From: Mesostigma viride
Taxonomy: Eukaryota; Streptophyta; Mesostigmatophyceae; Mesostigmatales; Mesostigmataceae
NCBI GenBank assembly: GCA_009746045.1
Contig: RPFO01000026.1
Location: forward strand, 549,849 to 613,848
DNA length: 64,000 nt
Direction: 5' to 3'
Below are positions 1 to 64,000 of this stretch, one piece after another (position 1 is the stretch's first letter; the number at the start of each line of letters is the position of its first letter). A program made the position numbers and the translations under genes. A model generated the notes under the pieces. It had not been told where the DNA came from. It did not search any database and was given only the letters and a program-made list of their open reading frames with translations.

Positions 1-8
1 GGGGGGAC

Positions 9-924
9 GTGCAGCAGACAAGCTCATCTAGCAGTGAGGATAGTGAGGTTTCTCTCACCCCTACCTTTGAGCAATGGGAAGCAGCTAGGGCACGCAAGAG
101 GCAGGCACAGAGTCAGGGTGTGCAGGGGGGCATGGACATGTCATCTTCACCAACACATGTTGTGCAGGCACCTAACCCCCCAGTGCAGCCAGCCACGCGT
201 AGCAGGCCCTCACAGGTCTCACCTAGCATCCCAAACACTGCCAATGCTGCTACATCCCCAGGCAGGTCTTCTTCTCCCTCTCCCTCTTCACCATCTCAGG
301 ATTGGCCAGTCTATAACGAGCATAGGCCAATTGACAGGATTATGGTGAGGGGGCTGCCAGAGGGGTATACTAGGCAGCAGGGTGCTCAGCTTCTTCTCTC
401 TCTCAAGCTCGCTAGGGAGGAGCTGAATATCAAGAACTGGTTTGGGGCACTCATGCAGGGTGATTTCTTCCACCAATCCAATCCCTCCATCCAGCACTTG
501 GTATCCATATATCAGCAAAGGTATCCCAGGTGGCAGGACACACAGGGTAGGGAGCCATGGGAGAATTTTCTGCGTGATCTGCATGACCTGCTGTCTGCTC
601 CCACCACTGTTGACATGTACTCTGCGTTTAACTGGGTGAAAACTTATAAGGTAGAAACTCAGAACTATGTAGCAGAGATCAAGAAATGGGAACTTGCAGT
701 GAAGGCCCACCCCGAGGTTAGCAAGCTAGATCACAAGTGGCTTGTTCATTCCCTGCTCGAGAAGCTTAACCTTGATTGACAAACACAAGGAGCACCTGGC
801 GCACCTGGAGGTGCTCTGCCACAAGTGCCTGGGACCGCCTCACGGGGACCCCGCCAAGTGCACCAAGGAGCCGTGGCAGACTCCTCAATGTAAGTCCTCA
901 CACCCTCACACGTGTCATGATTAG
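9..924 (+). CDS. Gag-like polyprotein with zinc-knuckle-like tail, frame-changed
   Basis: The first 257 codons (9-779) have a low-complexity Ser/Pro-rich N-terminal third, then a helical Trp-rich region as expected for a nucleocapsid precursor. The frame stops at TGA 777-779. The +1 frame continues directly with a Cys/His cluster (CxxC, then His, then Cys, around 805-855) like a degenerate CCHC knuckle, and stops at TAG 922-924. The junction reads CTT-GAT-TGA, where a Leu-tRNA could slip from CUU to UUG, but a plain indel explains it equally well. After the TAG the same frame is open into pol. The start is not secure because the window begins here. The Gag role is inferred from position and composition. 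Confidence 0.6.
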
Positions 925-987
925 TCGTGTCCCCTACACCACCCAATATCCAGCTCCACTGCCCAGGCAGGGACACAGGATGGGAGG

Positions 988-3900
988 ATGTTGACAGGAT
1001 GTCAAGTTAATTCTGTTACCTCTCACTCTCCACCTTCATGCTCAGCTGTCAAGGCTGTAAGCAAGGTTGGCAAAGTGCTGAAGTATTACACAGAAACCTC
1101 TGACAGTGAACCCAGGTTCACCTCCTTGATACCCAAGGTGTCCAGGGTCATGACCCAAGCTCTTAGTAACATCAGTTATGAGGAGCTGGCATTGCAACTG
1201 CACTTACTGTATGGTCATGAGACATGTGCAGAGGTGGTAGCAGCTGCATTGGGAGGTACGGCACTCAGGAAGGCATGTCAGCTGATCAGAAAACACTGTC
1301 AGCACTGCCAAATGTATGCACCTAAACCACCCAAGTGGCATGTAGCTACACCACCTAAGTGCAAGGGCAGAGTGGTCGGGGATGTGTTCCATATTAAGGG
1401 ACAGCCCTATCTGGCTTTAAAGGACGCATGGTCCAGGTACACAGCAATAGAACCTCTCCCTGGTATGGACAAGTCTCAGTTGCACAGAGCTATATTAATA
1501 GCACAAGCCAGGTACTACCCAGTAGAAGCACTGCTGTTAGATCAGCAATTTAGTTGCCTTGCTGGGGCAGAGGGCTGTGAAGCTATAGACCTGGCTGGGC
1601 TAGAAGATCATGAGAGACAAGGTATCATTGAGAGGGCAATTAGGTCTATCAAAACCTTGGTAGCCAAAGAAGGTGAGAACCTGTTAGCTGACAGTGGGTC
1701 ATACGCTGATAGGGCACTGTGGGCTACTAAGATATGCCAGATACTCAATAGACGACCACTCCTGCAGACACCCTATGGTATTATCACACCAGATGGGTTA
1801 CAGGCTGGGATATACCCACCTGAGGTACTAGCTGTGTACAATGCACAGCGTGCCCACGCTGCCAGCAGATTGGCAGCCAAGGATGCCAAGCATCCACGCC
1901 CCTCCTTCAAGGAAGGGGACACAGTTCTCTTCTATAAGGAGTCAGGGCTAGGGAAGGTTGGGACATGGTTAGGCCCAGCCACTATCCTTAAGTTTTCCAG
2001 CACAGGCAAGACTGTGCATGTGAAACACAATGACACTGGGCATGTGCACAAGTGCTCACCTCACAGGATTAAATTGTATTACACTCCACTGTCAGACGTG
2101 GCAGAGGAGGAAGAGCTGATGGTCGACAGCTCAGTACAGTTGCCTGGTATATCTGGAGTACCCAGTGAGTGGTTGTTTGGAACACACACTGGTGAGTGTG
2201 ATAGCCACAACACATGTGCACCCCAGGTCACCCTCAGTGAGCCTAGCCAGCCACAGCAGGTTAGACCACCTGTCAATGAGGGCACTAACCAAGAAGGTGG
2301 TCAGCAAGACAGCACACCTTCAGCGGTACCAGCTCAACCCATACCTACCGTGTCCAAACATGGGCTAGCAGAAGCGGTCCGCATACTGCAAGCAGCGCAT
2401 AGAGCCAAAGCTCACACTGCTGCAGGGTCAGCCAAAGTGAGTAGGGCAGGTCACAGCGACAACAATCCAGCTCTAGTCGCGGTTGACACCCAAGCTCAGG
2501 TTAGCATCATCAGTGCATTGGCTGTACCACACCTAGAGTTAGAGCCTTCCCCTTGGCAACGGGTGGCTGATTTCTCTGGGCAGGCTAGCTTGACTGTTAA
2601 AGGTCAGGTTACCTTAAACATTCTTGGTATCCCCACACCTTTTCAGGTACTGGAAGGATACACAGGAAATGCTTTGTTGGGTGATCCATTTATTTCTTAC
2701 CCAGGTGTCACCATCTCTTGTGATAGGCTTGAGGTACAGGGCCTGGGTGGGGTGTCACTTGATCATTTTCAGGTACCACTCCAGACTTTGGTTGACACAC
2801 AGCCAGCCACTGTCAAATTTGTTGCACCTAAGTATGCACCTGGGCACGAGCCACGTGTGGCAGATTTGGTGCACAGTCAGAAACTGCACCCCAAAGCATT
2901 TGGATTGGGAAAGTATGATGTTGCAAAAATGTCTCCCCTCTCCTATGAACAGATTGTCCAGGACTGTCAAACTCAGGAAGGTTTCACTAAGTGGGTTGAA
3001 GCTTTTAGAAAGGCTATGGATGAATGGGTGGTTCCAGATCCACGTAGTCCCACCCACACACCTCCAGTCACTCCCTTAGAGCGTAAGCCCAACGGGAGCA
3101 AGCACCTAAGACTTAAGTTCGTGTGCAAGCACAAGCAAGCAGCAGATGGCTCTGTCATTTTCCATGCTAGGCCTTGTGTGACTGAGTTTAAGGGATCCAC
3201 TGATTTGACAGAGGCAGATCTGTATACACCTGGCATTCAGCAAACTTCTCTTAAAATTTTGTTGTCTGTTTTTCTAGGGCACATCAATCAAGGTGATGAT
3301 TATGTGTGCAAAGCCACTGACATTAAACGTGCATTTCTGAAAGGCTCACCTGAAATAGCTGAGCAAGTTTGGCATGGGAAGGTGTATGTGGTCAACACAC
3401 CTCAGGTGTGGTCTAAGGATATCCCACAACCATTTCTGAAAGCCAACATAGGAGTGGAAGGTCTGCAATCTGCTCCTAGAATTTTCAGAATGTCAGCTCA
3501 AGCTGTGTTTGAGAAGCTAGGTGCTCGGTATGATGACATAGACCCTTGCTTCTTTGTTGTCCCTCACCCTCATGGCATGATCATGTTTGTGTGGCATGGG
3601 GATGATCAGCTTATTGCTGGGCCTAGGCAGGCTGTGGATGATTTTATTGCCAACGTGTCTAAGTCTTTTGAGATTGGCAAGCAGCTAGAGCTGGGCACCA
3701 TTGCTATTAAGTTCTGTGGCACAATGTTGCAGCTTCAGAAGCAAGCAGATCAGTGGGTCTGTGCAATGTACTCTCCATCAGATTACATGCACAGTTGTAA
3801 GGAGGTGCTGCAGACTAAAATCAAACCTTGTGACTGTCCCACCATTAGGGGCAAGCTGGGGTGGTTGTGTTCTACTTGTGCACCACACCTAGCAGTAGTC

Positions 3901-4532
3901 AGCAGGGTTGATGATGCAGTTCTTATGCAGGTAGGCCACAAGGCTATCAACAAGCTCCTGCAGGCTGGTCCACCCCTTATCTTGCATTCCCTGGAACTCT
4001 TTAAGCCCATTCACATTCAGGCTATAATGGACAGTTCCATGGAATCACGGCAGATTACTCAACTGCAGGCTAGGGAGGCTGGCTTATTTTTTGTACAAAA
4101 TGCTGACAACCCATGTCACTCATCTCATGGTATAGCAGGCTACATAGGCGTAAAGCTGTTAGTAGCAATGCTGCTGAGTGCAGGGCAGTTGTGTCAGCTG
4201 TGCTACATGCCAGGTATCTCAATCATGTCCTGGTTTGGTTACAGAAGCAAGCAGGCAGTCAGGCTGGGGTGGTGGCTCACTTGCACACCGACAGTCAATC
4301 TCTCCTCAGTTTCCTTGACAACCCTTATGCTGTGCATACTGATTTGGACTGGGTGATCCTGAAACAGGAGTGCACCTACTGGGAGTCTACCAATCATGTG
4401 CCGGACAAGGCCAACGCCGCGGATGCGTTGACCAAGGTGCCCCAGCTAGCACCTGAGCAGTACCAACTGCTCTATCACATGATGAACCCCTACGGCAAGC
4501 AGGCCAGCCTGCCCCCGCCGGTAGACACCTAG
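988..4532 (+). CDS. Pol polyprotein: integrase, retropepsin-like, copia RT, RNase H (one frameshift)
   Basis: The domains, in order, with residues counted from ATG 988. The integrase zinc site has H72, H76, C104 and C107. The integrase catalytic triad is D132, D185, E215, with only 29 residues between the last two, followed by a GPxxI-like C-terminal module. A retropepsin-like domain follows, with active-site triplet D500-T-Q instead of D-T-G and a second-half LLGDPF motif near 562. The copia-type RT (RVT_2) has DIKRAF near 778 and HGDD at 3595-3606 where copia has YVDD. The RNase H core starts in this frame (MDSSMESRQ) and resumes one frame later near 4113 (ISWYSRLHRR, HTDSQS, ADALTK), ending at 4532. 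The frame is open from 925, just after the gag stop. Canonical Ty1/copia order is PR-INT-RT-RH, so PR after INT is unusual. The frameshift implies a pseudogene or a sequence error. Confidence 0.85.
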
Positions 4533-5553
4533 TCCACCCCTCCCCAGGGAGGGTGGCTAGTCTCCCCACCCCTACTATGGGGCAACCCCTGTCAGGGGGT
4601 AGGGGTACCCAGACCCAGGCCCAGGCCACGGGGTGTCTTATCATCAGCACTAGCTCCTGGGGAGGAGCTGAACCTGTATGCCTTGTAAGCCCTGTTTTAT
4701 GGTGAATAAATGGAGTCTCTTTGACCTCGTCTCTCTCATGAATTTCGTTAGCTCGTCTCTTGGGAGGTGAGCTGTCAATCCTTCACAAGTGTGTCATTGT
4801 GTCAGTCATGGTGACAGTACTTGTACATGGCATTGTTATGTGGCTGGGTCATGTTCATGGTTACCTTGTACATGTGCATGTGCATGTGCATGTAACGTGT
4901 GACAGTCTTAGTCCTGTGACCGTGCCTGTTGTGTCTTATGCCGCCATCTGGTCCCAGGACCTGTGGTAGGGTGATGGGCAGTCCACCCATTCGCCATGTG
5001 CAAATCAAGTGGAGAACCAGTTCCCCCTTGTCAGTTGCCTGTGCTTACCACCATGTGGCACTCACAGGTATCTGGCTGCTCTGGCCCAGGTCAGCAGTGG
5101 CAAAACATCAGGTCCTAAGCACCTGGGGAAGACCTCTGGTTTCACTAGAGTCATCCCATTGGTTTTTGGGAAGTGGATGTTGCATGGGGTTCCATCCACA
5201 AGTGGCAATCAAGCCCCCCTTTTTCTACCATCTGCAGTGACAGATGCCAGGGAAATGACGACAATTCGCTCCTTCAAAGATGGAAACTGGGCACTCCTTA
5301 TATGCTGTGACATGTGACTTGCATGACGTCCTGTGTGACGAATGGCCGCAGTACCTCATTTATGTTTTCCCCACTATTGAGGGGGAGGAACCCCCGTAGT
5401 GCTTGGCAGGGTTAAATCAGCAGTCAGCATCAGTATAGTCCGTTTCTGGGGCCCTTCTCTAATCCAGTTGTGACTGTATGGGCTCTGGTTGCCTTGCAAC
5501 GGTTGGTAGGTCAGACTTGGAGCATGTTCCAATCTGAAAGAAAACATAATGGG
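4533..5553 (+). other. Retrotransposon 3' untranslated region with polypurine tract
   Basis: No convincing gene is present between the pol stop and the probable LTR. An AATAAA lies near 4704 and a TGCATG-rich stretch near 4875-4893. Bases 5536-5553 (GAAAGAAAACATAATGGG) lie directly before an AGTT terminus. The tract resembles the polypurine tract of the complete sister element, where the minus strand reads AAGAAAAGAAGGGATTGG before AGTT. It would prime plus-strand DNA synthesis. Confidence 0.5.
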
Positions 5554-6143
5554 AGTTAGCTGAGATACCTCGAGGCTGACTTGTGGCCGGAGCCACACAG
5601 GGGAACATACAGTGTGACCGGAGTTATTCTGGCGGAGACAGAATAACGGTGCCGAGCGCCGGTTGTGGCGCGACGCACACACGTGTACGCAAGTTACGTA
5701 GCTAGCAACTAGTCTAGTGGACGTTGTGCGTAGTAACGTTGCTCCAGGTCTAGAAGCCTCTAGAACCTGGACACGTGGCGGACAAGTGAGCGTAGTCCAG
5801 TTGTCCTAGGGATCTCGTGTGAGTGATGTGTCCACGACATATAATGTGTGCCCACATATGGAGTGAATAATGACAAGGAACGCCCGATCCCTGGCGTTGC
5901 TGCAGCCATCATTCTCACACTGAGTCCCCAACGTCTCCGACGTACATATATATATCTAACTATGCAGTGGGCCAGGTTTGGGATCGCCACCTTGCATGTA
6001 TGCCCTGGAACACACCCGATAGAGGTGGGCCACGGGGGCCATTCTGACATCCAAAATCACACATCCCAACCCCAAACCCTAACCTATTTTAAACCCTAAG
6101 CACAGCCCGGCCCTTATGCATGTACATGTCCACGGTACTAACT
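5554..6143 (+). repeat. Probable 3' LTR of the left-edge retrotransposon
   Basis: The segment starts AGTTAG after a polypurine tract and ends CTAACT, giving 6-bp inverted ends. These match the AGTT...AACT termini proven for the 617-bp LTRs at 9931 and 18582. A TATATATA stretch at about 5945 could be its promoter. The 590-bp length is close to that of the sister LTR. The partner LTR is outside the window, so the right boundary is an inference; other AACT positions (5710, 5960) are possible. Confidence 0.45.
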
Positions 6144-7072
6144 CGGCTGGAAGCTTGCGTTGCACATGAAAATAGCAGCAGGCTGGTAATAATCCTTACA
6201 TTTCAGCAGCAACCATTTGTCAGCATCTAGGATATGGCGGGCGTTGACGCTTCTCATCAGGTCCCCAATCATGCCGTGATCCCTCTCAAACGCATGGCCG
6301 TCCATATCCCAGAGCCTGCCCACGTCCTTGGTCTGGTGCGCCACATGGAGCCCCATATGACAGTTGGCTGTGGCAGCGTTGTGGCCTCGCTCGTTTGCAG
6401 TCTTCCCCCTCTGTGCAACCACGCCAGCATTGGCGTACTTTCCACGAGGCCATAGGGCATTGAAACGTTTCAGGAACTGGCGATACACCTTGTCGGCATT
6501 GTCAGCATGCGTCGGGGAAGTGTACTCGCTCAGTACCATCTCCGTCCACTGCGATGAAAGCAAACATGAGCAGCATTACATTGAAAGCACGTTTCCAGCC
6601 AGTCACGTTTACAATGCGATTATCATATATATTTTTGACTCATGGGGCTTGTAGATAAAAACCTAAAACAGCTCACACATCATGAAGTGACATGTCTATG
6701 CAAGTGCACATGATGTAGCATACGGGGAATGTTAGGTTGGCAAGGTCTTACCACGCAAAGGTCCCGCACCATTTGAGCAGTGCCTCGAACGCGCTGGGGA
6801 GGCCGTGCGTTAGGTTCTTTGGCAGACTCCCGCACTCGAAGAATCCATTCCATGGCATGTGGTACCATCGGCAGGCACTGCAGGAACTGCATGGCCTTGA
6901 AGAAAGGGTATCGGGTGAACGGGTTCTTGGGCAATGCGGCCCTTCCGCTGGTGGTGGGCCACGCTCTCGCATATGCATCACATTCCCGGATCTCATCGGA
7001 TTTCAGGAGCCGGGTGCAGATGAAAATGAACACGGTTTTGATGATCCCCAAGCACAGCAAGTGAAAGATCTC

Positions 7073-7606
7073 TGTCAGAATGTAAGACAGGTGGCAGGCT
7101 TAAAGATCGAATAATGCTTTACTGATTTTATATATTGACTTTGAGTCGGCGTACAAACGGGTAGCCATGACAATTGCAGGGGCAACATTAAGTGGAAAAA
7201 CACACTGTCGCAGTATCCGTCGATCTGGAAATAATCTACGGTATAAGTTAAAGTGCATCCAGCCGCCACACACAAGTGGGTGGCTTACACCAACACTAAA
7301 ATGATGCGTCAGATCACTAGTATGCAAGTACAAGGACATTGCGCCTCCAGGGCAGCACTTAGTGAACATAGGGTCGGCGCGTAGCGCGGAGCCAGGCAAA
7401 TTTTGTCAGACGGCTACAGTACCACTGGCTACAGTACCACTGGTTACAGTACCACTAGGGTACGGATGTCAGCTAGCTAATATATTTAGCTAACTAATAT
7501 ATTTAGTAGAATGTAGAAGAAAGTAGTCATATAAGTTCCGGTATACCCGAAACTAGCACACTCAATAAAAAAAAAACTGTCAGGCATATTGGGGCATATC
7601 CTGACA
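7073..7606 (-). repeat. 3' LTR of gag-only element (534 bp)
   Basis: Direct repeat of 9382-9915 with no difference seen by eye. It begins TGTCAG and ends CTGACA. It contains three tandem copies of a GGYTACAGTACCACT motif near 7410-7456 and an A-run near 7568-7576. Confidence 0.92.
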
Positions 7607-7614
7607 CCCCCCTT
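7607..7614 (-). promoter_or_regulatory. Polypurine tract of gag-only element
   Basis: The minus strand reads AAGGGGGG immediately before the TGTCAG start of the 3' LTR, the expected site for plus-strand priming. Confidence 0.65.
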
Positions 7615-8173
7615 GCATACAATGTGCCTGTTCCCCCCTTGCTCAGAGAAACCTATAGCTAGTGAGGGTATAGCCGGGTACACTCCCATGGCACCCCCCT
7701 TACACGGCTATCTGGTTGGAGCTGAGAGGAGACTTGATGACTGTAGCCCCCAGGTGTCCCTGGGAGTGCGCCACAGTGGCTGTCGCTTGGAGAATGCTGG
7801 TGACCCTAGAAAAAACTTGGTTGTGGCTGCTGTTGCTGGTAAAATGCTGGGACCCTGGAAAGACATCCGGTGGCCCCCAGGTGTCCCTGGGAGTGCGCCA
7901 CAGGAGAAAAGAACACAGGTTGACTGGTTGATGCTGGTACTGCAGTACTGGTCACTGCTGGCTGCTGGCATGAAGACCTGCACCTGGCACGTCTGGCAGG
8001 GTGGGCGACTAGCCGCTAGCAATGCAGGAGGGCCAGAGGACGGGTTGGGGGGGCTGGCTGCTGTCGCCTGCTGCAGTGCAGGTTGAAAAGCTCCAGGGCC
8101 CACGTCTGGTGCTAGCTGGGCCCAGCTGGCTGCTACCCCTTGTGCCCTGTCCCGGGGGAGCTGGATAAGGCGT

Positions 8174-9067
8174 TTAGAAGCAGAAACCGGGGGGGAGGTC
8201 GTGGGCCTCGTGGGAGGGCGCCGGTGGGGTGTCGGTGGTGTGGTGGGCGGCGGGCCCGCCGGTGTTGCCGCGAGTGTTCCGTAGGTGAGGATACTTCCAC
8301 CAGCAGGTGGGCTCCTGATGAGAGGTGCGACCGCAGTGGGTGCAGCTGGGCCGCTGGGTCCCGCCATTGTGACCGCCACGCCCCCTGCCACGGCCGGTGC
8401 CACGGCCACCGCGTCCAGAGTGGGAGGTATGATACACCCCGGTGGCCTCCGCGGAATCTTTGTTACCGTGCACAAGGTCCCAGGCCTTAAGAAGTGCCGC
8501 CTTAGTTTCCTGTAGGGTGATACCGTCCCCAAGGTTCAATTGGGCAAGGGACGGAAGCAACTCCTCGGTCACGCCGGCGAGCAGATTCTCGGCCAGATCC
8601 TCGGGTGCCATTTTGGCGCCGGTGGCAATCAGGTCGTTATAAGTTAATTCCCCGTCGGTTATATATTGCCGCATTGTAACGCCGGGTTCCAGCTTCATTC
8701 GATTTAGCTTGCGGCGTAGTGCTCGCCGGTTGCTCATCTGCAGCTTGAGATGCTCATATTCTTCACAGATGCGATGATATGCCACGCTGCCAGTTTTCTG
8801 AGTAACACTGTTTGCCACTTTGAGTGCCGGTCCAACGAGGCACTGACAAAGGGCCGCAAAAAGAATCAGGTCGCGTTCCTCATTGACCTCGGTGCCAAGC
8901 AGGACAGACAGCATCCCGAATGCTGTCACTACGGCCAGAAAAGGAATCTTGGTGTTATCCCACTTTACTGGGTCGAGGCCGTCGAACTGTGTAATATTTT
9001 TGCAGGCCTGTAGAATGTTGAGATCTTTTGTCGCTTTCGTAGCTGCTGCTGTCGCGGCTGCGGACAT
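8174..9067 (-). CDS. Copia-type Gag (UBN2-like) with CCHC zinc knuckle
   Basis: The 297-aa ORF starts at a real ATG (9067-9065). The N-terminal two thirds is helical and has the layout of copia gag/UBN2 domains: a repeated Leu/Met-rich segment, then a stretch around DLAENLLAGVTEELLPS like the DLV..IL.GLP motif. A Gly/Arg-rich linker follows, then one zinc knuckle (CTHCGRTSHQEPTC, C-X2-C-X4-H-X4-C) near residue 240. It would package the element's RNA into virus-like particles. It ends with a stop and no pol follows; 7615-8173 is non-coding and holds a 27-bp direct repeat (about 7747 and 7875). Intact reading frame and identical LTRs suggest the element may still be mobile if helped in trans. 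Confidence 0.85.
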   Translation of the reverse strand: MSAAATAAATKATKDLNILQACKNITQFDGLDPVKWDNTKIPFLAVVTAFGMLSVLLGTEVNEERDLILFAALCQCLVGPALKVANSVTQKTGSVAYHRICEEYEHLKLQMSNRRALRRKLNRMKLEPGVTMRQYITDGELTYNDLIATGAKMAPEDLAENLLAGVTEELLPSLAQLNLGDGITLQETKAALLKAWDLVHGNKDSAEATGVYHTSHSGRGGRGTGRGRGRGGHNGGTQRPSCTHCGRTSHQEPTCWWKYPHLRNTRGNTGGPAAHHTTDTPPAPSHEAHDLPPGFCF

Positions 9068-9365
9068 GATTGTCTCGGCAAGGTTAAAATCTGGTCACAA
9101 CCGAGTCTCGGCAAGGTGAAAATCTGGAGACAGCCGAGAAAGCCGGAGACGCTCAATCCGTAATGGTAAAGATTAAGACTAATATGCGACGATGGTTTAG
9201 AACAGCAAATACGAGGTAGAGACGATCGTCTAAATACTGGAGTTCTTGAATTTCGATACAGGGAAGCCCGTCTAGGATATGCACGACTGGCATAAAGTGC
9301 CGACGTCGGATTCAGGGAGTCAATTTGCCCGATAAATCGGACCAGTTTCAGCAATTTAGTAGGCC

Positions 9366-9381
9366 ACCCCGCTCGATACCA
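9366..9381 (-). promoter_or_regulatory. Primer-binding site of gag-only element
   Basis: The minus strand reads TGGTATCGAGCGGGGT directly after the LTR. It starts with the TGG complementary to tRNA CCA and resembles the initiator-Met PBS TGGTATCAGAGC common in copia elements, one base shorter. Confidence 0.7.
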
Positions 9382-9915
9382 TGTCAGAATGTAAGACAGG
9401 TGGCAGGCTTAAAGATCGAATAATGCTTTACTGATTTTATATATTGACTTTGAGTCGGCGTACAAACGGGTAGCCATGACAATTGCAGGGGCAACATTAA
9501 GTGGAAAAACACACTGTCGCAGTATCCGTCGATCTGGAAATAATCTACGGTATAAGTTAAAGTGCATCCAGCCGCCACACACAAGTGGGTGGCTTACACC
9601 AACACTAAAATGATGCGTCAGATCACTAGTATGCAAGTACAAGGACATTGCGCCTCCAGGGCAGCACTTAGTGAACATAGGGTCGGCGCGTAGCGCGGAG
9701 CCAGGCAAATTTTGTCAGACGGCTACAGTACCACTGGCTACAGTACCACTGGTTACAGTACCACTAGGGTACGGATGTCAGCTAGCTAATATATTTAGCT
9801 AACTAATATATTTAGTAGAATGTAGAAGAAAGTAGTCATATAAGTTCCGGTATACCCGAAACTAGCACACTCAATAAAAAAAAAACTGTCAGGCATATTG
9901 GGGCATATCCTGACA
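9382..9915 (-). repeat. 5' LTR of gag-only element (534 bp)
   Basis: Partner of 7073-7606, identical by eye. On the minus strand it is upstream of the primer-binding site and gag, so it would carry the promoter. It is followed on the plus side by TSD ATCTC at 9916-9920. Confidence 0.92.
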
Positions 9916-9930
9916 ATCTCAATGGGAAAC

Positions 9931-10547
9931 AGTTGTGAGGGTAAGAATGCCACGAATTCCGCCATGGTTCTTGCAGGAAGTTGCCTTTATTAACAATCAG
10001 GAAACACAGACGTAAGTCACGTCACTTCCAAGACTGCACGCAGCACAGGCGACAGGGTCGCAGTGCCAAGAGAACGTGCACGCAAGAACTGGCGTCCCGG
10101 TGTGACCAAGTCACTCATATAGCTTACTAGGGACGCGTCCAAGTATTCAGCTGCACTGTCACAGCTGAACTGTCAATCAATTGATTACACAGACTCTGGC
10201 ACGCCTTTGGCGCGCAGATCTATCAATTGTCCATACGGCTAGTCCTGTGGACCTATCCGTACACTAGTCAGCATCAATTGTCTCATAGGTCCTGGCGCGC
10301 TACAGCACGCCTACCTATCAATTGACCATCAAGTCCTGTACAAGTCCTGTCAACGTCCTGCGGACTATCAAAGTGACACTTGTACATCCTGTGTCCGTAC
10401 GCGCCCACAGTGGCGCGCCGGGTACTGTCGGCACAGCCTAGGAAACGTCATAACTTTTACGTTCCTTAACCAAATGAGGCGTTCAAGGTGCCGTTGGAAA
10501 GAGCGTAACAATCTCTATCCATCTAACGTAAATCCTTTACGTTAACT
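9931..10547 (-). repeat. 3' LTR of copia-like element (617 bp)
   Basis: Direct repeat of 18582-19198. It begins AGTTGTGAGG and ends CGTTAACT. The inner side on the minus strand carries the polypurine tract. Confidence 0.93.
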
Positions 10548-11497
10548 CCAATCCCTTCTTTTCTTTAGGGATCACATCCCCTGCCAGGGACCCTTGAAGT
10601 AGCTTGAAATGTCCTTCACTCCAGCTTGAAGCTTGAACAGATGTCTTTAATGGCCAATGCCATTCCCCCAGCCCTTTCTTTTAAGGAACTGGAAAAGAAA
10701 CAGATCTGCCACAGGGAAAACCATTCCATGAGAAATGGATAAAAACCTATGGAAGTGGCATTACAGAGTACCACCAGATATTAGAAGCACACAAAATTAA
10801 ATACATACAGGTTAATTCTATGAGGTCTTCTCCAGGAATTAATCCCATCACCTCGGTAGAGCCTCCAGTACAATGACCTTCTGGCGGTGAGTTACATTAA
10901 TCCCAGATACTAATCCCATAAAACCCAGTACATATTCAATATAAGTACAATAAATCCATGACAATTAAAATACCACTTGACAAAGTAAGGCGTATTACAA
11001 TAGTTTGCCTGTCATTCTCTCAACAGGGGTCTATTGGCGCCCGTCTTACGGCGCCCGTCTACTTGCCAGATGGTAAACTGCCACAGCAAACAAATGACAA
11101 AATGAAACACATAGGCAACAATTAAATCCTGCCCTGGGGAACTAGGGAAGTCTGAACAGGCAAACACCTGAACAGGCCAGCTTGTAGAAACATAATACCA
11201 GGGAATCGAACCCCGCCCTATAAACCCCAGAATAAAGGTTCCCAGACCATTGTGAGAAGTATGTACAAATATACATTTCTTTTAAAATAGAATACATGGT
11301 CTGTAATGGACCTGTCAACCTTGTGTAGTCAACAGCATGAACCCCAGCCAAAACCTGGCTGTATCCTGATTAAAATCAGAGTGAGTGTACCATGGTCCAT
11401 GAGCCTTAGTACAGACTAAAATACAGGTATTATGCCAGTCACAATGCTGACACTACCACACAATCTGCTCTCCAATGCCCTATAACCATGCACCAGC
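10548..11497 (-). other. 3' untranslated region and polypurine tract of copia-like element
   Basis: There is no convincing ORF in this 950-bp stretch between the RNase H stop and the LTR. Next to the LTR the minus strand reads AAGAAAAGAAGGGATTGG (10565-10548), a polypurine tract. Confidence 0.7.
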
Positions 11498-12241
11498 TTA
11501 GACAGCTTGCTGAGATGGGTCCATCAGAGACTGAAGAACCTTGTATTGCACTGCTGCCTTCTGCACTAGCTTGGTCAAAGCATCAGCAGGATTGTCAACC
11601 CCAGGGATATGCTCAATATTGGCCAAGGAGGACAACTCCTTAAGAAGGAGATAATCCAAGTCCCTACTTCTGGCCATCTGCCTGTGCACAAACTGCACCA
11701 TCCCCATGGAGTCTGTTTTTAGAAGAGTGGTAACCTGAAGTGGCCAAGGAGTGTTAGAAGTCATCTGATGAAGCAACTCCTTCAGATAAAGGCTTGTGTG
11801 AATGCCTTCACAAATAGCCCTGCATTCTGCCACATCACTGCTGACAGCCACCCGTTTGTGCAGGCGACTAAACCAGCTCACCAAACTCCCCAGGCCTTCC
11901 TGTCTGAGCACAAAGAGCCCTGCAGCCCTGCCCCTGACCTTGGAGACCTGCCTGCTGTCCATTGAGCTATCCACATACAGCTCCATGCAAATGGGTTGTG
12001 ATAAATCCACTGCAGACAACAGAATGCCAGATGAAGCCCTGACCTGATCAGCCACCTTGGCAGACCCTAGCTCCACCAGCATGTCATCAGGCAACCTGGC
12101 TATGACCATAAGGTCTGGCCTGGAAATGCCTGCCACCCAAGCAACCATGCCCCTCACCATGGGACACAGTGCCTGTGTGATGGTTGGAGGAAGCTTGCTA
12201 ATGAGGGTCTCTTGATAGTCATTGCCCCCCACCAGCAGCAT
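11498..12241 (-). CDS. RNase H domain of Pol (frame-shifted continuation)
   Basis: This ORF carries the C-terminal end of RT and copia RNase H. The YVDSSMDSRQ strand with the first acid, the VSWFSRLHKRVAVSSDVAECRA segment, the TDSMGMVQF segment and the PGVDNPADALTK ending match the RNase H of the left-edge element. It degrades RNA in the RNA:DNA hybrid. It overlaps the upstream pol ORF in another frame. Shortening the C6 run at 12225-12230 by one base would join the two, so this is one Pol broken by a homopolymer change (mutation or read error). It has no start of its own. Confidence 0.85.
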   Translation of the reverse strand: MLLVGGNDYQETLISKLPPTITQALCPMVRGMVAWVAGISRPDLMVIARLPDDMLVELGSAKVADQVRASSGILLSAVDLSQPICMELYVDSSMDSRQVSKVRGRAAGLFVLRQEGLGSLVSWFSRLHKRVAVSSDVAECRAICEGIHTSLYLKELLHQMTSNTPWPLQVTTLLKTDSMGMVQFVHRQMARSRDLDYLLLKELSSLANIEHIPGVDNPADALTKLVQKAAVQYKVLQSLMDPSQQAV

Positions 12242-15053
12242 ACGCCACTCCCCCCTTCTTCACCAGTGTGGCCTCCATGCCCACAAACAGCAGAGGCTCA
12301 TTCTCCACCTGCCATTGCTCCCTACCCAGAGGAAACTTGGACTTAATGATGGAGATCAGCTCCTTAAGCCACGACGTGGGAGCTATCAGATGTAGGTCAT
12401 CCCCGTGCAGCGAAGCATACACTGGCAGGCCTTCCCATTGCCCCAGAAACAGACAGGGGTCTACAGGAGAGACCTTCAAGTTGCAATGCTCCTTCAGGAA
12501 ACGGTTGAGAGTCTCCCTCCAGATTATTGGACTTGACCTCAGGCCCTCCAGGCCCTTGAGGATTTTAAGGAACTCCGTGTGGATGTCCCTTTTCCATACA
12601 GCAGGCACCCTAACATAGAAAGGCGTCTTGCCCTCCCACTTTTCCTGTGCCACATCTGCATCACCCTCCAGAAATGCCCTCTTGAAGTCTACCACCACTG
12701 AGCCATAGTCCAAGCCCTTGTTGAGAAGGCCTAGAAAGACACACAGCAGCAGCCTCCAAGTATCATGCAGCATGCCAGGGGTATACAACTCCTCAGCAGT
12801 GCACTCACCAGTACCCTTGAACTCATTCAGCACTGGCCTGACATGTGGTACCTTGACCCCGTCCACCTCCTTCATCTTGATGACAAACTTGAGCTTGAGT
12901 AGACGTCGTGCAGGAGGCAGGTCATTGACAGGTTCCACGCATTTCTTGGAGATCCAGTCCTCCCCAGATTTAATCAGACCCAGTGTGACCTGGGGACACA
13001 TAATGGGAGAGGACATGAGCTTCACCAGGCCTTGGTAGTTGATAGGGCTGTGTCCAGCAAGTGAGTGAGGACCAATGCCCAAACTGCTTGGATGACTAGC
13101 AGCTGGCAGTATGAGGTCATCAACCAAGGGCTCCTGCCCCTGGCACACTTGCACACGCTTAACCGACCTGGTTACTGCACGTGATAGGTGAGTGGTCCTG
13201 AAATTAATCAGTGGGACCTGACCAGCCCCTTCCTTAGTCAGGAGAGAGGACGTGATCACTACCCCATCCTGGCATAGGAAATTCTGCCCCAGAAGAGCAG
13301 GTCCTTGATAGCCCTCCAAGACACAAAAAGCAGTGTCCTGTCCAAGGATAGGAATGAATACCTCACCCAGTACCTTCACGTGTACCCCGCCACTGAAGTC
13401 AGACACAAACTGATAGCTGGGTTCAGACATGCTGTACCCTGCTGCAGCCCTGGTCCCAATGATGGAAACCTGAGAATTAGTGTCTACCTCTAAGGCAGTG
13501 TCCAGCCCCAGATTGCCATGCCACCTGAGCTTGGCTACCTTGGGCTGCTTCTTGGCCCTTTGTAGAGCCCCAATCAATCCAGCCAAACTTGTCCCCCTGG
13601 GCTTGGTTAGTGCCTTGGGCTTGACAGTTGACTCCCCAGCTGTTGACCTTGCAGCCTGTTCAACAAGTACCTCTGCAACCTGGCCAGGGCTGACAGATTC
13701 CCCTGCAACAGATGTGGTCGTTGCGTCAGTGATGTCACCTGGGACCTGAAAATCCTGCAGATCCTGTGAGCCTTGTGCCTGACTGCCCTCATTCATCAGG
13801 TTAGGCTTGACATATGACCAACTCAGCCGGTGCACATGCTTTGGTTCGTCCTCCATGCTGACCAAGCATGCGTGGCTAGCTTCATCAACCTGGGTAACCA
13901 CCCCAGGACTCCAGCTACCACGTTTGCCATAAAGGCTAGGTTCCTTCCAAGCTAGGACCTTCTGACCCACTTGTGGCTCCAGCATCTTCCAACCCCGGTC
14001 CTTCTCCCTCAGCTTGGCAAAGGTGACATGTGCAGCATGTTTCCAGCCCTCCAGCACATGTGGTGGGCACAGGCCATGATATAGACCCATTGGGCTGACA
14101 GCAACTCCATCATAGTAGAAGTTAACCCTGCTGTTCAGCTGCTGCTCCACGTTCCTCAGCCATGCACTCCTGACAAGTGCAGGTGCAGACAAGGGTACCC
14201 AGTCTTCAGAGATGATCAATTTCTTGACCTCCTGGATTGCCCTCTCGATAGCACCCTGCTGCCCATGAGCCTCCCTAGGTGTAACCAGCAACTCAGGAAG
14301 GGTAGGATCACCCTTGAGATGCTGAAACTGCATGTCCACCTGGATCCTTGTGGTAGGAAACTTGGCTCTTACATTCTGCAGGGCAGCCAGCAAGTACCTG
14401 TTCTTCATAGAAGGTAAATGCTCCAGCACCTTGTATTTCGTGTACCTGTCCACGCACACCAACAGTTGCATGCCCCTGATGTGTTGGATATCACACTGCA
14501 GATCACCAATGCTCTGAGGTAGAGCTTTGGCATGTGATTTCCTGGGCTTGTTGGAGGACAACTGGCACTTACACCGTGAGGCAGCTTGCTGACACGCCTT
14601 AAGAAGGGGTGCCCTGCCCATACGGAAGGCAAAGTTGTTTGACAGAGAAGTGGCATGCCCAAACATGTTGTGGATTCGGGCACCCAACTCCTGGTACACA
14701 GAGGAAGCAGTCCCTGGCACAGTCAGGACTGTGCTGTCAGGTTGTCCAGCATCACCATGCTGACTTCCATCCTGTTCTGACTCAGAGCCTGAGTCACCCT
14801 GCTCATGCCCAACACCTGGACCGCCAGCAGGGACCACATGCATACCACCAGAGGCCTTCACACCCCTCTGTGGTTGTACATTGGTTTCTCTCAATATGAG
14901 AGGTCCACCCTCGTGCCCAGCACGAGGATGCATGGGGTCAGACATTCTTACAGCTGCACCAGCTGTCAAGGACGTCTTCATAGGAACCTGTACCTCTCCA
15001 GGTGACCTGGGGCCATCAGTTAGGTTAATATTGTGCGGAAACCTTTTTGCCAC
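12219..15053 (-). CDS. Pol polyprotein: integrase, retropepsin-like, copia RT
   Basis: In order on the minus strand: integrase zinc site (His pair near 14650-14680, CxC pair near 14570), then the catalytic acids in QCDIQHI (about 14500), IQVDMQF (about 14335) and GAIERAI (about 14245), again with 29 residues between the second D and E. A retropepsin-like domain follows with VDTNSQVSII (D codon 13484-13482) and ALLGQNF (about 13290). The copia RT has DFKRAFLEG (about 12680) and HGDD (12407-12396). The first dozen residues of the open frame (15053-15018) come from the inserted palindromic element. Without that insertion the frame runs back through 16456-16560 to the gag TGA, in the same phase. 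No PR motif lies between gag and INT. About 30-40% similarity (estimated by eye) to the left-edge Pol shows the order is conserved. Confidence 0.88.
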   Translation of the reverse strand: MAKRFPHNINLTDGPRSPGEVQVPMKTSLTAGAAVRMSDPMHPRAGHEGGPLILRETNVQPQRGVKASGGMHVVPAGGPGVGHEQGDSGSESEQDGSQHGDAGQPDSTVLTVPGTASSVYQELGARIHNMFGHATSLSNNFAFRMGRAPLLKACQQAASRCKCQLSSNKPRKSHAKALPQSIGDLQCDIQHIRGMQLLVCVDRYTKYKVLEHLPSMKNRYLLAALQNVRAKFPTTRIQVDMQFQHLKGDPTLPELLVTPREAHGQQGAIERAIQEVKKLIISEDWVPLSAPALVRSAWLRNVEQQLNSRVNFYYDGVAVSPMGLYHGLCPPHVLEGWKHAAHVTFAKLREKDRGWKMLEPQVGQKVLAWKEPSLYGKRGSWSPGVVTQVDEASHACLVSMEDEPKHVHRLSWSYVKPNLMNEGSQAQGSQDLQDFQVPGDITDATTTSVAGESVSPGQVAEVLVEQAARSTAGESTVKPKALTKPRGTSLAGLIGALQRAKKQPKVAKLRWHGNLGLDTALEVDTNSQVSIIGTRAAAGYSMSEPSYQFVSDFSGGVHVKVLGEVFIPILGQDTAFCVLEGYQGPALLGQNFLCQDGVVITSSLLTKEGAGQVPLINFRTTHLSRAVTRSVKRVQVCQGQEPLVDDLILPAASHPSSLGIGPHSLAGHSPINYQGLVKLMSSPIMCPQVTLGLIKSGEDWISKKCVEPVNDLPPARRLLKLKFVIKMKEVDGVKVPHVRPVLNEFKGTGECTAEELYTPGMLHDTWRLLLCVFLGLLNKGLDYGSVVVDFKRAFLEGDADVAQEKWEGKTPFYVRVPAVWKRDIHTEFLKILKGLEGLRSSPIIWRETLNRFLKEHCNLKVSPVDPCLFLGQWEGLPVYASLHGDDLHLIAPTSWLKELISIIKSKFPLGREQWQVENEPLLFVGMEATLVKKGGVAYAAGGGQ

Positions 15054-16450
15054 TTGGGCTTCTCAGGTTCCGCACAATATTACCGGCGATAACCACTCGC
15101 CGGACACTCAAGTTCACACCGGTGTGAACTTGAGTGTCCGGCGAGTGGTTATCGCCGGTAATATTGTGCGGAACCTGAGAAGCCCAAGTGGCAAAAAGGT
15201 TTCCGCACAATATTAACCTAACTAAAACCTAGCCTCTTGGGGCGAGGACGAATCACTAGGCTCGGAACACCCGTATGCATGAATATGATCGAATATAAGC
15301 ATCTCGTTGGTGCAAATATCGATATGAATATGATCGAATATGAGCATCTCCTTGGTGCGCATATAATTAGAGCCGGGTGCCAAATCGGAACGAATTATTC
15401 CCCCAAATAATCCGCTTCCGAGTGGATTCGAACCTGCGCCCCGCAAGGAACCAGGTCTTAGCCGGTGTGAACTTGAGTGTCCGGCGAGTGGTTATCGCCG
15501 GTAATATTGTGCGGAACCTGAGAAGCCCAAGTGGCAAAAAGGTTTCCGCACAATATTAACCTAACTAAGACCTGGTTCCTTGCGGGGCGCAGGTTCGAAT
15601 CCACTCGGAAGCGGATTATTTGGGGGAATAATTCGTTCCGATTTGGCACCCGGCTCTAATTATATGCGCACCAAGGAGATGCTCATATTCGATCATATTC
15701 ATATCGATATTTGCACCAACGAGATGCTTATATTCGATCATATTCATGCATACGGGTGTTCCGAGCCTAGTGATTCGTCCTCGCCCCAAGAGGCTAGGTT
15801 TTAGTTAGGTTAATATTGTGCGGAAACCTTTTTGCCACTTGGGCTTCTCAGGTTCCGCACAATATTACCGGCGATAACCACTCGCCGGACACTCAAGTTC
15901 ACACCGGTGTGAACTTGAGTGTCCGGCGAGTGGTTATCGCCGGTAATATTGTGCGGAACCTGAGAAGCCCAAGTGGCAAAAAGGTTTCCGCACAATATTA
16001 ACCTAACTAAGACCTGGATCCTTGCGGGGCGCAGGTTCGAATCCACTCGGAAGCGGATTATTTGGGGGAATAATTCGTTCCGATTTGGCACCCGGCTCTA
16101 ATTATATGCGCACCAAGGAGATGCTCATATTCGATCATATTCATATCGATATTTGCACCAACGAGATGCTTATATTCGATCATATTCATGCATACGGGTG
16201 TTCCGAGCCTAGTGATTCGTCCTCGCCCCAAGAGGCTAGGTTTTAGTTAGGTTAATATTGTGCGGAAACCTTTTTGCCACTTGGGCTTCTCAGGTTCCGC
16301 ACAATATTACCGGCGATAACCACTCGCCGGACACTCAAGTTCACACCGGTGTGAACTTGAGTGTCCGGCGAGTGGTTATCGCCGGTAATATTGTGCGGAA
16401 CCTGAGAAGCCCAAGTGGCAAAAAGGTTTCCGCACAATATTAACCTAACT
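15018..16450. mobile_element. Composite palindromic element with AGTTAGG...CCTAACT ends
   Basis: A 1,433-bp insertion is flanked by CCATC duplications (15013-15017 and 16451-16455). Its parts are P1 (15018-15223), X inverted (15224-15459), a deleted P (15460-15566), X (15567-15802), P2 (15803-16008), X (16009-16244) and P3 (16245-16450). P is 206 bp and reads as a perfect palindrome centred on CACCGGTG. X is 236 bp and non-coding, with AGGTTCGAATCC (a good tRNA/Pol III B-box match) and imperfect inverted ends. Ends and 5-bp TSD match those of the host LTR element. A TRIM-like P-X-P array moved by that element's integrase is one reading; a foldback transposon is another. Confidence 0.8.
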
Positions 16451-16560
16451 CCATCCTGAACCTGGAGATCACCCTCTTGTTGCCCAGATATAAAATCTGC
16501 ATTGGAGCACCTGGCCTCCCCCCTGGGTGAATTAAGGTGTGTAGGGGTTGCCTCAGACAG

Positions 16561-17676
16561 TCACTGCTCCTTGTTGTCTTCTTGCTGACTGCCCTTTGAA
16601 GGCTGGCCTGCCTGGGACTTGTTGTTGTTCTTCTTGTTGTTGTTGTTGTTATTCTTGCTGCCCTGGCCCTGGGATTTCTTGAAGCTGGGACACTCCTTCT
16701 TGATGTGCCCCCACCCCTTGCACAGGTAGCATTGTATCTTGGACTTGCCCTGGCCACTGCCCCCGTTGTCAGACGCGTTGCCCTGCTTGGGCTGACCACC
16801 CACCCGCCTGAACACCGACTTGGAGTGTGACCTCCTGTCAGAATCAGGTGAATGATCTCCCTTGCGCTTGTTATGGTTGCCCTTACGCCCTCCTTGGCTT
16901 CGGTCAGCCTCAGACGTCTTGGAGCCACCCTGGGTACGCCCACCTGCCTGGGTAGCCTTCACTGCTGGCACTCCACCCTCAAACAGCTCCTCTGCCTCGA
17001 GTGCTTGTTTAATGATGACCTTGTAGGCCTTCAGGGTAGAGTGTGGGGCACACATGACCTTTAACGAGCCACGTGTCGCCTTATCCAGCCCAGAAACCTT
17101 GAGCCAGTTGGTTAGGGCTATGTTATCAGCGACATTAAAGCCGTGAGCCCTGCCCTCCTCAACCATCTTACAATAGCTGAGAAAGTTCTGGATCAGGTCC
17201 CCCTTAACCTCCCACCCCTGGTATTTATCCTGCCAATGGATCCCCACTTTCTTCCTCTGATCCTCTAGCAGTTCCTTTAATTCTGCCACGTAGCTGGACC
17301 AGGCCTTGTTGGCCTTCTTACATTCCCTGGTTAGGTCCTTGATCTGATCAGTGCACTTGCCAAACGTGCTGCTGCCTATCCAGATCTGATAGTAGTTTGT
17401 ACCCCCGTACAAACTAGGGAACCCTTCCAGCCCTTCTACAAACTCTTCAGCCTGCTTAGGCTTAGAGTCAGATGTCACAGGCTGCAGCTGGTTGACAATT
17501 AATAATCCCTGAGTGGTAAGGTCAAAACCATGAACAGCTTGTGCATTATTATTATTGTGAGGAAGGTTGGTAATCTCTCCGGTAAGCCCCACGTCATCTA
17601 CGTGAGCGGTTCCACTACCAGCACCCCCATTATTATTCCCACTGGCTGGACCCTTGCTACGGCGTCCCTCAGCCAT
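16561..17676 (-). CDS. Gag with CCHC zinc knuckle
   Basis: The 371-aa ORF starts at ATG 17676. An Asn/Gly-rich N-terminus is followed by a helical capsid-like region (roughly residues 70-235), a basic Gly/Arg/Lys/Ser-rich linker and one zinc knuckle (CYLCKGWGHIKKEC, C-X2-C-X4-H-X4-C) near residue 320. The tail is very rich in Asn, Lys, Gln and Ser. It ends at TGA 16563-16561. After removal of the palindromic insertion (1,438 nt with one TSD copy) the downstream pol is in the same frame, so a single UGA separates Gag and Pol. Stop readthrough is a plausible way to make Gag-Pol; the context is UGA-CUG. Confidence 0.85.
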   Translation of the reverse strand: MAEGRRSKGPASGNNNGGAGSGTAHVDDVGLTGEITNLPHNNNNAQAVHGFDLTTQGLLIVNQLQPVTSDSKPKQAEEFVEGLEGFPSLYGGTNYYQIWIGSSTFGKCTDQIKDLTRECKKANKAWSSYVAELKELLEDQRKKVGIHWQDKYQGWEVKGDLIQNFLSYCKMVEEGRAHGFNVADNIALTNWLKVSGLDKATRGSLKVMCAPHSTLKAYKVIIKQALEAEELFEGGVPAVKATQAGGRTQGGSKTSEADRSQGGRKGNHNKRKGDHSPDSDRRSHSKSVFRRVGGQPKQGNASDNGGSGQGKSKIQCYLCKGWGHIKKECPSFKKSQGQGSKNNNNNNKKNNNKSQAGQPSKGSQQEDNKEQ

Positions 17677-17846
17677 CCTGCACTACCAGCTATTCAAAGA
17701 ACACCTTAACAAAGCAGCAGAAAGTATGTACAAAATTTTTGTGTCGCCACTGCCGCCTGCGCCGGTGTCGCCGCCGCCCCCGCGAATTGCCGCCGAAATT
17801 CGACAAAAAAAATGTCGACAAGTACTGCAGAAGAAAATTAGGCCGA

Positions 17847-18557
17847 CTAGTAGTCAAGGCCCCTGAAGTCGCAGTACGTGTATACGAACTCACGATCCTC
17901 CATATCCAGCTCCGGACCTGCACCGGTATGAATTAAAACCGGCGTGCTCCCCGCCGCGTAAGTGCCGACGCGCCGACGCGCGACGAGGCGCAGAGGATGT
18001 GTAAAGATCGTCAATAATTCCCACCCCGCGGGAATCCACTCTCGCACAGAGGCGAGAAATGCCACCAGATTAATTAAAACCTGGCGCTCACGACTGCGTA
18101 CGCCGCGAGTCAGCAGCGATAGCAGCGCGAGATCCTGAAACAAATTTGTTGACACCGCCGGCGCGCCCCCCGTGCGAAGCGATGCCCAGTTTTGCAGGTT
18201 TCTCTGGTAACCGGTGAGTGAAGAGATGATGTTATCCAACTCTTCAATGGCAGTCGTGACTTCGGTCACGGACCGCAAACCTCCCCGCACCTGGACCGTA
18301 AATGTCGATAAAATGTTGCGGATTTGGTCCAATAATGCGCGAACAGCCGGCACCAGTGCTGGCAAATCGGGGTCCTCGGGGTTATCCCCGAGCAATGCGT
18401 GAGCTGCACGCTGCTGACGATGAAGCTCGTCGAGCGAAACTGTAACTTCGTCGAGCAATTGTTGCCACGACGGCACAGTTGGTCTTGACGAAGAACCAGC
18501 CGGCGGAGCGGCTATTTCCTCATCGTCCGGAATCCGAAATTCTTCAGAATTTGGCAT
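17847..18557 (-). CDS. ORF0, unknown protein upstream of gag
   Basis: The 236-aa ORF begins at ATG 18557, 24 nt after the 5' LTR on the minus strand. An upstream in-frame start at 18647 would lie in the LTR and is less likely. The protein has an acidic, Pro/Ser-rich N-terminus (about 25 residues), then mainly amphipathic Leu/Arg-rich helices and a moderately hydrophobic segment near residues 150-195. I recognise no domain. It could be an extra capsid-related protein or an accessory factor. No homologue is visible in the left-edge element, whose 5' end is missing. An intact frame in a young element argues that it is used. Confidence 0.6.
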   Translation of the reverse strand: MPNSEEFRIPDDEEIAAPPAGSSSRPTVPSWQQLLDEVTVSLDELHRQQRAAHALLGDNPEDPDLPALVPAVRALLDQIRNILSTFTVQVRGGLRSVTEVTTAIEELDNIISSLTGYQRNLQNWASLRTGGAPAVSTNLFQDLALLSLLTRGVRSRERQVLINLVAFLASVREWIPAGWELLTIFTHPLRLVARRRVGTYAAGSTPVLIHTGAGPELDMEDREFVYTYCDFRGLDY

Positions 18558-18581
18558 CTTTTTGACAGAGCGTGTAATACG

Positions 18582-19198
18582 AGTTGTGAGGGTAAGAATG
18601 CCACGAATTCCGCCATGGTTCTTGCAGGAAGTTGCCTTTATTAACAATCAGGAAACACAGACGTAAGTCACGTCACTTCCAAGACTGCACGCAGCACAGG
18701 CGACAGGGTCGCAGTGCCAAGAGAACGTGCACGCAAGAACTGGCGTCCCGGTGTGACCAAGTCACTCATATAGCTTACTAGGGACGCGTCCAAGTATTCA
18801 GCTGCACTGTCACAGCTGAACTGTCAATCAATTGATTACACAGACTCTGGCACGCCTTTGGCGCGCAGATCTATCAATTGTCCATACGGCTAGTCCTGTG
18901 GACCTATCCGTACACTAGTCAGCATCAATTGTCTCATAGGTCCTGGCGCGCTACAGCACGCCTACCTATCAATTGACCATCAAGTCCTGTACAAGTCCTG
19001 TCAACGTCCTGCGGACTATCAAAGTGACACTTGTACATCCTGTGTCCGTACGCGCCCACAGTGGCGCGCCGGGTACTGTCGGCACAGCCTAGGAAACGTC
19101 ATAACTTTTACGTTCCTTAACCAAATGAGGCGTTCAAGGTGCCGTTGGAAAGAGCGTAACAATCTCTATCCATCTAACGTAAATCCTTTACGTTAACT
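18582..19198 (-). repeat. 5' LTR of copia-like element (617 bp)
   Basis: Identical by eye to 9931-10547. On the minus strand it precedes ORF0 with only a 24-nt leader. That leader reads CGTATTACACGCTCTGTC and does not start with TGG, so the primer is not an ordinary tRNA 3' end. Confidence 0.93.
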
Positions 19199-19203
19199 GA
19201 AAC

Positions 19204-19640
19204 CGTCGAAACCTGTCCCAGTGCCTGAGACCCTGCCATACGGAGGGACGGCTGTGCTTAATACCGTGCTCCGCCTCCGCCTCCTTCGCGAGCTTGGCCC
19301 TGGAAAACGCAATGTGTGGGATGGAAGGCACAAAGTTTCACAATCGGGATACGTCAAAGCATGCAGACCTTGTGGAATGGTCTACGAAAGCTTGGCAGAT
19401 ATCCGAACCACCACGGCAGACCTTATGCTACAGACCATCTGTGCACGGTCAGACCTTGTTGCTGCCACACACACAATTGATGACTGCACACAGGGCGGCG
19501 TTGCTTTCCTCCCGCTGGACCTGGGTACCATCCGCCATGCATGCATGGTGCGGTGTGAATGGGTCTACATAAGACTGGTAGATGCAACGTGGGGTGCTAC
19601 CAGACCAATTGTGTTATATAGCATGGAGTTCATGTAGGGT
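19204..19640 (-). other. Intron and exon-2 start of transposase-like gene
   Basis: On the minus strand 19648-19300 is a GT-AG intron (GTAAGT...TTTTCCAG). Bases 19299-19204 are the first 96 nt of exon 2 before the retrotransposon. Open frames on the plus strand here are shadows. Confidence 0.65.
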
Positions 19641-19648
19641 TAACTTAC

Positions 19649-21387
19649 TTCTCACGAGCCGTCAGTCCCTCACGCTCCATGGTTGCGCACACAGCTCGGT
19701 GGCCCTCCTCCGTACGCAGCTCAAGCACCACTTCGGTGTGCCCCCAGAACTCGGAGTGGAGAGTACAAAAGCCGCAGCCATGATTGCTGCCAGACGCCAT
19801 GAGCCCCATCTCTGCAAACCGCGCCCCGGAATCTAGCAGCCAAAAAAAGGGTACTCTGACCTCCATCCACGACACAACACCGGTCAGAGGGTCTGCCATT
19901 TCCATGGCCACCCCTTGCTGCAGTGGGCGGATCTCGTTATCCAGCAGCCACTTGTTGAAGGCATCCGCATCCACATGCTTTGGCCTCAGCGTGACCACGT
20001 GATTGCGGGCAGCCGATCGATCCAGCGTTAGGATCCTGAACTGATACGACACCACATCGGCATCCGTATTGTCAGTGATCTTGAAGCTATCCATCCAAAG
20101 CACGATTGGGATCACAACGACGGGCAAGCCCAGCCGCGGGCGGGCCTGACACTTGCGGAGGGGGCCCTTCTGCCAGTCCCTGAAATCACCTATGGGCTGC
20201 ATCAAAGGGTGGCCATGGGGATCCCTTAGATCATTCCCATCAGCATCTGTTTCCACGATGCCCCCGGTCGTGACTCCGTATGTCCGTGACAAGAAGTAGT
20301 CGTGTTTCCCAACTGTGCCCTCTTGCTCCATTTCCGCGAAGTCTTCTTCAGAGTGAACCCTGATATGGCGCTTGTAGGTCCCTGCCTCCACCAATTCCGT
20401 CCAGTTGCATGCAAATAGCTCCTTCTCATGAAACCCGGGGCTTCCCCTTTTCAGGTGCGTGTGTCGCCACTTGTTGGCATACAAGTACTGCACCTCGAAG
20501 AGCACCTTGACAGAATCCGAGAGCTTGTCGTCACGCTGGTACAGGACGCCGGTCAGCCTCACCGGGGCCCCATAAGGCTTGCCTTTGTTCACACCGTCCT
20601 CAGTCACCGAGACCTCGAGGAAGTCACCGACCGTGAACGTCTGGCCGGATAGCGCTATCCCACGAAGGCGGCACAGAGGATGGTCGTGGAAGAAGGTACT
20701 CATGTGGAAACCTGTGCGCCGGCCATCCGCAAGCACCTCGGGCCGCACATGCAGGTGGCGCGTGACATTGTGCTGGCGTAGCAGATGTTGAAGCCGGGTC
20801 TTGATGCTGCACGTGTGGGCGACAGAGCCGTTAGGGAGTTCAATTCGCGTGACATGGTGCGTTGGGAGCTCCTTTTCCACCTTCCTGACCACAGGGAGCG
20901 TGAGCCGGTCGGCATCTTCCGATCGGTACTTGGGGTCTTGTCTCATGGCAGTTCTGCACAGCACGCCTTCGTCAGTCCGAGAATCGATTCGCTTATGGTA
21001 TGCAAACTCCAGAAACTCCGAGTGCGACCGAAAGATCCCGTACCCAGTCTCATTTCCCTGGCCGTCTGTTGGGGCCGAAGGCACTGAGCATGGATCAGGA
21101 GCTGCCACCGTCATGCGCCCGTCTATTTTCCCCCCTGGACAATGGCTAAGTCTCCGTTGCACGGCGGGCTCCTCAACGGAGTCAGCACTATTCCCGCCGT
21201 CGCCTCCATCCCCTGATTCAGTTGCATCCACTTCATCTGACCCAGCGTCGCGCGACAGAGCCCTCCCAGCGTCAACATCATCACCAAGTGCAGCGTTATC
21301 CACCAACTCGTCCTCAACGTCCTCATCGCAGTTGTTGATGCCAATGACGGTGTGAGCCACGGCGATGTCTTGACGCTTTTTTTCTTG
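19649..21387 (-). CDS. Transposase-like protein, first identified exon (core domain)
   Basis: About 575 codons encode an acidic Asp/Glu/Ser-rich N-terminal stretch and a long folded region. Near the end of the exon a segment with VVVIPIVLWMDSF, a downstream PLQQGV segment, a run of hydrophobic strands and a CGFC pair resembles the catalytic region of CACTA/CMC-like (Transposase_21-type) transposases as I know them from fungi and plants. Exon 3 ends in a region with repeated His, a W and an FER triad, like the DUF4218-type tail of the same group. I infer a DDE-type DNA transposase or a gene domesticated from one, but cannot assign the catalytic acids with certainty. The last codon is split by the intron (AA|G). 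A chromatin-associated protein of the same origin is an alternative. Confidence 0.55.
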
Positions 21388-21439
21388 CTGAAGAGATACC
21401 GGTGCGGCATTTGTAATCGCTTCCTTCGACGGGAATAAT

Positions 21440-22350
21440 TAGGCACCCTGAAACCGTCCCGGTGGAGGGTCGTCCGTGCCTTTCATCATAAGGCTCAAAG
21501 ACACCGACGACCAGCCATGCAGCTAAAGCCACTGTTTGAGTTCCTGTGCCGAGGGTCCTCCACTCCCTTGAGTATCCTAGTATCCAGCGTGTAGTTCTTC
21601 TTGCCTGCGTTAATTGGGCAATGAACGGTAATTCAACAAGGCGAACCCTAAACATTAATTCCATGCATTCGGCCTGGCCAAGTTTTGCGCTGTGCCGCCG
21701 CCACTTCACGAACCACGGTAATGACGTTTATATAATATAAGCCCTAACCTACTGTGATATAATGAAGTTGGTGTCACGTGAGCACAGGACCTTCAATTGC
21801 TATTCTCCAAGTGGCAGGGATTATTAGGACTATCTACTCCACACTAAGCTATGTACTCGAGTCATGACGCGGTGAGACACGCCCGTATTACATAGGAAGG
21901 AGTGACTATGTACTCCGGACTATGTACTCCAAGAGTACATAGTCCGGAGTGACTATGTACTCCAAGAGTACATAGTCCGGAGTACATATGATCCGGGATT
22001 TCCGAATAGGGGACTGCCGACGCGGTGAGACACGCCCGTATTACATAGGAAGGAGTGACTATTTACTCCACACTATGTACTCCAAGAGTACATAGGGTGG
22101 CACACTATGTACTCCAAGAGTACATAGTGTCTCCAATGCAGCAGCACTCCGCTATGTACTCGACTCATGACGACTGCCCGAAGCAGCTCCTCTGCGAGTG
22201 AGCCACGTGGACCGGGGCCGACGCGTCGCCTTGATTTTTGAATTTCCGAACGCGCCTGCGTTACATTTTGCACGAGCGCACGCTTGAAAGCCTCACCAGT
22301 GCCCAGAACGCAGCACCAGTGCAGAACGCAACAAAGCAGCGGAAGTGAAT
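21440..22350. promoter_or_regulatory. Divergent intergenic region with hairpin repeats
   Basis: This region separates the minus-strand transposase-like gene from the plus-strand gene at 22351. Between about 21840 and 22160 the inverted repeat CTATGTACTC/GAGTACATAG recurs, and a 45-bp block starting GACGCGGTGAGACACGCCCG occurs at 21864 and 22019. A shared promoter with repeated factor-binding hairpins is a reasonable guess. The unresolved first exon of the transposase-like gene may lie in 21440-21740. Confidence 0.45.
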
Positions 22351-23918
22351 ATGGGAAAGCGCCGGAGTGACATGGCGGCCGCAAAGGGTGCAGCCACAAC
22401 AAAGGGCATGGTCTCGGCACGCGATGCCACAGCGAGAAAGAAGGCCAGGCGGGCCGACGTGGAAAAGGACGACCACTGGGGGAAGCAGGAGGCGGAGAAC
22501 CTGGAGTCGGAGGAGGACTTACAAACCTCCTCCGACGAGGACGACCAGGACGACGACTATGACGACGATGAGTTGGACACCACGCCTCAGAAGGGTAGGC
22601 AGGACAAGGGCTCGGGCAGCAAGGGGAAGACTAGGAAAGCTGAGGCAGGCAGCGGGGGCGCTACTCGTAGCAGGCTGGACCCTAGCGGGACAGCCGCGGA
22701 CGTCCGCCAACTCAAGAGCGACATGGAGAAACAGAAAGAAATGACCTCCAAGATGTATGAGATGCTTCAACAGTTACTGGACCAGGGTCGGCAGCCCCGG
22801 TCGCAGGAGGCCACGCCCACGCAGCCGACCCGGCTTTCCAGTGCCTCAGGTCCTGAGGGGAGCCCGGCGAGCGACGCTCGCGGCTCGATCGACGCTGGCT
22901 TCGTTCCAGTCTTCGAATGGGTAAACCCCTCTGCTGTATTAGGGGAACCCTTTAAAGTGCATCATGCGATTTTTCTACGCGTCGTTTGCATTCCGTATGG
23001 TTCTCCTTGGAGTTGTTTGGGGTGATTATGATCTACGAAATGCAAATGCAATCAACAGTACTTGTCACGTGTGTCGTTGCAATTCTGGTTGTGTGTTTTG
23101 TTTGGGTCTCGCAGTGGAAAAAGAAGGAGATCCAGGCTGTGTTTGACGACATGGATGGCCACTTTCTCACCCCTGAGGCCATGGACCAGGAGGATGACGG
23201 GGGGCTGTGGAAGAAGTATGTTGCCATCGTGGCGGACGTGGCCATCCAGAACAAGTACATGCCAGCGGGCAGGAGGGAGGCCGCCGCCAAGCACGCAGCA
23301 TCGGCGATGCGATGCCACCTGACATCGGGGAGGTCCAATGCCAAGAAGCAGATTCGAAAGATGACGCTAGACAACAAGAAGTACGTTGAGGCGGCGGCAG
23401 CGCCAGCCGGCGACATCCGCTCCAAGGGGCGTAAACGCCTGGTGTATGACGTAAGTGTATGACTTATGGGGTCACTTTAATGCTCAACTAGGTTTAATGG
23501 GTGGTGGCCTGTCGAGGAACGTGTGGTCTAAAAACGATATGGTAAAGCCTTGCTGTTCTTCCTTGTGCCCTTTGCAACATCATGCATTATATATCCATGA
23601 TGTCGTATGCATTACATTCTACACTTGCTCACTGTCATGTATGTGTGTACGCTTGCAATTGGACTTGCTCGTGGTGTCAATGCGCAGTTCCTCCTTCGCA
23701 AGTTCAAGCACTGGAACGTGGACACGATGAAGCAGCGAAAGGTCCTGATTGACCATGTCGGCCTTGTGGTAGACTCCGTGTGGGAAGCTGAGGCTGACAT
23801 GAGGGCCAAATCAGCTAGCGGCCTCGTGGCGAGGAAGTTTCTGACCACCGCTGACGCAGCCAAGTTCGATGCAGACCTGGACGACCTCATTGAGGAGGAA
23901 GCACTGGACGAGTGCTGA
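22351..23918 (+). CDS. Unknown three-exon protein, 378 aa
   Basis: Exons 22351-22920, 23115-23450 and 23688-23918 join in phase 0 with GT-AG borders (GTAAAC...CTCGCAG; GTAAGT...GCGCAG) and end in TGA. The N-terminal exon encodes basic Lys/Arg clusters, a run of Asp/Glu (about residues 55-78) and a predicted coiled coil (around QLKSDMEKQKEMTSKM). Exons 2 and 3 encode a Lys-rich helical region and an acidic C-terminus (IEEEALDEC). Composition suggests a nuclear, possibly DNA-bound protein. I recognise no family. Its divergent position next to the transposase-like gene suggests the second gene of a two-gene DNA transposon, but that is inference. AATAAA lies near 24196. Confidence 0.6.
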
Positions 23919-24279
23919 TAAATGGCATTAGCGGAAGACAATAATGACTATCCACAACTTGTGCACGGTATACAATGGCATCAGGCCATGCCTTGGCTGG
24001 ACCCCAAGTCCAGGCTTACCACCAGCTGGTAATGTTACGCTAGGTGGAACCTTGTATTATGGCAGGACCTTGAAGACATTGATGATGATACTGCCTTTGA
24101 ATACTCTGTGTTTTTCTGATGTGAGCCAATGATGCTATGTGTTTTATCATGGTGGGCCGCACCTTGTCTTTTACACTTACACTTATGGTTCTCTGAATAA
24201 ATTATTTTAATATCATATGTATGTGCATAATAAATTGTTAGAGACTGTCTACATCAAATCCTGCATTTTGAGATCCATA

Positions 24280-24965
24280 CCCAAGACGGTAACTAGTTAT
24301 GGGTTTGGTTACTGGGCCATAACCATGGCAGTAACCAGGCCTGTTTACGGGGCAATAACTAGTAGTGGTTACTGGCCTGGTTACGGGCCAGTAACCAGGC
24401 CCGTAACCTGCCCCAGTACATAATACCGGACCAGTAACCATGGCAATAACCAGGACCGTTTACGGCGCCGTAACTAGTAATGGTTACTGGCCAGGTTACG
24501 GGCCCGTAACCAGGACAGTAGCCATGCCCGAGACTGGCCCGTAACCTATGCTGATGCCAAATACCGGACCCGTAACCATGCCAGTAACCATGCCCGTTTA
24601 CGGGTCAGTTACTTGTACAGGTTACGGGCCAGTTACCGGTCCCGTAACCAGGCCAGTAACCCATCCCGGTTATCAGAACTGGTCCCGTAACCATGTCAGT
24701 TTACCGCCCGGTAACTTCTACTTGGGCCGTAACCATGCCCGTAACCCAGTACTTAAGGTTACGGGCATGGTTACGGCTCCGGTAAAAGTTACCGCCCAGT
24801 AAACGTTCCGGTAACTATTACCGCCCGGTAACCATTACCGGCCGGTATTTAGTCTGTTGCATTCCGGGTTACCGGCCGGTAACCTGGCCGGTAACCTTAA
24901 ACGTACATGGTTACCGGCCGGTAACCGCCCCGGTAACCTTAACCGGGGCGTTTACGCCCCGTAAA
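24280..24965. repeat. GTTAC/GTAAC-based satellite-like repeat
   Basis: Irregular array in which GGTTACGGG-like and CCCGTAACC-like motifs alternate on both strands every 10-25 bp. Because both orientations are mixed, the region can form many short hairpins. A related array lies at 59819-60283. Confidence 0.85.
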
Positions 24966-25371
24966 ATTAACTCCTAGTGTCGTAGCCGAGGTCGTCGAGG
25001 GAGTGACTATGCATCCGGGCCAGGGAGAGCAAGGCGCTGCGCGTGAACAAAATCCGGGCTCGGTGAGGGATGTCCGGGAGCGTCGTGCAAGGGTTGCACG
25101 CACATGCGGCAAATGGGAGCGTGGCCAGGAATGCCCAGCCTGCCGAGAGGTCCCCCAAGTCGGTCGCCTGGGCCCGTGCCCTGCGACGCCGAGGGAGGGT
25201 TGGGGGCCGTCCGAGGGGCCGCCCCTGGCCGCGAGGGTGCGGCCGCCAGGCCGGCCGGCGTGCCGTTCTGGGGGGCTTGGCTGCGGCGTTGCCGCTCATG
25301 CTGGAACCGCCGATGGAGCGAAAAAATCCGCTGGCAATGGGCGGCCGCACAGCGGTAGCAGGCCATGGCGC

Positions 25372-26975
25372 GCATGGCATGCTCCGTGATGAGGGGGTGG
25401 CATGCTACGCGATGAGGGGGTGGCATGCTCCGTGATGAGGGGGTGGCATGCTCCGTGATGAGGGGTGGCATGCTACGCGATGAGGGGGTGGCATGCTCCG
25501 TGATGAGGGGGTGGCATGCTACGCGATGAGGGGGTGGCATGCTCCGTGATGAGGGGGTGGCATGCTCCGTGATGAGGGGGTGGCATGCGACGCGATGAGG
25601 GGGTGGCATGCTCCGTGATGAGGGGGTGGCATGCACCGTGATGAGGGGGTGGCATGCACCGTGATGAGGGGTGGCATGCTCCGTGATGAGGGGGTGGCAT
25701 GCTCCGTGATGAGGGGGTGGCATGCTACGTGATGAGGGGGTGGCATGCTCCGTGATGAGGGGTGGCATGCTCCGTGATGAGGGGGTGGCATGCTACGCGA
25801 TGAGGGGGTGGCATGCTCCGTGATGAGGGGGTGGCATGCTCCGTGATGAGGGGGTGGCATGCTCCGTGATGAGAGGGTGGCATGCTCCGTGATGAGGGGT
25901 GGCATGCTCCGTGATGAGGGGGTGGCATGCTCCGTGATGAGGGGGTGGCATGCTACGTGATGAGGGGGTGGCATGCTCCGTGATGAGGGGTGGCATGCTC
26001 CGTGATGAGGGGGTGGCATGCTCCGTGATGAGGGGGTGGCATGCTCCGTGATGAGGGGGTGGCATGCTCCGTGATGAGGGGGTGGCATGCTCCGTGATGA
26101 GGGGGTGGCATGCTCCGTGATGAGGGGGTGGCATGCTCCGTGATGAGAGGGTGGCATGCTCCGTGATGAGAGGGTGGCATGCTCCGTGATGAGGGGGTGG
26201 CATGCTCCGTGATGAGGGGGTGGCATGCTACGTGATGAGGGGGTGGCATGCTCCGTGATGAGAGGGTGGCATGCTCCGTGATGAGGGGGTGGCATGCTCC
26301 GCGATGAGGGGGTGGCATGCTCCGTGATGAGAGGGTGGCATGCTCCGTGATGAGGGGGTGGCATGCTCCGTGATGAGGGGGTGGCATGCTACGTGATGAG
26401 GGGGTGGCATGCTCCGTGATGAGGGGGTGGCATGCTCCGTGATGAGGGGGTGGCATGCTCCGTGATGAGGGGGTGGCATGCTCCGTGATGAGGGGGTGGC
26501 ATGCTCCGTGATGAGGGGGTGGCATGCACCGTGATGAGGGGTGGCATGCTCCGTGATGAGAGGGTGGCATGCTCCGTGATGAGGGGGTGGCATGCTCCGT
26601 GATGAGGGGGTGGCATGCTACGTGATGAGGGGGTGGCATGCTCCGTGATGAGGGGGTGGCATGCTCCGTGATGAGGGGGTGGCATGCTCCGTGATGAGGG
26701 GGTGGCATGCTCCGTGATGAGGGGGTGGCATGCTCCGTGATGAGGGGGTGGCATGCTCCGCGATGAGGGGGTGGCATGCTCCGTGATGAGGGGGTGGCAT
26801 GCTCCGGGATGAGGGGGTGGCATGCTCCGCGATGAGGGGGTGGCATGCTCCGTGATGAGGGGGTGGCATGCTCCGTGATGAGGGGGTGGCATGCTCCGTG
26901 ATGAGGGGGTGGCATGCTACGTGACGAGGGGGTGGCATGCTCCGTGATGAGGGGGTGGCATGCTCCGTGATGAGG
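25372..26975. repeat. 23-bp minisatellite, about 70 copies
   Basis: Unit TGATGAGGGGGTGGCATGCTCCG with point variants and some 22-bp units lacking a G. The unit is not a multiple of three and lacks stops on the minus strand, so long artificial Pro/His/Ser-rich ORFs arise in several frames. Confidence 0.95.
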
Positions 26976-27810
26976 GGGAGGGGTCGGGAGCACCTGCAGC
27001 CAAAGAAGCGACAGCGGCAGGGGTCGCGGCCGCCGCAGAACCCAGGGCGGGGCCGGCCACTGGGCTGTCAGGGCCACGGAACCCACCAGCCGACGCCAAG
27101 ACCAGCCCGGGGGCGGCCCCCACGGCAGAGAGGGGGGCGCCGGGGGAGGCAGCCCGGCCTCTCTCTACAAATGAAAGAGCACAGTACTCTACATATAATG
27201 AAATAGCTTAGTACTCTATATATAATGAAATAGCTTAGTACTCTGAGGCATGCATGCCTCTGCGCATTGATGCCGTACACGCAAGTACTTACTTACTTAC
27301 TTTGGGAGTCTCCATTCCCAGAGGTATAGCCAACTGAGGAGCTAGCAAGCGGAGGACTATTCTGCTTGTGCACATGTTGTACATGTGTTCCTGCTCCCCG
27401 TCAGCGACATCAATAGTTTGCACTATTGCGAGCTCTGAACGTTGAATAGCTAATACCGCAACTATAGGGTGTACCATGCAGGTCATGCATGCAAGCCGGA
27501 AGTTGGGCTATTTACCAGTCTTTTGTACCGAGATGCACCAAGCGGCAATTATTAGGCAGCAGTAATTGTGTTTCAACTGAAACCGGTCATGAGAGGGCTA
27601 ATAATATTATACTACGTACAGAGGGGCAAGGACTCCGCAACGAGAGCGTGTGTAATGGATGCGTGATCGATTCATAATGAAGTGATTCATTTAGCACTTG
27701 CCAACCAGAATCACACTCCACAGGTGCACGCCCCACAACGGCAGGCACAAAAAGCTTGCAGTTCTCCACCTGTCCGAAACATGGGAGTTCCCTGTTCCTA
27801 ATCTGGCCAG
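26976..27810. other. No gene seen
   Basis: GC-rich to about 27160, then AT-richer with a duplicated ATATAATGAAATAGCTTAGTACTCT motif near 27189-27243 and (ACTT)n near 27286-27300. It follows the FEN1 stop codon and may hold its 3' UTR. Confidence 0.5.
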
Positions 27811-30800
27811 TCACTTCTTCTTGGGAGGCCCGGGCTTACCACCCTTCCCTTTCCCCTTTGCAGGCTCTGGCTCCTGCACAGTCCACGTGTTGGGGGGGTG
27901 ATGGGAAAGAGGTTCAGAACCGAGCAACCTTGTTTCACGCTGACCATAGCAGCGAGCAACCCCACGCACACAGGTGCCCACCACACGCACACATCTGCAG
28001 GGTGAGGGGGAGGCCGACACAGGTGCACGTGCCGCACCAACATGCGCGCACACCCACATGCCCATAAATTATGGTGATGACATGGTGCAAGCCACACACA
28101 TGCGTGTTGATGTCGATGATGGCACGCACGCGCACACGCACACCGACACACATACACACACGCGCCCACCCACCTTCCGCTTGGTGCTCGACTGGGTGAC
28201 TGTCGGCTGCCCAAAGAAGCTCTCCAACCTGTTTGTGTGGGTGCATGGGGTGATCATACAAAAGGAAAAAAGGGGCCGACGCCCCGTATTGAGTCCACAG
28301 ACCTAGGGCTGGCAAACCTTGAGTGCAAAAAAGTCAGCTGCCACGCCCATGCCCTAAAAACTAAACCCACGAAGAAAACTCCCCTGCAGAAATCCTGTGC
28401 GCCAATCTCACTAGATGGCTATACACATCAAGCACACACCTATCATGGATTCCAACTATTGGCACTTGGAAAGAGGGTCAACTAACAGTGTTTGGGCATA
28501 CAGTACATAGGGAGGTAAGACTAATATGGTACCCATGGGCGAAGGGGGTGGGCATTGGTGCTTGCTTGCGGCGAAAGCTGGGAACCGGCAAGAGTGACCG
28601 CCTGCATATATAACATGTAATCACCCCGCATGGTAATTGGTAGCAACCTTTGCCGCCAGTGGAGCCAACGGGGCATCGGCCATCAGCCGCAGTCTGGCAT
28701 GGCCAACCGCAGCATGATAAGGCCCTGTTGGTTATCGCTCCTGCCTGACGGTGAAGCCCTATTAGTGTCGAATGCCTCTCAGTGTCGAATGCCTGTCAGT
28801 GTCGAATGCCTGCTACTGGCACACTGAGGTACAGTGATGTGTAGCAGCGTGGCACCACATCAGCCGCACGTTACAGGGCCCAGCAGACGTGCGCGATCGA
28901 CGCACCTGCCCTGGCTGGACTTGGACTTGGACTTTTTGATCTTCTCGATGGCCTGCGAGCGGGGCAGAAAAGAGCGGTGAGGCAATCCATGGGCCATGCA
29001 ACAGGTCACCTACAACTCGGGAGAACACAACAAGGTGAACCACTGTCGAGGTAAGGAATCCCTCAGCCCTCACAAATCCACGACAAGGGCAGCGTTTGGA
29101 TCTAACCCGTGCGCTGTCTGCATGACATTATCAGCAGATGCTGTCTTAGATACTTGCCAAGAAACTAACAAGAAGGATCTGACAAGAATAACCGCCCATG
29201 GTCCGGATGCTTCCTGTAACCCATACTCCAGCTTACCTTATCTCCCGCTGATACTGGCAGCCAGCTTGCTCTGATGAGCATAATCCGACTACCATCCATA
29301 TGCATGCGGCACCTCAGCCGTGGGATATGCCAGCTGACAGCACGTCTTGCCTGAGAGCGGCCTTCCTGGCCCACTCTGCCTATATGTTGTACTCTGCCAC
29401 CGCATTTTTCAGGGTAACACGCAGAGCGACCTTCGGCGACAAAAAAACAACGCGACTGACTGACCCCACGCAAGGCAGCAAACAGCAGTTACACCCGTTC
29501 ACTCCCAAGAATCACCAGTCTTTATTAGAACAATGAGTGGACTGGACCATCAAGAATGAATGGCAAGGTGGAAACGAATAAGAAAACAATTCAGCACGTA
29601 GTGCATGCCCCCCGCACCAGTGAACAAAGGGGTGGGTGGGCGGGTGAAAGAAACTACCTAGACGACAAACTGCGTTGGGCTATATTCCCCTTCGGCCAAG
29701 CAGGACAGCCGTCGACCACCGTCATTCACTTTCCGTGTAACGTCAGACTTGCGTCACAAACTACGAATTATACAAGCTTTGAACTATTCCTACTCCTACT
29801 TTCAAAGCCCACTAGGACTTGCCACGCAAAGTGCTTTCGTCACAAACTGTGGCCACTGACAAGTGGCGACCGTCACGTCACTAGCATGTGACGCCGGTTT
29901 TTCAGCAATGGCGTACATTCCGTACTAGCTGCCTAAGGACTTGTGGCGCGCGGCCTGACCAAGGGCAGCCGGCCCACAATTTCCCATATTTAATTTATGA
30001 CTTAATTGTCGGACGCCTGAAACCCGCGCGGCCGGTGGGACATAAAACCGGCGGCTGTCCCAGCCGCCTGCAGCGGTCTCGCTCGTACCACTATACTAAA
30101 CTATTTTCGAAGAAATCCGATTTGAATACTGCTGCAGACCACACAATCTTGCTCTGTCCACGGCGATATGAGGAGCCCAGGACACTATTGCTCAGCTGCC
30201 AAAACAGTTTCTACAGAGAGGCCAGTATTTTAAAATGGCAAGCAAGGCAAATAAGCAATGACAAGCTGTCATCACACAGAAACCTCAAACCATGGACACC
30301 CTAGTTGTGCTCATCCACGTTACTAAGAACCTTCTTTAGCACTGATAATGCTGATGATGCTGATGATGCTGATGATGCTGATGATGCTGATGATGCTGAT
30401 GATGCTGATGATGCTGATGATGTTGATGATGCTGATGATGCTGATGATGCTGATGATGCTGATGATGCTGATGATGCTGATGATGCTGATGATGCTGATG
30501 ATGTTGATGATGCTGATACAACCTCTCTAGCCACTTCTCTAATAAACCAGAGACGACATAAATTAAGTGAGCCTGGTCAGGCAGCATCGAATGGATGAGT
30601 CGGCAACCATGCGGTGTGTCTCACCGTCTTGACGCGGTCCTCGTTGAAGTTCTTCTCGGTCACGAGGAACTTCATCAGGCCCTGCGCAGAGCAGTGCAGC
30701 GATGGGCGTGCGGGGTGGCAGTAGGCAGGATGCCAGCGGTGAATCGGCAGGCCCCTGACATGTGCGGTGCTTACGCGAGTACCCTGAGATTATGCAAGTA

Positions 30801-33800
30801 CACACATGCATGCTCGCTTGGCGCTCCCTGCACGGTCCGTGCACACATGGTCACTAGCCAGCGCACGCTCACAAGCAAGCGCGCTGGCACATGACCTTCC
30901 CTGGCCAATAAACAGACACATGCGCGCGCATATTCACACATACTTGCACCCTCCCGTAGAACACCCTGCCTCCTGTAGCGCTTCCTCATGGCCACATAGT
31001 TGCAGGTGAGCCCATCTCCGCAACGTAGAGATGACAGAAAGAGAATCCGTCACGTAGCGCACACGGCATCCGTCACGTAGCGCACACGGCATCCGTCAGG
31101 TAGCACACACGGCATCCGTCACGTAGCGCACACGGCATCCGTCACGTAGCGCACACGGCATCCGTCACGCAGCGCACACAGCATCCGTCACGTAGCGCAC
31201 ACGGCATCCGTCACGTAGCACACACGGCATCCGTCACGTAGCACACACAGCATCTGTCACGTAGCACACACAGCATCTGTCACGCAGCACACACGGCATC
31301 CGTCACGTAGCGCACACGGCATCCGTCACGTAGCACACACGGCATCCGTCACGTAGCGCACACGGCATCCGTCAGGTAGCACACACGGCATCCGTCAGGT
31401 AGCACACACGGCATCCGTCACGTAGCACACACGGCATCTGTCATGCAGCGCACACGGCATCCGTCACGTAGCACACACGGCATCCGTCACGTAGCACACA
31501 CGGCATCTGTCCTGCAGCACACACGGCATCCGTCACGTAGCGCACACGGCATCCGTCACGTAGCGCACACGGCATCCGTCGGGGACGACTGTGCCCTCCT
31601 CGCCCTGTGCACTACAATGCGTAGCATGAATGGATGCCTCCTGATGTAGGCCATGCCCCTGATCAAGCACCATGCCCCTGCTACGAAAGCAGGTGGGCAC
31701 CTGATGTCCTAAGCAGGCCAACCGGCTGGGCCACAAATGAACGATACGCAGGCAAGCCAACGTGGGTAGGTACCTCAACATCGGGGTCGGACCACTTGAA
31801 TGGCGGCACGTCGTCCCCCTTGAGCACGTCGGGCTTTTGGAACAGCTCACGCGCTTGCTTGTAGGGCCAGTCCTCGGGAACGTTGTACCTGGGGGGTGGG
31901 GGTGGGGGGGGTGGGGCACACGGTGGGCGCACGTGTTCGGTAACATGCACGTGTAGTCATGTGAGAAAATACAGGGATGCCCAAGTCTTGAAAATGGCCA
32001 GTATCTTCAACGTTGTTCCTGTGCACAGGGACTATACTCCGATCACATCGATGACGTCTCCCTTGTCATCACAGACAGCGGTCGCGCGTGGCCGGTACGG
32101 ATGATATGACAGACGCAACAAACAGGCCAACTTACCACTGTGCTCCGCTGCAGCAGGCCCACACATATTTGCAGCAAGCCAGAACAAAATTTGCAGCAAC
32201 CCTGCACAGATTCGCAGCAAGTCCGCACAGATTTGCAGCAAGGCGAGGCGAGCCCTTGGCAAGAGGTCGCGTTGGGTACAGTCACGTGATTGCTGCATCG
32301 CTGCGGCCATCATTTCTTTCACGCACACACGCGAGGAGAGGATGCTGTAGCACACCACGGCTGGCAAGAACCCCACCAGGGTTGCTGCAGCATTTCGAAC
32401 CATGATGCTGCTAAGAGAGGCACCACCTACACCTGGCGCCGGTCACGATTTGCTACCTACCTTGTGCCGTAAGCAATTCAATGGACTTTGTCGTCAGCCT
32501 CGGAAGCACAGGCAAGTACGTTAGTACTGGAGAGTTGCGGGTAAAAAAGGGTCGAAACTTGATCACAGTGCGGCACGTGCTCTCACTTTTTGGTGTCGAT
32601 GTGTTCGAGCACGCCCTCAATGCTGTGGTGTTGCGAGACCAGCTTGAGCGCGGTGGTGGGGCCGATGCCTGAGGAAGGGGGGGGGAGGGGGGCCAAGGGA
32701 TAGAACAGCAAGCCCAGGGGTAGGAACATGGGCACACATGCAGTAGCTCAACAGTGAGTTCAACTGTGATACGGAGTGAAACTGTGTCAGTGGCGAGTAG
32801 TAATCAGTATTTCATAATCGCGCACGGTATGCCGCCGGTGGTATCCCGTCGTCCCCCCATATATGCCTAAAGCTGAGCCCAGCACGGTTTGCCACACACA
32901 AAGCTTACAGGCAACTCATTCCCCCCCTCCCCCCTCCCCCCTCCCACCCCCCTTCCTTGGCCTCTTGACCCCTCAACGCTAATCCCAGTCGCAACCGCAC
33001 CCCAGCCAATGTAGAACCTGCAGGAAGCAAGTGCGGCAGACTGCTGGGCATGGCGCCCCTCTTCACTCCCCTTCGGTGCAAAGTACAAAAGATCCACCCA
33101 GCCCATGGCATCGCAAATCTTACAAGTACATGGCACCAGCTTATAATACAACCATGGCCCCATGAGTGCTTCCTGGCTCGCATCATGAGTGCTTCATGAT
33201 TCGAGCCAGCCACCAAGGAGGAAGGTGTCACATACCCACCTTGTTCGTTCTACCCAACACGATGACATGGCTGGGGCGGTCCATAACATAATACGAACAC
33301 ACATAACTAAAAATCATCATACAAGAAATCACTAATGGCCGCAGCATGAATAGCGCTGAATGGCGGCAGGTAGGGAACCATCAGGGACGACGGTGGCACG
33401 CGGATGCAAACAGGACCGCTGCGAGAGGCAACGAACGTTATCGATCATCGTCCGGTATGAAACCAACGCAGTTGTGGCGCCCAAGGAGTAAGGCATGTCC
33501 CCTTGTCCAAAGCAAGGAAACCCAACGACCCCCATGCCACATTGCATGACCCGGTCATGTCTTCAACGACATGGCACATATCCACAGCACACCAAGGCAT
33601 CGGATATAGCTCCATCAAGGCATACTAGCAGTACGCAACAAAATGGAGGCGGCGGTGATTCTGGCACATGGCGCTCACACCTTTGATGTTTTCGCAGTAG
33701 TCGCAGCCCGAGAGGATGCCCAGGTCGATCAGCTCGTCCGGCGTGAGCTTGAGACCGCCCAGAACCTGGCAGGTGGGGGGGATGCAGGGCCGCAGGCAAG

Positions 33801-36800
33801 CGAAGAATTAAGTCATCGCAAAAACGAGTCATCGCAGAAACGAGTCATCGCAGAATCGAGTCATAACAGGAATTAGTCAAACCAAAATGAGTCCTCGCAT
33901 CTCTGGACAGCCTGGGGATGCATCAGGTCCCGACCATTCCCAGGCGTTGCCACAAAAGAACCACCAAAGGAGGAATAGCAGACGTTTTTTCGGCAAGACG
34001 GCTGCGTGCTCACATCCGTGACATCCGTGACATCCGTGAGCATCCCCTTCTGGGTCCGTACGCAATGCACAAAGCCGGGGATATCTCTCGCGCGAAAATA
34101 GAAAACCCGACAAGCCCTACCCACCTCTGGGAGGGGTCGTGCGCGTATCCTTTTTGGTGAGGGGAACGCCGCCCACCTGTGGCACACGAAACGATCCTCT
34201 TTTGGACGAAACGCGCCACCCACCATGGGGCAAAACAGCAAACCGCCCCACCCACCTTGGCGAGAGCTAGCACAGGCAGCACCCACCTTGGCCAGGAGAT
34301 ACGGCCAGCAGCTGTGCCCCCCTTGCAACAAGAACTGCACACAGGTGCCCCGCCCACCTTGGCAAGAGGGAATGCGCCACCCACCCAGACAATACAAACT
34401 ACATGCGAGTGCACCCACCCACTCCCCTTGGCTAGGGACCGTAGGGTCGATGGGGCCACCCACTCATCATCCAGGTGAGGGGCCGTACGGCAGCGTGCAT
34501 ATACCCACCTTGGCGAGGTCAATCTCCATGATAGGCAGGTTGCGGGAGGAGGGCGTGAGCAGGTGGCGGATGAGCCGCGGCGTGCCGAACATGAGCGCGT
34601 CCATGTCCTCCGATGCGGTGCCGTACACCTGGCGAATGGTAGAGCACAGGATGAGCACAGGGAGGGAGGAAGGCGATGGGGGCAAACAGGGGCAGCGGGT
34701 GGGGGTGGACATATAGCAACGATGGCACCACAGCAGCACAAACAAACTCACAACAACGCCATCGCCATATGGTAGGCGTGGCGCAGCGACAGTACAACAG
34801 CTGTCAGATTTCTGGAAAGTATCTTGGGTAGTGGAGCCTGAGGCTGCAGGTCCAGCTGTGGATACCCTACTGTTGGGGGTACATACGGTTCCTGCACCTT
34901 GCTCAAAGCAGACATCCAAAGCTCAAATGTTGCTCTTCCCAACCGCCGCAACCGCTCACCTTGCCCTCCTTGCACATTTAAGAGGCAGCAACGGCTCACC
35001 TTGCCCTCCTTGCACAGTTGGGAGCACTGGGCCTCGGCCTCAGAAGGGGCCTGTGGAGGGGAGTCAGGCAAACAGGGCATGAGGAGCATTTATGATGTCA
35101 TTAACGACACCAGCTGAAGCTCAAACGGTTGCCATAGCAGCCCACAAGCTGAGAGATAGAGCGCATGCATCCCACAGGTGGCAGAGGACAGTTTGTAACA
35201 GCGACAGCATTCACAGGAAAGCTACACAGCAGAGAGCACATTGCCATGAAACTATTTAAAACTTCCTGCTTCGACATTAACTGTGATATTGAGCACCAAA
35301 CCTGCCAAGTCTCCCCCAAACAATTCTGAACAGCTCAAAAAGGTACCATACAGGAAATACGTGGCCACCTATTTAGTATTGTGCCGTGTGGCGCGCCTAA
35401 CTACATTTGCGCCGCCACCTACAAGTCGCGCCTACCTACAAGACGCGTCGCCATTGCAAGGAAGTGAGCAACAAAGAGTCGATTTTTCCCACGCAACTAT
35501 CACCAAACCATCCACTTAAGTCAAGCTTCAAGACACTACTTGGGATCCCAGTGCTCCCGCCCCTGCTCCTCTTCTTGCTGCTCATCGTTGGACCGCGCCC
35601 GTGGTGTGACAGTGTCAGTACGTGATGGATGTCATCACGCCTGTACGGGTACCAACATCAGGGGAACTGTGCCACAATCCACATCCATTACATATATGGC
35701 CTACGAGCCCATGCTAGACAACCTCCACACACGAGACAGCATACTAGACGACATAATAGACAACATAGGAGTATGAGACGGCATACTAGGCTTAGACGAC
35801 ATATTAGACGACATACTAGACGACATACTAGACGACATATTAGACGACATAGGAGTATGAGACAGCATACGAGACGGCATATTAGACGACACATTAGACG
35901 ACATAGGAGTGTGAGACAGCATACGAGACGGCATGTACGCCTGCGTGCACGCGTACCACCAGGAAGGGGATGCCCATCAGCTGCAGCAACTTCTGGCACT
36001 CAGCGTTGTGCTGGGGCGTCACCTGGGCACCCACGGAGCACACGGCCACCAAGAGCAGGCGGCAGGCGGAGCATGATGAAGACAAGATGCGATCGCGCTT
36101 TTACGTTTTTAAATAATTCATACGAGATGGCAACAGTCAAACAGGGAAGGTTTCCCAACAGCCATGGCAGATGAGGGAGGAGATCCCCATGCCAGGCTCG
36201 TTGGCCGGCCACGAACATTCTGCCTGGGCCGACCCTACGTCAACGAGCTAGCTGGCACCATTATCGTGTAGACCAAGTAGTGACCCAGGCATGGCCAGAG
36301 GCGAACATTCACAACAAGGCATGCAAGTATTTGCGCCAGGAACGGCCTGCTAGCTTGGCAGCTGCAAGGAGTGTTCTGTGCCAGAGTCGCACTTCATGAG
36401 ATGAGCCGGCATGGCCCCAAGAAAGCATCAGGGAAGGGATGGCAGGCTTCCTGGCGCCACCCAAGTTGCAACACGCGCAAGAGGAGCGGAATGTTGCGCT
36501 TCGGAATGTCGCACTGCAGAGACAGCAGGGGCCTACTTGCCCTACTTGCTTGGCATCTGTTGGCCACAAGGAGCTCATTAAGAGAATCCACCAGCAACAA
36601 CTCAGCCCAGAAACTCAAGCCCCGGCATACTTGGCAGCCGCGGGGAGCTTCTGAATACCTTCATGCACAGGGACCTCCACACATCCATGGACGTACCCAC
36701 GCTAGTACCATGCATGCACCCGAAAGACCGCACGATACCATAGCAGCCAAGGCACGACCCCGCATGGCACCCAGGGAGGCGGGGACCGTGACCACATGCA

Positions 36801-39800
36801 ACATAACATCTCTGAACGCAAGTACTTTGGCTACCTTAACTATGCCTAGGCATCGTCTCATTTCGGAAATGCGTGGGGATCTCGTGCGGTGCTGCGCCGA
36901 GCTGTTCAGCCGCGGCGGGTCATACATCGGTGCACCGCCATGCCCACCCCCTTCACGCCCAACCCCACCACGCCCAACCCCACCGTGCCCACACCCACCA
37001 CGCCCAATCCCACCATGCCCACACCCACCACGCCCAACCCTATCATGCCCAACCCCACCACGCCCAACCCTACCATGCCCACACCCATCACGCCCAACCC
37101 CACCACGCCCAACCCTACCATGCCCATCCTCAACATGCCCATCCCCACCACTCCTACCCTTACCTTGACCGTCCGCTTGCTGAATTTGGCGACGTCCTCC
37201 GTGGTCCCCTCCTGCACAAGACAGACCGCGCCGGGACAACAGGGCCGCGCGGCGCCAGGGTCATCTCAGGACGCACGAGTGCGAGGGGCATGAAAACGGG
37301 AGGCGGTTTGATACCCCCTGGGAACGGCACCCGCTTGCAACTGCCGAAAACATCGGGCCCACCCAAGGATTGTATTGATTGGAATACAGGATACCGTGGC
37401 TGCTCTCTGCTAGCCATGGAAAATGCTGCTCAATGGAGGGACATACACGTTTACGAGAAGGATGGATAAAGGGCATACACAAGGCGGGTAATCGTTGAAG
37501 CAACTTGAAATTGATGTGGTGAGATTCGCAGGTCTATCAAGCTTGCTGTTGACCGGTGCATCGGCTCAAGTGTCTTAAGCCACACCTTGCTGCAAGCTCT
37601 CAGCAAAGTATCAAGGAGACAACCAGCGCAGTATGCCACGTTGACTTGGGGCAAACTTTGCATACAATCTGTTTTTACTTCCATGGGTCAGCTTTAATGT
37701 ATCATTACGCGCATGCATCATCATATACGGTATCAACACAATGGTAATTTCGGCATGTTCATCACATGAGTGGCAAGGTGTCTCAGAGCAAAACTTTCAG
37801 CCACCCTTATAGATCAGATCTTACAAAGCAGCAACGTTGTCAAACTCCATGACAAGTTGTAATGAGCACCAACACATATACACACAATAGGCTGTTGAGC
37901 GAGTTAAGCCGCATGTCCCTACCTGCACCCGACCCCAGTTAAAAGAAATCAATCGTGCATGGCACGCGCAAGGGTTACTATCCGCCATGGCCAAGCCCTA
38001 TCACAGCCATCCGTGCATGGCCTACCTCCTGCGCCGCCGCCAGCTCCGCGTTGGCGTCCTCACGCCTCGCGGACCTGCCGCCGCCGCAATGCGGACCGGA
38101 CAGAGGCATCCGGCAGCAGCAACGGAGCGAGGAGCAACGCGCGGAGGAAAAGATAGTGGAGAGACCACTTAATGCTAGAGAGGGAGTGGCATACACAGGG
38201 GAGTAACCGTTCTTTTTTGAAAGAGCTGTTTTCGGAGATTTTTTAATGTCTCCATCTGTACAGTACATATGCGAGAGCGCGCAAGGCAACACCAGTGGCC
38301 CCATGCTGATGCTGAGTGATTCCGCGCAAGCGACCCCAGTGCGGGCACGTGACAAGTAACGGGCATGGATAGGGTCCATGCCAGCAGCTATTGAGGTGTA
38401 CATCGTTGAAAAATGGGCCAGCGGTTCCAGGGCATGGACAGCCTCAAGTGCCACACGGCATGCATACTGCAATGCAGCTCCATTAACAAAATACCTATCA
38501 AGGGGCAGGGCTGACAATGACCACCAAAAGAGTCATGAAGCTGTGGGAGCATCACGCACGGCAAAAGGATGATGTGAACACCCGCGAGCTGGAAGCAAAG
38601 AAAGATCGCTTCTTGAGCATACGTGCCAATCCTTATGTATGACAGTAACAAGTGTGGTTACTTCCCGCACAGAGGCCGTGAGAGAAGGACGCGCCCATAA
38701 AGAACCAGGAGAAAGGATTATGGACTGCAAGGAAGTGCCACATAACGCAAGCAACAACAGTGGGCTGGGAGGCATCAACTTGGGTGAGGTGAGTAGATGG
38801 CATTGCCTTGCAAGGGTAAAAGTTGATGCAAGGGCATCACTACATGCATGCCCACCTCTTCTTGAGCTCGTGCCGCTTCATCTCAGGAGGCTTCCCATCA
38901 AAAACGTAGCTGCAGGGACACGTTGCGCGCACGGATGGGCACACATTCAACATGGGCACACATTCTAAGCACAGACAAGTGAAGGTGAGACTCAAGGTAA
39001 GAGATGCCGTATGTGTATTCACACGTATGTACGAGTGCAAGCCATTGTGTGCATTTCTAAGCAAGCAACTTCGAGCAGGCGAAACTTGAAAGCAACCAGC
39101 AGCGATTGATCCCCGGCACATCAATTCCCATACTTGCTTCCCCATTGGCGGTGAAGCCTTCGTGAGTTCAGGACCATGCTCCTATCGATGGGCAAAGAGG
39201 GACAAAGTTGGACGAGGGCACAGAGAAACTGACTGGCATGGGCATCATGCACACGCGGCGAGGCAGACTGAGAAAATGGGATAGATGGGGATAGCTGGCC
39301 GACATAGCTGGGCTCACTCAACAGCAATGTATCCTTGAACACCTCCTCCTCCTCCTGCCCCAAAAGCCTCCCCCCCTTCTGCATGCTCCTCCACATCCCA
39401 CCCAGTCCGATCAGAAGCTTCTGCAACCAGACAAGCCTGGTTCTACCTACCTATGAATGAGACAACCAGCCATACCTATCGTCTGGTTGGCGTGATCTTC
39501 CCACAATTCATGGACATACCGTCAATTGCATAGGATCGCACTGCAAGGCATGAGTAAGTACAGCTCGCTTGTAAGAGATTATTGTGACAGAAACAAGTCC
39601 CGACAACCAAGAATTTGAATAAAATCGTACACCACCACCCCGCACAGGACAACCAAAAAGCATGTGTGCTCATCCCCCCCCCCCCCCCCCCCCCCCCCCC
39701 CAGGCAGTGCTTGCCACGCTTGCCCTTTCCAAACATTCCCCCCCCCCCCCCCCGCACAGTCCCACCCCATGCTTCCTCTCCAGCGTGGCAGTCTTGATGC

Positions 39801-41911
39801 GCCACACTTCCTCAGTGGGGATGTGCCACCACTCGCACAGGCTTGATGCCTCCCCACTTACACGGGCTTGATGCCGGCTTCCAGCAGCCTGATGGTGCGG
39901 TTCCACATGCCCTGGATGTGGCTGGAGGATCCGTCACCGTACCCCGTGTCCAACCGTGTATGACAATGCAAGCACGCCCCAGCAACGCGCGTGCAAGGGC
40001 AGCCATGTGGGGTGGGGTATGAGCCGGTGTGGGCCAGTATCCATGCACCAAGGAACGGGCGCTCATCCATGGGGCATGGGGCACAACAGAAGGGGAATGG
40101 AATGGCGATGGCAGACATGCATTCAGTATGTAAACGACAGCTGTACATTACTGAAGCATACTGTAGCTTGTATACAATGCTTCAGTATACTATAGCGAGT
40201 ATATTAGTATCATACCATGCTGTGGCGTGCATATTAGTATCATACCATGCTGTGGCGTGCATATTAGTATCATACCATGCTGTGGCGTGCATATTAGTAT
40301 CATACCATGCTGTGGCGTGCATATTAGTATCATACCATGCTGTAGCGTGCATATTAGTATCATACCATGCTGTGGCGTGCATATTAGTATCATACCATGC
40401 TGTGGCGTGCATCTTAGTACCATACCATGCTGTGGCGTGCATATTAGTATCATACCATGCTGTGGCGTGCATATTAGTATCATACCATGCTGTGGCGTGC
40501 ATATTAGTACCATACCATGCTGTAGCGTGCATATTAGTATCATACCATGCTGTAGTATACTATAGCGAGCATATTAGTGTGTTACTCTACTATAGTAGGC
40601 GCACGCAAAGAGATGTACACAAGAGGTTGCTGGTGACAATCCGGGACCAAAAAAAAAAAGTATGCCATGATGCTTTGTAAAAAAAGGTGACCGTGACAGC
40701 CTCCCCTCCCTCCACATACAATAAACAGGTCAACGTGCCAGCGGTGGTGGCTTTCTTACAAAGATATACTGCAACACAACGATGCTTGCAGCTCAGAGTC
40801 AGGGGCGCTGCTCAGAAGCCTATTAGAACACTTATTACTTTTGTTATTACTGCCGCCATTACTATTTGTAGAACGTAAGAGCACGTTCTTCTTGTACATG
40901 GACATAACACTTGATTCAGACCAGAATAGAAGTTGTGCCATGGGCCGTTTCCAAAACGAGTTGCTGGCTGCTGTCATCCCCCATCTCCACAGGGGGGGGG
41001 GGGTAACAAAGAGGATGCCCATCGAATGGGGAATGTGGAAGGCACGGGGAGCATGGATGGGCCATCCCACACAAGGAAGGCCCAACAGCTCATCCATCCA
41101 TCTCCATGCCACCACAGAAACCGGAACCCACGGGGGCGACTGTTCAGAGCCTCCGCCACGGCAGGGAGCACCTCATGGTATACTAGGCTGCCAAAGCTGC
41201 TGATCTGAAACAAACAAGGACACTTTATGGTCACGGGCCTCAGCCAAGGCGGGCCGTCAAAGTGTGCAGCGGACACAGGGCACGCCATCACTATCAAGGG
41301 TTTGGGGAAGCCGTGGCAAGCGCCTGTGCGTCGCACACGGAACAACTAACCCACCTCGTCACTTCCCCGTCGGCGTCTGTAAGCAGCTGGTCGCCCACTC
41401 GTCCGACCATCATCTGCGGTGCACAAGCACAAGCACATAGGTAACTTGTTAGAGGCTGATTAGAGACCCGGTTGTTGGAACGCACAACCTCAGCGGCTAG
41501 CCTGGAGTGCACTCCGACATCTGAGCCGCACGTAAGTCCTCTGTTCGACGATAGCGTGGCCAATCGAAGCACCTAGTTACAACAGGAAGAGCCGTTTGTG
41601 AATTCTAGAAGGCTATTTCCAGGTAATCTACCCATACCAGAAATTGGTACATGTGCATGCTTGCGTCGATGGCGACTTTCCGCCCGAAGTAGCTGTCGAA
41701 CTTTTGTTCCCGCATGCAACCCGGGGCATTGTCAGCCAAAAGCTTAGTCAACCCCTGCAGGGAGTGGTAAAAAAGCAAAGATAATGTTCACTCCCGTCAA
41801 ATACGAACAGCGTGACATTTCGGTATCCACGAGAAGCACTCTGCCAAGTTATACGAACAGTGCAAGCGGCATTGCAGATTCTACCTCCCCATTCTGTACC
41901 TGAATCCCCAT
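27811..41911 (-). CDS. FEN1: Flap endonuclease 1, 17 exons
   Basis: A structure-specific nuclease of replication and base excision repair that cuts 5' flaps during Okazaki fragment maturation. Minus-strand exons: 41911-41900, 41754-41638, 41413-41355, 39921-39862, 38909-38856, 38074-38026, 37211-37164, 36022-35957, 35050-35000, 34628-34509, 33765-33681, 32668-32587, 31888-31774, 30681-30625, 28952-28906, 28228-28174 and 27873-27811. They sum to 1,140 nt (379 aa plus TGA), every junction GT-AG and in phase; FEN1 is usually about 380 aa. Metal ligands are present in [27 protein letters not shown] and GCDYC. Other landmarks are the helix-hairpin-helix ([10 protein letters not shown]), the PCNA-binding PIP box (QGRLESFF) and a basic Lys/Gly tail. 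Exon 1 encodes only MGIQ. Introns are 92% of the locus and repeat-rich. Odd residue: V replaces the usual acidic residue before APSEAEA. Confidence 0.95.
30343..30517. repeat. (GATGCTGAT)n microsatellite in FEN1 intron 14
   Basis: Nearly perfect 9-bp unit, about 19 copies. It is open in several frames only because of its composition. Confidence 0.95.
31043..31581. repeat. 23-bp minisatellite in FEN1 intron 13
   Basis: Unit like CACGGCATCCGTCACGTAGCGCA, about 23 copies with G/A, C/T and ACG/AGG variants. Confidence 0.95.
34120..34518 (-). repeat. Repeated splice-donor-like motifs in FEN1 intron 10
   Basis: The exon-10 donor context GCCAAG|GTGGGT (34509/34508) recurs at about 34250, 34282 and 34352, with weaker CCACC/GGTGG variants at 34120, 34170 and 34210, spaced 30-80 bp. 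Confidence 0.7.
35744..35935. repeat. 12-bp repeat in FEN1 intron 8
   Basis: Unit AGACGACATACT with variants, interrupted by GGAGTATGAGACAGC blocks. Confidence 0.9.
36940..37160. repeat. 15-bp C-rich repeat in FEN1 intron 7
   Basis: Unit CACCACGCCCAACCC with variants. The transcribed RNA (minus strand) is G-rich with GGG runs and could form quadruplexes just downstream of exon 7. Confidence 0.9.
39674..39753. repeat. Poly-C tracts in FEN1 intron 4
   Basis: C28 at 39674-39701 and C16 at 39738-39753, poly-G in the FEN1 transcript. Lengths may be unreliable in the assembly. Confidence 0.9.
40196..40556. repeat. 30-bp minisatellite, 12 copies, in FEN1 intron 3
   Basis: Unit ATATTAGTATCATACCATGC followed by TGTGGCGTGC. 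Nearly perfect; 30 is divisible by three, so decapeptide ORF shadows appear on both strands. Confidence 0.95.
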
Positions 41912-42479
41912 GTTGCCGCGGTGTCGGCAAGGGTTGTGAAGCTACCAGCAAATTCTCTACCAGTTGCCCACAAACGCCCTTCCCTTGAGTTAATATTTTT
42001 CTCTCCGAGAGCAACACAGTGACGAATACTTGGAGGTATTGCCTCCAATTCTCCGGGAAACTTTGACTGTCGCTGGCCAAAAACCACGGACGATCCAAGC
42101 TAAATGGCCAAGGCGCGCGGGGGAAAAAATGATAAACTCGCGCCAAAAAATTGCGTTTCCGCGCATCTGCGGCCGTCAGAATAAACTAGAACGCGCAGAG
42201 GACCCTCCACTCCAGTAGGTAATTAACTAATTACACCCCTCGCATTGGTAAGTATATTAAACAAGCTTAAGGGGGGGGGGATGCTTCGCATCCCCCCCAA
42301 AAGAAGGCGCAAAGCCGACCGTAACTCTAGTAGTCGAGTTTCGATCCGTCCGCCGACACATGGCAACTCGATTCAAGTCAACTGAAGCTTATGAAGGGGG
42401 CTGAAAAAAGGAAAAGGTCGGGAGACAAATAACGACACCCTGTGTGGGCCTGTAACACCGCAGTCCGTCCGCCCTTCCC

Positions 42480-43612
42480 AGTTTCCACCCACCCGGAGGC
42501 CATTTGCCGCCTCAGTGAGACGCCCCGCCCCAGGCGAGGTCGCAACCCCCCCCCCCTCAGCAAGCCGATGGTCTTTACATGTATTGAGGTCGCAATGAGG
42601 CCCCCCACCCTGCTGAGCGAGACGACGCCAGAGTCTGCGGGATCCCCCCACTCACCCACCCGGAGGTTCCCCCCCCCTCCCCCTCAGCCATGATACGCCC
42701 CCCGCCGACCGGCCCAGGAAAAGTACGAAGATCCGCCACAGGATGCCTCCCCGCTTGAGTGAGACGGCGAGGTCGCAAGGCCCCCCGCCCGTCTCCTCAG
42801 CGAAACGCCAGAGTCTGCGGGATCCCCCGCCCCCCTCGCCCCCCCACCCACCCGGAGGTCGGTACCCCCCCCCCCCCGCTCTCCCCCCTCAGCCGGCCGG
42901 CATGATGCGCCCCCCCGCCCCCCCCGAAAAGGCGTGGCGCGAAGGATAGGCGTCGACCACGAGGACCCCTGAAAAAGACCGGAAAAGTATGAAGATCCGC
43001 CACAGGATGCCTCCCCGCCTGAGTGAGACGGCGAGGTCGCAAGGCCCCCGCGCCCCCCACCCGCCACCCGGAGGTTCCCCCGCCTCCCCCCCCGAGGACA
43101 TTAAGACGGTCCGCCCCGGCCGGGCGAGGTCGCAGGGCTCCCCGCCCTCCTGAGTGAGCAAGACGCCAGAGTCTGCGGGATCCCCCGCCCCCCCGCTCCC
43201 CCACCCACCCGGAGTTCCTCCCCCCCCCCCCCCCCCCCCCCCGCGCCCCCTTCCCCACCCCCGCCCCCCCGCCCCCCACCCACCCGGAGTTCCTCCCCCC
43301 CCCCCGCCGCCCCCCCCCCCTCCCCTTCCCCCCCCCCCCTGCCCCCCCGCCCCACCCACCCGGAGTTCCTCCCCCCCGCCCCCCCCACCCACCCGGAGCT
43401 CCTCCCCCCCCCCCCCCCCCCCCCCCCGCGCCCCTTCCCCCACCCCCCGCCCCCCCGCCCCCCACCCACCCGGAGTTCCTCCCCCCCCCCCGCCCCCCCC
43501 CCCCCTCCCCTTCCCCCCAACCCCCTGCCCCCCCGCCCCACCCACCCGGAGTTCCTCCCCCCGCCCCCCCGCCCCTCCCGCCCCCCCGCGGTTTTCGCAA
43601 GCTCGCTCGAGG
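42480..43612. repeat. C-rich / poly-C region with CCCACCCACCCGGAG repeats
   Basis: Long C runs alternate with CCCACCCACCCGGAGTTCCT units and GAGCGAGACGCCAGAGTCTGCGGGATCC units. The minus strand is extremely G-rich and suited to G-quadruplex formation. Long Gly-rich ORFs are artefacts. Confidence 0.9.
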
Positions 43613-43618
43613 CGCTAA

Positions 43619-45350
43619 CGTCAACAATAATGTCGCGAGACGACTTGAAAGCCATTTAAAGATGCGAGCGAGTGAACGCGGCGCGAACTGAGGACAGGGG
43701 TCGACGACGAGGAGCGAAAAGTACGGAGATCCGCCACCTATATATAGCCTTGCCGAATGCTATTGGAGATACGGCGTCTTCTAGTTGATAACCAGTACAG
43801 TGTAGTTAATCCCTGCTATACAACAGCGTCTCACTGAACAAACGCCTTTCGTCCTCCGCTCAAGATACGCCGTCTTCGATCCAGCCACGCACGGAAGCCT
43901 GTACGATCTCCAAATTCCGACGACTTGTGCCCAACGGTAAAAGGCGAAAAGGACACCCGTCGATCACGAGTTATCCACTGAAATGTACGGAAAGTTACGG
44001 CATACGGGCCACAGGGTGCCCGATGGTCTTTAGTACATGCAGGGCTTGACGGCTTTCGTCCGTCCAGCCGACCGTCAGGCTTGACGGCTTTCGTCCGTCA
44101 AGCTGACCGTCACGCTAGTAGGCGACCTATTTTCGGTAAGCCGACAGGTGGCAAGCGAAAAGACGAAAGCCGTCAAGCCGACCGTCACTCTAGTAGGCGA
44201 CCCAGTTTCGGTCAGCCGACAGGTGGCAAGTCTCAAGAGTTCGACCGAGTACCCGCCAGTCAAGCTCGATCGAGTCGCTAACGTCAAAATGTCGCGAGAC
44301 GACTTTAAAGCCATTAAAGATGCGAGCGAGTGAACGCCACTGAGAACAAAGTCGCTCCGTCCGCCGCCCGAGATACGGCGTCTTCGGCCCAACCACATAC
44401 GGAAGCCTCCACGATCTCCAAAGTCCGTCTACTTGCGCCCAACGGGAAACGGCGCCAAGGACACACGTCGACCACGAGGAGCTCCTGAAAAGTACGACAA
44501 TTCTACGGAGATCCGCCACAGGATGCCCGATGGTTTTAAATATAGTTGGATATGCCCGATGGTTTTTAATATAGTTGGATACAGTCGGTTGCAAAATCCC
44601 AATTAGCAACTTTCGACGACTTAGAAACTTCGGTCAGTTTCAAACCTAACGTCTATTGGTCCCTTTTAAGCACCTGCATGGATCCAAGACGGAAAATTTT
44701 AACAGCAACAAAAGTTTAAGTATCTTCGCCCGTCAGTCTTTGGAGTTTGGACCGTCACTTCAGTAGACGACGCAGTTTGGATGTACCAACCTACGACGAT
44801 CGTCGTAGGTTGGTATATGGGCAGCCGCCACGTGCAGGGGAATTACTTCAGGCGAACCTGTCCGGCCGCTAACGCAGTTTCGTCATTCCGACAGGTAGAA
44901 AGTCGAAAAAGGTGGAAAGTCGAACACGGCGAGAGCAACGGCGAAAAGACGAAAGCCGTCAAGCCGACCGTCACTCTAGTAGGCGACCCAGTTTCGATGA
45001 GTCGACAGGTGGCAAGTCGCAAAAGTTCGACCAACTACGCGCCAGTCAAGCTCGATCGACTCGCTAACGTCAAAATCGCTAACGACTTTAAAGCCATTAA
45101 AGATGCGAGCGAGTGAACGCCAATAGCGTCTCACTGAACAAACGCCTTTCGTCCTCCGCTCAAGATACGCCGTCTTCGATCCAGCCACGCACGGAAGCCT
45201 GTACGATCTCAAAATTCCGACGACTTGTGCCCAACGGTAAAAGGCGAAAAGGACACCCGTCGATCACGAGTTATCCACTGAAATGTACGGAAAGTTACGG
45301 CGTACGGACCACAGGATGCCCGATGGTTTTTAATATAGTTGATAATTCTG
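43619..45350. repeat. Three copies of a 200-bp module with linked short repeats
   Basis: 43823-44030 and 45121-45340 are about 95% alike (CAACAGCGTCTCACTGAAC...); a diverged third copy lies at 44345-44570. A GTCGCGAGACGAC...GCGAGCGAGTGAACG block precedes each (43625, 44287 and 45070, the last partly deleted), and a CCGTCAAGCCGACCGTCACTCTAGTAGGCGACC block occurs at 44168 and 44955. No convincing coding frame. Confidence 0.85.
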
Positions 45351-46294
45351 AGGCTGGGCGCCGGCCAGCTGCAAGCGATAAATAAAACAAAAGAATTTTA
45401 ATTAACTAATTCCCGAGTGTAGTGAACTGTAGTTTTTGAAGCTACCAAACAAATAAAGAAAGTGTAAATAAATAATTTGACTGCCAAGAGCGCTTCTTTT
45501 GCGGTAAAAAACAAAGAAATATTAAATCTCTGGCTGAAAAATGTGCTTTTACTAGCCGTAAGAGCAGTGCATCCGGCTGGGTTATACAAAACAAACAAAG
45601 AATTTTTAAATTTCGCAGCCGGTTTAACGGTTGTTCGGTAACCAAACAAACAAACTAATAATTAATTAATTGGGCGGACATAGTAACACTTTCAACCAAT
45701 AAAACGCTAATGTCTAATTCCGAAGGGCCTTTTGGCTGAACTGAATTAAAACTACCAATGCGAGGGGTGTATTTTGTAGTTGTTGTTGTTGTTGCCCACG
45801 CCGCACAATCATGCACAGCAGAGCCATGGCATGCTGTTCAGTAGTAGTGTCCTGGCCGGCTGGCCCTCGGCCGTTTCCAAACCTCCACCTAATTATTGAG
45901 GGCCAGAATGATGTTGTCCCTAACTCCTAAGTACAGAGTAAGTACAGTGTATGTTGCTGCTGTGAATGCTGTCTAGGACGGCTATACGGCAGAAGGTGCC
46001 GTCTTTACAGTTAGCGACATACTGCGACATACAGCTGTACGTGCCTGATGCCCTGATGCGTGTGCCTGTGCCAGACAACTGGGTGACAAGTCTGCCATGG
46101 TGCCCGTGCTGGACCGAGGCCCGTTCCTATGGAAGCAACCAGCAGACGAGACTACTATGCCTACTCTGCCGTCTAACGGGGTGAATTACTTCACCAACGT
46201 TTGGTAAGCCCATCATGGTGGAGCAAGCCTGATAAGAAGGCGTTCTTTGGACCCCCTGCGAGGGCTGTACTCACATTCGTGCGGTGCTGGGGAT

Positions 46295-49200
46295 ATGGCT
46301 GGCGTTGTTAGTCTGTCATGTATTCAAAGTTGTTGCCAACGCCAAGCATCCTTCATCTCAGATGCTCTGCAACGCGCGTGCTACGATGACTGCTACCAGG
46401 CAGCCGGATGGGAGTGGGTTCAGCCGGATTCCACCTCTGTGAAACCGCTGCCCATTATAATGGCAGTGCTCCTTCTCTTCCTTTCTGCCCTCTTCTCTGG
46501 CCTTAACCTCGGTCTGCTGGCTCTAGACAAAGTCGGTCTCCAAATTGTGATGGAGAGTGGCAGTGGGAAAGAGCGGGAGTACGCCGCCACGATCTACCCC
46601 CTCCGGATGCGCGGTAACCTCCTGTTGGTGACGCTAGTGCTAGGGGGGACGCTGGTGAATTCCTGCATAGCAATTTTGCTGGCCAGCGTCACTTCTGGGA
46701 TCCTCGGCCTCGTAGTGTCTACCATTGGAATCACGTTTTTCGGGGAGATCATTCCACAGGCTTTATGCGCCAGACACGGTCTATACATCGGCGCGCATAC
46801 TGTATGGATTGTGAAGATATTCATGTTTCTATTCTTGCCGATCGCTTATCCTGTAAGTATCTGCCTCGACAAAGCGCTCGGGCACGAGATTGCTACGGTT
46901 TACAGCCGCGAGGAGCTTCTGAAACTCATCGAAATCCAGGCGACCGACCCGCATGCACAGATGGAATCCGGCCTGACGCGGGACGACCACGCGCTTATTG
47001 CAGGTGCGCTGGACTATCGCAGAAAATGCGTGAAGGATGTAATGACCGATATCAGCAAGGTGTTCATGCTCGAGGTCAGCGAGAGGCTGGATTTTCAAAC
47101 GCTGTACAATATCTACAAGTCGGGCTTTACACGCATCCCCGTCTATGAAGATTATCCTCAGAACATGGTCGGCCTGCTGTACGCCAAGGATCTAATTTTA
47201 GTCGACCCCGACGACGAGATCGAGGTGCGCACGATCCTCTCCTTCCACGGGCGCGACATTCGCTCCATCCCAGAGGACACGCTTCTGGATGCTGTCTTCC
47301 GGGAATTCAAGTCCAGCTACATCCACCTCTTCTTCAGCACACGCTCGAGGAAAGACGGCCAAGACGGAGCCACGGGAACGCTGGAGCCTCCGAACCTGCA
47401 AGATGGCGGCACATCGACCTTGCACCGCCCGGTCTCCAAGAGCATGTCATGCCGCCGGGGCAGCGACCTGGACGACATCATCACGGGCATCATCACGCTG
47501 GAGGACGTGATCGAGGAGATGATCCAGGACGAGATCGTGGACGAGACGGATGTATACGTGGACATGAACCAGCCCAACAAGCGCGTGAAACGCATCCGCC
47601 GCGAGGCCGACAACGGGATGATGGACAATGTGGGGTTCCTCCAGGTGCTGCAGCACAAGCGAAGGATGCTGGACGCGCTGTCGTCCCAGGAGGTCCAGGC
47701 GATCAGGTAAATCCTGGAAAATGGTGGGGAATGGTTGCTTTCATTGATGTTTTTCTCGAAGTCCTAGGATTGGCCTTTCGCCATTTGTACTTGGATCAGA
47801 AGTTTTGTGTTATTTTATGGTCGGTTTAGCTTAAAAGCACTTTTCAGCCCTTTTCCAGTTGCCTTGGAAGTACGTTTGTAAAGCAAGCAGAGTCCCCACA
47901 GCAGTGTTCAAATCATCAGGATTGCAGTAGAAATGCAGCATTGAAAATTGTATTGTGAGAAATCTACAAAGCTGTTATCATGCTTTTATGAGTGTAGGAA
48001 ATAGTCTTGGAAAGCAATTAGCAGAGTTTGTATTCTGCTTTTTTCCCCTTATATCTGGACTTAACAGAACTGCGGCTTTACAAGACAACCCCTCGCAAAG
48101 GGGGTGGGCTTTCAAGATATTGAAATGCTACATAAAGCAATAGTTTTGGATTTAACCATTAGTTTACATTACATAGTTACATCCCATCACATCATTATTT
48201 TACATTGCAAAATACTGGTACTAGTGAAATTTTTGCTTATTAGTACTCCAAGAGTAATATTGTACTTGACAACCTGGCCTATTGCTTGGTTTCAGCATTA
48301 TTTTGGCATTCTCGTCCCTCGATTTCCCATTCTTTTTAAACACCTTTTTTTACCCATTTTAACATCTTTTCCCCCCTCCCTCTGCCTTAATCACTTCAGA
48401 ATAAGTCGATTTTTTGGATCTTGGCACAGCAGCATGGCATTCTTTGGATCGGAATTTGTGCTGGTATAGTTATGTAGATAGACAATCAAGTAATATAATT
48501 TTACTCTAAGAAATCTAAGGGGATTTGGTTTGTTGAATATTTGAGCTCGTTATCCTGTCAGCATGTTGGCAAAAGCCAGCAGGTTATTTCTGGTTTGGAG
48601 ATTATGTAACTACTCAATCAGGCAATCTATTTCTTTATCAAAAATGTGGGTCAAAGAGGTAGACTTACTTTGGGTTGCTGGAGTAATTCAGTTTGAATGA
48701 AAATTATGGAAGCTTCGTATGAAAGACAATGTTAGATGCTCACTTTGCGCGGGGTGTATGGATCGTATTTTTACTCGTTGGGCTAGACTGTATCGATTGT
48801 TGTCCCGGGCTTCCAGACGCCCGTGATCATAAGAACCGCTGGGTGTAGACCATTGGCCTGACGCCACTTATTGACCGCTAGCTGTCTCGTCTCACCGTAG
48901 GTACAGGATTCCTCCACGTGGCTTTCAGCCCCTAGCTAGGTTACTGTTGAGTACCGTACACTGATGACCCTGCACGTGTACTGCCCACTGGCATATGTCA
49001 CAGAGTACGTTACCCACATAGCAACGTACCTAGTTAGGGAACTTAAGATACTCAACAAGCTATCAGTCCTATCTGAATAGCCCAAATGGTATTGATATGT
49101 ACCTACCCATCTGGTTTTGCAAGGCTAATTCATTCACAAGGCTAAATATGCCTTTGGGACTGCACCTTCGGCAAAGCCTCGAGACTGACTGGAAGGTCAC

Positions 49201-51842
49201 TCTTTGTTTTTGATGTTGTTCATGTGTTTAAAGCCCTTAATCCTTGTTTGAGTAGGACACAATCGAGTTTTAGATGGTCAGCATGCAAGTATACTACACA
49301 TATTAATTAACTGCTTCAAAACCACCTTGGTTTCACTGCAGGCTTTGTCCAATGAGCCAAAGTGTTTGCCTTTCTGCTTGTCTTATGGCCCCGGGCCGAT
49401 TTCAAAGGGAGATTTTCAGTCTCCCTTTGAAATCCGGTCTCCAGTAACAGATTGTGCGTATTGAACTGGTGGGCTCATCCAACATATTTTCTGCGCCTTG
49501 ACCCATCCTATGCTCTCGCTTTCTATTTCTTACTACATCGCGGTGTTGGCACATCCTGACATCCCATGTCCTCGATATTTGTTTTTCAACAACTCGCCAA
49601 ATGACATGCAACATCCTGCTGGCCTGCATGCGTGGCCGCGATTTTACTCCCATCTATCCGCTATGACCATGCTGACAGGGCAGGGAGGTGGCATGCATGC
49701 GTTACTCCCCAAAGCATTGAGCTGCCTGACGGGAACCATGGCCGTCTCACGCTGTCACGCTCTGCCCATCAACCAAGGTCTCCTGCCCTGGCATGCCCTG
49801 GCTTCCTTGTCCTTTTTTTTTTTCCCCTCTCCCAACTGACCGCGGTCGGGCATGCGCCCCCCTCCCCCGTGCATGCCCCCCCCTCCCCCTTGCAGCGCGT
49901 TCCTCACCATCAATGTGGCGGAGTTCAAGCCACTGGCTAACTCGCAAGGCATCATCAAGGGCCTGGTGCGCCACGCGCGCCTGTTCGAGACTCCCGACGA
50001 GGAGGACGAGGACACGGGGCGCCAGACCGACAGCGCGGGCAAGGGCGTCGCCGTCTACGACAAGGGCCGCCCGGTGGACCTCTTCACGCTCGTCATCTCT
50101 GGCAAGATCACCGTGCTCGCAGGCGCCGAGGGGTTTGAGTCGGAGCTGGGTCCCTGGAGCTGCATCGCCAACCGCGCGCTCGGCCCTGACGTGTACATCC
50201 CAGACTTCAGCGCGATCGCGTACGGGGCGTGCCGCCTGCTGCAGGTGCTGATTTGCGCAAGCGCGGCCAGGTGCATGCGGGCAAAGGGCAGGCCCCTCGG
50301 GCAGCTGCAATATTGCGGTGGCCTGAGTACTGCGCTCAACGCGTGTCTGTGTTGCAAGGTTTCTGTTGCGATGACGCCCACAGTTGGCTCATTCTTTATA
50401 ATTAATACCTTTATAATGCCTTCATCATCCCCTGGGTCCTAACGGCCTTTATAATGCATCCTTCCACGGTTGCCACAAGCTGCTTTTTCTTTATTTTGGA
50501 TTTGAGATGGTTGACAGTGCGTCGCTACCCATCGCGGTTGGCATTCGTGCCCTTTTTCATGTGAGGTTCTAGAGGTCTCGCACCGGTACTTGAATGCATG
50601 GCCTCCATCAGTTGCTAAGCTTGAGTTGTTGTTGTCGCGGTTGGCTGGCATGCATGGTACCCAGTCGTCCCCTGCCCTTGCACACGCTGACTTACCTACA
50701 TGCACTTACTTACGTATGTCTGGCCCCCGGTCATACCCTGTGCAAGCAAGTGCTTCTTTACGTACTCAAGGACCCCGGTCCTCCCGTGTTCCATGTCATG
50801 TACGCATCCTTCATGAAGTCTCAACCACATCCGTGAGTTGCGCCCCCACCCCCACCCCCACACCGACCCGGCGGCAAACTACCTTTTCCGCCTCAACCAC
50901 CACCGCCTCAACCACCACCACCACCACCACCACCACCACCACCACCACCACCACCACCACCACCACCACCACCACCACCACCACCACCACCACCACCACC
51001 ACCACCACCACCACCACCACCACCACCACCACCACCACCACCACCACCACCACCACCACCACCACCACCACCACCACCACCACCACCACCACCACCACCA
51101 CCACCACCACCACCACCACCACCACCACCACCACCACCACCACCACCACCACCATCACCACCGCCACCGCCACCGCCACCGCCAGCGCCAACGCCAACGC
51201 CAACGCCAACGCCAACGCCAACGCCAACGCCAACGCCAACGCCACCACCACCACCACCACCGCCGCCGCCGCCACCACCAACGCCAACGCCACCACCACC
51301 ACCACCACCACCACCACCACCACCACCACCACCACCACCACCACCACCACCACCACCACCACCACCACCACCACCACCACCACCACCACCACCACCACCA
51401 CCACCACCACCACCACCACCACCACCACCGCCATCGCAATCTTGTCGCTGTCCAGATCTCCCGGTCGGATTACGCGGCGGCGCTGCAGGTGGCGCAGCTG
51501 GACCATGCTGAGGTAACCCGCAGGCTGCGGCAGGCACACGAGGGCGGCAGGACTACTACAGCCGATAGGGCAGACGACAGCAAGAGCAACGGGGATGGGG
51601 CGAGGAGAGGGGGTAGCTGGGGGGTTGGGGACCCGCCCGCTGGTCCCGAGACGCACGCACGCACATTCCCAGCCGCGCCGGTGGCCCGCCCGTCGCAGCA
51701 GCAGAACGGTGACAGCATGCGCGTGGGCAACGGCTCGCTGCAGCTGGTGCCGGTGCCACCCAGGATCCGGACGATGCGGCCGTCGCAGTCATCCGGTACG
51801 TCCATGCTCGACATGCTTGCATGCTGTGAGCACGTGCCATGA
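46295..51842 (+). CDS. CNNM: CNNM/ACDP-type metal transporter (DUF21, CBS pair, CNBH)
   Basis: A membrane protein of the family linked to Mg2+ transport and homeostasis. Exons 46295-47706, 49896-50244 and 51456-51842 join in phase through GT-AG introns (GTAAAT...TTGCAG; GTGCTG...GTCCAG), giving about 715 aa. The ATG at 46295 is the first in the conserved frame; an open extension upstream lacks ATG. DUF21 has four membrane segments (about 53-77, 108-130, 134-152, 168-191) with LFSGLNLGLLALD and FGEIIPQALC. The CBS pair spans about 245-412, with FTRIPVY and GIITLEDVIEEMIQDEIVDETD. Exons 2 and 3 encode the cyclic-nucleotide-binding-like domain (DLFTLVISGKITV, YIPDFSAIAYGACRLLQ). The Ser/Pro/Gln-rich tail is uncertain: GAG|GTAACC at 51512 or G|GTACGT at 51795 could be donors to unseen exons. 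N-terminal Cys pairs suggest a secretory-pathway lumenal end. Confidence 0.88.
47707..49895 (+). other. CNNM intron 1
   Basis: A 2.2-kb intron from GTAAATCC to a C-rich tract ending in TTGCAG. AT-richer than its flanks. A short GATTTCAAAGGGAGA/TCTCCCTTTGAAATC inverted repeat (49397-49435) is the only structure I see. No coding or RNA gene seen. Confidence 0.75.
50895..51430. repeat. (CCA)n trinucleotide array before CNNM exon 3
   Basis: Nearly pure (ACC)n at 50911-51154, a (GCCAAC)n segment at 51181-51242, and (ACC)n again at 51293-51429. The array ends 26 bp before exon 3 and occupies nearly half of intron 2. Poly-His, poly-Thr, poly-Gly and poly-Val ORFs are artefacts. Confidence 0.97.
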
Positions 51843-53430
51843 GGGTTCACGACCCCATGCATCGGTTTTCTATCAGAGTTGTAGTGATGGGCGAGATGGG
51901 CTGCTAGGCTTTGCGAGCTCAAGGGCTGTTGTGCAAGCCCTGGTTCTGGGGGCCGTCTGCAGGATCATGCCACTGTTGATGTCATACGCATGGGTGACCC
52001 CAGATGCTCGGCTGTAGAGAGTCTAAATCTTTCATTTCTATGGACGTATAGGAGCCGGCAAACTCCTCAAAAAAGCATGTGAGTGCGCACTTGTATTGCC
52101 CGCAACTTTGTTGTAGGCCCGTACGTGCGAGCCTTTGTGCCTCAATCAATTTTGTGACGGCTGCCTTGTGGACCATCACCCTGCCCACTAGTATCTCTAC
52201 CAGCACGACAGCAGAATCCGCATCCATAAACATCGACTCAAGCAGTACGCCTGAAAGTGTTTGAAACACACATGTACGCGTGGCAGGTAAAAAAGATCCA
52301 GATGTTATTTATCATGGGGAGCTTCACAGTTAAGCTGGTTGCGTATTGGTGAAGCAAACCAACAGTTAATACACATGATCGATCATCGTGATTTGTGTGC
52401 CCTGCCTAGTAGAAGTTGACAACTTCAGCGTACGTGTTGCATGGTTTGGCTGCATGGTATGTATGCGAGGTAGTGGAGCCTCTGGTCCTTGAGCAACTTT
52501 GGGGCTTTGGGAGGACTGTCAGCAGCTGTTAAGTGCTAGCTAGCTTTACGTGTGCGCCACAGGCTGCTGCATCCAAGCTAGATTTGGGGGGGGGGGGGGG
52601 GGTACTCTCGCCAGTTTACTCCAGCGCTCTTAGGATTAATTCAGTGCACCCACAGTAACTGCCATAGTCTCCTCGTGTGTACTGTTGGTAGCAGCTGTCC
52701 CTTGCCTTTGGGCATGAGTGAAGCTAGGTATCTCTCCTGCCCGGGCCCCTTCTTGTTGTCCAACTTACACACAGGGTGGGAAGGCACTGAACTAGCTAAG
52801 GTCTAATGCTCTGAGATCCCCCATGCAAGGGGAGCGCGTGTAAGTAATTACTTTAAGGGGGGGGGGGGGGAGGAAGAATCATGGTCGGAATCGTGGACTT
52901 GATAGAATAAGCATGGTTATGATCGAATCTCGTTTTGCCAGCTGTTGCTGTGCATCAGTTGGGATCATTAATTATAAAGTTAATGGGTGCGCTGCTTGCA
53001 CAATGCACGCGTCCACATCCTTGCATGCTTTCAATGGCGCAACAGGTGACATGGCGGCTTCTTACTCGCTCGTTGTAAATGGGTCTCCAACGACGACGCC
53101 CGCAGCCTCAGAACGATGCAGCTAGTGCTGATGCAGAGCAATTTTGAATAAGATGGAGTCGACCCACGGGACACATCTGGGCATTGGTCAGCCCAGACCG
53201 GCGGCGTCGAATGGGCTTACGTGCTCATCCAGGACATGCGCTTATTATGATGTGGGCATGAGTATAGTCGTAAATGTTCTCCAACGGTGCATGTGCATAG
53301 TGAGGCCTGCACAGGCTGCACTGACTACTGACTTTAGGGTTGAGGGTTGACTGTTGATCGAGGGTCTAGGGTTTAGCTCGGTATAATGTCGCGGAATTTC
53401 CTCTGACAGGGACAATCGATAGCTGGGACT
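51843..53430. other. No gene seen; two poly-G tracts
   Basis: G17 at 52586-52602 and G14 at 52857-52870. A degenerate plant-type telomere-like stretch (TTTAGGGTTGAGGGTTGA...TAGGGTTTAG) lies at 53333-53374. Downstream CNNM exons, if any, would be expected in the first few hundred bases, but I cannot identify one. Confidence 0.5.
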
Positions 53431-53439
53431 AAGAAATAC

Positions 53440-54195
53440 CCTGGCGCTAGCTAGCAATGGGCCGTGGGGCAGCGGGGGAAGATAACAATTGGCCAACAGC
53501 CCAAAACCAAGTCGATCAGGGAGGTGCCTGTTGCATATCATGGCAGCCCATTTATCCTTGCCAAGCACGCAGCATGCAGGCGCGAAGCACTGATAGCCCC
53601 GCGAGCCCTACATCCTCTGGACAGCAACTGCCCAGGACACCAGTACATGTGGGCCGGTTGCGCGCCACACATCATGGTGTGGGGCGTGCGTGCAAGTCGG
53701 CCAGTGCATGGGTTGCTACGAGTGAATGACGGGGCCCTGCCATAAAACAAGGAGGTGCCTACTACGTACCCGGTTGGTGGCCAGCCTTATAAAGTAATAC
53801 TAAGTACTTGCGTGGACATCATGCGCATCGATCACTGGGCATGCCACGGAGTGCTCAAGTGCTATGCTAACTTCATTAGAAAATAATTACACGAAAGTTA
53901 CAAATATCGTCTGCATCATGCCCTGGGCAACCATCATAGTTAAACTAGAGGGGTCCGATATAATAATCATCTGAGCTAGTGTCGTCTAGATACTGGAATG
54001 GCAGACGAGGCGTTAGTGTAGCAGCTATCCTCAGCTAAGCTGGGCAATGACCTCCACCTGCAAACTTATACCCTGGCTAGTAGCAATGGGCCGCGGGGGC
54101 CGGGGATGCCCGTGGGGATAAAACAGGCATGCCCCCCAGGAAGGAGCTTATTATATCGCAGACGGCAGCCCATTTCTCCTTGTTTATCATGAGGG
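53440..54195 (+). repeat. Diverged duplication, 53440-53570 and 54065-54195
   Basis: Both copies share GCAATGGGCCGNGGGG near the start and GGCAGCCCATTTNTCCTTG near the end, about 90-100 bp apart. They probably belong to one old repeat family. The short ORFs in each differ and I recognise nothing in them. Confidence 0.5.
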
Positions 54196-54290
54196 CGCGG
54201 ACTGCGGAGCATACAGACATAGTCGATATCCTGGGCAGAAGGCTCAAGACCTGCATATCCTCAATTAAGCCGTTGTGTCACTATTACAAT

Positions 54291-55057
54291 TCGTTCAAGT
54301 GGCCCGCCGGAGCGGCTGTACAATTTTTCCCAGTGAGCGCGCTGCCAAGTGTACTTGTGGGCAAATTTTTAGGTGCCCCGTCACTTCGAGGTACTAAAAA
54401 TTAGGCTACGGTACGAATTCAGCGAATTTCAGCGAATTTTCAGTCGAACCAAAGGAAGTGACGCCAACTACCAAAAAGTTTCCGTTACGAATTTTCAGCC
54501 CAACACTCGCGCAAAATGAAGTGACGGCAACTACCAAAAAGTTTCCGTTACGAATTTTCACTCCCACACGTTTGCACAAAAGGAAGTGACGGCAACTACC
54601 AAAAAGTTTCCGTTACGAATTTTCAGTCCCACACTTCGCGCAAATTTTAGTAGGGCTGCACGCAAGCTACCTTTCAAAATTTTGCGCTAGTATGGAACGC
54701 ATTTCATTCGTCTGGAGGAACGCTGCCCGCCAACTACCCCCGTTCAGAAAGTTCCGCCGAAATTTACCCGAGATTTGGAAATCTGAACGTCCGCGCAAAT
54801 TTTAGTAGGGCTGCACGCAAGCTACCTTTCAAAATTTTGCGCAAGTATGGAACGCAATTCATTCGTCCGGAGGAATGCTGCTCGTCAACTGCCCCCGTTC
54901 AGAAAGTTGCGCCGAACTTTACTTGAGATTTGGAAATCTGAACGTGCGGTTGGAGTTTCGCGGGGAAACCCAAGTTCCCAAGTAATTCACCAATGACGCG
55001 CTTCGAACACTTGTCCGCTAAAACCTAAGCAGCCGCTCCGGCTGGCCACTTAAACGA
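54291..55057. mobile_element. Candidate 767-bp inverted-repeat element (MITE-like)
   Basis: TCGTTCAAGTGGCCCGCCGG (54291 on) is matched by the reverse complement of 55057-55029, 26 of 29 bases. Inside are three tandem copies of a GGAAGTGACGNCAACTACCA unit (54450-54630) and two copies of a 155-bp unit (about 54640-54790 and 54795-54950). No ORF of note. Confidence 0.55.
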
Positions 55058-55226
55058 AACTTGATCATAGGTCGACCACGGGTCACGCCGGCCGCGTCGA
55101 TCAGTGAGGGGCGCGGCGGGGCGCGCAAGTTTGTCAGTGGGTTGTGACGGGACAAGGGGGCCCTGCCATATTGTAGCTGTAGGAGGAGCCGGGTCTACCT
55201 GCAGTTCAGTGCATGGCCAGTCGATC

Positions 55227-55398
55227 CTATATAAGCCCGCCGGCAGGGCCCACATCCGTCGGTATTCACTACAATACGGTTCATAGGAGACGCGAAATGA
55301 GTGAGAATGTTACCCGAGCTGTACCGAGGATTCGCACCGTCGATTCAACAATTGTTGGTTCGTTTTGCACCATTTGGCGAGCATCGACTGGAGCCTGA
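55227..55398 (+). promoter_or_regulatory. TATA-box-like site and 33-codon ORF
   Basis: CTATATAAG at 55227-55235 is followed by an ATG at 55297 in a clean context (GAAATGAGTG), opening a 33-codon ORF that ends at 55398. It could be a decayed LTR or a small transcript. The peptide is unfamiliar and the call is weak. Confidence 0.25.
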
Positions 55399-55639
55399 AC
55401 CTAGCGGGGGAAATCATGCGGGGGAATCTTGCAGGGGAATCTTGCGGGGATTAATTCCGAACCTGACTTTAGCGAAGTCCTACTACATTTTGATTGGTTA
55501 CACGGTACTACATTTTCGTCACTGAAAATTTTCTCTAGTTGCGTTTGTGGATCGTGCGTTCCGCTGAAATTTTCGTGTTCAGTGAACAGATCACAATTTG
55601 ATCCGGGCGCAAAATGATTGGCTTTACGGTACGAACCGA

Positions 55640-56830
55640 AAACGAAATTTTAGTATCTAAGCTCCGCAGCGCTTGCTGAATTTGCCCCGGAAGCCCGGGG
55701 GCACTTTCCCCGCTGAAAAAGGTGTCCGCGGAAGCGTATTGTAGTGTCACCTGGTCTGTGCGGGCAAGATGGCCGGCAAAGAGGAGGATCGAGGCGGCCG
55801 GTGTCGGATCGGGTATGGCCTACTGTATGGGTGACAAGAGGGAGCCAGCTCATGGTAGAGCTCGGCCCGAGTGCGGCACTCGATCTTGGTATATATATTT
55901 TAAAAATATAATTACTTACAGCAGAGTGAAATCACTCAAACCAAAGCAAACTCGATCTTGGTATATATATAGCGGACGCCGATCAAGGATATGACGGAGC
56001 ATTCGAGTGACGGTACGGTACGGCCGTCAAGCTGCTTGCTCTCGGACGGCGCCTACGGCTGGTCCGGTGCCCAGGGTCCACGCCTCGATCGCAGCCGTAA
56101 AGGAGGATGCTGAGGATCGACATGCAAGGGCCTTGAACAGAATGCGCTTAATTAATTGCACCTCACTCAGGTAGCAACATCATTGTCCAGACGGCCTGTC
56201 GTGGCGGTGGCGGGCTGACCAGGCCGGCCGGCCTGGCAAATGCGGGCAATGATGTCAAGATGTCCTCGGCCGTGGAGGGGAGCCATGGCTGCCAAGCTGG
56301 AGCTAGTAGTGAAGCGAGTCGCCGGGGAGACGGCCGGCGGGCTCCCGTCCATGGCAAGAGGATCGAGGAGGGTGGACGTGCCCACGGGTGGTCCCATGCA
56401 TATGCGCATGCAGCGGGGAAGCCGATGGCCACCATGACCTCCGTTTTCTTGCTGATCATTAGCCCCACCGCCCGTGCTTCCAGTGCATGACAAGCTATCT
56501 CTAAGCCATGGGGTCTCCGGCGAGCGCCGTGTTATCAGGGTTAAGCCCCGGCCCGCCGGCACTGGGCCCATATATGCACATCCGTATCCACTAATTCAGT
56601 TGGTCGATCCATGCGCGTGGCGAAATATATGGCGAGCAGAGAGCTAGTGGGCGGTGGTCGCAGCTAGAGTGGTATATGCCGGGTGACCAAAGGGAGCTCG
56701 TGCGCGGTATACGTACGTATACATACGCGGTTGAGACACTCCCGGCCAGAGGCTCGAAACACACGCCCTGATGAGTCAAGCAAGCTGTTTTCGGCCCTGC
56801 ACCGTCTAGGTCATCTAGTCGCTCTACACG
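55640..56830. other. No gene seen
   Basis: Mixed sequence with a duplicated CTCGATCTTGGTATATATAT motif near 55881 and 55950. The short ORFs on both strands have no recognisable domain. Confidence 0.45.
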
Positions 56831-56837
56831 TCAGGCA

Positions 56838-57260
56838 GCCATAATTTCAATGCACAAGGCCGGCTACACATTTCCATCACCATTCATATTCATCATCCTG
56901 CACGACTCGAACACGCGGACAAGATAACAGCAGGCTCGAGCTACCGCATGGTCCGGATTCTCCCGATTTCTGGCCTGCGCTGGTTGTCACCTTGATACGG
57001 TTGTCTCCTCAAGTGATACGGTGCTCGCGGCCACATGCATGCAGGGCGAATAGTGACAAGATCGAGTACTGCATGATGAGTCGTCTGTAACATAAGTGTA
57101 CATAGTACTATATTCAGGTCCGACGCTAAGGACCAGGCATCTACACGTGGGATAATGTACATAAACAGATCATCAATTAATTAAGCTCAGTTGGGCACAT
57201 TAATTAATTAATTAATTAAACTCGTGCTCCCGTTGGCCGGGGACTTCACGGAGCGTTAAC
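56838..57260 (+). repeat. Left copy of a flanking direct repeat
   Basis: 56838-56998 (CAGCCATAATTTCAA...GCGCTGGTTGT) recurs at 60291-60443 with about 85-90% identity. The (TTAA)n / CTCGTGCTCCCGTT block at 57190-57235 recurs at 60500-60550. The two copies bracket the GGAT and GTTACCGGG arrays. Confidence 0.8.
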
Positions 57261-57280
57261 GTACGTACCCCGCGGTGCGT

Positions 57281-58534
57281 GGATGGATGGATGGATGGAT
57301 GGATGGATGGATGGATGGATGGATGGATGGATGGATGGATGGATGGATGGATGGATGGATGGATGGATGGATGGATGGATGGATGGATGGATGGATGGAT
57401 GGATGGATGGATGGATGGATGGATGGATGGATGGATGGATGGATGGATGGATGGATGGATGGATGGATGGATGGATGGATGGATGGATGGATGGATGGAT
57501 GGATGGATGGATGGATGGATGGATGGATGGATGGATGGATGGATGGATGGATGGATGGATGGATGGATGGATGGATGGATGGATGGATGGATGGATGGAT
57601 GGATGGATGGATGGATGGATGGATGGATGGATGGATGGATGGATGGATGGATGGATGGATGGATGGATGGATGGATGGATGGATGGATGGATGGATGGAT
57701 GGATGGATGGATGGATGGATGGATGGATGGATGGATGGATGGATGGATGGATGGATGGATGGATGGATGGATGGATGGATGGATGGATGGATGGATGGAT
57801 GGATGGATGGATGGATGGATGGATGGATGGATGGATGGATGGATGGATGGATGGATGGATGGATGGATGGATGGATGGATGGATGGATGGATGGATGGAT
57901 GGATGGATGGATGGATGGATGGATGGATGGATGGATGGATGGATGGATGGATGGATGGATGGATGGATGGATGGATGGATGGATGGATGGATGGATGGAT
58001 GGATGGATGGATGGATGGATGGATGGATGGATGGATGGATGGATGGATGGATGGATGGATGGATGGATGGATGGATGGATGGATGGATGGATGGATGGAT
58101 GGATGGATGGATGGATGGATGGATGGATGGATGGATGGATGGATGGATGGATGGATAGATGGATGGATGGATGGATGGATGGATGGATGGATGGATGGAT
58201 GGATGGATGGATGGATGGATGGATGGATGGATGGATGGATGGATGGATGGATGGATGGATGGATGGATGGATGGATGGATGGATGGATGGATGGATGGAT
58301 GGATGGATGGATGGATGGATGGATGGATGGATGGATGGATGGATGGATGGATGGATGGATGGATGGATGGATGGATGGATGGATGGATGGATGGATGGAT
58401 GGATGGATGGATGGATGGATGGATGGATCGGGATGGATGGATGGATGGATGGATGGATGGATGGATGGATGGATGGATGGATGGATGGATGGATGGATGG
58501 ATGGATGGATGGATGGATGGATGGATGGATGGAT
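57281..58534. repeat. (GGAT)n microsatellite, 1,254 bp
   Basis: About 313 tandem GGAT units with only two visible breaks: a G-to-A change at 58157 and a CG insertion at 58429-58430. All three plus frames and one minus frame are open, but this is not coding. Confidence 0.98.
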
Positions 58535-58689
58535 TTGCTGAGCTTCGCTCATTTTATATATGACGCGTGGACGGGCTCAAAGGGGACCGACCTGCCGTAG
58601 GTAGCGTAAGACTAGCGCTTGTCACGAGGGTACTGCACCGGCCGGCCCTTTTTGTGCCTAGGCTGAGTGTGGTTCCGGAGTGCAGGCCT

Positions 58690-58830
58690 AGGTAGCTTCT
58701 AACGTACGTCACTAGACCTTGTTACCTGCGCCAGCCGCCAGGCGTGGCGCAACTGTGATTGGCAGTCAGTACACCTTGTACCTGCGCCAGCCGGCAGGCC
58801 TGCGTGGCGCAATGTGAATGATAGTCAGTA
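58690..58830. repeat. Tandem duplication of about 65 bp
   Basis: CTTGTTACCTGCGCCAGCCG...GGCGCAACTGTGATTGGCAGTCAGTAC is repeated with CTTGTACCTGCGCCAGCCGG and small indels. Confidence 0.8.
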
Positions 58831-58834
58831 CTTA

Positions 58835-59815
58835 GAGTGGTGTAGTAGGGGACGTAGGGAGGCCTCTTTTCAGCTTCGCAACTTGATCCCAGCATTTGCT
58901 GGCAAGGTCGGCTGGCCGCTATGGCGGCTGCGCTGAATGTAAGACGATGCTATCGGCCTCTCCGGGCGTGGAGAGGCCTGGAATAAAATTCTTTATGTTC
59001 GCCACCCACCGTTACAGGCCACGGTAATGGTTGTTGGGTGGGGGGCTCTACGTTTTGAGTAAAATGGTGTGATTTCCGGCGCTGGGCCCACTGACGATTC
59101 CCCTCTACCCCTGGGTGCGGCAAGCGGCTTCCTGACACTGGGGAAGCTGCGATTTTAGTCGGACAACGTCAGGGAAGGAGCCATACAGGCCAGGGCCAGC
59201 GGCTACGGTGGAAAGAATCACAGGTGGAGGCGAATCTGCCTTAAACGTGGAGATGGCTAGCGCGGGGTGCCAGGGTAGCCCATAACTGCCAGGAGCCTGA
59301 CAGCGGACCCGATCTTTCGGCCTGTGGCCAGACGGGAGTTTCGGGGAGGATGCGGGGCTGGAGCGAATCTTAGTGGGAGGAGCGCGCTCTTCATCATTGC
59401 CCAGTTTTTCAGCAAAGAATGTTCGCCTGGCGGGGCTGAAATTCTTGCTGTTTTATCGCCTTGTTTTTATCCTGTATGATGCATTATAGGAAAAGCGATA
59501 AAGAGTTCGGTTCAGCCAGGGGGGCATATCTATGCCATAAAAAAAAATTCCTACAACAACACAAGCCCTGGTCAGGGCCTTGGCTAAGCAGTTTCCAAGC
59601 CAAGGCCTTGGTAGGGTAGAGGGCCTATCGCCACAAAGGTTTCAATGCCGGGAAATCCCAGCCTCGGGGGTGGGGCTGGTGATGGGTCCTGGGCTTGTAA
59701 GAGACGGTCCGGGGGCGTAAGGCCTAATGAGCAGCCGCTGGAAACCGCCCCCCTAACGGGGGGAACGACATGGGTGCCGCCCTGCGTCCGCCGGGAAACC
59801 GTACACTAGAAAAGG
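58835..59815. other. No gene seen
   Basis: Apart from the hairpin at 59577 I see no coding frame, repeat array or RNA gene. Confidence 0.45.
59577..59608. repeat. Perfect 10-bp stem hairpin
   Basis: GGCCTTGGCT and AGCCAAGGCC are separated by 12 bases. No T-run follows, and no function is assigned. Confidence 0.6.
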
Positions 59816-59818
59816 AGA

Positions 59819-60283
59819 TGACCGGGCGGTAACACGCCCGGTAACACGAACGAACCCGGTAACATGCCCGGTAACATGAACGGACCCATGTTACCGGACG
59901 GTAACAAGGGTCCGTTCATGTTACCGGGCGGTAACATGGGTCCGTTCATGTTACCGGGCCAGTTCGTGTTACCGGGCCGGTTACCGGGTTCGTTCGTGTT
60001 ACCGGGCGTGTTACCGGGCACGTTCATGCTACGATGCCTGTTACCGGGCATGTTCATGTTACCGGGCCAGTTCGTGTTACCGGGCCGGTTACCGGGCATG
60101 TTCGTGTTACCGGGCGTGTTACCGGGTACGTTCATGTTACGATGCCTGTTACCGGGCATGTTCATGTTACCGGGCTAGTGCGTGTTACCGGGCCGGTTAC
60201 CGGGCATGTTCGTGTTACTGGGCGTGTTACCGGGCACGTTCATGGTACGTTGCCGGTTACCGGGCATGTTCATGTTACTCTAC
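59819..60283. repeat. GTTACCGGG array with an inversion
   Basis: Units such as GTTACCGGGCATGTTCAT and GTTACCGGGCCAGTTCGT repeat about every 18 bp. Left of about 59888 they are in the opposite orientation (CCCGGTAAC), so the array folds back on itself. Motif shared with 24280-24965. Confidence 0.9.
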
Positions 60284-60290
60284 ACGTAAG

Positions 60291-60570
60291 CCAGCCATAA
60301 TTTCAACGCATGTAAGGCTACACATTTCCATCTCCATTCATATTCATCATCATGAACCGGACTCGCCAACGCGGACAAGATAACGGCAGGCTCGAGCTAC
60401 CATGGTCCGGATTCTCCCGATTTCTGGCCTGCGCTGGTTGTCTCCTTGATAAATGACATGTCGGTGCTGCATGGTTGACTCTCTTTGATATTACATAATT
60501 AAACTCGTTATTAATTAAACTCGTTATTAATTAAACTCGTGCTCCCGTTAGGGAGTCATGGAGCATATTA
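60291..60570 (+). repeat. Right copy of a flanking direct repeat
   Basis: Partner of 56838-57260, starting CAGCCATAATTTCAACG and ending with the TTAATTAAACTCGTGCTCCCGTT block. Slightly shortened. Confidence 0.8.
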
Positions 60571-60599
60571 ATTAACATCTTGCGTTCGTTGCCTATGTA

Positions 60600-62080
60600 C
60601 GGGATACTAGACGTGTCCTTCCAGTCCGTTTTGCTTGCCGTACGTTGCACCGTTCAGTACGAGGCACATTGATGTACGGTTCGAAGCACAGATATGTACT
60701 GCGCGTACTAACGCCTGGCACAAAACTTTCGCCGCGCGGATTTCAAATTTGGGGAACGGGTTGTTACCTCCAAAGAAAGACGTTAGAAGACCAGGGGCGG
60801 GGATGGCGGTCGGCGGACACGGAACTGACGAAAGCCATGAATGGCGACGGGCGGAAACATTATCGCCGCTGGCCAGTACGCCAGCGCTTGTGACAGTGCT
60901 GGCTCGGGACAAGATAGGGTTGACATGGCAGAATTCGTCTGGCAGGAATGGTGGACTGTTAAGGTCGGGAAAAGAAGGATTGCCAGCACGGAAAACTCTC
61001 AGCGAAGTTCAGAGAGTTTCCACATACAGTTTAGATGTAGGTCCGTAACCGAGTATGCCTGGAGAAATTCGATGTTATTCTGGTTGTTTTTTCAATGCGG
61101 CCTGGCAGTTTGTCAAGAATTGCTCAAATGAGCTAAGGATGGTGATTCCCACTACGTACACAGTGCCTCTTGTTAGGTAGCTAGGACGTCAGCCGCGGTT
61201 GTATTTCCACGACAGCACCGACGAGGAGCCAATCCTGGAGGCCTCTCCCGAATCCGGCAGTATGCAGGGGTAGCAATTCAAGAGAACGCGAGCGGTAAAT
61301 GGAGCGATGAGCTGCAGTGCAGACCGCATGGCAGCAGGGGTGGCAGCGAGAACCGCACTAGAAGCGGTTCTAGTAGCGACGACATGTGAGTGACATAAGT
61401 AACGAAGAATAAGCAGAGCGAGATTCTGGAGCTATCCAAAACCTACAAGGCCGTCATGGACAGGCTGTGATCGAAGAGGAATGGAGCTGGAAAATGAGCA
61501 ACGGCGTAGCTGAGCAAGGATACTTATGAGAATGCTTGGCAGGTTGCATTGGAAGGCCCATAGACCGCAAAAGCGGCATTCTGAGCAAAAGCTGGTTTCT
61601 TAGTATAGCATGAACTCTGAATTCTTGATTTCTTTTCCTCTTACATGCGTGGTCAATTTCATGAAGATGACCATCATGAAGTACCGTCCTTCGGCATTTT
61701 CGTGTGTACGTGCCCGTTTGTTGTCAAAGCACGTCCATGCAGACCTGAATCCCATGCAGGCCCCAAGCGTCAATTGCGACTATCTTTGCAAAGGAAAAGC
61801 ATCTAGACGTGTTTGATGAAGCCAGTAAGGTCAAATGTTTCATGGTGCTTCCTCATAGCCACATAGTTGATTAGATACTAACTTGGTTGGTCCATGCGTG
61901 AGTATGTGCGTGTTGTCATCAGTTTGCTACCTACTTTTAATTACCTTACCTACTTACTAGCTTTGTTATTGAAGGTATTTTCCTAATTTTGCACTGGAAT
62001 TCATTCCTCACATCACCACTATTCTTTCACCCCTTTGCAATCGCAACAGGAGGGACGGAGTGTTATCTTCTCCGCGGCCA
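60600..62080. other. No convincing gene
   Basis: A 137-codon open frame at 60635-61048 (plus) has no recognisable domain and ordinary composition, and it overlaps shorter frames. I do not call it a gene. Confidence 0.4.
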
Positions 62081-62089
62081 TGAGTTGTC

Positions 62090-62828
62090 CCTTCTGCGTG
62101 GTAAGTGTCATAAAGTTGATTAGTCCCTTGGTCCCTCACTTGCTCCTTGCTTCCTTGCATGCTTGCTTGCTTGCTGAGTTCGATAAAGCCCTTGCTTCCT
62201 TGCATGCTTGTTTCCGTTTTGCATGCTTGCTGCTTCTTTGCGTGGTTGCTTTCTTCCTTGATTAGGCCCTTGCTTCGTTGTATAGCCGCTTGCTGAATTT
62301 GATTAATTCCTTTCTTTATTCCCTTGCTTCCTTGCATGCGTGCTTCCTGAATGTAATCAGTCCCTTGCTTCCTTGGTTATTCCCATGCTTCCTTTGTCAG
62401 CCACTCTTCCTTGCATGCTTGCTGAATTTAATTAATGCCTTGCTTCCTTTGATATGACCCTGCCTACTTGGTTAGGCCGTTCCTTCCCTGCATGCTTGAC
62501 CACTTGCTGAATGGAAGCAGTCCCCTGATTCCTTTGTTAGGCCGTTGCTTCCTTTGTTAGCCCCTCTTCCTTGCATGCTTGCAATTGCTTGCTTGCTGAA
62601 TTTCATTAGTCCCTTGATTCCTTTGTTAGGCCCTTGCTTCCTTTTTTAGCCACTCTCTTCCTTGCGCGCATGTACGCTTGCTTGCTGAATTCAATTAGTC
62701 CCTTGCTTCCTTGGTTAGGCCCTTGCTTCCTTGGTTAGCCACTCTTGCTTGCTTGCTGAATTTAATTAGTCCCTTGCTTCCTCGGTTAGTCCGGCCTTGC
62801 TTCCTTGCATGCTTGCTTGGTGAATTTT
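62090..62828. repeat. Degenerate CCTTGCTTCCTTGCATGCTTGCTTGCTGAA repeat
   Basis: Irregular array of CTTGCTTCCTTG, GCATGCTTGCTTGCTGAATTTAATTAGTCC and TTGGTTAGGCC blocks, period about 50-70 bp. Confidence 0.85.
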
Positions 62829-64000
62829 AGTAGCCCTCTCTCCCCCCTCTCTCTCCCCTCTCTCTCCCCTCTCTCTCTCCTCTCTCTCCCCCTCGCTCCC
62901 CTCGCTCCCCCTCGCTCCCCCTCGCCCCCCTCGCCCCCCTCGCCCCCTCGCCCCCTCGCCCCCCTCGCCCCCCCCCCCTCGCCCCCCTCGCCCCCTCGCC
63001 CCCCCTCGCTCCCCCTCGCCCCCTCGCTCCCCCTCGCTGCCCTCGCTCCCCCTCGCTCCCCCTCGCTCCCCTCGCTCCCCCTCGCTCCCCTCGCTCCCCT
63101 CGCTCCCCCTCGCTCCCCCTCGCTCCCCCTCGCTCCCCTCGCTCCCCCTCGCTCCCCCTCGCTCCCTCGCCTCGCTCCCCTCGCTCCCCCTCGCTCCCCC
63201 TCGCCCCCCTCGCCCCCTCGCCCCCTCGCCCCCCCTCGCCCCCTCGCTCCCCTCGCTCCCCTCGCTCCCCCTCGCTCCCCTCGCCCCCCTCTCCCCCCTC
63301 TCTCTCCCCTCTCTCTCCCCTCTCTCCCCCTCGCTCCCCTCGCTCCCTCGCTCCCCTCGCTCCCCCTCGCTCCCCCTCGCTCCCCCTCGCTCCCCTCGCC
63401 CCCCCTGCCCCCTCGCCCCCCTCGCCCCCTCGCTCCCCTCGCTCCCCCTCGCTCCCCTCTCTCCCCCTCGCTCCCCTCGCTCCCCCTCGCTCCCCCTCGC
63501 TCCCCTCGCTCCCCTCGCTCCCCCTCGTCCCCCTCGCTCCCCTCGCTGCCCCTCGCCCCCCTCGCCCCCTGCCCCCCTCGCCCCCCTCGCCCCCCTCGCC
63601 CCCCTCGCCCCCCTCGCTCCCCTCGCTCCCCCTCGCTCCCCTCGCTCCCCCTCGCTGCCCCTCGCCCCCCTCGCTCCCCTCGCCCTCGCTCCCCCTCGCT
63701 CCCCTCGCTCCCCCCTCGCCCCCCTCGCTCCCTCGCTCCCCCTCTCTCTCCCCTCTCTCTCTCCTCTCTCTCCCCTCGCTCCCCTCGCTCCCCCTCGTCC
63801 CTCGCTCCCCCTCGCTGCCCCTCGTTCCCCCTCGCCCCCCCTTGCCCCCCTCGCCCCCCTCGCCCCCCTCGCCCCCTCGCCCCCCTCGCTCCCCTCGCCC
63901 CCCTCGCTCCCTCGCTCCCCTCGCTCCCCCTCGCCCCCACTCGCCCCCTCGCCCCCCTCGCCCCCCTCGCCCCCTCGCCCCCCCTCGCTCCCCCTCGCTC
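62829..64000. repeat. CT-rich (TCGCTCCCC)n-type array to window edge
   Basis: Variable 5-10-bp units CTCGCTCCC, CTCGCCCCC and CTCTCTCCC. The minus strand is purine-only for long stretches (GGGGAGCGAGGG), suited to triplex or quadruplex formation. Gly/Arg/Glu/Ser-rich ORFs here are artefacts. It continues beyond the window. Confidence 0.95.

Follow-up and report, generated by a model that had tools for sequence, protein, structure and literature searches.

The window analysed here, a stretch of 64,000 nucleotides of contig RPFO01000026.1 from the Mesostigma viride assembly GCA_009746045.1, contains two retrotransposon copies, elements 1 and 2, which are 31% identical and colinear. Both have the order gag, integrase (INT), a retropepsin-like domain (PR), RVT_2 reverse transcriptase (RT) and RNase H. 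Element 1 lies on the plus strand. Its gag is partial (positions 3–776, an open frame that continues upstream of the window), corresponds to the gag of the genomic copies L002 and L008, and lacks a stretch that L008 has. At the gag end, a C-x2-C-x4-H-x5-C motif (817–861) without a Pfam match resembles a zinc knuckle; L008 has two such knuckles. The pol open reading frame (925–4356; 1143 residues) encodes INT at 1174–2082, with the motifs H-x4-H...C-x2-C and D-(52)-D-(29)-E, and with GxWxGP in its C-terminal part. The PR-like domain follows at 2431–2787, with D-T-Q-A-Q-V-S-I-I at 2485–2511 and LLGDPF downstream, and RT occupies 2887–3735 (Pfam RVT_2, E = 4.9e-10, 39.8 bits against a cut-off of 31.6). 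The RNase H region spans 3736–4532; its last part (4107–4532) is read in a second frame, different from that of the rest of pol, and the two frames overlap over 4107–4356.

Element 2, on the minus strand, is a complete LTR element with gag and pol between two identical LTRs of 617 bp (3′ LTR, 9931–10547; 5′ LTR, 18582–19198), flanked by the 5-bp target duplication GAAAC (9926–9930 and 19199–19203). A purine-rich tract is seen by eye just inside the 3′ LTR. The gag reading frame (16561–17682) ends in TGA and includes a CCHC knuckle (zf-CCHC, E = 0.0052, under the cut-off). The pol reading frame (15062–12219; 947 residues) encodes INT at 13797–14699 (D-(29)-E; rve, E = 0.011, under the cut-off), the PR-like domain at 13191–13547 (D-T-N-S-Q-V-S-I-I, starting at 13484) and RT at 12264–13094 (RVT_2, E = 4.4e-6, 26.9 bits, under the cut-off of 31.6). 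As in element 1, RNase H lies in another frame (11498–12259), which overlaps pol over 12219–12259. In neither element does RNase H have a Pfam match, and we take these regions to be RNase H by their motifs. The extent proposed from the sequence alone for element 2 (15053–11498) fell short, as this element reaches to its LTRs.

Two further features lie within element 2. A foldback insertion at 15018–16458, in the interval between gag and INT, is foreign to the lineage and is missing at the same site in the copies L010, L018 and L054; it is built from a 442-nt unit in nested inverted and direct copies of up to 100% identity. Between the 5′ LTR and gag, an extra reading frame of 266 residues (17847–18647, minus strand) overlaps the LTR edge and has no convincing Pfam match.

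Less interrupted copies elsewhere in the genome show how these parts fit together. RNase H is in one frame with pol in L005, L006 and L008, and likewise in L054, a relative of element 2. In L008 a single frame of 1658 residues runs from gag through RNase H, with gag, the two zinc knuckles and a linker of about 100 residues followed by the INT motif at residue 551, PR at 977 and RT at 1254. L054 has a gag of 373 residues, a TGA and a pol of 1208 residues in the same phase.

The source genome (439.9 Mb in 2243 contigs, the contig of the window being labelled C887) was searched for the pattern D-T-x-x-Q-V-S-I-[I/M]. The pattern occurs at 1485 places, a count from which copies without D-T escape because the pattern demanded it, and the reversed pattern occurs at none, so the PR motif is not a product of chance. 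The D-T-N form makes up 651 of these places; among the places listed, D-T-Q-A, D-T-N-S and one D-T-E-A were seen by eye, in several synonymous spellings. Protein and family searches score only the best candidates, and the numbers of matches are therefore lower bounds: at least 43 for the element 1 protein P0001 (many at 100% identity, others at 98, 94, 91 and 77–78%), at least 48 for the element 2 protein P0002 (98–100%) and at least 79, down to 65%, for the INT–PR stretch of L059, which represents a third family. With further representatives fetched from the motif spellings, four families were set by the likeness of PR and INT: F1 (element 1, L008, L051–L053, L060 and L062), F2 (L058, L061 and L064), F3 (L059 and L063) and F4 (element 2, L009–L020 and L054, where L009 is the window's own copy). 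Most of the four have many near-identical copies. In INT, L053 is 83% identical to element 1, L061 49%, L059 36% and element 2 30%.

The domain order was surveyed by tblastn of the window INT, PR and RT against 12 loci (L008, L051–L054 and L058–L064). The order INT-PR-RT was found in ten (L008, L051–L054, L058 and L060–L063); in L059 INT is followed by PR and RT is unmatched, and the 601 bases of L064 hold PR alone. Counting L059, INT thus lies ahead of PR in 11 of the 12 loci, as it does in the two window elements. A single frame holds all three domains in L008, L051, L053 and L054, and in L058, L061 and L063 they are spread over neighbouring frames. The sequence-only reading had described this order in the two window copies, where the domain coordinates bear it out, and had taken its conservation in both, divergent as they are, to exclude a one-off rearrangement. 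That conclusion is strengthened by the survey, since INT-PR-RT is common to four diverged families.

A second protease, upstream of INT, was sought in the copies that were read in three ways. Pfam searches of L008, L053 and L054 give no protease family between gag and INT, and a canonical copia PR of this genome used as a tblastn query has no match in the 12 loci. A scan of the same three copies for D-[T/S]-[G/A]-[A/S/T] finds only D-S-G-S, once inside the INT of F1 and once in the gag/INT linker of F4, in the low-complexity string GDSGSESEQDGS; neither has a protease-like context. The earlier statement that no D-T/S-G lies between gag and INT therefore needs amending to the letter, the F4 linker having such a string, and holds as far as a protease is concerned. 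As a positive control, the canonical copias L056 and L057 of the same genome gave Pol_BBD, gag_pre-integrs, rve, SH3_retrovirus and RVT_2 with Pfam, in that order. Pol_BBD is common in this genome (at least 150 matches, with 150 scored of 490 candidates), so canonical copias and INT-PR-RT elements live side by side.

We interpret these copies as a large, recently active lineage of LTR retrotransposons with an RVT_2 RT and the order gag-INT-PR-RT-RH, whose polyprotein would be cut by the embedded retropepsin, and we give this reading a probability of about 0.74. It depends on what PR is and on what it does. Over the eight PR sequences of alignment A4, the invariant positions are D, T, Q, V, S, I, I and ALLG...F, and a D-F pair stands at a flap-like place. 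The D-T-G of the catalytic loop is called wholly conserved in peptidase family A2 in the accessible part of one account (PMC11957791), and D-T/S-G and ILG form the clan AA template in that of another (PMC2642776). The domain had earlier been recognized as retropepsin-like, which stands; its catalytic motif is D-T-Q/N rather than D-T/S-G, a point that had passed without comment.

Selection on PR was compared with that on the other domains by dN/dS, for which all figures are rough because dS is near saturation. Between L008 and L053 the values are 0.056 for INT, 0.079 for PR (95% bootstrap interval 0.05–0.167), 0.079 for RT and 0.085 for RNase H, against 0.56 for the linker between INT and PR; between L008 and L051 they are 0.103 for PR and 0.40 for this linker. 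PR is thus under purifying selection comparable to that on INT and RT (dN/dS of about 0.08–0.10). In the more distant comparison of L008 (F1) with L054 (F4), PR has a value of 0.29 and most other domains are beyond estimation. PR is also the most alike domain between these two copies, with 43% identity compared with 31–34% for INT, RT and RNase H. As its dN/dS contrasts plainly with that of the linker, and as it is the domain most alike between F1 and F4, PR is very likely to be in use, to judge from these sequence comparisons.

Being in use need not mean cutting, since selection alone cannot separate catalysis from structure, and PR could be a catalytically dead retropepsin fold that is kept for the dimerization or packing of Pol, with processing left to a host protease or dispensed with. 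The catalytic loop speaks for this: all 11 distinct PR segments that were read carry Q, N or E where Gly is expected, and nowhere in the genome does the motif take the D-T-G form. Yet the D and T are the same in all eight rows of the alignment, in which many other positions differ, and a purely structural domain would have no need of them; nor did the copies yield any other protease by Pfam, motif scan or tblastn. A dead fold is therefore disfavoured, and we consider it unlikely. On the sequence evidence, the unvarying D and T argue for catalysis and the missing Gly against it, and on balance an active retropepsin seems the somewhat better supported description of PR.

A retropepsin fold is itself quite likely, although single sequences give weak matches or none. 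With Pfam, gag-asp_proteas was matched by five of the eight PR members (best E = 0.0034), Peptidase_A2_2 by three (best E = 0.002) and Asp_protease_2 by two (E = 0.048). Every one of these matches lies under the curated cut-off. The PR of element 2 alone has no Pfam match, PR has no match in NCBIfam, and single-sequence searches of the PDB with P0001 and with the PR of L061 have none. The family TAP35_44 was also matched by two of the eight members (E = 0.015); it is unrelated and was taken as a chance match.

A two-sequence PR profile searched against the PDB gives 29 matches (best E = 0.0067), of which 28 bear the name of a retroviral protease. The eight-sequence profile has eight matches, each of them weak (E = 0.17–1.2) and each a retropepsin, namely DDI1, DDI2, a tethered retroviral protease or ASPRV1; for DDI1 and DDI2 the alignment places D on D and the LLG region on the ILG region. 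The match to the tethered HIV-type protease is weaker with eight rows than with two (E = 0.36 compared with 0.0067). The reversed eight-sequence profile has a single match, to a nanobody, and none to a retropepsin. No meaningful match was found between the PR profile and a canonical copia PR of this genome. Structure prediction from two-row alignments with two choices of domain border gave mean pLDDT values of 37.3 and 35.6, too low to be informative, so the assignment of fold and activity rests on sequence.

These pLDDT values and the poor single-sequence matches would also suit a domain that is a β-rich C-terminal extension of INT, or an RT connection domain, with a chance likeness to retropepsins. 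Such a chance likeness would have to account for profile matches that fall on retropepsins in 8 of 8 and 28 of 29 cases, with none for the reversed control, and would leave the copies that were read with no protease candidate at all; we regard it as improbable. A further alternative is that ordinary copia elements were rearranged or wrongly assembled; the foldback and the RNase H frame changes of the window copies might be cited for it, as such loci are prone to misassembly. It is ruled out by the genome survey, which finds the order in four families, on many contigs, in frames of up to 1658 residues and in many copies of 98–100% identity, with INT and PR that fail copia models and profiles.

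The affinities of INT and RT bear on where the proposed INT-PR-RT-RH lineage belongs. INT (alignment A5, five members) has H-x4-H...C-x2-C, the second half of which is C-x-C in element 2, and all five members share D-(29)-E. The first D lies 52 to 54 residues ahead of the second in four members; in element 2 the distance is 55 residues by script and 51 by alignment. The rve family was matched by three of the five members (best E = 5.2e-6), and the INT of element 1 was unmatched. Against the PDB, the INT profile finds a Pol protein (E = 0.0013), which we take for a retroviral integrase, and an integrase (E = 0.57). Pfam finds no copia SH3 module in INT, and the GxWxGP C-terminus, compared by eye, resembles the GPY/F module of gypsy elements and retroviruses. 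The profile is colinear with copia INT over 194 columns at 22% identity, which is not significant. RVT_2 is the only RT family that Pfam finds in RT (alignment A6). F1 and F2 members share 33–38% RT identity with element 2, compared with 23–30% with two canonical copias of this genome. Beyond this genome, pattern matches were seen in viral and prokaryote contigs, none of which was confirmed as a relative by tblastn.

Ty1/copia elements have the order PR-INT-RT-RH and Ty3/gypsy elements the order GAG-PROT-RT-RH-INT. The present elements resemble Ty1/copia in their RVT_2 RT, in having INT ahead of RT, and in their LTRs, 5-bp target duplication and CCHC gag. They differ in that PR follows INT instead of preceding it, in the low RT identity to the canonical copias of the same genome, and in that L008, L053 and L054 have no match to Pol_BBD, gag_pre-integrs or SH3_retrovirus, all of which are present in L056 and L057. 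With Ty3/gypsy they share a PR that is nearest to gag-asp_proteas and its relatives and an INT whose profile finds the Pol protein; unlike Ty3/gypsy, they have RVT_2 as their only RT and have INT first in Pol, upstream of RT. In the gypsy element Gmr1 the protease still stands in front. The accessible part of its description gives Gmr1 a copia-like integrase order, an indication that INT can move (PMC2774666). PR resembles the clan AA peptidases (retroviral PR, DDI1/2 and ASPRV1) in its hydrophobic-D-T, in the flap-like D-F-[S/A] and in A-L-L-G as the counterpart of ILG, whereas the Gly of D-T-G is replaced and the overall similarity is weak. GalEa, CoDi and other protist and marine copia clades, from diatoms, red algae and marine animals, likewise have a copia-type RT; they were compared by description only, and the parts of their descriptions that were accessible do not state an INT-before-PR order (PMC2774666, PMC3587641).

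As INT and PR are unlike their copia versions, their sequences may point to a mixed origin, in which a different INT and PR module was joined to a copia RT-RH, or to a very deep branch near copia. A bolder version, which we put forward as a tentative possibility, is that the lineage represents a third basic Pol order, a superfamily-level chimera of retroviral or gypsy-like INT and PR with copia-like RT-RH, whose retropepsin would be active with D-T-Q or D-T-N. On present sequence comparisons, the lineage, with its copia-type RT, its INT-PR-RT-RH order and a PR that is probably an active retropepsin, is most likely undescribed. This had been raised as a possibility from the two window copies and gains support here; neither the order nor the lineage was found in the accessible text of the open-access literature searched, so 'undescribed' is provisional.

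The expression of these elements can be sketched along the following lines. Transcription would start from the LTR. In F1, a Gag-Pol polyprotein would be made from the single frame. In F4, it would be made by readthrough of the in-frame UGA at the gag end (CAG UGA CUG). CAG TGA CTG is found at the gag end in all 13 F4 copies that reach it (L009 stops short), and in the four uninterrupted copies L010, L011, L018 and L054 pol continues past the TGA in the phase of gag. Many F4 copies have a frame of 967 residues, and others continue to about 1207. PR, with its catalytic loop D-T-[Q/N/E]-[A/S], would then dimerize and cut the polyprotein, freeing gag and INT on its upstream side and RT-RH on its downstream side. 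The rapidly evolving stretch of about 100 residues between INT and PR might serve as a hinge or as a cleavage zone.

Assignment of LTR retrotransposons to superfamilies makes use of the order of their Pol domains. In the accessible part of a large survey, mostly of green plants, elements of unexpected order are said to have always been removed as likely incorrect predictions (PMC6317226); a lineage whose motif turns up at 1485 places of a single genome shows that filtering of this kind may conceal genuine diversity. The lineage also offers a natural experiment, both on what the position of the protease within Pol means for processing and on the ability of a retropepsin to act without the Gly of D-T-G.

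Several other features of the window and of the loci compared were noted. An LTR element at 7073–9915 has identical LTRs of 534 bp, the target duplication ATCTC and a single Retrotran_gag_2 reading frame (8174–9094, minus strand), with no pol seen; this gag-only element is likely to be mobilized by another element. Among the canonical copias of this genome, the protease motif is D-S-A-A rather than D-S/T-G-A in L055 (2720–3076) and L056 (2508–2864), and D-T-G-A in L057. Weak Pfam matches were recorded to NLPC_P60, DUF4537, TAP35_44, DCX and BAH, the last of these in a reading frame of 597 residues at 19645–21438 on the minus strand (E = 0.0014, under the cut-off). Very long simple-repeat and minisatellite arrays lie at 57280–58534, 50896–51433 and 25375–26978, with units of 4, 6 and 23 bases.
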